Assembly (NCBI GenBank): GCA_903922465.1
Contig: CAIXTV010000113.1
Coordinates: 1-52,994, forward strand
Reading direction: 5' to 3'
DNA: 52,994 nt
DNA from: an uncultured bacterium
Lineage (GTDB): Bacteria > Bacteroidota > Bacteroidia > Bacteroidales > CAIXTV01
Shown here: positions 1-52,994 of the stretch, one piece after another
Numbering within the stretch: position 1 is the first letter of the stretch
How the letters are laid out: each line of letters opens with the position of its first letter
Notes under the pieces: model-generated
What the model saw: only the letters and a program-made list of their open reading frames with translations
Told to the model about the DNA's origin: nothing
The model's database searches: none
Translations under genes and position numbers: made by a program

Positions 1-104
1 ATGTCACAGATCCTAATGTAATAGATTTCTGTGAACCTTTCTCGATTGTGATTCTATAAAGAAGTACTTTGAGTGCCTAAAGTGCTCTAAAGTATTCAGC
101 GCTA

Positions 105-141
105 AAAGGCTTGCTTGGGTTTTCGGGCAAGCCTTTATTTT
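105..141. terminator. Rho-independent-type terminator
   Basis: A perfect 10-bp stem (105-114 with 127-136, AAAGGCTTGC / GCAAGCCTTT) encloses a 12-nt loop. It is followed by T-rich sequence on the plus strand and also preceded by A's, so it could work in both directions. It probably ends a gene lying to the left of the window and separates it from the biosynthetic cluster. Confidence 0.65.
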
Positions 142-800
142 GGGTTTATTTTTAATATGAGCTTCCTTTGCGATTAAAATTTGCATGAAAAGCATTGATT
201 CCGTTGGAATTAAATATTGACTAGAAAAGAGATGATTTGAATTTAAGACCCCTTGTGAACGATATAAAAATCAGTTTGGAAACAATGAATTCTAATATTA
301 TTCAGAAATTATTGAATTAAAAGGAAAACAAGAAAGAAGGGAGTGAAATAGTCTAAAAACAGATGTTAAAATGCGATAAAAAAAGAAATATTTCTTGCAG
401 AATAAGTCTTTTAGCTAAGGTAGATTTTAGCTGTTTTATTTTCAAAACGGCTATAAATTCTGCCTTTCAGAGAGTGGTAAAAAAAAAATCAAATAAAGCA
501 GAGCTGTCGAGGTATTACTGGAAAACAATTCTCCTTTCTCAGCAAATCTGCGAGGAATAAATCCCAAAGAGATTCAATTTTCACCCCAATTACCCTTATC
601 GAACATCTTCAAAACAAGAAATCCTAAACAAAATAATCACTTATCCCCATCAATTAAAAATAGAATCTTGGGATATTTTTCTTATTATTTCCATATATTA
701 TTTGAATCAATTGATATTGCTAAATGTAATAATTCCCAAAAACCATTTGATTTTTCTATTGATTTCTTCAATGCATAAACCCGAAATTTTAAAATTTTAT
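142..800. other. Gene-free AT-rich stretch
   Basis: No convincing coding region is seen. The only open frame of note (363-560, 65 codons) has no recognisable protein character, lysine/serine-rich sequence and no promoter. I see no RNA gene here. The stretch separates the terminator at 105-141 from the promoter of the ammonia-lyase operon. Confidence 0.5.
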
Positions 801-808
801 TACCTTTG
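801..808 (+). promoter_or_regulatory. -7 promoter element (TACCTTTG) of the biosynthetic operon
   Basis: TACCTTTG fits the Bacteroidota -7 consensus TAnnTTTG exactly. It lies 64 bp upstream of the ammonia-lyase start, which leaves a leader of about 55-60 nt. No good -33 TTG is seen at the usual spacing. Confidence 0.55.
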
Positions 809-872
809 CAAACTTAAATGAGTATGTTGTTAAACACAACTCTAAGATAAAACATACAAAACTAAAAACTAA

Positions 873-2423
873 ATGGTTACAATTGGTTCGAACTACGCGA
901 CACTAGATGATATTTTTGATATACTTTTTGATAATGAATTAATTGAACTTCAAACCTCGGCCACTCAAAGAGTTAAAGACTCCTTCGATTTCCTTAAATC
1001 GTTTTGCGACGATAAATTGATTTATGGAATAAACACAGGTTTAGGTCCAATGGCTCAATACAAAATAGACGATTCGCAACGAAAACAACTACAATACAAT
1101 GCCATTCGCTCCCATTGCTCAGGTTGTGGCGAACCCCTCACTCCTATTTATGCAAAAGCTGCTGTTCTTTCGAGGCTTAACAATATGATTAAAGGCTATT
1201 CGGGTGTGCATCCCGAAGTGGTTGAATTGCTTAAAGAATTAGTAAATCAAGATGTGCTTCCCATCATTCCCGAACATGGTGGAGTAGGTGCTAGTGGTGA
1301 TTTAGTTCAATTGGCACATCTTGCATTAACTTTAATTGGTGAAGGTAAAGTAATTTATAAGAACGAAATTCAACCCACTGCTGATGTATTTAAAGAATTA
1401 GGCTTAAAGCCTATTGATGTTCACATCCGCGAAGGTCTTTCCCTCATAAATGGCACTTCGGTTATGACAGGTATTAGTTTGGTGAACCTCATTAAAGCTA
1501 AAAACCTACTCGATTGGAGTATCGTTGCATCAAGTATGCTTAACGAAATTGTTGAATCATATGACGATCACTTTTCCTACGAATTGAACAAGGTTAAATA
1601 TCATAAAGGTCAGGAAAACATTGCCGGATTTATGCGCACTATCTTAAACGATAGTCAACTCATCAGAAAACGGCACGAACATTTGTTCGATAAAAAAGTT
1701 GAAGATAAAATTCTAACCGATAAAGTGCAGGAATATTACTCACTACGCTGTGTGCCTCAAATATTAGGCCCTGTGATTGACACTCTTGCATACGCTGAAG
1801 ATGTAATTATCAACGAATTTAATTCCGTAAACGACAATCCTATAATCGATTTCGAAAATAATAATGTTTTTCATGGTGGTAATTTCCATGGCGACTATAT
1901 TTCTCTCGAAAATGACAAAATGAAGACAGCTATCACCAAACTTTCCATGCTAATGGAACGTCAGTTGAACTATATGATGAATAGTAAGCTCAACGATATA
2001 CTTCCTCCTTTCGTAAATTTGGGTGTGCTTGGGCTAAATTTTGGAATGCAAGGCGTTCAATTCACTGCTACTTCAACTGTTGCTGAAAATCAAACCCTTT
2101 CATTCCCTATGTATGTACATAGCATTTCATGTAATAATGACAATCAGGATATAGTAAGCATGGGAACCAATTCAGCTTTACTCACCCGCAAAGTTATCAG
2201 TAATACTTTCGATGTGATTGCCATAGAAATGATTACCATCATTCAAGCCATCGATTATTTGGGCATTCAATCGAAACTTTCGGCCTATACTTCGAATATT
2301 TACGAACGACTACGCGAAGTTGTTCCGGCTTTTAAAGAAGATACTACCAAGTCAGACGACATAAAAAGTATACGCAACTATATTGAAACCCATCGTTTGG
2401 ATTTAGATAAATCATTAGTATAA
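873..2423 (+). CDS. Aromatic amino acid ammonia-lyase (HAL/TAL family), likely tyrosine ammonia-lyase
   Basis: This enzyme of the MIO-dependent lyase family would deaminate an aromatic amino acid to the matching propenoate, such as p-coumarate from tyrosine. What is seen: catalytic Tyr51 in YGINTG, the MIO triad Ala140-Ser141-Gly142 in GGVGASGDL, the INGTS block and a complete 516-residue length. The substrate-selectivity pair is Ser80-His81, as in histidine lyases. From memory, the characterised Flavobacterium johnsoniae tyrosine ammonia-lyase also has SH there and shares long blocks with this protein, so the SH pair does not argue against tyrosine. It is the first gene of a seven-gene operon with fatty-acid-type enzymes, 5 bp before the reductase, and no histidine-utilisation genes lie nearby. 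This supports a starter-unit role rather than histidine catabolism. Family assignment is very sure; substrate less so. Confidence 0.93.
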   Translation: MVTIGSNYATLDDIFDILFDNELIELQTSATQRVKDSFDFLKSFCDDKLIYGINTGLGPMAQYKIDDSQRKQLQYNAIRSHCSGCGEPLTPIYAKAAVLSRLNNMIKGYSGVHPEVVELLKELVNQDVLPIIPEHGGVGASGDLVQLAHLALTLIGEGKVIYKNEIQPTADVFKELGLKPIDVHIREGLSLINGTSVMTGISLVNLIKAKNLLDWSIVASSMLNEIVESYDDHFSYELNKVKYHKGQENIAGFMRTILNDSQLIRKRHEHLFDKKVEDKILTDKVQEYYSLRCVPQILGPVIDTLAYAEDVIINEFNSVNDNPIIDFENNNVFHGGNFHGDYISLENDKMKTAITKLSMLMERQLNYMMNSKLNDILPPFVNLGVLGLNFGMQGVQFTATSTVAENQTLSFPMYVHSISCNNDNQDIVSMGTNSALLTRKVISNTFDVIAIEMITIIQAIDYLGIQSKLSAYTSNIYERLREVVPAFKEDTTKSDDIKSIRNYIETHRLDLDKSLV

Positions 2424-2428
2424 ATCAT

Positions 2429-3157
2429 ATGAAATATGCTTTAGTAACAGGAGGATCAAGAGGCATTGGCAGGGCCATAAGCCTTTCGCTTAGTAGGATG
2501 CAGTATCATGTTATCATCAATTATGTAAATAATGATGAAGAAGCAGCCATTACCCTCCAACAAATTGAATCGGAAGGAAATCAGGCTTCATTAATGAAGT
2601 TCGATGTAGCTAGCTTAGAACAGGTTGAAAGTGTTCTGGGTACATGGATGGAAGAAAATCCCGATAATTTGATTGAAGTCTTGGTGAATAATGCCGGAAT
2701 AAGAAAAGATGCTCTTTTGATGTGGATGAAAGACGAAGAATGGTTCGATGTAATGAACACCAATATGAATAGTTTCTTCTACATCACCCGTAAACTTATC
2801 AAAAACATGTTGGTAAACCGCTATGGACGCATCATTAACATAGTTTCCTTATCAGGAATAAAAGGTTTGCCCGGACAAGTAAACTATTCTGCAGCAAAAG
2901 CTGCTGTAATTGGTGCAACAAAAGCTTTGGCACAAGAAGTAGGGAAGAAAAATGTAACGGTAAACGCTGTAGCCCCTGGTTACATCAGAACCGACATGAC
3001 AAAAGATTTAGACGAAAAGGCACTCAAAGCCATGATACCTATGGATAGATTCGGCAAGCCCGAAGAAGTAAGCGAATTGGTTGCATTTTTAGCTTCCGAT
3101 AAGGCTTCTTATCTCACAGGAGAAGTGATTTCTGTAAATGGAGGGCTTTATACCTAA
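2429..3157 (+). CDS. 3-oxoacyl-ACP reductase-like SDR (FabG type)
   Basis: This 242-residue short-chain dehydrogenase would reduce the beta-keto group of an ACP-bound intermediate with NADPH. Visible signs are the Rossmann motif TGGSRGIG at residues 7-14, NNAG at 87-90, the catalytic Ser140, Tyr153 and Lys157 (NYSAAK), and a FabG-like tail with the SDR block near PGYIRTDM. Length matches FabG. Its stop codon overlaps the ketosynthase start by one base (TAATG), which suggests coupled translation. It is probably a dedicated copy for this pathway rather than the housekeeping fabG, because it sits between the ammonia-lyase and a pathway ketosynthase. Confidence 0.9.
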   Translation: MKYALVTGGSRGIGRAISLSLSRMQYHVIINYVNNDEEAAITLQQIESEGNQASLMKFDVASLEQVESVLGTWMEENPDNLIEVLVNNAGIRKDALLMWMKDEEWFDVMNTNMNSFFYITRKLIKNMLVNRYGRIINIVSLSGIKGLPGQVNYSAAKAAVIGATKALAQEVGKKNVTVNAVAPGYIRTDMTKDLDEKALKAMIPMDRFGKPEEVSELVAFLASDKASYLTGEVISVNGGLYT

Positions 3158-4377
3158 TGGGAAGACGGGTCGTAATCACCGGAACCGGAATCTATTCCTG
3201 TATTGGGAAAAACCTTGACGAAGTTAAGGACTCACTAATGCATGGGAAATCGGGTATCATCTTCGATCCAAAACGAAAAGACTTTGGCTATCGATCGGCA
3301 CTCACAGGTTACGTTGACCGTCCTAATTTAAAAGGTTTACTCGACCGCAGAATGCGCGTGGGTATCCCCGAACAGGGCGAATATGCCTATTTGGCTACAG
3401 TAGAAGCCCTCAAAAACGCAGGCATAGACGATAATTTTCTTGAAAACCAAGAAATCGGCATAATTTATGGCAACGACAGTTCCTCACAACCCACAATAGA
3501 AGCAGCTGACATCGCTAGAGAGAAAAAAGATAACCTAATGTTGGGTTCTGGATTCATTTTCCAATCGATGAATTCGACTGTTTCTATGAACTTATCAGTT
3601 ATTTTTAAACTAAAAGGCATTAATTTCACTGTAAGTGGAGCTTGTGCAAGCGGATCACACTCTCTTGGTTTAGGATATTTATTTATCAAGAACGGCCTTC
3701 AGGATTGTATCGTCTGCGGAGGGGCTCAAGAGCTAAACATCTTCTCTATGATGAGTTTCGATGCCCTTGGGGCTTTCTCATCTAAGGAAAATGAACCTAC
3801 TCATGCTTCAAAACCCTTCGACAAAGACCGCGATGGTCTTGTTCCAAGTGGTGGAGCAGCAACTTTAGTGTTAGAAGACTACGAATCAGCAGTAAAAAGA
3901 GGCGCAAATATCCTTGGCGAAATGGTTGGATACGGTTTTTCATCCAATGGCGACCATATTTCTCAATCAAATGTAAAAGGTTTAGTGCGATCAATGGATA
4001 GAGCACTCCACGAAGCTGGTTTAACAGTAAATCAAATCGATTATATTAATGCACATGCAACTTCTACTCCTAATGGAGATATGAATGAAGCACTCGCAAT
4101 TGATCAATTGTTTGGGAATGTCAAACCTTGGATAAGTTCAACCAAATCGATGACAGGCCATGAGTGTTGGATGGCAGGTGCAAGCGAAGTTGTCTACTCT
4201 TTATTGATGATGCAAAATAACTTTATCGCTCCAAACATAAACTTTGAACACCCCGACGAATATTCTGCCAAATTAAAGATTAATAACACAACAATCGACA
4301 CAAAAGTCAACACAATTCTCTCCAACTCCTTTGGATTCGGAGGCACAAATTCATCTATCATCATAAAAAAAATATAA
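3157..4377 (+). CDS. Beta-ketoacyl-ACP synthase (FabF/KAS II-like)
   Basis: This 406-residue ketosynthase would extend an ACP-bound acyl chain by decarboxylative Claisen condensation. The Cys-His-His set is complete: Cys163 in GACASGSH, His300 in NAHATSTPNGD and His335 in the block STKSMTGHECWMAG. The C-terminal glycine-rich block FGFGGTN is present. The WMAG version of the second His block differs from the usual FabF GHLLGAAG and recalls ketosynthases of aryl-polyene/flexirubin clusters (recollection). No chain-length-factor partner lies next to it. It starts on the last base of the reductase stop and is 13 bp before the carrier protein gene. Confidence 0.92.
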   Translation: MGRRVVITGTGIYSCIGKNLDEVKDSLMHGKSGIIFDPKRKDFGYRSALTGYVDRPNLKGLLDRRMRVGIPEQGEYAYLATVEALKNAGIDDNFLENQEIGIIYGNDSSSQPTIEAADIAREKKDNLMLGSGFIFQSMNSTVSMNLSVIFKLKGINFTVSGACASGSHSLGLGYLFIKNGLQDCIVCGGAQELNIFSMMSFDALGAFSSKENEPTHASKPFDKDRDGLVPSGGAATLVLEDYESAVKRGANILGEMVGYGFSSNGDHISQSNVKGLVRSMDRALHEAGLTVNQIDYINAHATSTPNGDMNEALAIDQLFGNVKPWISSTKSMTGHECWMAGASEVVYSLLMMQNNFIAPNINFEHPDEYSAKLKINNTTIDTKVNTILSNSFGFGGTNSSIIIKKI

Positions 4378-4390
4378 TATCATAAGCTAA

Positions 4391-4639
4391 ATGCATAAGG
4401 AAGAAATTATCGAAAAAATAAATGGCTTTTTAATTGAAGAATTTGAATTAGAACAAGACCAACTTCAACCAGAAGCTAATTTAAAATCATCTTTAGGTAT
4501 CGATAGCCTCGATTTTGTTGATATAATTGTAAGCATCGAGAAAACTTTTGGCTTTAAAGTAAAAGGCGAAGAACTGGCCCAAGTGAAAACCCTCGAAGAA
4601 TTTTACCAATATATCTACAATCGTTTAAACGTTAATTAA
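4391..4639 (+). CDS. Acyl carrier protein
   Basis: This 82-residue acidic carrier protein has the phosphopantetheine attachment Ser39 in GIDSLD, and the usual four-helix pattern. It would hold the growing chain for the ketosynthase, reductase and dehydratase next to it. A dedicated ACP inside a ketosynthase operon argues that the product is made by a separate type II system, not by general fatty acid synthesis. Its stop overlaps the acyltransferase start by one base. Confidence 0.95.
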   Translation: MHKEEIIEKINGFLIEEFELEQDQLQPEANLKSSLGIDSLDFVDIIVSIEKTFGFKVKGEELAQVKTLEEFYQYIYNRLNVN

Positions 4640-5547
4640 TGTCTGATTGGAAGGGTAAAACAAGAGGTAATTTATTAGGATACAAGATTTTTGTTCTTCT
4701 TCTGAAATACCTGCCTTTGTCTGTTGCTTATTTTACCCTTAGGTTTGTCGCCTTTTATTTTGTGCTCTTCTCTCCTACTGCCTTCAAATCGGTGTATAGT
4801 TATTTCAAAAACATCCGAAAATCGTCTGGACTAAAGGCTGTTTATCAAATTTATCAGAATTATTATGTCTTCGGGCAAACTTTGCTCGACCGCATGCTGA
4901 TGTTCAGTGGCTTAAAACATCCTTTTCTATATGAATATATTAATACCAATTCAATTGAAAAGACCATTAAGGATGGAGAAAGTGTCATTCTTATCGGTGC
5001 ACACATTGGCAATTGGGAAGTTGCCAATTATCTGATGAAAAATTTTCAGTGTAAGAAAATCAATGTGGTTTTTCTTGATGCAGAAAATCAAAAAATAAAA
5101 GATTATATTCTTAAAGTTCAAGGATTAAAGAAAATTGAGATTGAACTCAACCCCATCTTCCTGAAAGAGGACATGAGCCATATCTTCGAAATTCATAATG
5201 CTCTTAATAATCACGAAGTGGTATTCATTCAAGGTGATAGATACCTTGAAGGAGGGAAAACCATTTCTGCTGAATTCTTTGGACATCAGGCATTGTTTCC
5301 TTTAAGTACCTTCCAGTTGGCTGCAAGGTTTAATTATCCTGCTTATTGCATATTCGGCATGAAACATGACAAGTTTACATATCGTTTGTATGCGAGCGAA
5401 AACATTAGATTAAAGGCTATTGAACTAAATGCTAAGCCCCAACCCGGTCATATTTTAAGCCTTTATATTAAAGAGCTTGAGAAAATGCTAAACTTTTACC
5501 CCACTCAATGGTTTAATTACTTCAACTTCTGGCAAAACGTAAATTAA
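4639..5547 (+). CDS. LpxL/HtrB-type lysophospholipid acyltransferase
   Basis: This 302-residue protein belongs to the lipid A biosynthesis acyltransferase family, which moves an acyl chain from ACP to a lipid or sugar acceptor at the inner membrane. The HX4E motif is present at His122-Glu127 (AHIGNWE), and a hydrophobic N-terminal segment (about 14-46) could anchor it in the membrane. A QGDRY block near residue 200 fits the family. Because it is inside the ketosynthase-ACP operon, its donor is probably the pathway product on the local ACP. The acceptor cannot be told from sequence. One-base overlaps join it to the genes on both sides. Confidence 0.85.
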   Translation: MSDWKGKTRGNLLGYKIFVLLLKYLPLSVAYFTLRFVAFYFVLFSPTAFKSVYSYFKNIRKSSGLKAVYQIYQNYYVFGQTLLDRMLMFSGLKHPFLYEYINTNSIEKTIKDGESVILIGAHIGNWEVANYLMKNFQCKKINVVFLDAENQKIKDYILKVQGLKKIEIELNPIFLKEDMSHIFEIHNALNNHEVVFIQGDRYLEGGKTISAEFFGHQALFPLSTFQLAARFNYPAYCIFGMKHDKFTYRLYASENIRLKAIELNAKPQPGHILSLYIKELEKMLNFYPTQWFNYFNFWQNVN

Positions 5548-6908
5548 TGGCAAAACGTAAAGTATTATTTATATCTGCAAACCTGCACATAAAACCTTAT
5601 CCGGTTTATCCTCTTGGTATTTCCTATTTAATGACATATCTGGATAAACATCTCCCCGAAACTGACTTCAAAGTGTTTGACTTCAATCTCGGTGAGTTGA
5701 ATAACCTCACAACATTGCTTGAAGAATACCAACCTGACTTTATTGCGGTTTCATTAAGGAATATTGATGATATTGATTCGCAATCGAAAACCAGCTTTAT
5801 TGCAGGTTACGAAAACATCATGGTTACGATAAGGAAAAGCACAAAAAAAACAGTAATCATGGGAGGTTCGGGTTTCTCTATTTATCCTGAATTACTGTAT
5901 AAACAACTAAAACCTGACTTTGCCATTGCCGGCGAAGGCGAAGAAAGCCTTGTGCAGTTGATTCAATCCCTCGAACAAGGAAACGATTACAAGAATATAG
6001 AAGGATTGGTGTATGCCGAAAACGAAAAAGTGGTCATTAACATCCGAAAAGGATTTTTAAAAGACCTCGATCTCCACCTTTCCGACGATTTAATTAACTA
6101 TTACTGGGATCATTCAGGAATGTTAAACATTCAAACCAAAAGAGGTTGTCCCTATAAGTGTATTTATTGCACCTATCCTATCATTGAAGGCAGAAAAGTG
6201 CGTATGCTCAATGTTGACTTAGTGGTTGAAACCTTGGTAAGGTTTTATAAGGAAAAGAAAATTAACTATGTGTTCTTCACCGACTCTGTTTTTAATATGA
6301 ATAATGCCTATAATGTTGAATTGGCAGAAAAAATCATTAAGTCGGGAATAAAAATTCACTGGGGAGCCTATTTTTCTCCTCATAACCTAACACAAGACCT
6401 CTTACATCTGTTCAAAAGATCGGGTTTAAAGCATATTGAGTTTGGGACAGAAGCACTCTCAGACACCCAATTGATTAATTATGGCAAACATTTCACTGTT
6501 CAGGATGTAATAAATTGTTCAGATTATTGCAACAAGGCAGGCGTATACTTTGCACACTTTATGATATTAGGTGGATACGGTGAAACTGATGCTACACTAA
6601 CCGAAACCTTCGAAAATTCTAAACATATACATCATTCTGTTTTCTTTCCTTACATTGGAATGAGAATTTATCCCAATACACCATTACACACTATACTTCT
6701 AAAGGAAGGTAAGCTAAAAGCAGAAAACCCCTTGCTTGATCCTGAGTATTGCATCTCAGACCAATTTGATTTAAGCACCTTAAAAGCTAAAGCAAAAGCC
6801 AGCGGAAAGAATTGGATTTTCCCTGATGAAGATAAATCAGACATCATGGAGAAAATCAGACTTAAAAAACGCAAGGGCTTATTGTGGCATTTATTATTAG
6901 AACCATGA
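5547..6908 (+). CDS. B12-binding domain radical SAM enzyme
   Basis: This 453-residue protein has an N-terminal cobalamin-binding-type Rossmann domain (about 1-150, with YPLGISYLMTYL and the GGSGFS/GEGEESL blocks). A radical SAM core follows, with the 4Fe-4S motif at Cys201-Cys205-Cys208 (CPYKCIYC). The DxHxxG lower-ligand motif is not seen, which is common in class B enzymes. Members of this group methylate or rearrange unactivated carbons. Similar B12-radical SAM proteins sit in some lipid clusters such as the proposed ladderane loci and hopanoid methylation; the actual reaction here is unknown. It overlaps its upstream neighbour by one base and the next gene by ATGA, so it is an integral part of the operon. 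Confidence 0.88.
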   Translation: MAKRKVLFISANLHIKPYPVYPLGISYLMTYLDKHLPETDFKVFDFNLGELNNLTTLLEEYQPDFIAVSLRNIDDIDSQSKTSFIAGYENIMVTIRKSTKKTVIMGGSGFSIYPELLYKQLKPDFAIAGEGEESLVQLIQSLEQGNDYKNIEGLVYAENEKVVINIRKGFLKDLDLHLSDDLINYYWDHSGMLNIQTKRGCPYKCIYCTYPIIEGRKVRMLNVDLVVETLVRFYKEKKINYVFFTDSVFNMNNAYNVELAEKIIKSGIKIHWGAYFSPHNLTQDLLHLFKRSGLKHIEFGTEALSDTQLINYGKHFTVQDVINCSDYCNKAGVYFAHFMILGGYGETDATLTETFENSKHIHHSVFFPYIGMRIYPNTPLHTILLKEGKLKAENPLLDPEYCISDQFDLSTLKAKAKASGKNWIFPDEDKSDIMEKIRLKKRKGLLWHLLLEP

Positions 6909-7336
6909 AATCAAACCTAAATATAAGCAATCTGATTCCTCAAAGGCCGCCAATGGTGATGGTGGACGAAGTGTTAGAAGCAAGTGAAACAAAAATCATT
7001 AGTCGCTTCAACATTAGCCCAGAAAATGTGCTCTGCGAAGGGGATTTTTTAGGAGAAGCAGGTATAGTTGAGAACATAGCTCAAACATCTGCTGCAGGAG
7101 TAGGCCTTTCAATGGCAGAAAAAGACGAAAATGCCGAGCCACCTATTGGATTTATTGGAGCCTTGAAAAATCTTATGATTTATAAGTTACCTAAAGTAAA
7201 TTCAGCTATTCAAACCGAAGTAACATTGCTTCATAGAATAATGGATGCTTCTGTTATCGAAGGGAAAGTGTTTCAGGAAGGCAATCTCATTGCTGAATGT
7301 GAGATGAAAATCTTCCTTAAATCCACAAAAAAATAA
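6905..7336 (+). CDS. Hotdog-fold dehydratase-like protein (FabZ/ApeP-like)
   Basis: I place the start at the ATG at 6905, overlapping the radical SAM stop as ATGA; an in-frame start at 6884 would add seven residues inside the upstream gene. The 143-residue protein has the hotdog opening IPQRPPMVMVDEVLE and the central helix GIVENIAQTSAAGVG. It would dehydrate 3-hydroxyacyl-ACP or act as a thioesterase. The FabZ catalytic His (in GHFPG) is replaced by Asp47 (GDFLG), while the helix Glu56 is kept. The chemistry may therefore differ from FabZ, as in the dehydratase-like proteins of aryl-polyene clusters. It is the last gene of the first operon block. Confidence 0.8.
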   Translation: MKSNLNISNLIPQRPPMVMVDEVLEASETKIISRFNISPENVLCEGDFLGEAGIVENIAQTSAAGVGLSMAEKDENAEPPIGFIGALKNLMIYKLPKVNSAIQTEVTLLHRIMDASVIEGKVFQEGNLIAECEMKIFLKSTKK

Positions 7337-7482
7337 TCTTTCTCAAAAGTAAAACGAAATAAGAAAAAAAACGGGGTCATAATTTAGAATCCTATTTTCA
7401 AAGAATAACAAATATCCCGAAAATTAAAGTGACTATTGTTATGCTTGAATGTACATAATACAATGTTGAATCATTTATTTTA

Positions 7483-7490
7483 TATCTTTG
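7483..7490 (+). promoter_or_regulatory. -7 promoter element (TATCTTTG)
   Basis: This exact TAnnTTTG match lies in the 311-bp gap after the dehydratase gene, with a TTG at 7466-7468 (spacing 14 bp, shorter than usual). The leader to the next start would be about 150 nt. It suggests that the small HTH-like gene and what follows can be transcribed apart from the first operon. I see nothing else in the 7337-7647 gap. Confidence 0.5.
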
Positions 7491-7647
7491 CCGCCTTAAT
7501 GGAGTTTGAAACGTAAAAGCTTTATTAAAGGATGAAAATCCCTCTCAATTGGTCATGAGATTTAAATTCGAAAACTAAACCTCTGATTTTTTATTCTTTT
7601 ATAATTTATTTCTCACAAATCAATTTAACATTTAAAAACACAGTATA

Positions 7648-8079
7648 ATGACAGAAGAAAGTAAACCCAACATTAAAATAATAGATGCCGAAAAGATTGA
7701 AGTAGATTTGAATTTCGAGATTACCCATTATCAAATGGATGATAAAGGTAATTTTAGTCATGCTATGTTGAAGAATTGGGGCAGTAAAGAAATTGTGAAT
7801 AATCAGAGTTGGGAGATTGTGAAAGAGCGCATTGCAGAAGCTAAAGAAAAAGTAAGAACTGGGGAAATAAGTCCTATCGCATATTATATGGAAAAGTGTT
7901 TAACTGACATCGGAATGCTTTCAAAATATACAGGTTTTGCAAAGTGGAGGGTAAAAAGACACCTAAATCCACAACACTTTAAGTCATTAAAAGAAGAAAA
8001 TCTTCAAAAATATGCCGATTTCTTCCAAATAAGCATGCCCGAATTGAAAAACATTGACCATAATTCACAAGGGGCTTAA
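7648..8079 (+). CDS. Small protein with helix-turn-helix-like C-terminus, unknown function
   Basis: I do not recognise this 143-residue protein with certainty. The N-terminal 50 residues are acidic/polar. The middle is a charged helix (about 57-75). The C-terminal half, with LTDIGMLSKYTGFAKWRVKRHL and then a KYADFF..SMPEL segment, has the spacing of an XRE/Cro-type helix-turn-helix: helix, turn with Gly, recognition helix rich in Arg/Lys, and closing helices. A cluster-specific DNA-binding regulator is a reasonable inference. It has its own promoter-like element and sits between the enzyme operon and the BtrH-type genes. No signal peptide or membrane segment is seen. Confidence 0.6.
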   Translation: MTEESKPNIKIIDAEKIEVDLNFEITHYQMDDKGNFSHAMLKNWGSKEIVNNQSWEIVKERIAEAKEKVRTGEISPIAYYMEKCLTDIGMLSKYTGFAKWRVKRHLNPQHFKSLKEENLQKYADFFQISMPELKNIDHNSQGA

Positions 8080-8134
8080 TAAATAGCATCTGAAATTACA
8101 TACTTAATTAAGGATTGAAAGAAATAATGTCCTT

Positions 8135-8168
8135 TTTCGCCGATTAATTTTCAATCGAATCGGCGAAA
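8135..8168. other. Intergenic 11-bp perfect stem-loop
   Basis: TTTCGCCGATT (8135-8145) and AATCGGCGAAA (8158-8168) form a perfect 11-bp stem with a 12-nt loop. It is GC-richer than its surroundings. No T-run follows, so it is not a classic terminator. It lies 98 bp before the first BtrH-type gene and could be an RNA processing or attenuation element, or a protein-binding site. Confidence 0.5.
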
Positions 8169-8266
8169 CGGGGACAAGTTCTACCTTAGTTGACTGAAAG
8201 TATGTACTTGGCAAGATTGCAAATAAAAAAAATAAAAAAACAACACTATAAACCCCTAATATATAG

Positions 8267-9271
8267 ATGAAATTAGATTTCGACAATTCACAAATGTCAG
8301 CGCATTGCGAAAGTGGCGTTATTGTGAATATGCTTAAATATTACAATATTACCATCAACGAACCCATGGCTTTTGGAATTGGATCGGGCTTTTTCTTTGC
8401 CCATCTTCCCATGATGAAAGTTAATTATTCCCCGGTTACAAGTTTCCGCATTTTGCCGGGATTGTTGTTTAGCAGGGCTTGTAAGAACATGGGAATATCA
8501 TATGAAAACAAAACGTTTCGCGACCCTCAAAAATCAATGGACGAACTCGATAGAGTTTTGGAAACAGGCACTCCTGTTGGATTACAAGTAGGTGTATTTC
8601 AATTGCCCTATATCCCTCAAGAATATCGCATGCATTATAATATGCACAGCATGATCGTTATTGGAAAAGAAAACAATGAATATTTGATAGCTGACAGCGT
8701 AATACCGGGCGAATGCAGAATTTCTCACGAAGATTTAATGCGTGTTCGTTATGCAAAAGGCACTTTTGCACCTAAAGGGAAAATGTTTTATCCAACCAAA
8801 GTCCCTAATGAGATTGATTTTAAACAACCTGTCATCAACGGTATTAAAAAAGTGTGCCACGATATGCTAGATATTCCAATGCCAATAATTGGAGTGAAAG
8901 GTATTCGTTATTTTTCGAGAAGACTTAGAAAATGGCCTACAAAAAATGGAAATAAGATTGCATCGCAGTATTTAGGGCAAACGATATTGTCTTTGGAAGA
9001 AATAGGAACTGGCGGTGTTGGATACCGTTATATGTATGGAGCTTTCTTAAGTCAGGCTGCTGACTTGCTCGGAAGAGAGGAACTTAAAGAAATTTCAATT
9101 GAAATGGGAAATGCAGGTAATCGGTGGAGAGACTTTTCTTATATCGGTGCCAAAAACTGTAAAAATAGGTCGGAACCTGAACATACTTACGATGACATTG
9201 CAGACATTCTGATGGACATTGCTGATAAAGAAGAAAAAGTATTTAGAAAATTAAAAAAAATCAAGTTATAA
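8267..9271 (+). CDS. BtrH-type acyltransferase, copy 1
   Basis: This 334-residue protein resembles the butirosin BtrH family (BtrH N-terminal domain), papain-like acyltransferases that move an acyl group from a carrier protein to an acceptor. Candidate catalytic residues are Cys14 in SAHCESG, His127 in the block MHSMIVIG, and Asp143 in LIADS, in the order expected for a Cys-His-Asp triad. The C-terminal half (about 185-334) is helical, with GTGG and RWRDFSYIGAKNCKN blocks. No signal peptide is seen, so it acts in the cytoplasm. In a cluster with its own ACP it probably unloads the finished chain. It is 318 bp before a near-identical-length paralogue. Confidence 0.8.
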   Translation: MKLDFDNSQMSAHCESGVIVNMLKYYNITINEPMAFGIGSGFFFAHLPMMKVNYSPVTSFRILPGLLFSRACKNMGISYENKTFRDPQKSMDELDRVLETGTPVGLQVGVFQLPYIPQEYRMHYNMHSMIVIGKENNEYLIADSVIPGECRISHEDLMRVRYAKGTFAPKGKMFYPTKVPNEIDFKQPVINGIKKVCHDMLDIPMPIIGVKGIRYFSRRLRKWPTKNGNKIASQYLGQTILSLEEIGTGGVGYRYMYGAFLSQAADLLGREELKEISIEMGNAGNRWRDFSYIGAKNCKNRSEPEHTYDDIADILMDIADKEEKVFRKLKKIKL

Positions 9272-9589
9272 AAGGAATTCTTCATGCTAATATATTATTT
9301 CCATACTTCAATTAAATTCAGTTGAGTGGCACTCAGGAGATAAGAATTTGTTTAGGCAGCAGGCCCTTTCAATTATAAGTGAAGAAAGACAACCATCAAT
9401 AAGAAATTACATTATTAAAAAAGCTTAAGTGGAATAAAATTCTAAACAAAAGCATTGATTCAAAGTTTATATTAGAATTTAATCAGTGAAGTTGAGTCAA
9501 GATTTAGGTTAAACGAAAGTTAAACCCTACTTAGCAGGATGATAGATTTAAAAAGTGAAATAATAACACCTCAAATTAAAAAAATATAG
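9272..9589. other. 318-bp spacer between the BtrH-type paralogues
   Basis: No coding region, strong hairpin or exact TAnnTTTG element is seen. The sequence is AT-rich. The last 10 bases before each BtrH-type start are alike (A-rich, then TATAG before ATG), which suggests that the duplication kept the translation-start context. Confidence 0.4.
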
Positions 9590-10594
9590 ATGAAATTAAA
9601 CTTCGACCATAAACAACTCTCAGCCCATTGTGAAAGCGGTGCCACAGTGAACCTACTCAGATACTACAATGTAGACATAAACGAACCAATGGCCTTCGGT
9701 ATTGGCGCAGGATACTTCTTTGCTCATCTTCCCATGGTAAAACTGAATTATTCGCCTGTGACAAGTTTTCGTGCATTGCCAGGCTTAGTATTTAGTAGAA
9801 CCTGCAAGAATATGGGGATTTCATACGAACGCCAAACTTTTCGTAATCCTCAAAAAGCAATGGATGAGTTGGATAGAGTTTTGGATACAGGCACCCCTGT
9901 TGGGGTGCAAGTTGGTGTTTTTCATCTGCCTTTCTTCCCTCAGGAATATCGCATGCATTATAATATGCACAATATGGTGGTTTTCGGGAAAGAAAACAAC
10001 GAATATCTGATTGCCGACAGTGTAATTCCGGGAGAGTGCCGCGTTTCATACGAAGACTTTAAGAAAGTACGTTATCCTAAAGGAGCTTTTGCACCCAACG
10101 GGAAAATGTATTACGTAACCAAGGTCCCCGATGAAATAGATTTTAGACAACCTGCCATAAAAGGTATTAAAAAAGTTTGCTACGAAATGCTCGACATCCC
10201 CTTCCCTATTATTGGCGTGAAAGGCATACGTTATTTCTCTAAAAAACTAAGGAAATGGCCTGTAAGCAAAGGTAATAAAGTGGCATCGCAATATCTTGGT
10301 CAGACGATATTATCGCTTGAGGAGATAGGAACAGGTGGAGCAGGTTACCGATTTATCTTTGGAGCCTTCTTAAATCAAGCAGCTGACCTGCTTAATCGTG
10401 AGGAACTAAAAGAAATTGCTGTTGAAATGGGCGAAGCAGGTAATCGTTGGAGAAACTTCTCCTATATGGGTGCCAAAAATTGCAAAAACCGCTCAGAACC
10501 TGAACATACTTACGATGACCTCGCTGACATCATTCTTGATTGTGCCAATAAGGAAGAAGCCATTTTCAAAAGATTGAAAAAAATTAAATTTTAA
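9590..10594 (+). CDS. BtrH-type acyltransferase, copy 2
   Basis: This is the second BtrH-family protein, also 334 residues, and it aligns to copy 1 without gaps; 46 of the first 60 residues are identical by hand count. Cys14, His127 and Asp143 are all conserved, so both copies look active. The differences are spread out, with fewer in the catalytic blocks. The ABC transporter ATPase starts on the base after its stop codon, so transfer and export may be coupled. Two copies could serve two acceptors or two chain lengths, or act as a heterodimer; the sequence does not decide this. Confidence 0.8.
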   Translation: MKLNFDHKQLSAHCESGATVNLLRYYNVDINEPMAFGIGAGYFFAHLPMVKLNYSPVTSFRALPGLVFSRTCKNMGISYERQTFRNPQKAMDELDRVLDTGTPVGVQVGVFHLPFFPQEYRMHYNMHNMVVFGKENNEYLIADSVIPGECRVSYEDFKKVRYPKGAFAPNGKMYYVTKVPDEIDFRQPAIKGIKKVCYEMLDIPFPIIGVKGIRYFSKKLRKWPVSKGNKVASQYLGQTILSLEEIGTGGAGYRFIFGAFLNQAADLLNREELKEIAVEMGEAGNRWRNFSYMGAKNCKNRSEPEHTYDDLADIILDCANKEEAIFKRLKKIKF

Positions 10595-11341
10595 ATGGAG
10601 CCCATCATACATATTGATGGTATCAGCAAAACCTATAAAGGGGCAGAAACTCCTGCTGTAGATGATATTACGCTGAAAATATACCCCAACGAATTTTTTG
10701 GGCTGTTAGGACCTAATGGAGCCGGAAAAACCACCACCATTTCGATGATGTGTGGATATATTCGTTCGGGAAAAGGAAAAATTACGATAGATGGGAAAGA
10801 TATTTCCCAACATCTTTCAGATATTAAGCAAATTATTGGTATTGTTCCTCAGGACATTGCCCTCTACCCCTCTTTAAGTGCACGCGAAAACCTCACATTC
10901 TTCGGAAATATTTTCGGGATGAAAGGAAAAGTTCTCAAAAACAGAATTGACGAATGTCTCGAAAAATTCGGATTGACGGCAAATGCCAACAAAAAGATTT
11001 CAAGCTATTCGGGTGGGATGAAAAGACGTGTTAACCTTATTGCCGGCATCATTCATCAACCAAAAATATTGTTTCTGGATGAGCCCACAGTGGGAATTGA
11101 CGTGCAGTCACGTAGTATTATCAATGAAATACTCGCTGAACTCAACAAAAAAGAAACTACCATCATTTACACTTCTCATCATTTGGACGAAGCCGAAAAA
11201 ATGTGTTCTACTGTGGCCGTAATCGACTACGGGAAGATCATTGCTCAAGGTTCGCCGGCTGATTTAGTTAGCCGCTACGATAAGTGCGAGACTTTAGAAG
11301 ACGTCTTTCTTAAACTAACAGGCCGAAAACTCCGCGATTAA
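10595..11341 (+). CDS. ABC transporter ATP-binding protein (ABC-2 exporter type)
   Basis: This 248-residue nucleotide-binding subunit has Walker A GPNGAGKTT (39-47), Q-loop Gln86, signature SYSGGMKRR (137-145), Walker B ILFLDEP (158-164) and the switch His in TSHH. The closest pattern is the CcmA/DrrA-type ATPase that powers ABC-2 exporters. It directly abuts the second BtrH-type gene and is 12 bp before its permease. It most likely exports the cluster product or moves it to the outer leaflet of the inner membrane. Confidence 0.93.
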   Translation: MEPIIHIDGISKTYKGAETPAVDDITLKIYPNEFFGLLGPNGAGKTTTISMMCGYIRSGKGKITIDGKDISQHLSDIKQIIGIVPQDIALYPSLSARENLTFFGNIFGMKGKVLKNRIDECLEKFGLTANANKKISSYSGGMKRRVNLIAGIIHQPKILFLDEPTVGIDVQSRSIINEILAELNKKETTIIYTSHHLDEAEKMCSTVAVIDYGKIIAQGSPADLVSRYDKCETLEDVFLKLTGRKLRD

Positions 11342-11353
11342 ACCCAGAACATC

Positions 11354-12637
11354 ATGCTAAAATTTACAGCATCTATTTATAAAGAATTTCTTGTACTGAT
11401 AAGGGATATCGGAGGGCTCATCGTCTTATTTTTGATGCCCGTTAGTATGATTTTCATCATCACTTTGGTGCAAGATTCCACTTTTAGAAGTATTAAGGAG
11501 TTAGAAATTCCCCTCTTAATGGTCAATCTTGATCACGACACCATGGGTAATGTGCTTGAAAGGGGCCTCATTGAATCGGATTTCTTCAACATCGACCACA
11601 AAATGAATGATAAGGATGCCGACGAGGCAAGTTTGAAGCAAGCTGTGGCCGACGGTGATTATCAGATTGGGATTGTGATACCCGAAGGGATTACCGATTC
11701 GGTGCGCAAAAACAGTATGTATCGAATTACTCAGGTGCTTGGTGAAATGGGCATGCCAAAGGATGATTCTATTCCGGTTAAGGGTGTGGTGACGGTTCGA
11801 ATGTATTTCGACCCTGTCATCAAAAAATCATTAAAGAATGCGGCCATGGCAACGGTTGAGAACATCATCAATCGCGTGGAGCAAAAATTTCTTAATAAAA
11901 CCATGACAGCCGCTTTGTCGGAATTTCCTCCCGAAAAAGACCTGCCCGATCTTATCGACACCCCCACTGTTACCGTAATTTCTAATTATGCATCGAAAGG
12001 GCAGTACGACTTCGTCCCAAATTCAACTCAACATAATGTGCCTGCATGGACTATGTTTGCGATGTTTTTCATTGTAATCCCTATGTCAATCAGCATGATA
12101 AAAGAAAGGGAAGACGGAAGTTTGTTCCGCTTACTCACCATGCCGGGTTCCTATTTCACCATCATTTCGGGCAAAGTTGTCATCTATTTGATGGTCTGCA
12201 TCATCCAATTTATCCTTATGTTGGCAGTTGGAATCAATCTTTTTCCCCTTTTGGGCCTACCTAAACTCATTTTGGGCAGCAACATAATGGCTTTGAGCAT
12301 GGTGGTCATCTCGGCAGCCTTTGCCGCCATTGGTTACGGCATAATGATAGGCTCAATTTTCAAGACCTATCAACAAGCAACCTCATTTGGTTCGGTTTCT
12401 GTTATCATTTTAGCCGCTTTAGGAGGGGTTTGGGTCCCGGTTTATCTGATGCCTAACCTCATGCGCACCATTTCGAGCTTTTCTCCACTAAATTGGGGTT
12501 TAAATGCCTTCTACAACATCTTTATGCGTTCGGCAAGTCTTGGCGATGTAATGACTGATTGCCTGAAAATGCTGGCATTCTTCGTCGTCTGCCTTGCAAT
12601 TGGAGTAGGAATGTTTAAAATTCGTAAGGAAAAATAA
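11354..12637 (+). CDS. ABC-2 type transporter permease
   Basis: This 427-residue membrane protein has one N-terminal transmembrane helix (about 20-42), a large non-membrane domain (about 45-225) and five more helices in the C-terminal 190 residues. This is the layout of ABC-2 permeases of the YhhJ/YbhR kind. It includes the motif IKEREDGSLFRLLTMPGS after the second helix, typical of the family. It is the partner of the ATPase just upstream and the last gene of the cluster on this strand. Substrates of this class range from drugs to lipids, so assignment to the cluster product rests on position. Confidence 0.9.
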   Translation: MLKFTASIYKEFLVLIRDIGGLIVLFLMPVSMIFIITLVQDSTFRSIKELEIPLLMVNLDHDTMGNVLERGLIESDFFNIDHKMNDKDADEASLKQAVADGDYQIGIVIPEGITDSVRKNSMYRITQVLGEMGMPKDDSIPVKGVVTVRMYFDPVIKKSLKNAAMATVENIINRVEQKFLNKTMTAALSEFPPEKDLPDLIDTPTVTVISNYASKGQYDFVPNSTQHNVPAWTMFAMFFIVIPMSISMIKEREDGSLFRLLTMPGSYFTIISGKVVIYLMVCIIQFILMLAVGINLFPLLGLPKLILGSNIMALSMVVISAAFAAIGYGIMIGSIFKTYQQATSFGSVSVIILAALGGVWVPVYLMPNLMRTISSFSPLNWGLNAFYNIFMRSASLGDVMTDCLKMLAFFVVCLAIGVGMFKIRKEK

Positions 12638-12648
12638 ATCCTTAGGAA

Positions 12649-12717
12649 GTTATGAGTTATGAGTTATGAATTATGAGTTTTTGGGAATAGAAAATTACCA
12701 AAAATAATCTCATAATT
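12649..12717. repeat. Heptamer direct repeat and inverted repeat between convergent genes
   Basis: GTTATGA occurs three times in a row, then ATTATGA (12649-12676). The last part, AATTATGAG (12669-12677), pairs with CTCATAATT (12709-12717) as a 9-bp inverted repeat with a 31-nt loop. It overlaps the stop codon of the minus-strand gene. It lies where two transcripts converge and might reduce read-through. Confidence 0.55.
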
Positions 12718-13684
12718 ATGCTTTTGGCTTAATTATATTGAAAATTAAATCGCAAGTTCCGGTTAAATTAGCATTGGTTACGATAATAAATTTCTTATCA
12801 AGATTGCCTAAAAGGGCAGGTTCAATGATTACGGATTGCTGGTTAATAGCTTTATAACCAGAGGTGATGGGAAAGTAAGCGTTGTCGGCCATCGAAATCC
12901 AAACATCGCAACCATCGGCAAAAATTTCAATTTTTTCGCCTTCTTTAAAGGAGTGAATACAAATTTTGCGGAATTCGGCATGAGGAACAAGTAGCTGATA
13001 ATGCCCCCAATGCGAACGGTCGCCCATGAGATTGAGCGGATAAAATTTATTTACTTTTGCCTGACAATCATCATCGTCGCCATAAGTATAAATTAAGCCC
13101 CCGCGGTTTTTATTGAGCTTTTTAATCAATATATGCCTTAAAGCGTCGGCCGAATTGCTTTCGACACCCACTTTATCCATGCGCGATTTTTGATTATCGT
13201 GCTTGCTAATGATAGAAGTGCGATAGGCCAACACAGCAGCAGCCCCATCAGGAACAGCTTGCGCTGTCATTTCGGTGGCCAAAGCCAACAATGCAGCTAA
13301 ACGCAATTCATATGAACCCATATAGAAGCGGTCGCGAGTGCGTCCCCAAATCAGTTTATAGGGTTCTGTATTCACATCATGCACTTCACGTGTTAAGCTA
13401 TCGAAACTATCTAATTTTGGGCTCATTTCCATAAATTCCGATTCAAAGCTTTCCGTAAGAACAGTTTGTGCCTCCTTATCGCCAGTGAGGCTTGCCACCA
13501 TATTAATAAATTCAGTGGCATATACTAGAAAATCAGTGTACATTGCCATTTGGATATCTCCATCGTTTCGATGGGCATATAGCCGTGCTAAATGATAGAC
13601 AACTATATTAAGGGCTATATCTATGCTTTTTTCCATAGAACCTACCATTACGTTTGAGGCACCTTGCCAACCTTGCTTTTTCAT
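12716..13684 (-). CDS. Conserved-looking protein of unknown function
   Basis: I do not recognise this protein. I start it at 13684 (MKKQGWQG), giving 322 residues. The longer in-frame start at 13726 would lie upstream of a good -7 element at 13705-13712. The N-terminal 190 residues look alpha-helical, with an acidic stretch around a TESFESEFMEM segment. The C-terminal about 100 residues look beta-rich (hydrophobic/polar alternation, with GEKIEIFADGCDVWIS). No signal peptide or membrane helix is visible. It converges with the ABC permease gene and has no operon partner, so context gives no function. Confidence 0.7.
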   Translation of the reverse strand: MKKQGWQGASNVMVGSMEKSIDIALNIVVYHLARLYAHRNDGDIQMAMYTDFLVYATEFINMVASLTGDKEAQTVLTESFESEFMEMSPKLDSFDSLTREVHDVNTEPYKLIWGRTRDRFYMGSYELRLAALLALATEMTAQAVPDGAAAVLAYRTSIISKHDNQKSRMDKVGVESNSADALRHILIKKLNKNRGGLIYTYGDDDDCQAKVNKFYPLNLMGDRSHWGHYQLLVPHAEFRKICIHSFKEGEKIEIFADGCDVWISMADNAYFPITSGYKAINQQSVIIEPALLGNLDKKFIIVTNANLTGTCDLIFNIIKPKA

Positions 13685-13704
13685 AATTTTAATTTTTAGA
13701 ACTG

Positions 13705-13712
13705 CAAATATA
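13705..13712 (-). promoter_or_regulatory. -7 promoter element for the unknown protein gene
   Basis: Read on the minus strand this is TATATTTG, an exact TAnnTTTG match, 20 bp before the ATG at 13684. A TTG on the minus strand (13729-13731) lies 16 bp further upstream. The short leader is typical of this phylum and supports the shorter start of the gene. Confidence 0.55.
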
Positions 13713-13867
13713 CATTTTATTTTCAATACAAGTTATTTTAATCACATTTTATGTTTTTTTTTTCGACATTAAAGAATTTTATTTTGTTTACGATACCGAT
13801 ATTTTGTGATTAAAAATATAAGACTTTTTGTCTGTCAAGTGTCATTATGGCAGAATCTGGGTTTACA

Positions 13868-14099
13868 TATTTACAATAAATTAAATTTTGCGACCAATAT
13901 GTAATTACGAAAAGGCTCCCCAATAAGTTTTTCCGCCTAAAGTATATTACGAAGAGGCTCCCCAATAAGTTTTTCCGCCTATATGTAATTACGAAGAGGC
14001 TCCCCAATAAGTTTTTTCGTCAATATGTAATTACGAAGAAGCTCCCCATTAAATTTTTCCGCCTATATGTAATTACCTATTTACAATAAATTAAATTTT
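13868..14099. repeat. 42-bp tandem repeat array flanked by a 22-bp direct repeat
   Basis: Four units with a period of exactly 42 bp lie at about 13894-14061: GGCTCCCC-type cores are at 13914, 13956, 13998 and 14040. A partial fifth unit follows. An identical 22-base flank, TATTTACAATAAATTAAATT plus TT, occurs at 13868-13889 and again at 14078-14099. Diverged pieces of the same words (CTGGGTTTAC/CTGGGTTCAAC; GGGGATAAA before TGAAATTTTC) continue to about 14355. The stop-free frame through the array comes from the period being a multiple of three. No protein is called. Confidence 0.75.
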
Positions 14100-14354
14100 C
14101 CCGTCAATCTGGGTTCAACTTATGACGGAAAAATAAATTCTGCCGCCTCTTCCTAATTACATATTGGGGATAAATGAAATTTTCATTAGCACCTATAATA
14201 TTCATTTTAATGAAAATTAAATTCGGATGTCTCCTTGAAATAAATTTTATTTGCAAAAATAAATTCGGACGACCTCATGGGTTACACTTATAGCTCAAAA
14301 TGAAATTTTTTAGCCATTCTGGGTTTGCAAAATGGGGATAAAATGAAATTTTCC

Positions 14355-14362
14355 TACTTTTG
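14355..14362 (+). promoter_or_regulatory. -7 promoter element of the tautomerase gene
   Basis: TACTTTTG matches TAnnTTTG exactly and lies 89 bp before the tautomerase ATG. A TTTG at 14324-14327 is 27 bp upstream, too far for a normal -33 element. Confidence 0.45.
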
Positions 14363-14451
14363 CTTGCTAATGCTTTATTCGAAAATATGCATTTGGAAGG
14401 CTGACGCAATAAATCTTAATCGAAAAACAAATTATATAAAAGAAAAATATT

Positions 14452-14649
14452 ATGCCATTAGTACAAATTACCATCCTGCCACAAACAGCAGAAAAGAAAG
14501 CCGAAATGTCGAAAGCCATCACCGATGAAATTAATCGCATTACGGGAATTCCGAAAGAAGCCATAACAATAGGATTTTACGAATTGCCGGCCGAAAGCTT
14601 CGCAACAGCGGGGATAATGCTTACCGAAAAGTTTAAAACAACATCCTGA
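14452..14649 (+). CDS. 4-oxalocrotonate tautomerase-family protein
   Basis: This 65-residue protein begins Met-Pro, so that removal of Met exposes the Pro1 general base of the tautomerase superfamily. The pattern PLVQITILPQTAEKKAEMSKAIT, followed by a helix and then a TIGFYELP strand, matches small 4-oxalocrotonate tautomerases, which work as hexamers or trimers of dimers. Length (64 residues after processing) is typical. The ring-fission pathway genes that would give it a substrate are absent, so its substrate is unknown. It is a single gene with its own promoter element. Confidence 0.85.
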   Translation: MPLVQITILPQTAEKKAEMSKAITDEINRITGIPKEAITIGFYELPAESFATAGIMLTEKFKTTS

Positions 14650-15416
14650 AACTGAGTCGTAGCAGCTTTGATTGCTATTTTTGATGGGTGGCTATAGCTA
14701 AATTTGCTTGCATTTAAGTTGCTGTAATTTTCATGCAACAATAAATGCAATACGCTAAATTCATGCCTTGTTTAAGGCAAAGTTATAGGATTGCGATAAG
14801 GCACAACATTAAGAAAACGAATTGTGCAAGGCGTATATTTTCAGCACTTTGTCCTAACCTATTTCTATAAATCGCTAACCCAAAATCACATCAAAAGTGC
14901 TTCATCTACTTTGGGGTTAACTGACAAAATAGATGTACTCAATGAAATTTCGGTGTCGAAAATCGAAATCATATTAGTAGAATCTCAAAAAATCATAAAC
15001 TTCATTTGCAAAAAAGAAATATTAGGTGATTTGTGACATCATTTAACTAAATAATCCAAAATTAGTTGATTTTCATGTAAGCTTTATCTTACTGATTTAA
15101 AATTAATTCAGTCAATGATATCATGCAATAAAAAAAATAATTTGTTTTTACAGAGATATATCTAAAAAAAATTAGATATATTTGTGCTAAATATTGAACA
15201 CTAAAAAAACTAAAGCCTAAAAAACAATAATATTCATGAAATCAATGATTTCACATATTAATAAATCGGATAAAGCTAAGCTTCAATTTCAGGATTCAGG
15301 CTTATTAAGCTTCATTTTCAACTACTTTTCACATGGTATGAAATTAATAAGCAGCTTATTAGAAATATCCTATAAAACATTGATGAAGCCACGAAAATTT
15401 AGGCTTCACAATTTCA
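14650..15416. other. Gene-poor AT-rich stretch
   Basis: I see no convincing gene. Two short open frames (14824-15036 and 15236-15463) have no family resemblance. Small hairpins are present: GCCTT/AAGGC at 14765-14778, GCACAA/TTGTGC at 14801-14827 and GAAGCC/GGCTTC at 15385-15407. An exact TATATTTG at 15177-15184 could start a long leader into the ribonuclease gene, or the small frame at 15236. Confidence 0.4.
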
Positions 15417-15424
15417 TATTTTTG
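15417..15424 (+). promoter_or_regulatory. -7 promoter element of the NYN ribonuclease gene
   Basis: TATTTTTG is an exact TAnnTTTG match 55 bp before the ATG at 15480, leaving a leader of about 48 nt. It follows the GAAGCC/GGCTTC hairpin. A second exact match lies further up at 15177-15184. Confidence 0.45.
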
Positions 15425-15479
15425 CATACTAATCCAAAAAAACACATTACATTTGAATATTAATTAATACCTAAAAATC

Positions 15480-16925
15480 ATGTCACATAGTAAATATGAT
15501 TATGTAGAAATCGAAGACAGCTCTGATTTCAAATCTGTTAGAGTAAAAAACCTTAAAGGTTTTTTGAAATTGTTACAACAATATCAGGTGAAATTGCTAT
15601 TTCGTTCTGAATTGCCAAAGACTGAAACCAGTCAGACAAAAGATTTTATATTTTTAGAAAATGGCACATTCTATCGCTTCGATGGCAAGAGTTACAAGAC
15701 ATTAGAAGACTTTGAAGAAGCGGCAAAAAGCGATTTTCCCGATGCCGAAAGCTTCTACGATGCCCAACAAGGTGGAATTTTCACCTACCGCGAATATCTC
15801 GACTGCAAAAAAACTGGGGTCGTCGACAAACAATTATACGCAAAAGCTCAACGATATGGATTCTACGATTCGTTTGAAAAATTTAAAGAGCGTTGCGAAG
15901 CAAATAAAACATTAATCCCTAAAAGCTTCGTTCCCGCAGAATACGATTCGGCTATCAAGCTTTGCGAATATGCACTTTCGAAAGGATTTAAAGACTATTG
16001 GGACTTTGATAAAGCCTTTTTCTTTGGATTTTCAGATAAAATCACCTTCGACGAAGCAAAAATCAAAGGTTATACCTATGCCGAAGATTATATTAATGCC
16101 GTAAAAATGGGCTTCGACTTGATTAAAGAATATCAGGAAGCAAAACATTTGAAAATCCTAAGCAAATTCGAATACGACTACTACAACAACCTCAAAAATG
16201 CCGCAAAAGGCATCTACAGCTTCGATCAGGTTGTTTTGATGGTGGCCTTGAAAAACACCGATAATGGGAAAAAACTTTCGCTAAAGAAATTAATCGAACT
16301 GCTTAAATTAAAGGAAGAAGAAATCAAGTTCGCATCGAAAGAAGACGGAAGCCGAATCCTACCTGAATGGTATTCCAAAAAACTCAATAACGAAGACGAA
16401 TTCAGACTCTTCCTAAGCGAAGAAAGCCGAATTAAACAATACGGAATTTTCGATTCAGATGGCGAATATTTTGAGGTTTGGAAGATATCAAATAAGAAAA
16501 TCTATATCGACGGAAGCAATGTCGCATTTTCAAACCATAGAAAAAGAGAAAACCCTAACGGGGACGACATGCCTCATTTCAGTAATATCAAACTCATAGT
16601 AGAAGAATTATACACTCAGAGGTTCGAAGAAATTATGGTGATAGGCGACGCAGGTCTAAAACGAAAAGCTCCTGATTTGGAAGTCTTAACCAAGATGATT
16701 AACGACAAGAGAATATCTTACCATGAAGCCCCTTCTACCACTGAAGCCGATGAATTTTTCATTAAAAAAGCTAAAGCCGATAAATGTTACATCGTTTCGA
16801 ACGACACCTTCCGCGATTGGAAGATGAAGGACACTTGGATTGCTGAAAACATCGACAGAATCCGCATTCCTTTCATGATTGAAGGAACCACAGTTACCCT
16901 TTCGGGTATTGAAAAGATATTATAA
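15480..16925 (+). CDS. Zc3h12a/NYN-like ribonuclease domain protein
   Basis: The C-terminal about 140 residues (from KIYIDGSNVAF) match the PIN-like fold of Zc3h12a (Regnase)/NYN ribonucleases. Acidic metal-site candidates are Asp344 in YIDGSN, Asp424 in EADEFF, and Asp442/Asp446 in SNDTFRDW. These would bind Mg2+ and cut RNA. The N-terminal about 330 residues contain several aromatic-rich helical segments (YxEYLDCKKTG, AQRYGFYDSFEKF, ALSKGFKDYWDF, AKIKGYTYAEDY) spaced about 25-45 residues apart. They read as degenerate helical repeats, perhaps a substrate- or partner-binding scaffold. There is no signal peptide, so it is cytoplasmic. It stands alone, with its own promoter. RNA turnover, defence and toxin roles are all possible. 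Confidence 0.75.
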   Translation: MSHSKYDYVEIEDSSDFKSVRVKNLKGFLKLLQQYQVKLLFRSELPKTETSQTKDFIFLENGTFYRFDGKSYKTLEDFEEAAKSDFPDAESFYDAQQGGIFTYREYLDCKKTGVVDKQLYAKAQRYGFYDSFEKFKERCEANKTLIPKSFVPAEYDSAIKLCEYALSKGFKDYWDFDKAFFFGFSDKITFDEAKIKGYTYAEDYINAVKMGFDLIKEYQEAKHLKILSKFEYDYYNNLKNAAKGIYSFDQVVLMVALKNTDNGKKLSLKKLIELLKLKEEEIKFASKEDGSRILPEWYSKKLNNEDEFRLFLSEESRIKQYGIFDSDGEYFEVWKISNKKIYIDGSNVAFSNHRKRENPNGDDMPHFSNIKLIVEELYTQRFEEIMVIGDAGLKRKAPDLEVLTKMINDKRISYHEAPSTTEADEFFIKKAKADKCYIVSNDTFRDWKMKDTWIAENIDRIRIPFMIEGTTVTLSGIEKIL

Positions 16926-16993
16926 TAGATGATAACTGACTTATAATTTCTGCCTGTTTATTCAAGCAGAAGTCATCAAAGAGAAAGGAAAAC

Positions 16994-17028
16994 AGAATAA
17001 GGCATTATGAATAATACTGCCTTATTCT
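16994..17028 (-). terminator. Terminator-like hairpin at the end of the GH97 gene
   Basis: A perfect 11-bp stem, AGAATAAGGCA (16994-17004) with TGCCTTATTCT (17018-17028), has a 13-nt loop and overlaps the GH97 stop codon. On the minus strand it is followed by a pyrimidine-rich, T-rich run. A second, imperfect stem (TTCTGC/GCAGAA at 16948-16971) may serve the convergent ribonuclease gene. Confidence 0.6.
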
Positions 17029-19595
17029 ACAATTATTTCATCGGTAAACATCCACGATTTATTGCCTTTGCCAGAATGCCAATTGGGACAGTTGCCTATG
17101 GTGGTTGCTTTCACTCTTACATAACGTATTTTCATGGAGGCAAACGCAACCGAAAAGTCTTTAATGGCTATAGTTTTCATATCGCTTTCCTTTTCAGGAA
17201 TATGAACTTGCTTCCCTATGCTAATAAATTTCATTCCATCAGTTGAAACTGAAAACTCTACCATAGTAGGAAGGAATATCCAACTTGCAGGATTGCTCAA
17301 GAAACCAGCTGTTAATTTATGCACTGGGGTTGCTTGCTGTAAATCGATGGTGGCATCCATATTAACTCCTTCGTAGCCTTGCCAATTACCCAACGAATAG
17401 TTGAGCATCCCTCTTTTCCCATCAATCAGAGAATTATTACCTGCTGCTGGATAGCGCTCACTGTAATTAGTCAACAACTTCAGCGACTTATTTACTGCAA
17501 GATGTTTTACAATATTATCTCCAACAGTTCTTAGTTTAACAAACATCTTCATTTTGTTAGAAGCATTTTGATTGTATACACTTATTGATGGAAAACTAAT
17601 TGCTTCATTCTGATTCAAAGGTCTGATGCTAACACAATGCCCTCCTGCTTTCGACAAAGCAGCTTTTATGGTATCGGTAGAAGTAATCTTATAGCTTCCA
17701 ATTTCAATTGATTCAGGATTATTTTCCCAATCGGTAGCCATTGAATCGCCATAGATGGTTGCAATATACTGCTTTCCTTTATCGAGAAAACTTAAAGGTA
17801 TATTCACCAAATAAGTGTTTTCATCACACAGACTCCCGATAAACCATTTATTTCCGCTACGGCGGGCAATAGAAATATAATCACCCACCACAGCATCCAC
17901 CACATGAGTTTCGTCCCAAACACAAGGAACCTCTTCGATGAAACGAAATGCGGGATTGTTTTCGTAGTTCTCTATCATATCGGAAACCATCATCATAGGA
18001 CTATAAAAAACCACATACATCGCCAACTGATTGGTGAGAGTGCAATACAAACGTTTGTTCATTTCGGGAGTGTGATTGACATGAAAGATGCCAGGAGTAT
18101 AATCGAAAGGTCCTGCAAGGAAGCGGGTGAAAGGCAAAATGGCAGCGTGATAGGCTGGTGTTGCAACATAGCCTGCATTCCATTCATTACCACGTCCGGC
18201 CTCCTGCGACATCAGGTTGGGATAGGTGCGATCGAGTCCGGTGGGTTTGATGCTTTCGTGTGCATCGAGCATGATATGATACTTCGCCGCCAACTGAACC
18301 ACCTTTTGGAAATGCCTAACCATATATTGCCCATGATGATGATAACCAGCAGGAATTATGATGCCAGCATAACCTGTTTTCAGGGAGGTAATTCCTAACT
18401 TATGACATAAAGCAAAAGCCGAATCTATTTGTTTTTCATATTCAGGGATGTTGCCCCCAGTTTCGTGATGAGAAATAAACTCTATGCCATTAGCCTTAGC
18501 ATACTTAACGACTTTCTCTATATCAAAATCAGGATAAGCTTTACAGAAATTCTGCATAGGAACTACACCCGGAGCCCAGGTTTCCCAGCCTAGATTCCAT
18601 CCCTCGGCCAGCACACCTGCAATGTTATGCTTCTTAGCAAAATCGATATATTGCATCATGCGTTCGGTAGTGGCACCATGCTTAGGACCAGCATACCAAG
18701 TATATCTTCCGGTATGCATTCCCCACCATATACCCACAAATTTCATAGGTTTTATCCACGAAACATCTTTTATAGCACAAGGCTCGTTGAGATTCTGAAT
18801 CAGATGCGATTCGATTAAACCACCGGGCTTGCGGGCAATCATAATGCTACGCCAAGGCGTGTTGAAAGGCAATTTAACTCTTGCACAAACGCTATCGGGT
18901 TCGGGCCATAGAGCTGAAACAAAGTCGAGCGAATCTGTAGGGTTTCTTTTGAGGCTCATTTCCGAATAGTCGAGCAAAGCGGCTTCATGAATACTCAGAT
19001 AGAATCCACTTTGAGTTTGCACCATAAATGGAGTATTGGCATCGGGTATTTGATTTAAACTAGTGTGCCTATAAAGAGATTCATAAGCAAACTCATTGGA
19101 AGGTATCCACCACGCTGAATCGTTTGCAGGGAAAGTAAAATGAGTGTTTTCTGCCAGAAACAGAAGGCTATCGGTTTTATCGGCCTTAGGAAATTGATAG
19201 CGAAATGCCACTCCATCATTATAAGCCCTTGCAACTACAGTAAAACTGCGTTTCAGGCCCTCTTTTTCGGTGAAGGTGACAGACGACTCATTATATTTAT
19301 TGCGAATGTCGGATGAAAAGCCACAAACAGGCTTCCAATTCTCATCGTGACTCAAATTTGTTATAACTTTCACCGCAAGATTCTCCTTAAGCGAAGGCAT
19401 TCCTTTGAAATCGAAGCTTATGCCAGATGGGTTGATGATGTTTTTGTTATCGGCCATTACTTTATAAAAGGCCTTCCCGCCTTCTTCCCAAACAATAATT
19501 TTAATGCTGCCGTCGGGCGAAGAAATGCTGGATTGTTTGTTGCTTTGGCAGGAAAATAGTGCCAATAGCATTAGTAAAGGAATGTAATATTTCAT
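17022..19595 (-). CDS. GH97 glycosidase lipoprotein with C-terminal discoidin-like module
   Basis: I start it at 19595 (857 residues) because a lipoprotein signal follows at once: MKYYIPLLMLLALFSC, with Cys16. The longer frame would bury this signal. The GH97 fold is clear. Glu378 (HHE), Glu447 (DAHE) and Glu471 (GRGNE) have the spacing of SusB Glu439, Glu508 and Glu532. The strand LKTGYAG has Gly where retaining members have an Asp nucleophile. This predicts an inverting, Ca2+-dependent alpha-glucosidase-like enzyme. Residues from about 700 form a discoidin/F5-8C-like module that also ends the GH20 and GH92 proteins in this window. It is probably surface- or periplasm-anchored. No SusC/D genes accompany it. 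Confidence 0.9.
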   Translation of the reverse strand: MKYYIPLLMLLALFSCQSNKQSSISSPDGSIKIIVWEEGGKAFYKVMADNKNIINPSGISFDFKGMPSLKENLAVKVITNLSHDENWKPVCGFSSDIRNKYNESSVTFTEKEGLKRSFTVVARAYNDGVAFRYQFPKADKTDSLLFLAENTHFTFPANDSAWWIPSNEFAYESLYRHTSLNQIPDANTPFMVQTQSGFYLSIHEAALLDYSEMSLKRNPTDSLDFVSALWPEPDSVCARVKLPFNTPWRSIMIARKPGGLIESHLIQNLNEPCAIKDVSWIKPMKFVGIWWGMHTGRYTWYAGPKHGATTERMMQYIDFAKKHNIAGVLAEGWNLGWETWAPGVVPMQNFCKAYPDFDIEKVVKYAKANGIEFISHHETGGNIPEYEKQIDSAFALCHKLGITSLKTGYAGIIIPAGYHHHGQYMVRHFQKVVQLAAKYHIMLDAHESIKPTGLDRTYPNLMSQEAGRGNEWNAGYVATPAYHAAILPFTRFLAGPFDYTPGIFHVNHTPEMNKRLYCTLTNQLAMYVVFYSPMMMVSDMIENYENNPAFRFIEEVPCVWDETHVVDAVVGDYISIARRSGNKWFIGSLCDENTYLVNIPLSFLDKGKQYIATIYGDSMATDWENNPESIEIGSYKITSTDTIKAALSKAGGHCVSIRPLNQNEAISFPSISVYNQNASNKMKMFVKLRTVGDNIVKHLAVNKSLKLLTNYSERYPAAGNNSLIDGKRGMLNYSLGNWQGYEGVNMDATIDLQQATPVHKLTAGFLSNPASWIFLPTMVEFSVSTDGMKFISIGKQVHIPEKESDMKTIAIKDFSVAFASMKIRYVRVKATTIGNCPNWHSGKGNKSWMFTDEIIVE

Positions 19596-19632
19596 AATAA
19601 TAGATCTTGTTTGGTGGCTCTTTATTTTTTTG

Positions 19633-19640
19633 TAAAGATA
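19633..19640 (-). promoter_or_regulatory. Probable -7 element of the GH97 gene (one mismatch)
   Basis: On the minus strand this is TATCTTTA, one base off TAnnTTTG, 37 bp before the ATG at 19595. It lies between that start and the stem-loop at 19665-19689, a position that fits a separate transcript for GH97. Confidence 0.35.
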
Positions 19641-19664
19641 TACTTTATTATAAAAGTAGAAGCA

Positions 19665-19689
19665 AATCATCCCTTGTTTAGGGATGATT
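19665..19689. terminator. Strong stem-loop between the T9SS cargo gene and GH97
   Basis: AATCATCCCT (19665-19674) and AGGGATGATT (19680-19689) form a perfect 10-bp stem with the loop TGTTT. It lies about 80 bp downstream of the minus-strand T9SS cargo gene. No clean T-run follows directly, but the next 25 bases on the minus strand are T-rich, so it may end that transcript. Confidence 0.5.
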
Positions 19690-19771
19690 GCATTAAAAAA
19701 CAAGATATTGATAGCTTGGCCGTTTGCAAAGCGGCACATAGGGGAAGGATAAAAAAAGGATTAACCCCTTA

Positions 19772-20641
19772 TCAGTCGGTTATGATCAGTTTGGTGTTTG
19801 CAAGGGTTTTATTATCTTTTAAAAGATGAATAAAATAGATTCCACTTTGCAAATCATCTCTGTTGAAGCTTATTCTTCTACCCGAAACATGATTGATTAC
19901 TTTAGTTTTCTGACCAAACATATTGTAGATTTCAATTTCGGCATTCTGCATTTCTGCATTAAATTCGATGGTTCCTGTGTTAGTAAACGGATTTGGATGT
20001 ATCGACATGGTGTTTTTGGCAACATCTATGTCGTTTATAGAAGCCGTTGATTCGCATGTATCTACGCTAGTAACCATTATTCTAATGAGCATAGTCGTAT
20101 CCATAAACATATTACCGCCCTCAATATTCAAACCAAAGTTTTGTTGCCATGCATTTAGATTTATGTAAGTAGGCATATTAACGTTTGACACTGCAGTTTG
20201 AGCCGTATCATCTAATTGCCATGATATATGAGTGTTGGCTTTAGCAGAAGGTATCTCTGGGAAAAACACATTTTTATTGCTACGGAATACAATGTTGTCT
20301 GAATTACTATTGTTGTTAATTACCTCTAAGAGAAAGTTAACATTGGTGCTATCGGTTTTAAAAACTCGATTGTTCAGATTAATGGTGATTCCACTTGGTG
20401 GTGTTGAATTCTGATAATCGCCTACACTTGGCAAAGCATTGTTGTCGGTAATGCTTAAATCATATTTTATTTTTCCATTAATTGTATCGCCAACGAGCAC
20501 ATTTCCAGATAAAATATTATTCATATCTTCTACATACACCACATAACCTTTGATGCAAAGGGTGCGGTTTTGGGCAAACGAATTAATACTGATTAGCTGA
20601 AATAAAACAAGGATAGTAAAAAGAGTAGTAATTTTCTTCAT
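19772..20641 (-). CDS. Small secreted protein with type IX sorting domain
   Basis: I start it at 20641 (MKKITTLF, 289 residues), which gives a clean Sec signal ending near SFAQ. The last about 80 residues form a type A T9SS C-terminal domain: SIHPNPFTN, then IEIYNMFGQ, then LQSGIYFIHLL and a final LIITD. T9SS would carry it across the outer membrane and cleave this domain. The middle (residues about 20-205) is a beta-rich, Asn-rich domain that I do not recognise; it contains SGNVLVGDTINGKIKYDL and ITINLNNRVF. Its role is unknown. It has no operon partner. Confidence 0.85.
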   Translation of the reverse strand: MKKITTLFTILVLFQLISINSFAQNRTLCIKGYVVYVEDMNNILSGNVLVGDTINGKIKYDLSITDNNALPSVGDYQNSTPPSGITINLNNRVFKTDSTNVNFLLEVINNNSNSDNIVFRSNKNVFFPEIPSAKANTHISWQLDDTAQTAVSNVNMPTYINLNAWQQNFGLNIEGGNMFMDTTMLIRIMVTSVDTCESTASINDIDVAKNTMSIHPNPFTNTGTIEFNAEMQNAEIEIYNMFGQKTKVINHVSGRRISFNRDDLQSGIYFIHLLKDNKTLANTKLIITD

Positions 20642-20680
20642 ATTTTTTATGTCAGAGTTTAGAGTGCTGACGCCGCACAT

Positions 20681-20957
20681 TTAAATTAAGTCTTAAAATA
20701 GTATTATATTGTTATTATTCACAATAGGCTTTTCTGGTTAAATCATTCATATTCATAAGATTTAAAGAAAACTCCCATTATATTATTTAGCAAATTTAAT
20801 ATTTATTTTCAATATACGATAAAATTAAACACCCCTCCTCTTAAAAATCGCAAGACAGATTAGTCCTATTCATAAAATTCATATCGTGAAATTTCTATGA
20901 TTTCACGAAAAAAACTTAGTTACTGAAGATATATTCATATTCCCCTATCTAGAATTA
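20681..20957. other. AT-rich spacer upstream of the T9SS cargo gene
   Basis: No gene and no exact -7 element is seen for the T9SS cargo gene. The run ends at the 21-bp repeat array. ATTTC-rich words occur twice near 20880-20905 but form no long repeat. Confidence 0.35.
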
Positions 20958-21272
20958 GATTCCGAGTAATCGTGCTCCGATTCCGAGCAGTTATAATTGG
21001 ATTCCGAGTGGTTGTGCTTGGATTACTCAAAGATATAATTGGATTCCGAGCAGTCGTGCTTGGATTCCGAGTAGTTGTGATGTGATTACTCAAAGATATA
21101 ATTGGATTCCGAGTAGTTGTGCTTTGATTCCGAGTAGATATAATTAGATTCCGAGTAGTCGTGCTTAGATTCCGAGTAGAAATAATTGGATTCCGAGTAG
21201 AAACAATTAGATTCCTCAACAGTTGTAGAAGAATCCTCGACGGTTGTACAAGAATTCTCCAAGGTCGTAGAA
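20958..21272. repeat. 15-unit, 21-bp tandem repeat
   Basis: Fifteen consecutive 21-bp units, most beginning GATTCCGAGTAG, fill this stretch without indels. Two unit types tend to alternate, one ending in a GTGCTTG-like tail and one in ATAATTG, so a 42-bp higher-order period is visible. Units 4 and 7 are identical to each other (GATTACTCAAAGATATAATT plus G). The last three units are more diverged (GAATCCTC..). A stop-free minus frame runs through it only because 21 is divisible by three; no credible start was found. It may be a protein-binding array or a decaying minisatellite. Confidence 0.85.
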
Positions 21273-21379
21273 GTATAACTAAGTGGAATTTAATTCAAAC
21301 TATACGTTTTACAATTATATAATGAATGATAAATATATTCCGAAGTAATATTTATCGGTTCGGCCTTAATCGTAAAGTA

Positions 21380-22036
21380 TTATAATACGGTAATAGGAGC
21401 TGATTGCACCCAACCTTCAGGAGCATTACTTCCAATAATAAATCTTCGTCGTATAATAACGCGCGCTCCTGTGGCAAAATTCGGTATTTCTGTTTTAACA
21501 ACGGGTGTCGAATGCCACATTATCCATGTCGCCCCATTATCAACGGAATACATCCAATCGATAGAAAAATTGATATTACGTCCTGGGCTTTTTGAAGTTG
21601 CAACAAGAGTGCCGGGAACATTCGGCTTGTTTACAACTGAAATATCAGGAATTGAATGGGAGCCGACACGTTGCTTAATCTCATACCCATTTCTGATAAT
21701 ATAATCGGCAGCCAATTCAGGATTATTAAGAACATCAGCAGCTGCTTGCACTACAGCCATGTTTTTTTTACGATCAGAAATCATTATATTAAACGCTAAG
21801 TTGCGTTGATTTGTTTTATCAACTGGCCCGCCTGTCATGGCTGTTTCCTTGTCTATAAGTGTTGAAATGTGTGCACGTTGAAGGATTATTTCCGCTGGAT
21901 CGATAAGATTATCTCCGCTGTTCACTAATAAATTAAGCGTAGTGTTTTGTTTGATGATTTTTAATCCAACATAGGTTGGCTTTGTAGTCATTCCTAAAAT
22001 GGCAATAACTCTCATGTTTTCGATAGATTCGCTCAT
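21380..22036 (-). CDS. Protein of unknown function with Fn3-like C-terminus
   Basis: I do not recognise this 218-residue protein. The N-terminal 125 residues look mostly helical and include an RNLAFNIMISDRKKNMAVV segment. The last 80 residues (from about VPGTLVATSK) alternate like a beta-sandwich: FSIDWMYSVDNGATWIMW, then ARVIIRRRFI and EGWVQSAPITV. This recalls fibronectin type III repeats seen at the ends of many small Bacteroidota proteins. No signal peptide is seen. A full -33/-7 promoter sits right upstream. It lies next to the 21-bp repeat array and shares no operon. Confidence 0.7.
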   Translation of the reverse strand: MSESIENMRVIAILGMTTKPTYVGLKIIKQNTTLNLLVNSGDNLIDPAEIILQRAHISTLIDKETAMTGGPVDKTNQRNLAFNIMISDRKKNMAVVQAAADVLNNPELAADYIIRNGYEIKQRVGSHSIPDISVVNKPNVPGTLVATSKSPGRNINFSIDWMYSVDNGATWIMWHSTPVVKTEIPNFATGARVIIRRRFIIGSNAPEGWVQSAPITVL

Positions 22037-22085
22037 AATGATAAAAATTTAATGGTTGATATGTTTATTTAATTGTTTGATGATA

Positions 22086-22115
22086 CAAAATTACATATTA
22101 TTCAAATACTTTCAA
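22086..22115 (-). promoter_or_regulatory. Full Bacteroidota promoter (-33 TTG, -7 TAATTTTG)
   Basis: On the minus strand a TTG (22113-22115) is followed after 19 bp by TAATTTTG (22086-22093). Both elements and the spacing fit the phylum consensus. It is 49 bp before the start of the unknown 218-residue protein gene, giving a leader of about 45 nt. This is the best promoter in the window. Confidence 0.65.
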
Positions 22116-22237
22116 CTATAAATCAAAATATTTTATCATGATATATTGTGACATTTTAAATGACATATATCAACCTACATTAAAACCCTTACCAAATGCG
22201 GATTTCAGAAAAACCATTAGAAACAAAGATGCGATTT

Positions 22238-23998
22238 TTATCTTACAAAAGCTTTAATGGTAGCACATAAGCTAGCCTCACTTTTTCCAAAAGGACGTAT
22301 GCTATATTGTCCAACGTGGGCAGGCACAATAAAAGTTTCGGCATAATGCAGCACAAAAGGCTCAAATGCATTGGTTTCGCTTTCAACTATCACTTCGGCA
22401 CCTTCCACCAAATTCAACACATTAAGGCCACCCTGGGTGTGATGATTCACTTTCTTCGAAAACCAATGTCGTCGGGTTTCAATAAATTCGAGTTCGTGCA
22501 AACCTGTCTTCTCTTCCTTCCAAGCATCCCCTTCTGCAACTAAAGTAAACCTATTGAGCAAATTCATTTTCGTCCAATCGGTGCTTCTGTCCCATTGTAT
22601 CACCTTTTCGCCATGGTCAATATTGATGGGACGAGGCCGACCGTCGACCCCCATACGATTCCAATCCCAGAGTTTGAAAGTGAAAATGAAGGGTGTGGCA
22701 CTAATTTCCAAGACCATAGCATTGGCCCCCGAGCAATGCACTGTTCCGGCAGGGATAAGCAAATGATCGTGTTTCTTCACCTTCCATTTTTCAACATATT
22801 TATCGGCATCAAAACAATTCGTTTCTTTCGAACTACGCAGATCCTCAATCATTTCAGCAGGTCTGATGTTGTTTTTAAGGCCTAAATACACAGAAGCATC
22901 ATCGCCTGCATCCATAAGATAATAACTCTCATCTTGAGTATAATGCATACCGAATTTCTCCTTAATATATTCGGTTAGGGGGTGCACCTGCAGACTCAAA
23001 TTGCCACCTTCCATGGTGTCAAGAAAATCGAAACGAATAGGGAACTCATCCCCAAAACGCTTACGCACAGCACTTCCCAACAATTCTTCAGGTTTAAAGA
23101 AAACCAAATTGATGGCAGGGGTTTCGAAGAGCATCTCACCAAACTTAAACAAAAGACTGTTTTCTTCGGGCACACAATCGAAGCACCAGGCATAATTTGC
23201 CTCATCGCGATTCAAATCGCAAACCTCCTTCATCCACTGCCCACCCCAGGGACCGGGGTCAAAGAAAGGCACAACACGAAAAGGACGCTCCACAGCCACG
23301 GCCAAAGCAGCCCGAAAAGCCGACTGACTAATCATTTTAGGCAAATCAACATCAAGTGTATCAATAATATAATCACAATGAGGCATTATTTTCTTCTTAA
23401 AGGCATCGCACACCTGCCAATCGACAAAAAACGCCCTCTTATATTGCAAAGAAGTCCGTTCACTTGAATTGTCGGTTCCCAAATTGCTCAATTTATTCCT
23501 ACGAAAACGCTGCTGAATTTCCCAACGTGGCATATCGAGGTAAAGCGTAACATCAGCTTTTGCCAAAACAGAAGCACCCGTGCCAAACAACAATACAACG
23601 CCTTCCGAAATGCAATCAATTTTCTCTTGTAGCGAAGTAAGTTTTTGTGTATCGAAAAAATCTTCAATCGATAGCTTTGTGAGATGCCCAAATAACTCAT
23701 CATCTGTAACATCAGGATAAACCATACGGTCAATTTCTTCAAAAGATTTAAAAGCCTCAGTTGATTTGAAAAAATGCGAAGGATTTAGAGAATTCTTGAT
23801 AATTTGGGCAACATCTTCACAAATTCCATGATAACACTCAAAAACTACAATTATTTTATCAGCAATAGAGGCATTGAAATGCCGATTTAACTTAGTCAAA
23901 ATGTCAGTCCAACCCACAAAATACTCCCCTTCGACACCTTTCACTGCAATAAAAGGGTATTTATCGTAGTTTGAAGCCTCAGAAAATAAATATTTCAT
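22238..23998 (-). CDS. manA: Mannose-6-phosphate isomerase (class I) with extra N-terminal domain
   Basis: I start it at 23998 (MKYLFSEASNY, 586 residues). The C-terminal about 350 residues are a class I phosphomannose isomerase cupin enzyme, which interconverts mannose-6-phosphate and fructose-6-phosphate with Zn2+. Signs are the metal motif NLSLQVHP (Gln337, His339), LIPAGTVHCSG and the PFFDPGPWGGQWM entry block. The N-terminal about 235 residues are not part of ManA. They contain VVLLFGTGASVLAKADVTLYLDMP and a KRAFFVDWQVCDAFKKK stretch like the lid/substrate region of nucleotide or sugar kinases, though no clear Walker A is seen. The fusion may link phosphorylation or sensing to isomerisation. 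It is divergent from the ROK/MFS genes and fits mannose use here. Confidence 0.85.
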   Translation of the reverse strand: MKYLFSEASNYDKYPFIAVKGVEGEYFVGWTDILTKLNRHFNASIADKIIVVFECYHGICEDVAQIIKNSLNPSHFFKSTEAFKSFEEIDRMVYPDVTDDELFGHLTKLSIEDFFDTQKLTSLQEKIDCISEGVVLLFGTGASVLAKADVTLYLDMPRWEIQQRFRRNKLSNLGTDNSSERTSLQYKRAFFVDWQVCDAFKKKIMPHCDYIIDTLDVDLPKMISQSAFRAALAVAVERPFRVVPFFDPGPWGGQWMKEVCDLNRDEANYAWCFDCVPEENSLLFKFGEMLFETPAINLVFFKPEELLGSAVRKRFGDEFPIRFDFLDTMEGGNLSLQVHPLTEYIKEKFGMHYTQDESYYLMDAGDDASVYLGLKNNIRPAEMIEDLRSSKETNCFDADKYVEKWKVKKHDHLLIPAGTVHCSGANAMVLEISATPFIFTFKLWDWNRMGVDGRPRPINIDHGEKVIQWDRSTDWTKMNLLNRFTLVAEGDAWKEEKTGLHELEFIETRRHWFSKKVNHHTQGGLNVLNLVEGAEVIVESETNAFEPFVLHYAETFIVPAHVGQYSIRPFGKSEASLCATIKAFVR

Positions 23999-24016
23999 GT
24001 AAATGGATTTAGGTTG

Positions 24017-24024
24017 CAAAAATA
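24017..24024 (-). promoter_or_regulatory. -7 element for the mannose-6-phosphate isomerase gene
   Basis: TATTTTTG on the minus strand is an exact consensus match 18 bp before the ATG at 23998. It is only 4 bp from a plus-strand -7 element (24029-24036), so the two divergent promoters overlap. Confidence 0.5.
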
Positions 24025-24028
24025 TATA

Positions 24029-24036
24029 TATCTTTG
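24029..24036 (+). promoter_or_regulatory. -7 element for the ROK-family gene
   Basis: TATCTTTG on the plus strand is an exact consensus match 29 bp before the ATG at 24066. The 67-bp divergent region leaves little room for both polymerases, so the two genes may be expressed in alternation. Confidence 0.5.
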
Positions 24037-24065
24037 GTTTTTTTTGAATAAACAATCACTTATCA

Positions 24066-24998
24066 ATGAATAGAAGAATTGCTATTGGGGTAGACATTGG
24101 AGGTCAACATATTTCATGCACCGCAATTGACATCGACACAAACGAACTACAGCACAACTCCCTTGCAGACGAAAAGGTTGACAATAAAGGCTCTGCAGAA
24201 GAAATTTTATCTAATTGGGCAAGAGCCATACAGATAAGCATATCAAGTATTAACATCGATTCCCTTGTGGGAATAGGGTTTGCAATGCCCGGTCCCTTCG
24301 ACTACACCAATGGGATAGCCCTCTTTACAAAAGAAGTAGAGAAATTCGAAAATTTATATAATGTCAATATAATTAATGAATTAAGAAGTCGGCTTTCCTT
24401 ACCCGAGAATCTTCCTATCCGTTTTATCAATGACGCCACCGCCTTTGGTATCGCTGAAGACTGGATTGGCATGGCAGAAGAAGACAGTAGGGTAATTGCA
24501 TTAACCTTAGGAACAGGCTTTGGCACTTGCTTCATCGAAAACGGAATACCCATAGTTGAAGATGAACGAGTACCTAAGACAGGCTGCTTATGGTATCTAC
24601 CTTTCAATGGAGGCATTGCAGATGATTCATTTTCAACACGATGGTTTGTCAATAACTACAAGAAAAGAAGCGGCAACTTCATCAGAGGCGTGAAAGGGAT
24701 ATCTCAGGAAGCAAGACATGGAGACGGAATTGCACTGCAATTGTTTAAGGAATACGGCGAAAATATGGGTGAATTCTTAAGCCCTTGGCTAAAATCCTTC
24801 GATGTAGAATGCCTTGTTTTGGGTGGAAAAATATGTGGAGCCTATGATTTGTTCGGAAGATTTCTTACTGATGTGCTTGCTGCAAACAAAATATACACCA
24901 AAGTATGCATTTCCGATTTAAGAGAAACTGCCTCTATGATTGGAGCTGCCCGCCTAATCGACGACAACTACTTTGAAAAAGTGAAGTCCTTATTATAA
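24066..24998 (+). CDS. Atypical ROK-family sugar kinase-like protein
   Basis: This 310-residue protein has the ROK ATPase fold: the phosphate-1 loop DIGGQ near residue 10, FINDATAFG with Asp123 as candidate catalytic base, and the phosphate-2 block LGTGFGT (148-154). The ROK zinc site (ExGH plus CxCGxxGCxE) is missing; the equivalent stretch is KTGCLWYLPFNGGIADDSFS. It may have a different sugar pocket or be inactive. It has no helix-turn-helix, so it is not a NagC-type repressor. It is followed 107 bp later by an MFS transporter and is divergent from mannose-6-phosphate isomerase, which suggests a role in sugar uptake and phosphorylation. Confidence 0.75.
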   Translation: MNRRIAIGVDIGGQHISCTAIDIDTNELQHNSLADEKVDNKGSAEEILSNWARAIQISISSINIDSLVGIGFAMPGPFDYTNGIALFTKEVEKFENLYNVNIINELRSRLSLPENLPIRFINDATAFGIAEDWIGMAEEDSRVIALTLGTGFGTCFIENGIPIVEDERVPKTGCLWYLPFNGGIADDSFSTRWFVNNYKKRSGNFIRGVKGISQEARHGDGIALQLFKEYGENMGEFLSPWLKSFDVECLVLGGKICGAYDLFGRFLTDVLAANKIYTKVCISDLRETASMIGAARLIDDNYFEKVKSLL

Positions 24999-25068
24999 TA
25001 GTGACAATACCTCTAAACAACTTATAAAGCCCAACATTCCAGCTCAATAATCAATGGCTTTTATGAAT

Positions 25069-25076
25069 TATATTTG
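25069..25076 (+). promoter_or_regulatory. -7 promoter element of the MFS transporter gene
   Basis: TATATTTG is an exact TAnnTTTG match 29 bp before the ATG at 25106, so the transporter can be transcribed apart from the ROK gene. Confidence 0.5.
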
Positions 25077-25105
25077 ACTTTTCACATAATTACTAATTTA
25101 GAACT

Positions 25106-26266
25106 ATGAAAACCATCAAAAACATCAAGTATATATTACCTATCCTAATGTCGTTTTTTGTAATGAGTTTTTGTGATTTAGTTGGCATTGGGGTCGACAG
25201 GGTAAAACCTGACTTTCATCTAAGCGATACACTTGCACAGTTAATTCCATCAGCTGTATTTGTTTGGTTTTTCTTTTTATCGGTCCCCATAGGAATCTTG
25301 CAAGACAGAATCGGAAAAAGAAAGGTTTTAAATGTAGGAGTAATGATTACAGCACTGGGATTATTCTTCCCTTTCTTTGTTTATTCATATGCAAGTGTGC
25401 TTTTGGGTTTTGCATTTTTAGGTATAGGTAATACAATCGTTCAGGTTTCGGCTAACCCATTATTGGTAGATGTTGTGCCTGCAGCTAAGAAGTCGAGTTT
25501 TCTTAGCTTTTCCCAATTCGTTAAAGCCATAGGCTCAATGATAGCTCCCCCACTCGCTGCCTTTCTAGCCTTGCAATTCGGCGATTGGAAGATATTGTTT
25601 CTGACCTTTGGTATAGTTTCAATTCTTACCTCTTTTTGGCTTGGATTTACTAAGATAGAGGAAATAAAAACCAATGAAAAGAGGGCAACATTCATCTCTT
25701 CATTTAAATTGTTGAGCAATGGCTTCATAACCTTACTTGTTATAGGGATTTTTTTATTGGTTGGAATTGATGTTGGGATAAATGCAGTGTCAGGGCAATT
25801 TTTGATGAGCAAATTCAGCCTTGCCAGCGACTCAGGTTACGCTCAATCTGCCAGAAGTGTATATTTCCTGGGGAAAATGCTTGGCACCTTCGGAGGCGCA
25901 TTCTTATTGGCGAAATTCGCATTAAAGAAATTCTTTGTATGGAACACCCTCTTCATTCTAATAACCATCATACTGTTAATCATTGCTCCTACCCAAAATA
26001 CTTCTACTATAATGATGTTTATTTTCGGCTTGGCCACTTCCACCATTTTCCCTATTATTTTCACTTTAGCCGTTGACAAACACCCATTACGTAGCAATGA
26101 AATATCAGGCCTAATGATTATGGCTGTATCAGGCGGAGCATTTATCCCTTTGCTAATTGGGATATTAAATGATGCACTTGGTTTAACGGCAGGGATGTTA
26201 GTTTTGGTTGCCTGCTCTGCTTACCTCTTATTTTTGGCACTCTATAATTCAAAAGTGCGCGCCTAA
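25106..26266 (+). CDS. MFS transporter, sugar-related
   Basis: This 386-residue protein has about 12 hydrophobic helices and the MFS loop-2/3 motif in the form GILQDRIGKRKVL (about 72-84). The charged loop in the middle (about 195-210) separates two six-helix halves. The pattern is near the FucP/GluP-type sugar:proton symporters, with VSANPLLVDVVP in helix 4 like the NP block of that group. It follows the atypical ROK gene, so uptake of a sugar later phosphorylated is the likely role. The substrate cannot be read from sequence. Confidence 0.85.
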   Translation: MKTIKNIKYILPILMSFFVMSFCDLVGIGVDRVKPDFHLSDTLAQLIPSAVFVWFFFLSVPIGILQDRIGKRKVLNVGVMITALGLFFPFFVYSYASVLLGFAFLGIGNTIVQVSANPLLVDVVPAAKKSSFLSFSQFVKAIGSMIAPPLAAFLALQFGDWKILFLTFGIVSILTSFWLGFTKIEEIKTNEKRATFISSFKLLSNGFITLLVIGIFLLVGIDVGINAVSGQFLMSKFSLASDSGYAQSARSVYFLGKMLGTFGGAFLLAKFALKKFFVWNTLFILITIILLIIAPTQNTSTIMMFIFGLATSTIFPIIFTLAVDKHPLRSNEISGLMIMAVSGGAFIPLLIGILNDALGLTAGMLVLVACSAYLLFLALYNSKVRA

Positions 26267-26430
26267 CAATAATTCTCTCACGTGGTTTAAGTCTTTTATT
26301 TTAAACCTAAATTCAATTATGAGTTTAATAGAGAATTATTATCTGAAAAATGATGCCTCTATTTTATTCTATCATGAAATGAAGAAAGAAATATAGAAGA
26401 GAATTACGAAGTCGTCTTACTAGTATCGTT

Positions 26431-29061
26431 TTATTTCAACACTTGCAGCATACGCTCCACTGAACCTATTTGATAACCTTTCGAATGATATAACATATCC
26501 CCTTCAGGCGTAACAACAGTGACCACAGGGAAATCGAAACCTGCAGAGTTAGTATCTTTTAGTTCCATGGTTTTCAAAAGGCTCAATTTATCGTCTATTC
26601 CAACAAACACATTTGAAGGAAGCTGATAGCGTTTCAAAACATCCTTGAGTGCATCTGCTTCTTTCTGGTTTTGAACAAGCAAAACAACAGGAGTATTAGC
26701 AGTATTCATTTGTTTTTCATACTGCTGTAGTTCAGCAAATAGATGTTTGGTAGGCTCAGCATCAGGCACTACCCATGAGACAATCACATCTACACCCCAA
26801 TGCAAAGACGAAAGTGAAGTATTTGCTTTTTCTTCCAAACTTAAGCCTTGTTTTACATTAATTTTTCCTAGACTTTGATTAGGACTCGATGGCTTTCGCA
26901 ATAATATTGTCAGCTTAGTATAAGAATCATTCCTAATTCTAAATGGTTGCATCGAAGCCAATACAGATCCATCTTTCAAACGCGAACCGGTAATCATAAC
27001 ATAGCTGCCTGTGTCCAAATTTAAGGTTGCAGGCAGGTTATTAAGCAAGGTGCTCTCTTCATAGTCGAGAGTTTGCAGATTTCCATTAGTTAATTTGGCT
27101 AATGAGTAATGAATTGAATACTGAGGAGCAATTGCATTACTGCTATCCGAATTAATAACTAGCTTACCTTGAAGAGAAACACCAACTTCATGTGTCTGAG
27201 AAAATACATCTATCCAAACCGCTCCGTCAAAGTACTGCGGTTTAAGTGTAGCTGTTTCAATACGAGCAGGAATACCCATAGTTCGGCACATTGCAACAAA
27301 AAGAATGTTACGTGAAGCCTTATCTGCAGAACGGACATCAAGCACTCCAATTGGGGTTATAGGAATATTATAATAATTTGCCTCATTATCAATAGTCACA
27401 TGAAGCAAAATGCCTTTAACTATAACTTGAATATTCTTTTGCGCTTCCTCTTTATAACCTTTACCAAAGAATTGCAACATAAAGCTTCTAAATGCAGTAA
27501 GTTGTTCAGTTGAAATGCGAGGGTTTAAAATGTATTTATAATTAATCTCACTTGAGTATTTAGGATTGTAATCAAAGTTGAGAAGATGGTCTTTTAACAC
27601 TTCAGAAGTACAATCTCTCATATCCTTATCCGAAATATTCTGGAGAAGGCCAATGGCATCAGGCATCCTATTTGCAGGCACCCACTTCAAAAAACTGAGA
27701 ATAGCATTCCAGTTTCCTTTTGATGTAGTAATGATGTCTTGCAATGTATCATAATCAACACCCAAGCCGGTTGCAAAGTCACTCACCTGCCCGCTATCAG
27801 GAAAAGTTTTCATATAGTTGTTGCGGATGCTATCTTCAAAATGCAGACGGGCAGTGTTCAATTTAGCCAATTCAGATGAAAAAGATTCATTTATGGGGAG
27901 TTCGGGAGGAGGCACCAAATCAAAGGTTTCATATTGTAATGAAGCAAATGTTTTAGTAGGTGAAATCACAAGCGTATCTCTTTTGTTGGCTTTTATAATT
28001 GCATAATTGAACTTCCCATTATTACTTACCCATACAATAATATCACCCAAGCCTGTCTTTAGGTTACATTCCCCATATTTGTTTGTAGTAGTCTTCGACA
28101 AAGGATAAAACTCTGCATAATTATAAAGGCAAAACAGCACTTGCGCACTATCAATGGCTTGGTGTTTCTCGTTTACCACCTTTACTATTGTCTTCTTCGT
28201 TTCAGCATATTGCTGAATTAAGTTAATTCGGGTATGATACTTCCCTTTTAGCAGGACTTCCTCATTCCCATTGTACTTACCAAACACATTTGTGTTCACT
28301 TGCATGGCTCTTTTTGCTGGAGCTGTAAACCAGGCTTGATCTAAAGTGGCTTCGGGTTCACAGGCACCTATATAATGCCAATTTTCATTAACCCAAACTT
28401 CCACCCAGGCATGATTGTCATCACAATGTGCCCAACGAGGGGTGTAACATTGTCGAGCCGGTATGCCCACAGCACGCAGAGCTGCAACAGTAAGAACCGA
28501 TTCTTCGCCACACCTTCCAAAAGAAGTTTTAATAGTGCATAAGGGAGAAGACGTCCTTCCATCAGTTCCTTGGTAGCAAACCTTTTCATGACACCAATGA
28601 TTCACTTCAAGAATGGCTTGCTCCATGCTTAACGATTTCACGCGCTCTTTCAGCTCATCGAAAAACACCCAGCGCGACGAATCGAGAAACTCATTATTCA
28701 CCCTTACAGGTAATACGAAATGCAAGAATATATTTTCAGGAATAGACTCTCCCCATGCGAAATATTGTTGTGCCTTAAGACTTGAGCGTATGTTTTTAAG
28801 ATAAAAGGCAGCTTCGTGGTCTGCAACATCATTCAATGGCATATAAGCATAAAGAAACCTGAACGCTTCTGTTTCTTTGAGATTTAAAGAGATTAGGAAG
28901 GAATCTTTCAAATCCTTATTCGCTAAAAGCATAAGTCTCTTACGGGCAGTATAGTCATGGTTCACTTGCTGCCTAATCAATTCGTTTGAAATTAAATGTT
29001 GAGAATATCCCATGAAATTGCAAATAACAATTAACGTCAACAAAAATAAATATTTTTTCAT
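26431..29061 (-). CDS. Exported transglutaminase-like protein with thioredoxin-like C-terminus
   Basis: This 876-residue protein starts with a Sec signal (MKKYLFLLTLIVICNFMGYS). A transglutaminase-like core follows, with Cys184 in FGRCGEE, His217 in DNHAWVEVW and an acidic residue in GACEPE, giving a cysteine-protease-like triad. Such domains act as peptidases or amidases as often as cross-linkers. A beta-rich middle (about 290-360) and a second, degenerate region around 520-640 follow. The last about 95 residues look thioredoxin-like (PVVLLVQNQKEADALKDV, then FDFPVVTVVTPEGDMLY) but have no CxxC, so they are not redox-active. It probably works in the periplasm or at the surface. Function is unknown. 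Confidence 0.78.
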   Translation of the reverse strand: MKKYLFLLTLIVICNFMGYSQHLISNELIRQQVNHDYTARKRLMLLANKDLKDSFLISLNLKETEAFRFLYAYMPLNDVADHEAAFYLKNIRSSLKAQQYFAWGESIPENIFLHFVLPVRVNNEFLDSSRWVFFDELKERVKSLSMEQAILEVNHWCHEKVCYQGTDGRTSSPLCTIKTSFGRCGEESVLTVAALRAVGIPARQCYTPRWAHCDDNHAWVEVWVNENWHYIGACEPEATLDQAWFTAPAKRAMQVNTNVFGKYNGNEEVLLKGKYHTRINLIQQYAETKKTIVKVVNEKHQAIDSAQVLFCLYNYAEFYPLSKTTTNKYGECNLKTGLGDIIVWVSNNGKFNYAIIKANKRDTLVISPTKTFASLQYETFDLVPPPELPINESFSSELAKLNTARLHFEDSIRNNYMKTFPDSGQVSDFATGLGVDYDTLQDIITTSKGNWNAILSFLKWVPANRMPDAIGLLQNISDKDMRDCTSEVLKDHLLNFDYNPKYSSEINYKYILNPRISTEQLTAFRSFMLQFFGKGYKEEAQKNIQVIVKGILLHVTIDNEANYYNIPITPIGVLDVRSADKASRNILFVAMCRTMGIPARIETATLKPQYFDGAVWIDVFSQTHEVGVSLQGKLVINSDSSNAIAPQYSIHYSLAKLTNGNLQTLDYEESTLLNNLPATLNLDTGSYVMITGSRLKDGSVLASMQPFRIRNDSYTKLTILLRKPSSPNQSLGKINVKQGLSLEEKANTSLSSLHWGVDVIVSWVVPDAEPTKHLFAELQQYEKQMNTANTPVVLLVQNQKEADALKDVLKRYQLPSNVFVGIDDKLSLLKTMELKDTNSAGFDFPVVTVVTPEGDMLYHSKGYQIGSVERMLQVLK

Positions 29062-29127
29062 TTGATTAAAGAATTGAGAATAGTTAAAGGTCTTTTATAT
29101 TTCAGAATCTTATTCTTACTTTAAGTT

Positions 29128-29370
29128 TTAAAGCCTGTATTTTTTAAAGATTTCATTTCGGGTTGGGCAATTACACATAAAGGAAGTACCAAAAGAGGTT
29201 TTGTAACTGCATACATCAGCACTCAAACATTTAACAAAGAGTATATTTTCGAAACTTGAATTCTCCACTTTACAGTAAACATGATCTTTGTTTTTTAAAC
29301 AATCAAATGTTTTTTCACAACGAAAAGTTTCGTTGAGAATTTTCTCATCTAATTTCATTTCATTTTCCAT
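29128..29370 (-). CDS. Small cysteine-rich protein of unknown function
   Basis: This 80-residue protein has seven cysteines (18, 24, 33, 49, 54, 66, 68) and a conserved-looking tail CNCPTRNEIFKKYRL. I have a vague memory of similar small proteins in other Bacteroidota. The Cys pattern could bind Zn or Fe-S. No signal peptide is seen. It sits between the ROK kinase and the transglutaminase-like gene in the same direction, 47 bp after the kinase. An in-frame Met at residue 5 is an alternative start. Confidence 0.65.
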   Translation of the reverse strand: MENEMKLDEKILNETFRCEKTFDCLKNKDHVYCKVENSSFENILFVKCLSADVCSYKTSFGTSFMCNCPTRNEIFKKYRL

Positions 29371-29417
29371 TTACTAAGATAGCTATAAATAAATTTCCCA
29401 GCAATATTGATATTTAA

Positions 29418-30374
29418 TCAATTTAATTCTTTCCAAACCAAAGCACTTGCTCCTAATATGGCAGCGTGATCACTTTCCAATTCAGAGTAAAGTAATTTTA
29501 CTTTATTCTGGAAAATATTAAGTAAATATAATTCCATATACTTGTGGGTTGGAGCAAACAACACATCTCCCGACTTACTCAGTCCTCCATATAAAAAGAT
29601 GGCTTCAGGACTAGTTAATGCGATAGTATTAGCAAGTTGGAGGCCAAGAATCTTTCCCGTAATTTCAAAGGCCTCAATTGCTAATATGTCACCCATTTTT
29701 GCTTCAAAAGCTATCATCTTAGCAGAAATAGAATCTAAATCAAAATGTCTTAAATTAGATGGAGTTTCAGATTTATTTAAAAGGTCAATCATTGTTCTTT
29801 TAAGGCCGCTTGCTGAAGTATATGTTTCGAGGCAACCTTTTCTTCCACAACCACATAACCTACCTTCTGTATCAACTATTGTATGTCCGAGTTCTCCAGC
29901 AAAACCATCGTGTCCATATACCAATTCTCCATTTACAACAAAACCGCTACCTACTCCTGTTCCAAGTGTTACAACAACAAAATCTTTCATTCCACGAGCA
30001 CCACCGTACATCATCTCACCAATAGCAGCAGCATTAGCATCATTAGTTAATACAGCGGGCACGTTAAACCTTTGGTGAAACATTTCTGCTAGTGGCAGCA
30101 CCCCTTTCCACCTTAGGTTTGGGGCAAAATCAACAGTCCCAGTAAAGTAGTTTCCATTAGGAGCCCCAATTCCAATTCCACACAAACTATATCTATCTTT
30201 AAGAGGAGCAAAACTATTATTAATTTCGGCTGTAAGGGCATGCATATAATCGCCAATTAATTCGTAGTCGCATGTACGAATAGATACCTTATCAAGAACC
30301 TTACCATTGCGATCGACAAAACCGGCAATGGTATTAGTTCCTCCAATATCTATTCCGAGTGAAATGAGTTCCAT
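29418..30374 (-). CDS. ROK-family sugar kinase (glucokinase / N-acylhexosamine kinase-like)
   Basis: This 318-residue kinase has the full ROK set: DIGGTN near residue 9, NDANAAAIGE with catalytic Asp112, TLGTGVGSG (136-144), ELGH (161-164) and the zinc motif CGCGRKGCLE (Cys174, Cys176, Cys181). It would phosphorylate glucose, mannose or N-acetylhexosamine with ATP. It starts 6 bp after the sugar symporter gene and is in the same minus-strand run as GH20 and GH92. This favours mannose or N-acetylglucosamine as substrate. Confidence 0.9.
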   Translation of the reverse strand: MELISLGIDIGGTNTIAGFVDRNGKVLDKVSIRTCDYELIGDYMHALTAEINNSFAPLKDRYSLCGIGIGAPNGNYFTGTVDFAPNLRWKGVLPLAEMFHQRFNVPAVLTNDANAAAIGEMMYGGARGMKDFVVVTLGTGVGSGFVVNGELVYGHDGFAGELGHTIVDTEGRLCGCGRKGCLETYTSASGLKRTMIDLLNKSETPSNLRHFDLDSISAKMIAFEAKMGDILAIEAFEITGKILGLQLANTIALTSPEAIFLYGGLSKSGDVLFAPTHKYMELYLLNIFQNKVKLLYSELESDHAAILGASALVWKELN

Positions 30375-30380
30375 AGAGTT

Positions 30381-31769
30381 TTATTTTAATAGGCGTGGTT
30401 TATAGCCTTTAAGTCCATAAAATACAAGATAAATATACGAAAACAATGGCACAGCAAAAGCCGCCTGTACACCAAATGTATCTGCACACATTCCCTGTAT
30501 AGGAGGCAATAAGGCGCCACCCAAAATCATCATCACCAATAAGGAAGAGGCTTGTGAGGTGAAACGACCTAATCCGTCAATAGCCAAGGTGAAAATATTC
30601 GACCACATGATGGAATTGAATAAACCTATTGCCAACATACACCACATGGATACCATGCCGGTGGTGAAAATCGCTGTTAGCAAAAGTAAAAATGCCAAGA
30701 CTGAAAAATATGCGAGGGTTCGCGAGGCAATGGAACGTCCGAGCATAAACATAAAGTAATTGATGATAATAAAGATTAAATAGTACCAAACTTTGTCGAA
30801 TGTTAACCCTTTCATATACCATGTAATCACAAAAATCAACAAAAAAGTCAACACAGCCATAAATAACATTAAAAGATACTTTGATGTCTTTTTCATTGCA
30901 CTCAAAGAAATAGCTCCCAGGAATCTTCCAATCATAGCGCCACCCCAATAGTAAGCAAGGTAATTACTCGCTTCCGAATCGGTGAAACCTACGATTTGTG
31001 GAAGTTTTAAGAAGGAAACCAAATTGCTACCAATGGCAACTTCAGCACCTACATAAAAAAAGATTGCCAACATTCCAAATACCAAATTGGGATGTTTCAA
31101 GGCTCCTGCTTTTGTTTCTATTTGTTCGGTGCTTTTAAAAACGGGAAGTTTAGAAAACCATATAAACACCATCAGCAAGATTAAAACACTTCCAATGATT
31201 AAATAGGGGATCTTAACCGATTGCGCGCCCACATCGCCTTTGGTTACAAAATATTCAAAGATAAAGAAACCACCTAACACAGGCGCTATAGTGGTGCCTA
31301 AAGAATTAAATGCCTGCGAAAGATTCAAACGACTGGATGCCGTTTCGGGCGAACCTAAAATGGCAACATAGGGATTTGCTGCAATTTGCAATATAGTAAA
31401 GCCGATGCCTAACAAAAATAAAGCGCCAAGAAATACACCAAAAGAGTGAAAGGTGTTTGCCGCAGGATAGAACAAAAAACAGGCAACAGCAGAGATGAAT
31501 AAACCAATAAGGATACCGTTTTTATATCCTATTTTATTAATGGGGTCGCCTAAGGTCAGAGAGAGGATGAAGTAAATTAGCGAGCCGATAAAATAAGCTC
31601 CGAAAAATGCAAACTGCACCAGGTTTGCTTGAAAGTGTGTGAGTTCGAACACTCCTTTCAGATAGGGGATCAAAATATCATTCATACAGGTGATAAATCC
31701 CCACATGAAAAATAAGGTCGTCAGGGTAATTAACGGATAGGTGTAATTTGATTTTTGCTTTGTTTCCAT
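30381..31769 (-). CDS. FHS-family sugar:proton symporter (FucP/GluP-like)
   Basis: This 462-residue transporter has 12 predicted helices and the FHS features FFMWGFITCMNDILIPYLKG in helix 1, LQIAANPYVAILG in helix 4 and SRLNLSQAFNSLGT in the following stretch. The family imports fucose, glucose, galactose, mannose or N-acetylglucosamine with protons; Bacteroidota often place a copy next to glycan-degrading enzymes. It is directly upstream of a ROK kinase and downstream of GH20, so a hexosamine or mannose is likely. Confidence 0.92.
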   Translation of the reverse strand: METKQKSNYTYPLITLTTLFFMWGFITCMNDILIPYLKGVFELTHFQANLVQFAFFGAYFIGSLIYFILSLTLGDPINKIGYKNGILIGLFISAVACFLFYPAANTFHSFGVFLGALFLLGIGFTILQIAANPYVAILGSPETASSRLNLSQAFNSLGTTIAPVLGGFFIFEYFVTKGDVGAQSVKIPYLIIGSVLILLMVFIWFSKLPVFKSTEQIETKAGALKHPNLVFGMLAIFFYVGAEVAIGSNLVSFLKLPQIVGFTDSEASNYLAYYWGGAMIGRFLGAISLSAMKKTSKYLLMLFMAVLTFLLIFVITWYMKGLTFDKVWYYLIFIIINYFMFMLGRSIASRTLAYFSVLAFLLLLTAIFTTGMVSMWCMLAIGLFNSIMWSNIFTLAIDGLGRFTSQASSLLVMMILGGALLPPIQGMCADTFGVQAAFAVPLFSYIYLVFYGLKGYKPRLLK

Positions 31770-31830
31770 AAATTATTTTATTTTAGATTTATTTTGGTTT
31801 AACTGTAAATTGCTTGACTGACTTCTTGTG

Positions 31831-31838
31831 CAAAGATA
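31831..31838 (-). promoter_or_regulatory. -7 element of the symporter-kinase operon
   Basis: TATCTTTG on the minus strand is an exact consensus match 61 bp before the symporter ATG. It sits in the 216-bp gap after GH20, so symporter and kinase form their own transcript or an internal one. Confidence 0.5.
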
Positions 31839-31985
31839 CAGTATTTTTCATTTATAATCGGGGACTTTTATACTTGTTTTTCTATTATTCATAGTTACAT
31901 TCCTTAGTTTTGCTTTAAACCTTCTTTGGAAGTATTTTTTTTCTTTTAAAATTTAATTTCGGCTATTAAGGTTTAATATATTTGG

Positions 31986-34244
31986 CTATTTAACAATTAT
32001 CTCATCGGCAAAAACCCAAGCCTCCCCTCCTGCCCCATTATGCCAAGGAGGGCAGACGCCAACATTTTTAGCAACCACCTTTATATACCGAAAAGGAACT
32101 GGAGTAAATGTGGTTTCAACATCATGGATTTGGGTATTTTCGCTCTTCATGGTAATAGTGTTTTCTATTTTTGAGATTTGGGTATATATAACTCCATCCA
32201 CTGAGCCTGAAAACTCAACCCATTCGGGGTAAAATATCCAAGAAGGCGCACTTTGAAGGAAGCCAGCAGAAATGAACTGCACTTGCATAATCTTCTTCAA
32301 GTCGACAACTGCCTCCATATTTTGCTTTTGGAAACCTTGCCACAAACCATCACGATAGTTAGCTGTTCCTTTTAATCCGTCTATCAAAGCATAATTTCCA
32401 GCGGCTTCGTAATTTGGACTATACGGGTTAGCCAAAGTCATCCCTTTGTTTAAAGCTTTATGAAGAACAAGTTTTCTAATGTATAAAGTTGTATCTGCCA
32501 CACTCTTGTAATTCGCTTTTGCCTTTATAGTGAAAGAAGAATTTATAGTGAGGGGAACCGTATAAGGCTTATATTCTTTATTGTTCATGTTTTCAATAGA
32601 AAAAAAGAGTTTTATGCCCTGTTGTCCGCTAGAAAGTTTAATGTTAAATCCTTTATTTTCAACATAATGAATATTAAACACTACTGGCACATCTTCAAAG
32701 CCATAGTTAATCCGCATTTGTTTTAAGATATCATAATGTTTGTCAACTCTCTTCTTAAATCCAACATAATTTCGCTGTTCTTTTGGGCTCCATAAAACCT
32801 CAGCCATGGCAAGTAAGCGAGGAAACACCATGTTATCTATATTTGCAGGAGTGATGCGTTCTGTCCAGATGTTGCATTCACCACCAAGGACATGTTTTTT
32901 CTCATCTCCAGAAAGTTCTGAGGGAAGAGGTTCGAAGCTATAAGCTTTTGCAAGAGAAATTGCCTGAACACCAGCATCGAAATAAGCATGACTCGTGGGA
33001 GAAACAATTGCATCATTCCCTGTTTTGGCAGCTTTCACCGCACCTTCCATTCCCCTCCACGATTGAATGGTGACATTACTAAGATTTCCACCGTCAAGAA
33101 TTTCATCCCAACCTATAATCTTTTTTTGGGACTTCTTAAGAAAATTATTTATACGATTAATGAAGTATTGTTGCAACTGATCGGAATTATCTAGGCCTAA
33201 AGTATTCCTAAGTGTAGTGCATTTTGGACAATTATCCCATCTATATTTGGGAACTTCATCACCCCCAATATGAATGTATTCGAAAGGGAAAAGGGTCATA
33301 ACTTCGTTAAGCACATTTTCAAGAAACTGAAAAACAGAATCATTACCAGCACAGTACACATCCTTAAACACCCCCCATTTTGGTTCGATTGTGAGCTGCT
33401 CCTGAGTGCATGAAAGATATGGATAGGAAGCAATGGCAGCAACAGCATGTCCTGGCATCTCTATTTCAGGAACAATACTAATGTTTCTTATTGCTGCATA
33501 AGCAACTATTTCTTTTATGTCTTCCTGCGAATAAAAACCTTTGTATTCGCTACTGTCCTCTTCTATCCTTTTGCTGCCAAAGGCAGTAAGATTTGGGTAT
33601 TGCTTAATTTCGATACGCCATGCCTGATCCTCGGTGAGATGCCAATGAAGGCGGTTCATTTTATAAAAAGAAAGAGCATCGATATATTTCAAAACAACCT
33701 CTTTTGGCATAAAATGGCGACAGCAATCCAATAGCATTCCTCTCCAGGGAAAGCGAGGTTTATCAACAATTGTGAGACAAGGTAGGATGTAGGATTTACT
33801 AATTAATTTTGGGTTAATAATATTGGCAGGGAATAGTTGCCACAAACTTTGCAAGCCGTAAAAAATGCCCTTGGAAGAAGCGGCTGTTATAATAAGCTGT
33901 TTTGTTGTGATATCCATAATATAACCTTCCTCTCCAAGGCTATCAAAAAGAACAGCTTTAGTTTCAAAAATGATTACATTTGTATATTTTCTACCAGCTT
34001 CGAAAGTCAGCACTTCCGAAGCCGTCCCCATTAGGGAATTAAGTTTTGCAATGAACACATGCGCTACTTCAATCAATCCATTAGTCTGATCATCGATAAC
34101 AATTAGCGTTTTTGGTGTAATATTGAAGGTTCCTTCTTTCATTATAATTTTCGAAGGGAGGGGAATGATAGAGGGAACTTTGCCTGTGGCGGAGGCATAA
34201 TAGCTAAATGTTAGCAGGATTATAACAAAATAATATCTTTTCAT
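31986..34244 (-). CDS. GH20 beta-N-acetylhexosaminidase with C-terminal discoidin-like module
   Basis: This 752-residue exported enzyme (signal about 1-19) removes terminal GlcNAc or GalNAc. It has a GH20b domain (about 22-160) and a barrel starting near PRFPWRGMLLDCCRHF. The catalytic pair is Asp329-Glu330 in HIGGDE, typical of substrate-assisted catalysis. Residues from about 520 hold a chitobiase-type beta domain and then the same C-terminal module as GH97 and GH92 here, ending in FADEIIVK. Its start overlaps the stop of the EamA transporter gene (ATGA). It would act in the periplasm or at the cell surface on chitin- or N-glycan-derived sugars. Confidence 0.93.
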   Translation of the reverse strand: MKRYYFVIILLTFSYYASATGKVPSIIPLPSKIIMKEGTFNITPKTLIVIDDQTNGLIEVAHVFIAKLNSLMGTASEVLTFEAGRKYTNVIIFETKAVLFDSLGEEGYIMDITTKQLIITAASSKGIFYGLQSLWQLFPANIINPKLISKSYILPCLTIVDKPRFPWRGMLLDCCRHFMPKEVVLKYIDALSFYKMNRLHWHLTEDQAWRIEIKQYPNLTAFGSKRIEEDSSEYKGFYSQEDIKEIVAYAAIRNISIVPEIEMPGHAVAAIASYPYLSCTQEQLTIEPKWGVFKDVYCAGNDSVFQFLENVLNEVMTLFPFEYIHIGGDEVPKYRWDNCPKCTTLRNTLGLDNSDQLQQYFINRINNFLKKSQKKIIGWDEILDGGNLSNVTIQSWRGMEGAVKAAKTGNDAIVSPTSHAYFDAGVQAISLAKAYSFEPLPSELSGDEKKHVLGGECNIWTERITPANIDNMVFPRLLAMAEVLWSPKEQRNYVGFKKRVDKHYDILKQMRINYGFEDVPVVFNIHYVENKGFNIKLSSGQQGIKLFFSIENMNNKEYKPYTVPLTINSSFTIKAKANYKSVADTTLYIRKLVLHKALNKGMTLANPYSPNYEAAGNYALIDGLKGTANYRDGLWQGFQKQNMEAVVDLKKIMQVQFISAGFLQSAPSWIFYPEWVEFSGSVDGVIYTQISKIENTITMKSENTQIHDVETTFTPVPFRYIKVVAKNVGVCPPWHNGAGGEAWVFADEIIVK

Positions 34245-35137
34245 GTAGTTATTTTTTGATTTTTTATTGTTGAAAAATTGATTTGTGCAACCAAAATCCC
34301 TATCATTATGATGGCACAGCCGGTGAGCTCTTTAATGCTCATTTTTTCGTTTAAAAGCAACCATCCTCCAACTGCTGCAAATAGTGATTCTAGACTTAAT
34401 ATTATAGAAGCAACTGAAGGATGCACTTTTTTCTGAGCAACCACTTGAAGGGTGAAAGCCCCTCCAACAGATAAAATCCCAGTATAAAGCAGGGGCAAAT
34501 AGGACTGGTAGATATTGATAACCAAAGGCTCTTCGAACAAAAACATCCCAATCAAACTCAGAATAGAACACACGGCAAACTGCACTGCAGCAAGCATGAA
34601 GGCATTGTGTTTGGGTGCAAAATGGCTTACCACAAGGACATGGCCAGCCCAAATAAAAGCTCCGAAAAACACCAATATATCGCCCGCTGAAACCTGAAAG
34701 CCTTCCTTTACTGTAAGTAAATACATACCAAACACTGCAATGATGGCGCCTAACCACAATGCAATCCCGCTTTTTTTGCCAAAGAAAATGCCAACCAATG
34801 GAACAATAAGGATGTAAAGTCCAGTTAAGAATCCAGCATTACCAGCTGAAGTGAATGAAATTCCCTTTTGTTGAAGGTAAGAGCCCCCAAAAAGAAACAA
34901 GCCGCAAAGCATTCCGGCATTCAACAGTGGAAGATTAAGCCTTAAGTTTTCTTTACGTTGAATCCAAAGGAGAATAGGTAAAAGTGTTAAGGTTCCCAAA
35001 CCAAAGCGAATAGCATTAAAGGTAAATACTCCTAACAATTGTCCGCCTTCTTTTTGTGCTACAAAAGCAAAGCCCCAAATGCAAGCAGCAGTTATTAACA
35101 GCACTTTAGAGGTAAAGGATGGTTTGGCGTATTGCAT
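34241..35137 (-). CDS. EamA/DMT-family transporter
   Basis: This 298-residue protein has about ten hydrophobic helices in two EamA halves (VLLITAACIWGFAFVAQKEGG in the first, a mirrored unit from about 150). The family exports or imports metabolites such as amino acids and sugars. It overlaps GH20 by 4 bp, so the two are co-translated. In a glycan region it may handle a sugar or an effector, but many EamA proteins have unrelated roles. Confidence 0.88.
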   Translation of the reverse strand: MQYAKPSFTSKVLLITAACIWGFAFVAQKEGGQLLGVFTFNAIRFGLGTLTLLPILLWIQRKENLRLNLPLLNAGMLCGLFLFGGSYLQQKGISFTSAGNAGFLTGLYILIVPLVGIFFGKKSGIALWLGAIIAVFGMYLLTVKEGFQVSAGDILVFFGAFIWAGHVLVVSHFAPKHNAFMLAAVQFAVCSILSLIGMFLFEEPLVINIYQSYLPLLYTGILSVGGAFTLQVVAQKKVHPSVASIILSLESLFAAVGGWLLLNEKMSIKELTGCAIIMIGILVAQINFSTIKNQKITT

Positions 35138-35662
35138 TTAGCTAAATTTTGACGCTTTAAAGAAGCTTATTACAGTGTTTAAACTCGTTTTCTATTTTAA
35201 TACTTATGATGTCCTATAGAATATTGCCTAATCAAAATCTCATACATACCATAAATGCATTTAATAAGCTATGTGGGGCAACATCCAGATTTACTTTTTA
35301 TTATTATATATTTTCCTTCACTTATGTGTTTTTTGCTATCACTTTAAATAATTCGTATACCCTTTAATACTTCCCTAGCGACCTATTACACTGTTTTTTA
35401 ATCGATTAACAATACTTGCATTTCATTAACCACTATTATTTCCCCTTTCTGATTATATTCTCAACTCTTCATATTAAAAGCATACAACTTTACATCATCA
35501 GTGCAACATTTTAAGTAAATACTATTCGAAGTTAAATAAGGATGAAGAACTTATAGTAAACTCCGGACTTTTCTCAATACAACAAGTAATAAAAGCAAAT
35601 ATTCCGTTTGTATTTTAATTAAATCAAGAGCTAAAAACCGAATTTATAGTTAGTATTCTGAA
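35138..35662. other. 525-bp non-coding region upstream of the EamA-GH20 genes
   Basis: No gene is seen. The region holds the 12-bp palindrome at 35398-35409 and an 8-bp palindrome GTTTAAAC at 35177-35184. No exact -7 element was found on the minus strand. It is the longest regulatory space in the glycan region. Confidence 0.45.
35398..35409. promoter_or_regulatory. Candidate LacI-family operator
   Basis: TTAATCGATTAA is a perfect 12-bp palindrome with a central CG, the usual form of LacI-family operators. It lies 261 bp upstream of the EamA-GH20 operon and 254 bp past the end of the GH92 gene. The LacI-type regulator encoded 3 kb away is the obvious candidate to bind it. Confidence 0.4.
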
Positions 35663-38623
35663 TTATTTAATAATGATTTCATCGGCGAATATCCAACTTT
35701 TACCACCAGCACCAGGATGCCAATCGGGGCAGTTGCCCATATTATAAGCAACCACTTTCACATACCTAGCCTGAAGGTTCATGGTTATTAGTTCAAAGTT
35801 TTTGGTTACAATTTCTTTCGATTGTTTTGGAATATTGTTCTTGAGAACACCTATTTCTCTAAAGTTAATATTATCGTCAGAAACCAAAATCGTTACTTTT
35901 TCGGGCATAAATATCCAAGCGCCAATATCTTGCAGACAACCCAGTGACACTAAATTCACAGGGCTTATCTTTCCTAAATCAATAATCGCCTCAAGATTAA
36001 TTCCCTCGTAACCTTGCCAGGTTCCTGTTCTGAAATCGTTGGCTCCACGGATGTTGTCAATTAAAGCTTCATCCCCACCAGCAGAATAAGCAGGTGCATA
36101 TTTCGTTCCTAGATGGATTTTCACCCCTTTCTGAATTCGAGTAAAAACCGAACTTCCTTGCTTGCTGTAACCTGTTTGGGTATTATAGGCAATGTATTGC
36201 ATGTGGGTAGTTTCGGTAAGATAAAAAGGTTTTTTGTAACGGATAGATGTCGTATCAGGCTTTTTGTCTCCTATAGTGTAATATATGGCACTCAAATTGT
36301 CGATACCAGCAAGGCTGAATAGACAGGAATCGGCAAAAACTTTTTCGCCTGAAGCAACATAAGGAGCCACGGTAATCAAATTATCTGTGATAGCACTTGG
36401 GTTAACTATTTCTTTGCCCATTCCCCATGATTTATTAGGCTGATCAGACATTTGATATTCCAACTTCGCTCCTTTAATCAATTGTTCGTGAGTAATAAAA
36501 GGACAATTCCATTCTTTACCATCTACCTTAAGACCCTGTATATATGTTTTTCCCGAAGCACCTGGAGCACTTATAACAAGTTCTTTTCCACCTTCAAGAT
36601 GCAGAGTAACTTTGTCAAATAAAGGACTACTAAGGTTGTAGATATTGGTGCCAGGTGTAACCGAATAAAGTCCCATTGCACTTATTACATACCAAGCAGA
36701 CATTTGCCCACAATCTTCGTTTCCACAAAGGCCATCTTCCTTCTGAAAATATTGTTCATTCATAATTTTCTTAACCATTGCTTGAGTCTTCCAAGGAGTT
36801 CCTGCATAGTTATAAAGGTAAGCCATATGATGACTGGGTTCGTTGCCATGTGCATATTGTCCTATTAAGCCAGTGATGTCCGATTGATCTCTTCCTGTAG
36901 TCTTCGAACTAGTCGAAAATAGAGAATCTAATCTATTTTCGAAGGCTTTTTTGCCTCCTAGTAGTTTAATAAATCCTTCTATATCCTGAGGAATAGCCAT
37001 GCTATATTGCCATGCATTAGCTTCAGTATAATTAAAATTAACTTCTCTTGGTTCGAAAGGGGCAAACCATTTTCCATTGGCCTTAGCCCTAAAAAAACCA
37101 GTAGTTGGATCGAAAACGTTTTTATAATATTGTCCTCTCTTAATAAATTCCTTATAATCATCCTTCCCTATAGCTTTAGCAAACTGGGCTATGCACCAGT
37201 CATCATAAGAATACTCAAGAGTTTTTGAAACTGACTCCGATTCAATGTCGTAAGGAATATAACCATACTGACGATAAGGCAATAGTCCCCTCTTATCAGA
37301 ACTTGCTCCACTTTTCATGGCTTCAAGCATTTTATTAGTATCGAAATTACGAATACCTTTGATATATGCATCGGTAATAACCGAAACAGAGTGGTAGCCA
37401 ATCATACAATTGGTTTCGTTGGCTGATAATTCCCAAACGGGCAAAATGCCACCGGTTTCATATTGTGACAACATGGTTTTGATAAAATCGAGGGTACGTT
37501 TAGGTTCAATAATCGTAAATAGAGGATGTTCTGCACGGTAAGTGTCCCAAAGCGAAAAAACAGTATAACAATCCCAACCATCGGTTTTATGCACTTTCAA
37601 GTCTCTCCCTCTGAAGGAACCGTCAACATCAGAATATAAATTAGGTGCTAGCATGCAGTGATACATTGCTGTATAAAACACTTCTTGCTGCTCTTTTGCG
37701 CCACCTTCAATCTCAATTTTCCCTAGTTCTTTGTTCCAATCATTTTTTGCATTCTTTAAAACACTTGTAAAATCCCAATCAGGAATTTCGGCTTTAAGAT
37801 TCAGTTTTGCGCCTTCAATGCTCACCGATGAGATAGCCAATTTCACATAAAGTTCTTTAATATTGTCGAATGAAAAAGCTGTAATTAGATTTTTATTATC
37901 AACTTTTTGGTTTTTTGGAATAGAAACAAGAGAATCATTTCTAAGCATTTGTGCTTGGGTTAATGGTTTAGAAAGACGAAGGGTAAAATACACATATTGG
38001 TCGTCAGCCCAAGCTTTTGAGCGGCGTAAACCACTAATAGTACTATCATTTTCAATAATGATGTATGACTCCAATACCTCATCACGATGAGCAAGGTTCA
38101 GTACGAGATGATTTTTAGTGTTCGTTGGGAAAGAGTATTTATGAAACCCACAGCGGTCTGTTGCAGTCAACTCCACTTGAATATTATTTGCCAATTTAAC
38201 AGCATAATAGCCAGCAGAAGCTTTCTCATTCTTATGTTTAAAGGCGCTTGCGTAGCCGTAATTCTTCAAAGCAATCTTTCCTGTGGCAGGCATTAAAAGA
38301 ATATCACCATAATCAGAACAACCTGTACCACTAAGGTGGGTATGTGAAAACCCATAAACGATACTATCCGAATAATGATAGGCGGAACAACCATCCCAAC
38401 CTTCAAGGCGAGTATCAGGGCTTAGTTGAACCATCCCAAAAGGAAGGCAAACTCCAGGGTAAGTGTGTCCATGGCCACCTGTTCCAATAAAAGGATTCAC
38501 CATAGTAGAGTAATCAGGCTTTTGCTGCGCAATAATCACATTGCAGATAAAAGCAAACTGAATCACTAAAATCAAAATACCCTTATTTGATTTAAAGGTA
38601 TTAAAAGGATTAGAATTAAACAT
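35663..38623 (-). CDS. GH92 alpha-mannosidase with C-terminal discoidin-like module
   Basis: This 986-residue exported enzyme (signal about 1-32, ending IIAQ) is a GH92 Ca2+-dependent, inverting exo-alpha-mannosidase. Typical blocks are NPFIGTGGHGHTYPG near the N-terminus, SLWDTYRAEHPL, GNEPSHHMAYLYNY near residue 593 (Glu = acid) and GLCGNEDCGQMSAWY near 634 (Asp = base region). A chitobiase-type beta domain (about 755-830) and the shared C-terminal module follow, ending in IFADEIIIK. It is 24 bp after the LacI regulator gene, so regulator and enzyme are one transcript. Substrates would be alpha-mannosides from N-glycans or yeast mannan. Confidence 0.93.
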   Translation of the reverse strand: MFNSNPFNTFKSNKGILILVIQFAFICNVIIAQQKPDYSTMVNPFIGTGGHGHTYPGVCLPFGMVQLSPDTRLEGWDGCSAYHYSDSIVYGFSHTHLSGTGCSDYGDILLMPATGKIALKNYGYASAFKHKNEKASAGYYAVKLANNIQVELTATDRCGFHKYSFPTNTKNHLVLNLAHRDEVLESYIIIENDSTISGLRRSKAWADDQYVYFTLRLSKPLTQAQMLRNDSLVSIPKNQKVDNKNLITAFSFDNIKELYVKLAISSVSIEGAKLNLKAEIPDWDFTSVLKNAKNDWNKELGKIEIEGGAKEQQEVFYTAMYHCMLAPNLYSDVDGSFRGRDLKVHKTDGWDCYTVFSLWDTYRAEHPLFTIIEPKRTLDFIKTMLSQYETGGILPVWELSANETNCMIGYHSVSVITDAYIKGIRNFDTNKMLEAMKSGASSDKRGLLPYRQYGYIPYDIESESVSKTLEYSYDDWCIAQFAKAIGKDDYKEFIKRGQYYKNVFDPTTGFFRAKANGKWFAPFEPREVNFNYTEANAWQYSMAIPQDIEGFIKLLGGKKAFENRLDSLFSTSSKTTGRDQSDITGLIGQYAHGNEPSHHMAYLYNYAGTPWKTQAMVKKIMNEQYFQKEDGLCGNEDCGQMSAWYVISAMGLYSVTPGTNIYNLSSPLFDKVTLHLEGGKELVISAPGASGKTYIQGLKVDGKEWNCPFITHEQLIKGAKLEYQMSDQPNKSWGMGKEIVNPSAITDNLITVAPYVASGEKVFADSCLFSLAGIDNLSAIYYTIGDKKPDTTSIRYKKPFYLTETTHMQYIAYNTQTGYSKQGSSVFTRIQKGVKIHLGTKYAPAYSAGGDEALIDNIRGANDFRTGTWQGYEGINLEAIIDLGKISPVNLVSLGCLQDIGAWIFMPEKVTILVSDDNINFREIGVLKNNIPKQSKEIVTKNFELITMNLQARYVKVVAYNMGNCPDWHPGAGGKSWIFADEIIIK

Positions 38624-38647
38624 AATAAAGGAATTAGTTTATGAAAT

Positions 38648-39703
38648 TTATTTGTTGATTATTAGTTTATTAAAGTCATTTCCACATGATTGTCTGATAA
38701 TAAGTTTCGATTTAAGCACCACCAAGCGAGGCACAAATGAAGGATCTGATTTACGACATATATTATCGATTAAAATACTAACCGACTGCTCGCACATAGC
38801 CTCTAGTGGTTGAGCAACAGCCGTGATGCTGGGTGAATTTACATTAAAAAGTTCAATATCATCATAACTAAGTATAGCCATGTGTTGGGGTACTCTTATC
38901 TTTAAATCATTTAGCACTTCCAAACAAGAAACTGTCAAATTATTATTACCAATAAAAAGGGCATCGGCAGCATTAGGACCTTTAAGTAAAGAAATCAATT
39001 TATTGCGCAACTCAGCCTTTATATCAGAAAAGGGAATTGTTAAAATATGTTTTTGAGAGGGTTTAATTTTATGCTTGCGTAAGGCATTCATATAACCCAA
39101 CTTTCGTTCGGTTAAAGTACTTAAATAATCGGGGGTCAAAGTTATATGACCAATACGTTGGTAACCCATGTTTATCAGATGTTCAACAGCTTCAAACGCT
39201 CCAGAATAGTTATCTGTTATTACTGCGTTCATCTTTAAATCTTTGAAACATCTGTCAATAAGCACAAATGGATATTTCTCTTCCTGAAGCCTAACAAAAT
39301 CCATAGGGTCAGAGCTGGATGTTGCAACAATCACACCATCCACTTGCTGTTCACGAAGCATTTGGATTATTGCTTTTTCCTTTTCTACATCTTCATGAGT
39401 GTTGCATATCATTAGGTTGTAACCTGCGGCACTTACATAACCTTCAATATAACGAGCAATATAAGCATAAAACGGGTTTGAAATATCGGCAACAACTAGT
39501 CCTATAATGTTCGACTTTCCTAAGCGTAATCCTCTCGCCACCCTATTAGGTTGGTAATTAAGTTCTGCTGCTTTTAGGATAACTTTGCGCTGAGTTAAGG
39601 CACTAATGCCATGTTTATCTCCATATCCGTTTAACACCATCGAAACTAATGTTTTCGATACTCTTAAACTCTCAGCAATATCTGCAATTCCAGGTTTTTT
39701 CAT
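38648..39703 (-). CDS. LacI-family transcriptional regulator
   Basis: This 351-residue repressor has an N-terminal LacI helix-turn-helix (residues 4-24, IADIAESLRVSKTLVSMVLN), hinge helix (about 46-58) and a periplasmic-binding-protein-like effector domain (from NIIGLVVADISNPFYA). It is directly upstream of GH92 and likely senses a sugar released by that enzyme. A matching palindrome lies upstream of the EamA-GH20 genes. The 327-bp gap upstream of the regulator has no exact -7 element. Confidence 0.92.
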   Translation of the reverse strand: MKKPGIADIAESLRVSKTLVSMVLNGYGDKHGISALTQRKVILKAAELNYQPNRVARGLRLGKSNIIGLVVADISNPFYAYIARYIEGYVSAAGYNLMICNTHEDVEKEKAIIQMLREQQVDGVIVATSSSDPMDFVRLQEEKYPFVLIDRCFKDLKMNAVITDNYSGAFEAVEHLINMGYQRIGHITLTPDYLSTLTERKLGYMNALRKHKIKPSQKHILTIPFSDIKAELRNKLISLLKGPNAADALFIGNNNLTVSCLEVLNDLKIRVPQHMAILSYDDIELFNVNSPSITAVAQPLEAMCEQSVSILIDNICRKSDPSFVPRLVVLKSKLIIRQSCGNDFNKLIINK

Positions 39704-40030
39704 AAATCTAAACCGTTAAAGGGGTTCAATAAACTAAATATCAATTAAATAAAACTATTTTTACGAAAATATTATTTTTACAATATTAGAAAATAATCCT
39801 GAAACAAAAAAACAAATTAAAATATTGCTTCAATAAAAGCTTATTCTATGAAGAAATCAATCAACAATATTAGGAAGTCAACATAGCTAAAACAACTGAT
39901 TATCAAATGTTTTTTAATTTCACCTCAGTACTGATTTGATTATTTTTACTTTAAAAAAATATTTAATCTAAAATTCAAATTTCTTGATTAAAAAAAATAG
40001 TTCAGCAAATTATTGCATGATTTCACAAGT
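39704..40030. other. AT-rich spacer upstream of the LacI gene
   Basis: No coding region, strong hairpin or exact promoter element is seen. AAC-C-GTT (39709-39720 region) is a short dyad close to the regulator start and might be an autoregulatory site; this is weak. Confidence 0.3.
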
Positions 40031-42889
40031 CTAACGCCCACATATGGAAAGATAAGGGCAAAACTTACATCTGGCTGTATCTTCTGCTTTTTTAAAAGGG
40101 AGCTTTGAGTTGAAAATATCATTTAATACGAATTTAATTACTTTTTCAAATTCAAGTATTTGGTCATGATTAATGAACTCCGATTTATCAATCTTCACTT
40201 TTAGAAAACTTTTTTGTGGTTTACCTACAGCTATTATCCCACTTTCCATTTCCAATAGTTTTAACACTGTATTTTTACTGTATAAATAAGCATACATCAG
40301 TAATTGAAATGATTTCTCATATTTGGTTTTAATAATGAGTTCCATGAAATCAGAAAATTCGAGTTCAGTTTTTTCTACTTTCCCTGTTTTGTAATCAATA
40401 ATTCGCACATTATCCCCAATTTTATCAATGCGATCGCATTTCCCTTTTAGCTTCACCGAAAGGGCATCCTCATCTAAGTCAATTTCCAAATGAGTGCCTA
40501 GCCATTTTTCAACTGCAAGAATTGTTTGTTGTTTGTTTTCATTCGAAAACACCTTTATTTCTTTTATTTCAAACTCTATCTGTTTATATAGATAACATTT
40601 TATAACTTCAGCTGTCAGACGATTCTTACCGTTTGCGATATCTCCATCCTGATAATTCTTTAAAAAAGATTTTTCTATCAAATCATCCACTATCTTTAAC
40701 ATTCCTTTAAAATCATCCTCCTTCATTACCTTACCTGTAAATGGAATAAACAAATTCTCAAGCACATCATGAATAATGGTTCCCATAGTTTTGGCATCTA
40801 TTTCTTCAGTAATATTTTCAGGTTCCCTTAAGCCAATAATATCACTAAAATAAAACTTCAACGAGCACCTTAAATAATTAATTAGGGAAGTAGGAGAGAA
40901 ACCCTTTACTGCTTTATCATTCAATAATTGCATAATCTCCGGAGTCTTCTCTACTATTAATGGCTTTAGTGAATTTGTTAATTTGGGATTGATGTTGACA
41001 AATTGTTGTTCAATTATAATCTTGGGATTATATTTGGGGAGTTCATGCAATAATTGCGCAATAAATCTGCTCTTTTCGCCTCCACCCATTTCGCCACTTT
41101 CTGTATTATATACAAGATATATATTCTTAGCCCTTTGGAGTAGATGATAAAAGTGATACGCCATAATAGATTCCCTATCGCGATGGGTTTGCAAACCAAA
41201 CTCAGCTCGAATGTCGGGAGGGATAAAAGTTTGTTGATGTTTTCCTGAAGGGATATTGCCTTCATTTGCCGAAAGCAATATAATATTTTCAAAATCTAAT
41301 GTACGGGTTTCGAGCAAGCCTAATATTTGCAATCCTTGCAAAGGTTCACCATAGAATGGAACTGATTCAAGAATTGAAAGTTGTTCGAAAATGCTTTTAA
41401 GTGTTGATATTTGAGTGATATAATTTCCTTGGGCGAAATAAGAGGATAAAGTCGCCAAAAGTTTATCAAAATGCAACAGATATTCAAGTTCGATTTCGAA
41501 GCTAGGGATTTTTGAATTTTTCAGAACATAAACAAATCCATCGCGAATGAGCCCTAGAAGTTGTTGAAGGGTTTTTATAAAACCTGAAGGCTTGATTTCG
41601 GGTATGAAAAGTTGTTCGATAAATTGTCTTCCAATTATACTTATGCCGGGAAACAAATCCTGTATAGCTTTAGCAGTGTAAAATGAACGGTTCTTTGAAT
41701 TAATTTCAGCGAGTATTTTCAGCAGATAATCGTATTCACCTGAAAAAAGTGTTCTAATATAAGGGTGTTGCAGTAGAGCGACTATATCTTTAAAATAATA
41801 AACTGCTTGTGGACTTTTACGAAGCAATTGATATCGCGATGCATTACTTGCAGTGCTAAAACATTGATTGAAGAAACTATACATGGGAGTATTGCGCAAA
41901 GGGAGTCCCATAGTTAGATTCAGTGTATGCACACTTTCGGGAATGGAGTTGAGAACCGGGAAAAGCAGGCTTTCATCGGCAAGAACCAAGGCTGTTTTTT
42001 CTATTTTCGAATCACTTGCAAATTCAGTAGTCAGAATTGCAGCAGCAGTTTTTGCCTGACCTACCATACGTGGCACCCCGATTAAAGTAAGTTTTTTAGG
42101 TTCAAGGAAATCTTTTGAAAGATGTTGTAGGACATCGAAGTGAGGATTTTTTGCATGTTTACGTAAGAATTTACCTGCTTCGTGGTTGGGATTGCTAAAA
42201 TAATAATCGTCGACATCCCATAAAATCTTAGTATTGCGTTCTTTCTGAATACACTCGAAAAGTTTTTCTTCGACAGGTGAAAGAGCATTGAACCCAGCAA
42301 ACAAGATGTTGTCGAAACACAAGTTGCTTTTAATCAGAGAAGGGCTTTCAACTGCATATCGATAAGCTAAGCCCTGATAACAGAACTTTTTCGATAATAA
42401 AACCTCAGCATACTTTTGATAATACTCTTTGAGTTTGCTAAAGAAGCTTAAATATTCTTTTTCATTCGCTGTAAGCGGGGTGCCATCTGGCGACCAGCGG
42501 CTTATTGCTTTAGCTTCTGAAAGATAAGAGAAAATATCACTCGCGTTTGCTAAGGCAATATCTACATCATTAAAATCGTGTAACATTAGCATGCCCGTTC
42601 CAATAAACTCGTCGAAAGTTCGAGGATTTTGCTTATCTAGCTGTAGATGTATTTGATACAATTCAATCAAAAGCTTTAGTGAATCTGCTATTTGAAGTTG
42701 GGTGATGGTAAAAACCAGATCTTCGATGGATAGAATTTCAGGAGCCCAAATGTTTTTCTGATAAACAGCTGCAAGATGTTTATTGAGAAATAATTTCGCC
42801 CTACGATTGGGCAACACCACACATAAGCTGCGGGTATCAATATTATTTTGATGAATGTATTCGGCAATTCGTAATAAAAATGGCTTCAA
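40031..42889 (-). CDS. AddB-type PD-(D/E)XK nuclease with Fe-S cluster
   Basis: This 952-residue protein resembles the AddB/RexB subunit of the AddAB double-strand-break repair complex. The N-terminal part opens with the inactivated-helicase strand SLCVVLPNRRAKLFLNKHL. The C-terminal nuclease has GFSPTSLINYLRC (Cys675), the HDVLE helix, and Asp832/Lys834 in IIDYKTGK. Cys941, Cys944 and Cys950 at the extreme end form, with Cys675, the four ligands of the AddB Fe-S cluster. The only start at the N-terminus is TTG at 42887-42889, 8 bp after the upstream stop; no ATG lies upstream in the gap. An AddA partner is not in the window. Confidence 0.85.
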   Translation of the reverse strand: MKPFLLRIAEYIHQNNIDTRSLCVVLPNRRAKLFLNKHLAAVYQKNIWAPEILSIEDLVFTITQLQIADSLKLLIELYQIHLQLDKQNPRTFDEFIGTGMLMLHDFNDVDIALANASDIFSYLSEAKAISRWSPDGTPLTANEKEYLSFFSKLKEYYQKYAEVLLSKKFCYQGLAYRYAVESPSLIKSNLCFDNILFAGFNALSPVEEKLFECIQKERNTKILWDVDDYYFSNPNHEAGKFLRKHAKNPHFDVLQHLSKDFLEPKKLTLIGVPRMVGQAKTAAAILTTEFASDSKIEKTALVLADESLLFPVLNSIPESVHTLNLTMGLPLRNTPMYSFFNQCFSTASNASRYQLLRKSPQAVYYFKDIVALLQHPYIRTLFSGEYDYLLKILAEINSKNRSFYTAKAIQDLFPGISIIGRQFIEQLFIPEIKPSGFIKTLQQLLGLIRDGFVYVLKNSKIPSFEIELEYLLHFDKLLATLSSYFAQGNYITQISTLKSIFEQLSILESVPFYGEPLQGLQILGLLETRTLDFENIILLSANEGNIPSGKHQQTFIPPDIRAEFGLQTHRDRESIMAYHFYHLLQRAKNIYLVYNTESGEMGGGEKSRFIAQLLHELPKYNPKIIIEQQFVNINPKLTNSLKPLIVEKTPEIMQLLNDKAVKGFSPTSLINYLRCSLKFYFSDIIGLREPENITEEIDAKTMGTIIHDVLENLFIPFTGKVMKEDDFKGMLKIVDDLIEKSFLKNYQDGDIANGKNRLTAEVIKCYLYKQIEFEIKEIKVFSNENKQQTILAVEKWLGTHLEIDLDEDALSVKLKGKCDRIDKIGDNVRIIDYKTGKVEKTELEFSDFMELIIKTKYEKSFQLLMYAYLYSKNTVLKLLEMESGIIAVGKPQKSFLKVKIDKSEFINHDQILEFEKVIKFVLNDIFNSKLPFKKAEDTARCKFCPYLSICGR

Positions 42890-42897
42890 GGTAGATG

Positions 42898-43632
42898 TTA
42901 TTTTAGGTGTGAATTTGATTTTAAAAAAGTTTCTGCACGCTGAATGGCTTCTGTGGTACCAAGATCAAACCAATAATCAGCATCATGGCGATAGGCTTTG
43001 ATGGGATGTATTTGGCAAAGTTCGAGGTAGAGTTGTGTTAGAGAAAAAACTCCCCTTAGTTTGCTATGTTCGAAAATGTCAGGATGGAGGATTTGAATGC
43101 CACTGAAGGCTAAAGGTTTGAGATGCAAAGAAGATTGAACTAATTTACATTCCTTTGTTTTGATGTTTTCCCAACCACAAAGTTTATTTTCATTATCAAA
43201 CAGCAAATAGCGAGAAGTGCTTCGTTGACGAACAGCAAGTAAGGCCAGATTTTCAGATTCATGAAAGGTTTTCAACATTTTGGGGATTGAGATATTGGAA
43301 AGAACATCTACATTCCATACCAGAAAAGGCTGAGAACCTGAAAGCCGTGACAGAACATGCCTCACTCCCCCACCTGAATCAAGCAAATTGTCCGATTCGT
43401 TTGAAATATGTATCTGAAAGCCGAAGTTTTGATGCTGGGCTAAAAAATCGATGATTTGTTGAGCAAAATGGTGCACATTAATGATGATTTCTGAAATATT
43501 TGCCTGCTTTAAAGAGGTGATTGCATGCTCTAATAAGCAAACTCCATTGCATTTAACCAAAGCTTTTGGTGTATGCTCAGTAAGGGGCAACAAACGGGTT
43601 CCTAAGCCCGCAGCGAGTATCATGGCTTTCAT
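42898..43632 (-). CDS. Sugar-1-phosphate nucleotidyltransferase (MurU/GMP-like)
   Basis: This 244-residue nucleotidyltransferase has the signature MILAAGLGTRLLPLTEHTPK (residues 4-23) with Lys23, the metal Asp in WNVDVLS, and the tail WFDLGTTEAI. It joins a nucleotide to a sugar-1-phosphate. Closest forms are MurU (UMP to MurNAc-1-phosphate, cell-wall recycling) and mannose-1-phosphate guanylyltransferases. It is 8 bp before the AddB-type gene and may share its transcript. The substrate remains open. Confidence 0.88.
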   Translation of the reverse strand: MKAMILAAGLGTRLLPLTEHTPKALVKCNGVCLLEHAITSLKQANISEIIINVHHFAQQIIDFLAQHQNFGFQIHISNESDNLLDSGGGVRHVLSRLSGSQPFLVWNVDVLSNISIPKMLKTFHESENLALLAVRQRSTSRYLLFDNENKLCGWENIKTKECKLVQSSLHLKPLAFSGIQILHPDIFEHSKLRGVFSLTQLYLELCQIHPIKAYRHDADYWFDLGTTEAIQRAETFLKSNSHLK

Positions 43633-43653
43633 TGGGTGGAAGTAATTAGATTA

Positions 43654-43661
43654 CAAATGTA
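43654..43661 (-). promoter_or_regulatory. -7 element of the nucleotidyltransferase-nuclease operon
   Basis: TACATTTG on the minus strand is an exact TAnnTTTG match 21 bp before the ATG at 43632. Confidence 0.5.
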
Positions 43662-43794
43662 ATAATTATTGTCAACATAGGATGGATAGTAGTTTGGTTT
43701 TTTAGCTAAGTTGTTCAATTAATGACAAGAATGATTTAAGCCTGTTAGGCGTAGCGTCTCGCTACCCTTCCACCCATTCTAATCAACAACCCTC

Positions 43795-43956
43795 ATTGCG
43801 AGGAAACAGCCTGATGCTAATCTGGCTGTGACGAAGCAATCTTCTACCGTCTTTGCGAGGAAACTACCTGATGCCCATCAGACTGTGACGAAGCAATCTT
43901 CTACCATCTTTGCGAGGAAACTGCCTGATGCCCATCAGGCTGTGACGAAGCAATCT
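43795..43956. repeat. 57-bp repeat, three units
   Basis: The word GCGAGG occurs at 43798, 43855 and 43912, and ACGAAGCAATCT at 43831, 43888 and 43945, both exactly 57 bp apart. Each unit holds a small hairpin (CCTGAT/ATCAGG in the last two). The words TTGCGAGG and GAAGCAATCT are, from memory, common in scattered intergenic repeats of many bacteria, so this is likely a local cluster of such an element. The third unit breaks off after 43956. Confidence 0.75.
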
Positions 43957-43982
43957 CCCCTCTCCACTGCTTATGGGCTCGC

Positions 43983-44020
43983 TGAGCCTGTCGAAGCGAA
44001 AAGGGGTTTCGACAGGCTCA
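43983..44020. repeat. Palindromic intergenic element
   Basis: TGAGCCTGTCGAA (43983-43995) and TTCGACAGGCTCA (44008-44020) form a perfect 13-bp stem with a 12-nt loop. From memory, this word is a widespread REP-like palindrome in environmental genomes. It follows the 57-bp repeat cluster directly. Confidence 0.65.
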
Positions 44021-44046
44021 ACCACCAGGACATGCTCAACCACCAA

Positions 44047-44080
44047 AAAAAAGAGCGACATTTTCATGTCGCTCTTTTTT
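44047..44080. terminator. Strong bidirectional terminator
   Basis: A perfect 15-bp stem, whose core is GAGCGACAT / ATGTCGCTC with six A-T pairs at the base, has a 4-nt loop and is flanked by an A-run and a T-run. It lies about 150 bp downstream of the giant surface protein gene (minus strand) and would end its transcript. Confidence 0.85.
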
Positions 44081-44231
44081 ATAGAAGGATAATGCAAGGA
44101 TTATTTCCAGTTAAATTTACTTTCTATGTTGCTAAAAAGGTTTTAAGTCTTAGCAAATTAATTGCTGTTATCTGTTTCTTTATTTCAGCAACACAGTTTG
44201 CAAGATTTTGCATTATTTACTTTGGATAGGA

Positions 44232-47200
44232 TTAATGAAAATAAACATCTTTGATTGCCTTAGCAGAACAATGGGTAGTAGGATCCGTCTCAAATACTGT
44301 AATCGTCCATGAATTGGGTGCTCCACATGGATTAACAAATTGATCGCTGATACAATTAACAGAGGTATGAATAATTTGACCAAACCCAGTCCACGAATAC
44401 AAATGACCTGTTACTAATGGAGTGCAATATTCTACTGTTTCACCAAATGCAATAATATTTCCATCATTTGGGCTACCTGTAATTACTGGTGATGGGGCAG
44501 CTTTAACAGTTACATTATACACAGTAGCTGAAACAGCAGTACATCCGTATGTGTTGGCATAATTTACACTAACTGTTTGAGCTCCGTCATTATTCCAGGT
44601 AACTGTAATTGCATTTGTTCCAGCTCCAGCTGTAATAGTTCCTCCACTTACATTCCAAACATAATTAGATTTACCGGCTTCTGTAGTGTAAACATTTCCA
44701 GTAGTAAAATTACATAATGAAGTAGGACCACTTACAGTTGGAACAGGTAAAGGATTTACTGTAACTGTCCAAGTGCCTGTAGATACTTCTAGAGTTGTGT
44801 TGCAGGTATTATCCTTTGCATATCGCTGATAAGAAGTAGTAATTACTAAAGGACCCGCAGGAGTATAAGTAGATTCTGTTGCTCCACTTATTGCTGTAGT
44901 ATAAGCATCAGACGAAGATCTCCATGAATATGTAATCGGATTAACTCCTCCACTTGCTAGGGTTGTATTTGCTATTTGTGTGCTTGGAGTCGTATTGTAA
45001 CAAATAGTTTCGCCTGTTGAAGCTATAGCTCCTGATGTAAAGTTATCACGAACTGTTACTGTCCAAGTTCCGACAGATACTTCAGGTGTTGTGTTGCAGG
45101 TATTATCCTTTGCATAACGCTTATAGGAAGTAGTTGTTGTTAATGGGCCGGCAGGAGTGTAAGTAGCTAGTGTTGCACCACTAATTGCCGTAGCATAACT
45201 ATCAGCCGAAGATCTCCATGAATACGAAATTGAATTATCTCCTCCACTTGCTAGAGTTGAATTCCCTATTTCTGTACTTGGGCTCGTATTATAACAGATA
45301 GTTTCGCCTGTTGTAGTTATTGCTCCTGAAGCGAAAGCACTATAAACTGTCATAGTTATAGGTGTTGTATAACTTGAGTAACAAATATTAGTTCCACTGC
45401 CATTTGTCGAAACCGTTCTTCTCTGATAAGAAGTGCTTGCTGTTAGTGTTGGTGGTTGGTAGGTTGCAGCTGTTGCTGAACCAATGTTAACATAGCTTCC
45501 ACTTGCGTTAGTTTGCCATTCATACGATATAGTTTCGGAGCCTGTGCCTGCTGTGGCTGATGTTAAAGCAACAGGTGCTGTATTGTTACAAATAGTTTGG
45601 GCTGTTGCAATCGTTCCTGCAGTTACTACAGATTGAACAGTTACTAAAGCGTAGCCTCCGGGCATAGCACTACAAACTCCACTTTGCACCACTGCCCTGT
45701 AAATAGTTTGAGTGGTAAGATTGGTTGCGGTATATGCGGTATTAGTGTTGCTAATGTCATACCAATTAGAGCCTCCATTAATGGTGTATTGCCATTTAAC
45801 AACAGTTCCTGTATGGCCGCTAAGTGTCAATAAGGTGCTATTTGTGCCGTTGCATACAGTGGCACTACCCGATACATTGCCGCCGTTTGAAGCCGGATTT
45901 ACTGTTACATTATATACTGTAGCAGAAGCTGCTGTGCAACTGTTACCATTCGTATAATTAACACTAATGCTTTTAACTCCCGAAGTATCCCATCTAACGG
46001 TAGCAGCATTTGTTGTACCTCCTGCTGTAATAGTTCCTCCGACAATGCTCCAACTATATCCTGTCATGCTAGATTCTGTTGTATAAACATTTCCTGTTGA
46101 ATTAATACAAGCTGATGTATTTCCACTAATTGTTGGTACAGGCAATGAATTTACAGTTACATTCTTTACTGTTGCTGAAGCAGCAGTACAACCTTTAACA
46201 TTAGTATAATTAACACTAATGCTTTTAGCTCCTGAAGCAGTCCAGGTTACAGTTACTGAATTAGTAGTACTATCTGCTGTAATTGTCCCTCCGGTTACAC
46301 TCCAAGTATATCCTGTCATTCCTGATTCAGTAGTATAAACATTTCCTGTTGAGTTAAAACATACAGATGTAGAGCCGGTAATAGTTGGTACAGGTAAGGC
46401 TTTAACAGTAACTCCATGCGTGGCTGATGTAGTTGAACATGCTGTTGTAGTTCCATCTGTAACAGTATATGTAATATTGGCATTGCCTGCTCCTACAGGT
46501 GTTACTAATCCAGTATTACCTACTGTTGCAACGCTTGTATCAGAAGAATTCCAAACATAAGTTAAGGTTGCAGTTCCTGTTGCATTTGAAGTTAATTGTA
46601 AAGAATTTCCCATACAAACTGAATCTCCTCCTGTAATAGCCCCGGCAACCGGCAAAGGGTTTACTGTAAATACATCCGATACTGAACTTGTTTGAGTAGT
46701 TCCGCAACCTCCACTTACTTTACAATAATAATAAAGAGTTCCGGTTGAAGTTGCCAAAGGTATGTAACTACTTGAATCAACACCTACAGTAGTTCCTCCT
46801 GTTGTATCAGCGCTTACATTTTTATACCATTGATAACTCAATCCTGTTCCAATAGCGGTTACAGTAATAGGAACAAAAGTTCCATTTAAACATTTTGTTT
46901 GTGAAGCTGTAGATTGGCTGCCTATTCTAGTAATAGCATTTGTAACAAACGCTCCCGATATAACACTTGTTGCTATGCCGCAAGTTCCTGTTACTTTACA
47001 ATAATAATATCTGGTCCCGGCAGTATCAGCTAAAGGTGTATAGCTATTTGAGTTTGTCCCTCCTGTAGTATCAGCAGTTGTGTTTTTGCACCATTGAAAA
47101 TTCAATCCATCTCCGGTAGCCGTAACACTTATTGCAGCGAATGTTCCGTTTAAGCATTGTGTGTTTCCGGCTGTTGATTGACCAGTAATGGACGGGGCGG

Positions 47201-50200
47201 TACATACAACGTATTCCCAGGCACCCATTGCAGGTATAGTTAAGCTTCTGCTTGCTGAATCGTAATCTGTAGTAATACCGGTACCGGTAACACCTGCTAA
47301 ACTTAATGAAGAAGGTAGATAATTAGCAGCTAGTGTGCCTCCGGCACTTGCAAAGCCCGGATTGACGTTTTTACTGTGTGTATCGCCTCCGGATGGAATT
47401 GCCCAGTCTGATAAAGATGTTTTGTCTGTCCCTGAAAATACACCTAGCACACCATTAGGTGCATAATAATCATTATTATCAATAGTTAGAGTTGTATTAT
47501 CAGTTATTGATACAGCATAATGCTTTCCGGTAGTTCCGCCTGAGCGGGAATTGCTAAAGATGTTATTCTTGTACACCCTTGTACTAGAAGCACTATTTGA
47601 AAGTGCATAGGTATTTCCGGTTACACCTGTAGCTGTACCTTCTATATCTACTGTATTGTAGTAAAGATTGGTATTAGCTCCGGTTGGACTTAATTTTATA
47701 CCATAAATAGCACTCCCTGTTGAAATTCCATTGCCTAAGCTAATAATGTTATTGGAGTAGGTTGTGGTGCCGCCTGCTATATTAATACCATACAAACTTG
47801 CACTTGCCGATGTGTCAGACAAGCCATAAATAAAATTACTTGAAACGATATTAGTACCTGTTGTAGCACCCGTATAATAAAGCCCGATTACACCTCCTGC
47901 AAAAGAAGAATATGTATTTGATAAATTATAAATAGTATTGCCAGATAAAGTTTGCCCGGCAGTTGGACTGCTTTGGCTAATACCTATTACCGATGCTGTA
48001 TTAGTTGCCGAAGTGTTAGCATTAGCAATAGTTAAATCCCTTACAATATTGTTCCTAATAGTATTTGCACCAGTTGTTGATGTGGAAATTCCAATAATCT
48101 GACCAATAGTACCGACCGTAGTATTGGTTGTAGCATTTGCTAAATTTGCAACTGTATTTCCATTTATGACAGGTGTGACTCCTGCACAGGATATCCCATA
48201 AACAGACTGAGCACTGCTTGTAGATGTTGAACTGGCATTGATACTACCATTTACAGTAGTGCTTCCTATAATATTATTGCTGATATTTAAAGCTCCTGAG
48301 AAGGGGTTTGTAATTATTCCATAAAAGCTATGAGATGCAGTGGCTGAACCTATGGTAGTAATCGCGCAAATTGTATTATTTTGGATGGATACTGCTCCTC
48401 CTCCTCCTGCATTATTAATTCCATAGGTTGTTGCATTTGTACCTGAGCTATTAAGCGAGATAGGGCTTGCAACAGAACCTATTACATTTCCTGTTGAAGT
48501 TCCTATATTTGCACTGCCGCTACTTATATAAATTCCATTACAAGGGCCGCTCGATGTAGTCGTGTATGAAATACCCTGAATGGTATTGTTTTGAACAGAA
48601 CTGGCTGTTGTAGTACCAACACTCAGGTATATTCCATAAAACGCATGTGCGAAAGCAGCACTTACTGTCCAGATTCCTGTATGGTTGGAAGCTGTACCCC
48701 CGATGAAGTTATCTGAAATGTTGAAATTATTCCCCATTGAATTGCTAACCTTAATAAAACTATAGTAATAGGCTCCGCTTGGAACAACAGGGCTTGTTTC
48801 GTATAAACTATTACCCGTGATTGACCAATCTGAAGAGTAGTTTGAAATAAAAATCCCATTGGAGGATGCACCATTATTAAAGAAATCATAAATATTGCAA
48901 TTCGAAATTGTATCATATTTGTTTACATATCCTGACAGCCCTAATGAATAAATTGCCTGGTAAGGTCTGTTTGCATCCGATGTAATGTCGCAATTGTCAA
49001 TTCTGTTTCCAGTGTTGCCATTGCCTGCCGTTGCGGTAGAAAAAAGAATAATTCCGCTTGCTGTACTCAATACAGAAGCTTTGACGGTACAATATTTCAC
49101 TTTATTGTTTTCGGCCGTATTGATAAACCTGATGGCCGAAATAGCCAATAAATTGTTTGCAGTTACGGATGTATTCACAATATTCAAATCTTTCAAACCT
49201 GTTTGGTTCACCCTTCCATCAATGGTTACATTATCCGCTCCATCCAAATCAATAAGTGGTGCTGAAAGATTACCACTAATACTTAAACCTGTTGCTGTTG
49301 GGTAGATGTTTACAGAGGTGTAATCTGTAGACCCTGATAAGGAGGCATTCAATACGGCTGATTCAGTTTCCGAGGTACTGCCATTGATCTTGATCGTAAT
49401 GTCGCCGTTGTGCAAGCCCGAATTTATCCAATCAAACGCCTCTTTGAGGGTGTTGTACCCTCCTTCGGGGGTTCCCTCTGTAGCAATTACCTCCACAGGT
49501 GGAGGAGGAGCGTATTCAAATTCATGCGCACCAATATCAGGAGTGCTAACATTTCTTACTGCATTATCATAATCATTGGTAACTGCTATCGGTGCGGTAA
49601 CCGGTGTGCCGGCATCATCCAATAAAGTAGCTACAGTAGTTTTAACATGCAAATCAAAAGGTGTTGTTGCCACATTTTCGAAAGCCACATTTTCAGTAAC
49701 CGAAGCTTGGTCACGGGTAATCATTCTACTTTTAAAGTCGGTTAGGGTTTGGTCTGCATTGGTGCCATCCCAAAAAATCAGGTTGGTGGCCGACGGTGTG
49801 CCCGCGTAAAAAGAGTTGTTGTTTGAGGTGGTTGCGTATTTGGTTAGAGTAGAATTACTCCTCCAGTAAGCGACGGTTTTACCGGTAGCACCCGGCGTGG
49901 AATTGTTGACTACAATATTATTACGTAAATCAAGGGTGTAATCACTATGCGAATAGATACCTGCGGATCCAAACGCTGAAACCGTGCCGGTTGCATTCAG
50001 ATAAATCGTGTTGTACCAGGCTCCGATGTAAGCATTATAGGAACTGGAATAATCAGTTGCCATGATTCCTGCTACAGCAGGTTGTGTGGAAGTAGCATTA
50101 GGTGCTTTTATATCGCTGATAAAATTATTGTACACATAAACAGTATTCACGGAGTAAAGATATATTCCTGTCGCGCTGCCGTCACCGGTTGAGGTCAGGT

Positions 50201-52994
50201 CATAAACCTTGTTTTTAAACAGATTGGTATTAGCATAGGATTCATATATCCCGTAAACGCTGCTTAATGAGGATAAACTGTAAATGGTATTTCCCGAAAC
50301 TGTTCTGCTTGTATTATTTGATGATGTGCTTGCATACAAACCCGCAGCAGCTGCACCTGGACCACCAGTGTTGGCAAGGTTGTAAATGCAGTTGTTCGTA
50401 TAGGTTTCATTGGCTGCGGTGCCCGATACATTAATACCCGTCACATTTCCATAGTTGTTGCTGTTGTCGTGTATGGTGTTACCGTTCATTACAACAACCG
50501 ATGCACTTCCGGTACTGATGCCGACATTTTGACCATAAGCCGTGTTGTTGTTAATTTTGTTGTTAAATATGAAGTTGTTGCTGGCGGTCTGGTTGATTCC
50601 ACCAGCCATTTTAATGGCTGTAAATTCAACTGTCCCACTTCCATTATTCATGTTGCAATTCTTTATGGTATTGTTATTTACATTCAATTCAGCAACCGGG
50701 TTGATTTCCCAAATTCCACTTACTTTCCCACTACTGGACAATCCTGATGCGCTGTGTGTAAAACCATCAATGGTATTTCCGGTAATATTTACCGTTCGGG
50801 CAGAATAAAAACCATTATCATATATTCCGCACATACGGTTCCCTAGCGCCCCATTAGCAGTAGCATAATCGCAATTCTGAATGATATTGTTGGTAATATC
50901 GAGAGTTGTGGAAATAGGCGCGCCATTAGAGATCCCATATAGGTAACTGCTGGTAGCACTCGATGAAACCGAAACCGTATTGGCGTTGATCTTATGATTG
51001 CCGGTACATTTGGAGTCTATTAAAATACCATAGGCGTTGCCGGTAGATCCTGTACCCAGGGTAACTGTATTGTTTTCAATCTTGGGTGCGTTCTGCCCGT
51101 TCACAAAGATGCCGGAAGTTGTGGCACTGCCACCTCCGTAATTGGTAATGGTATTGGCCCCACCGGTACCGATTTCCAGGCCTGTATCATAATAATCAAG
51201 GGCCGTAGGACCGTTGAAATAGATGGGATTATAGCTGTTGGAAAGCGTGCAACCATAGATTTTGATATTTGCATTCTTACCTGAGGCTGCAGTTATAGCA
51301 AATGGGGTGGTTCCAATGGCAGGATGGTTACCACCATATATACATATGGTTGCCATATTGGTTTTATTCAAAGTAACCGTACAGTTCCTGATTGTGATAT
51401 TCTGTGAGCCCTCTGTTGAGCTAGCTTTTACAATGGCATATCCCCATTCCATCTGCTTGGTGGCATCCGTGTTAGCGTCCGATTCTTTTAAATCGATCGC
51501 ATCGAAAGTAATGTAATCGCCTCCGGCAATAAGTATAATGCCATCCACCGTTGTGGAAGCACCCACTGCCGCTGTTACCAAAGGATTGGCGCCTGCGCCC
51601 GATTTTTGAAACACCACAGGGTTCGATTCTGAACTGGTAACATTTGTGATCAACCCTGTTGTGGGTGTAGCAAAAGTTTCGGTATGCCCGGCCGCCACGT
51701 TAAAGGTAACCCCTCCTGACCCGACTCCGTTCGCGTTAAGATCGGCTATTGCAGCGGCAATGGTGCCATAATCGCCACCTGTGCCCACTGTTTTTGTTCC
51801 GCTTATGTTGCTCACAAGGGTATAAGAATTAATGCTTCCCCCTATAGGGAAGGCTGCGGAAGTTAAAGCAACCGAAGCCGGTGCAGCATTAAAAGAACCG
51901 GAATTGATTGCCACATTGGGCTTTACGTCCTGGGCAACAATAAAATACTGGATAACATCGCCTATCGCTGCTGCGGAATTCAGTAAAGTGAGATCGAGCG
52001 TAAACGAACAGGGAGAAGAGCCGGAAGTTGTTTCCACAAATTTCCATCCGTTATTGGCAGTTGTATTACCAGCATAGGAGTTGGTTTCCGTAGATTTCTT
52101 AAAATAAACCCTGGGTTTGGTGCCGGCTGTAAAATTAATTCCCCGGGCATCTGTGATCACGACATTTCCGAAGGTAGGGCTCGTAAGGATCGATGAATTT
52201 GCCAGGGTGGAATACGCAATTGATGGGGCCGAAATATCAAGCAGAGTACCACTGAATTCATCGGCGCCGATATCGGGTGCCGTGCCGTGGCGGGCATCCC
52301 CATCGAAATCATCAGTTATCGCAAAGGGAGTGGCAATCGCAGTTCCTCCACCTTCCACCTGGGTGGCTGTCGCTGTATTAATGTGTAAATTGTATGGGAT
52401 GCTTGCTACATTGATAAATGGCACATCTTCTGTTACCGACAAATTATCACGTGTTCCGGACCGGGCCTGAAATGCAGCCAGGGTCTGGTCGGAATTGGTT
52501 CCATCGTAGAAAATCAGGTTGGATGCAGAAGGTGTTCCCGCATAGAAACAGTTATTGTTAGAAGTGCTGGCATACATACTCAGGTCAGTGCTAATTCTGC
52601 GATAAGCAACGGTTTTGCCAGTTCCCGCCGGTGTTGATTTATTTATGATAATATTGTTGCGCAAATCAACTAATGGAGCTATGTTAGCGTATATGCCGAA
52701 GGTTCCGAAGTTTCCACTGGAACTCACTGCATTCAGATAAACAGTATTGTAATACACATAGTCCAGGGAACTGATGCCACCAGTAATATACATTCCCTGT
52801 ATGGCACTTGGATTGGTTGATGAAGGAGCTTTTAAATCGCTGATCAGGTTATTGTAAACTTTTACCAACAGGCCGCCATTAATCCAGATGCCAGAAACCG
52901 AGATACTTGATCCTGTAGAATTGGTTGCCAGATTATAGATATTATTTTTACTGATGACCGATAAATTTGCATTTTGCCAGATTCCAAAAACTGA
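44232..52994 (-). CDS. Giant beta-helix / Ig-like surface protein, 5' end beyond the window
   Basis: More than 2,900 residues are visible. The frame stays open to the right edge, and the edge residues (GIWQNANLSVISKNNIYNL) fit the same repeat, so the true start is outside. From the N-terminal side: right-handed beta-helix repeats with NxI/NNTI turns, each block closing with a DIGADEF or DIGAHEF motif (about 52270 and 49530); a second helix block closing with MGAWEY (about 47210); then many Ig/PKD-like repeats of about 80-95 residues with paired Cys (SVCFNSTGNVYTTES-type and ETICYNTSPST-type). It ends at GTAA-type stop after CSAKAIKDVYFH. No T9SS C-terminal domain is visible at this end. It is probably an adhesin. 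High-coordinate parts look GC-richer than the Ig-like end. Confidence 0.85.
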   Translation of the reverse strand, partial: SVFGIWQNANLSVISKNNIYNLATNSTGSSISVSGIWINGGLLVKVYNNLISDLKAPSSTNPSAIQGMYITGGISSLDYVYYNTVYLNAVSSSGNFGTFGIYANIAPLVDLRNNIIINKSTPAGTGKTVAYRRISTDLSMYASTSNNNCFYAGTPSASNLIFYDGTNSDQTLAAFQARSGTRDNLSVTEDVPFINVASIPYNLHINTATATQVEGGGTAIATPFAITDDFDGDARHGTAPDIGADEFSGTLLDISAPSIAYSTLANSSILTSPTFGNVVITDARGINFTAGTKPRVYFKKSTETNSYAGNTTANNGWKFVETTSGSSPCSFTLDLTLLNSAAAIGDVIQYFIVAQDVKPNVAINSGSFNAAPASVALTSAAFPIGGSINSYTLVSNISGTKTVGTGGDYGTIAAAIADLNANGVGSGGVTFNVAAGHTETFATPTTGLITNVTSSESNPVVFQKSGAGANPLVTAAVGASTTVDGIILIAGGDYITFDAIDLKESDANTDATKQMEWGYAIVKASSTEGSQNITIRNCTVTLNKTNMATICIYGGNHPAIGTTPFAITAASGKNANIKIYGCTLSNSYNPIYFNGPTALDYYDTGLEIGTGGANTITNYGGGSATTSGIFVNGQNAPKIENNTVTLGTGSTGNAYGILIDSKCTGNHKINANTVSVSSSATSSYLYGISNGAPISTTLDITNNIIQNCDYATANGALGNRMCGIYDNGFYSARTVNITGNTIDGFTHSASGLSSSGKVSGIWEINPVAELNVNNNTIKNCNMNNGSGTVEFTAIKMAGGINQTASNNFIFNNKINNNTAYGQNVGISTGSASVVVMNGNTIHDNSNNYGNVTGINVSGTAANETYTNNCIYNLANTGGPGAAAAGLYASTSSNNTSRTVSGNTIYSLSSLSSVYGIYESYANTNLFKNKVYDLTSTGDGSATGIYLYSVNTVYVYNNFISDIKAPNATSTQPAVAGIMATDYSSSYNAYIGAWYNTIYLNATGTVSAFGSAGIYSHSDYTLDLRNNIVVNNSTPGATGKTVAYWRSNSTLTKYATTSNNNSFYAGTPSATNLIFWDGTNADQTLTDFKSRMITRDQASVTENVAFENVATTPFDLHVKTTVATLLDDAGTPVTAPIAVTNDYDNAVRNVSTPDIGAHEFEYAPPPPVEVIATEGTPEGGYNTLKEAFDWINSGLHNGDITIKINGSTSETESAVLNASLSGSTDYTSVNIYPTATGLSISGNLSAPLIDLDGADNVTIDGRVNQTGLKDLNIVNTSVTANNLLAISAIRFINTAENNKVKYCTVKASVLSTASGIILFSTATAGNGNTGNRIDNCDITSDANRPYQAIYSLGLSGYVNKYDTISNCNIYDFFNNGASSNGIFISNYSSDWSITGNSLYETSPVVPSGAYYYSFIKVSNSMGNNFNISDNFIGGTASNHTGIWTVSAAFAHAFYGIYLSVGTTTASSVQNNTIQGISYTTTSSGPCNGIYISSGSANIGTSTGNVIGSVASPISLNSSGTNATTYGINNAGGGGAVSIQNNTICAITTIGSATASHSFYGIITNPFSGALNISNNIIGSTTVNGSINASSTSTSSAQSVYGISCAGVTPVINGNTVANLANATTNTTVGTIGQIIGISTSTTGANTIRNNIVRDLTIANANTSATNTASVIGISQSSPTAGQTLSGNTIYNLSNTYSSFAGGVIGLYYTGATTGTNIVSSNFIYGLSDTSASASLYGINIAGGTTTYSNNIISLGNGISTGSAIYGIKLSPTGANTNLYYNTVDIEGTATGVTGNTYALSNSASSTRVYKNNIFSNSRSGGTTGKHYAVSITDNTTLTIDNNDYYAPNGVLGVFSGTDKTSLSDWAIPSGGDTHSKNVNPGFASAGGTLAANYLPSSLSLAGVTGTGITTDYDSASRSLTIPAMGAWEYVVCTAPSITGQSTAGNTQCLNGTFAAISVTATGDGLNFQWCKNTTADTTGGTNSNSYTPLADTAGTRYYYCKVTGTCGIATSVISGAFVTNAITRIGSQSTASQTKCLNGTFVPITVTAIGTGLSYQWYKNVSADTTGGTTVGVDSSSYIPLATSTGTLYYYCKVSGGCGTTQTSSVSDVFTVNPLPVAGAITGGDSVCMGNSLQLTSNATGTATLTYVWNSSDTSVATVGNTGLVTPVGAGNANITYTVTDGTTTACSTTSATHGVTVKALPVPTITGSTSVCFNSTGNVYTTESGMTGYTWSVTGGTITADSTTNSVTVTWTASGAKSISVNYTNVKGCTAASATVKNVTVNSLPVPTISGNTSACINSTGNVYTTESSMTGYSWSIVGGTITAGGTTNAATVRWDTSGVKSISVNYTNGNSCTAASATVYNVTVNPASNGGNVSGSATVCNGTNSTLLTLSGHTGTVVKWQYTINGGSNWYDISNTNTAYTATNLTTQTIYRAVVQSGVCSAMPGGYALVTVQSVVTAGTIATAQTICNNTAPVALTSATAGTGSETISYEWQTNASGSYVNIGSATAATYQPPTLTASTSYQRRTVSTNGSGTNICYSSYTTPITMTVYSAFASGAITTTGETICYNTSPSTEIGNSTLASGGDNSISYSWRSSADSYATAISGATLATYTPAGPLTTTTSYKRYAKDNTCNTTPEVSVGTWTVTVRDNFTSGAIASTGETICYNTTPSTQIANTTLASGGVNPITYSWRSSSDAYTTAISGATESTYTPAGPLVITTSYQRYAKDNTCNTTLEVSTGTWTVTVNPLPVPTVSGPTSLCNFTTGNVYTTEAGKSNYVWNVSGGTITAGAGTNAITVTWNNDGAQTVSVNYANTYGCTAVSATVYNVTVKAAPSPVITGSPNDGNIIAFGETVEYCTPLVTGHLYSWTGFGQIIHTSVNCISDQFVNPCGAPNSWTITVFETDPTTHCSAKAIKDVYFH

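Follow-up and report, generated by a model that had tools for sequence, protein, structure and literature searches.

The gene at positions 5547-6908 of the analysed stretch of DNA (52,994 nucleotides from an uncultured member of the Bacteroidales, hereafter the window) probably encodes a cobalamin-dependent enzyme which C-methylates the 4-hydroxyphenyl head group in a flexirubin-type pigment and is used in place of the methyltransferase FlxJ. What we see is most likely a known pigment pathway in which a cobalamin-dependent enzyme takes the place of the usual methyltransferase, the decoration being ordinary and the enzyme unrelated. The new observation is the exchange of the two genes, the B12-binding radical SAM (rSAM) gene and the FlxJ gene. 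It offers the first concrete and cheaply testable function for the family TIGR04072, for which our literature search found no demonstrated function: methylation of the phenol ring of a coloured pigment whose pathway is well studied. It also predicts that, in the pigments of many uncultured Bacteroidales, the ring is methylated by a different enzyme.

The rSAM gene is an intact ORF on the forward strand, which starts with ATG and encodes 453 amino acids. The product contains an N-terminal B12-binding Rossmann domain (residues 18-138; PF02310, 38.4 bits) and a radical SAM domain (residues 197-356; PF04055, 65.1 bits) with a CxxxCxxC motif, and is thereby a cobalamin-dependent radical SAM protein; the motif cysteines (C201, C205 and C208) are invariant in 95 of 95 flexirubin-type sequences. 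Family membership was judged by the curated NCBIfam model. The protein matches TIGR04072 (rSAM_ladder_B12, ‘lipid biosynthesis B12-binding/radical SAM protein’) over its full length (profile positions 1-442 of 443) with 413.5 bits, above the curated cut-off of 360 bits. The second-best NCBIfam family is BzaD (TIGR04385; 180 bits, under the cut-off of 450), and lower scores were obtained for BchE (103.7 bits), HpnJ (81.2 bits) and HpnR (TIGR04367; 70.6 bits, cut-off 650); based on these scores, identity with a hopanoid methylase was rejected. In the tree, the flexirubin rSAMs group together in a single clade with strong support; TIGR04072-like paralogues adjoin it, and the 41 other B12-rSAM rows fall outside. 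A tight grouping with a known non-lipid subfamily, which the sequence-only reading had named as the observation that would speak against it, was not seen: the protein groups with TIGR04072, far from HpnR and HpnJ.

Table 1. Features of the flexirubin operon in the window, with the profile matches on which the names are based
Feature	Coordinates	Strand	Basis
FlxA flexirubin tyrosine ammonia-lyase, source of the 4-coumarate starter	873..2423	+	NF053541 equivalog, 842.6 bits vs cut-off 700
FlxB SDR ketoreductase	2429..3157	+	NF053542 equivalog, 401 bits vs cut-off 340
beta-ketoacyl-ACP synthase	3157..4377	+	PF00109/PF02801; position conserved in flexirubin operons, 60-75% identity
Acyl carrier protein	4391..4639	+	PF00550; DSL motif in sequence
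LpxL/HtrB-like acyltransferase	4639..5547	+	PF03279
B12-binding radical SAM enzyme (TIGR04072), putative C-methylase of the aryl head group	5547..6908	+	PF02310, PF04055, TIGR04072; FlxJ swap; TsrM-like fold, R71
FabZ-like hotdog dehydratase	6905..7336	+	Weak FabZ matches, 31.8 bits; likely start ATG 6905
DarG family protein	7648..8079	+	NF053536, 124 bits vs cut-off 70
DarH BtrH-related acyltransferase, copy 1	8267..9271	+	NF053550, 403.7 bits vs cut-off 300
DarH BtrH-related acyltransferase, copy 2 (tandem)	9590..10594	+	NF053550, 404.4 bits
ABC transporter ATPase	10595..11341	+	PF00005
ABC-2 type permease	11354..12637	+	PF12698

The operon in which the gene lies is a flexirubin operon (Table 1). 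It contains the FlxA and FlxB equivalogs, a ketosynthase (KS), an acyl carrier protein (ACP), a dehydratase and DarG/DarH, with NF053541, NF053542, NF053536 and NF053550 all over their cut-offs; the flexirubin-specific DarG model NF053545 stays under its own (127.9 vs 170 bits). The two tandem DarH copies, both over the cut-off, have 334 amino acids each, and two DarG/DarH pairs are also found in several related loci. Elsewhere in the window, a very long, repeat-rich ORF on the reverse strand (44232-52994, 2920 amino acids) runs off the contig end and resembles a surface protein. The sequence-only reading had the rSAM gene overlapping both neighbours, coupled to a ketosynthase-ACP operon and supplied with an aryl starter. 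FlxA bears out the aryl starter, and both overlaps are present. The acyltransferase stop codon TAA (5545-5547) shares 1 bp with the rSAM ATG (5547-5549), as TAATG. The mechanically called FabZ-like ORF begins at GTG 6884, giving an overlap of 25 bp; an in-frame ATG at 6905 meets the rSAM TGA as ATGA, so that the overlap is probably one of 4 bp. The coupling holds in the sense that all these genes share one operon; the overlapped neighbours are the acyltransferase and FabZ-like genes, and the ketosynthase and ACP genes lie further upstream.

The exchange with FlxJ was found in a sample of 247 genomes of the order, with FlxA as the anchor. In the flanks of the FlxA-positive loci, the slot after the acyltransferase holds either a TIGR04072 rSAM or a class I SAM methyltransferase of about 360 amino acids, which belongs to the FlxJ family (NF053543; some members score slightly below the cut-off). 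The acyltransferase is followed directly by FlxJ in 15 loci and by the rSAM in nine, plus one fusion in the same set of flanks. Looking at whole genomes, the 46 FlxA-positive ones comprise 17 with the rSAM, 26 with FlxJ, three with neither and none with both. The absence of double positives compares with 9.6 expected (hypergeometric P = 6.5e-10, a value which ignores shared ancestry). Across all 247 genomes the rSAM is found in 22 and FlxJ in 34, again with an overlap of 0.

The clearest case of exchange is within a single family (f156). Genome G494 (locus L152) has the gene order KS-ACP-AT-rSAM-DarA-DarB-DH-DarG-DarH and genome G592 (locus L163) has KS-ACP-AT-FlxJ-DarA-DarB-DH-DarG-DarH, AT being the acyltransferase; the two loci are collinear, their flanking proteins are 50-69% identical and the sole difference is rSAM or FlxJ. 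Both states likewise occur in family f128, whose loci are more diverged and split. Parsimony on the FlxA tree requires a minimum of eight changes between rSAM and FlxJ, or three when the count is limited to strongly supported branches. The exclusive exchange is thus not the effect of one lineage. FlxJ also varies in position: three loci (L094, L099 and L113) have it between KS and ACP, and several genomes carry it on a different contig. In L100, L103, L104 and L111, DarA-DarB stand between the acyltransferase and the FabZ-like gene, and FlxJ is on a separate contig. The state may further be linked with the richness of a genome in rSAM-like candidates (median 16 vs 10 per genome, P 3e-4), a relation which is suggestive only, with loose counts and the phylogeny uncorrected.

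Concerning the wider distribution, contigs from one genome per species were scanned with the family alignment, and the 80 best loci, nearly all labelled as uncultured Bacteroidota, were compared; they partly share genomes with the order sample, and the two counts are not independent. A FabZ-like gene is next to the rSAM in 72 of the 80 loci and the acyltransferase is directly before it in 57. Acyltransferase and rSAM are fused in one ORF in eight (two of which are near-identical contigs of one MAG), and no FlxJ was found in the DNA around the 80 rSAM loci. The linkage of the rSAM to the operon is far beyond chance, and the earlier proposal that the gene acts in the same pathway as its neighbours is strongly supported. 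Fusion ORFs are seen in L098 (9011-11287) and in L195, L208, L215, L226, L227, L230, L235 and L236; judging by their length, L098 and L230 are probably one contig. In the phylum-wide sample only the window genome passes the TIGR04072 cut-off. FlxJ is present in eight of the 33 FlxA-positive genomes of that sample and neither enzyme in 24, which makes ring decoration an optional feature of the phylum; nearly every sampled FlxA-positive member of the window’s order has one enzyme or the other.

The predicted structure of the window rSAM (AlphaFold, pLDDT 83.8) is closest to that of the tryptophan C2-methyltransferase TsrM (Z 29.3 over 433 residues, 2.8 Å), followed by OxsB (Z 25). TsrM is also the best PDB match by profile (7.8e-35). 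Arg69 of TsrM is located at the lower face of the cobalamin, where it is considered to assist nucleophilic methyl transfer (PMC8992657). It aligns with R71 of the window rSAM (residues counted by hand). All of the 95 flexirubin-type sequences have this Arg, as do the TIGR04072-like paralogues; no equivalent Arg was seen in the other aligned B12-rSAM proteins. Glu273 of TsrM, in the motif DSEFN, is replaced by Val, Ile or Leu in the flexirubin rSAMs (DS[V/I/L]FN; V248 in the window rSAM), which thus lack this feature of a TsrM-type non-radical methylase. The residues which are invariant in the clade and different in the paralogues include Y88, Y186, W187, Y241, Y275, H296, E298 and H337, and judging from the alignment they may line a pocket for an aromatic substrate and provide a base.

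We infer the reaction of the rSAM, its position, its timing and its mechanism as follows. The enzyme would methylate the 4-hydroxyphenyl head group of an aryl polyene of the flexirubin type once, the carbon ortho to the phenol OH being the most likely site, and would thus stand in for the unrelated class I SAM methyltransferase FlxJ of related clusters. SAM would methylate cob(I)alamin to methylcobalamin, from which an electron-rich ring carbon would then accept the methyl group. The correspondence of R71 with TsrM Arg69 points to a polar transfer as in TsrM; with the cluster-blocking Glu273 absent, a radical route would also be possible. The substrate is probably ACP-bound, or handled jointly with the fused or adjacent acyltransferase. 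In the flexirubin of Chitinophaga pinensis, the ring methyl is derived from methionine and takes the place of one ring hydrogen, and no substitution other than ortho to the OH has yet been seen in flexirubins (PMC3992019). The head groups of aryl polyenes can carry a methyl group as well; in E. coli, the SAM methyltransferase ApeB is held responsible for it (PMC8253772).

That the rSAM does the same job as FlxJ is the simplest reading of its repeated replacement of FlxJ and of its nearest characterised relatives, which methylate aromatic rings. The closest named solved relative of FlxJ is SibL (4.6e-25), which we take to be an aromatic C-methyltransferase of the sibiromycin pathway. A literature search on FlxJ returned nothing relevant, and one on flexirubin together with radical SAM returned no papers. 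FlxJ would be a ring methyltransferase as the methyltransferase of a ring-methylated pigment, and head-group methylation by the rSAM is therefore reached in two steps, the reaction of FlxJ being itself deduced. Some observations point the other way. FlxJ is not universal in the phylum and not always in the acyltransferase slot, both enzymes could serve some other optional tailoring, and the name of TIGR04072 points to ladderane and a proposed cyclisation. Of the chemistry suggested by the sequence-only reading, methylation stands as the likely reaction given the replacement of FlxJ; a modified polyene or cyclised chain beyond standard flexirubin chemistry is not supported, the simplest product being the known ring-methylated head group.

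It is unlikely, though worth weighing, that the rSAM acts on the polyene chain or elsewhere on the pigment, by methylation or some other modification, so that its exclusion of FlxJ reflects lineages making different pigments. FlxJ is optional in the phylum, hence tailoring varies, and the rSAM and FlxJ states are clustered on the FlxA tree, both of which would be expected here. However, different pigments fit poorly with a collinear swap of one gene inside one family, with three to eight switches on the tree without any double-positive genome, and with the action of the nearest characterised relatives on aromatic sp2 carbons.

We regard it as very improbable that the rSAM cyclises the polyene, be it as a ladderane-type enzyme or by forming C-C bonds in another way. 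The idea draws on the name of TIGR04072, given for ladderane gene clusters, on Kuste2803, a B12-rSAM of the Kuenenia lipid clusters proposed as a candidate for cyclisation (PMC2649909), and on a 2026 preprint which counts ‘ladderane synthase’ among the non-methylase B12-rSAM enzymes and cites the Kuenenia work among others (PMC13142503). The score of BchE, a cyclase, is in line with it. An ordinary methyltransferase as the replacement cannot supply a cyclase function, however; the closest fold and profile are those of a methylase, TsrM, and the literature search found no cyclisation assay for the family. On the assumption that Kuste2803 is the namesake of TIGR04072, a bolder and rather unlikely extension may be considered: that every member of the group, marked by the invariant Arg at the cobalamin face, is a polar methylase of electron-rich sp2 carbons like TsrM. 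The enzyme of the ladderane clusters would then be a methylase as well and not the long-sought one that forms the cyclobutane rings, and the flexirubin branch would add a second natural example of B12-rSAM methylation by a nonradical route, one without the cluster-blocking Glu. The cyclase idea would lose its footing if so, which is a possibility and not a result. A hopanoid-type methylase, or an unrelated housekeeping B12-rSAM with no part in the work of the operon, is hardly credible: HpnR is indeed a lipid-acting B12-rSAM with some similarity (70.6 bits), but the TIGR04072 score, the same operon neighbour in 72 of 80 loci, the several fusions and the single strongly supported clade stand against it.

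Head-group methylation remains the preferred reading. The other polyene genes of the pathway are found on two more contigs of the window genome, C9 and C247, whose genes were named by similarity and inspection. C9 contains thioesterase-like and ketosynthase-like genes, which are 45-58% identical to flexirubin-cluster genes, and C247 contains ketosynthases as well as polysaccharide-deacetylase-like, LolA-like and dehydratase-like genes. FlxJ was not found in this genome at E 1e-60. No DarB exceeds the cut-off in the draft, which is 97% complete (best match 54.9 bits, cut-off 550), and the final pigment may therefore be no true flexirubin; the aryl polyene may be joined to a partner different from dialkylresorcinol, or DarB may lie in an assembly gap. 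The genome also has a second TIGR04072-like gene (contig C73, L121 4431-5855; 305 bits, under the cut-off). It has R71-N72 like the flexirubin rSAMs, and was rejected as a duplicate: it stands alone without a lipid operon, and the residues that mark the flexirubin clade are absent from it. Such paralogues under the cut-off occur in several other genomes of the order too. A weaker match from the phylum (L122) is likewise outside such a lipid operon.

Comparing the window with known systems, the C. pinensis cluster (flxA-flxY, darA/darB) shares with it FlxA, FlxB, KS, ACP, a dehydratase and the aryl starter; its ring methyl is methionine-derived, and the part of the study drawn on here (PMC3992019) does not mention a B12-rSAM for it. 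The window pathway differs in that its genes are spread across three contigs or more and DarB was not found in its genome. With respect to TIGR04072, the family name refers to ladderane lipid clusters, whereas the window member is in a flexirubin operon with a tyrosine ammonia-lyase. BzaD is also a B12-rSAM and is assigned to methylation of an aromatic ring, as the methyltransferase of benzimidazole ligand synthesis (PMC8123684); it belongs to a different pathway, that of the anaerobic B12 lower ligand, and the window rSAM scores far under its cut-off. TsrM (PDB 6WTE/6WTF) is about 19% identical to the window rSAM and both have CxxxCxxC. Its Glu273 coordinates the unique iron and keeps SAM off the cluster, whereas the window rSAM is without this Glu; its substrate is tryptophan, whereas a phenol-headed polyene is expected for the window rSAM. 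FlxJ has an unrelated fold (Dimerisation2-like and Methyltransf_2) and uses neither cobalamin nor an Fe-S cluster, yet it occupies the same operon slot in the same pathway, excludes the rSAM across genomes and is proposed to carry out the same reaction.
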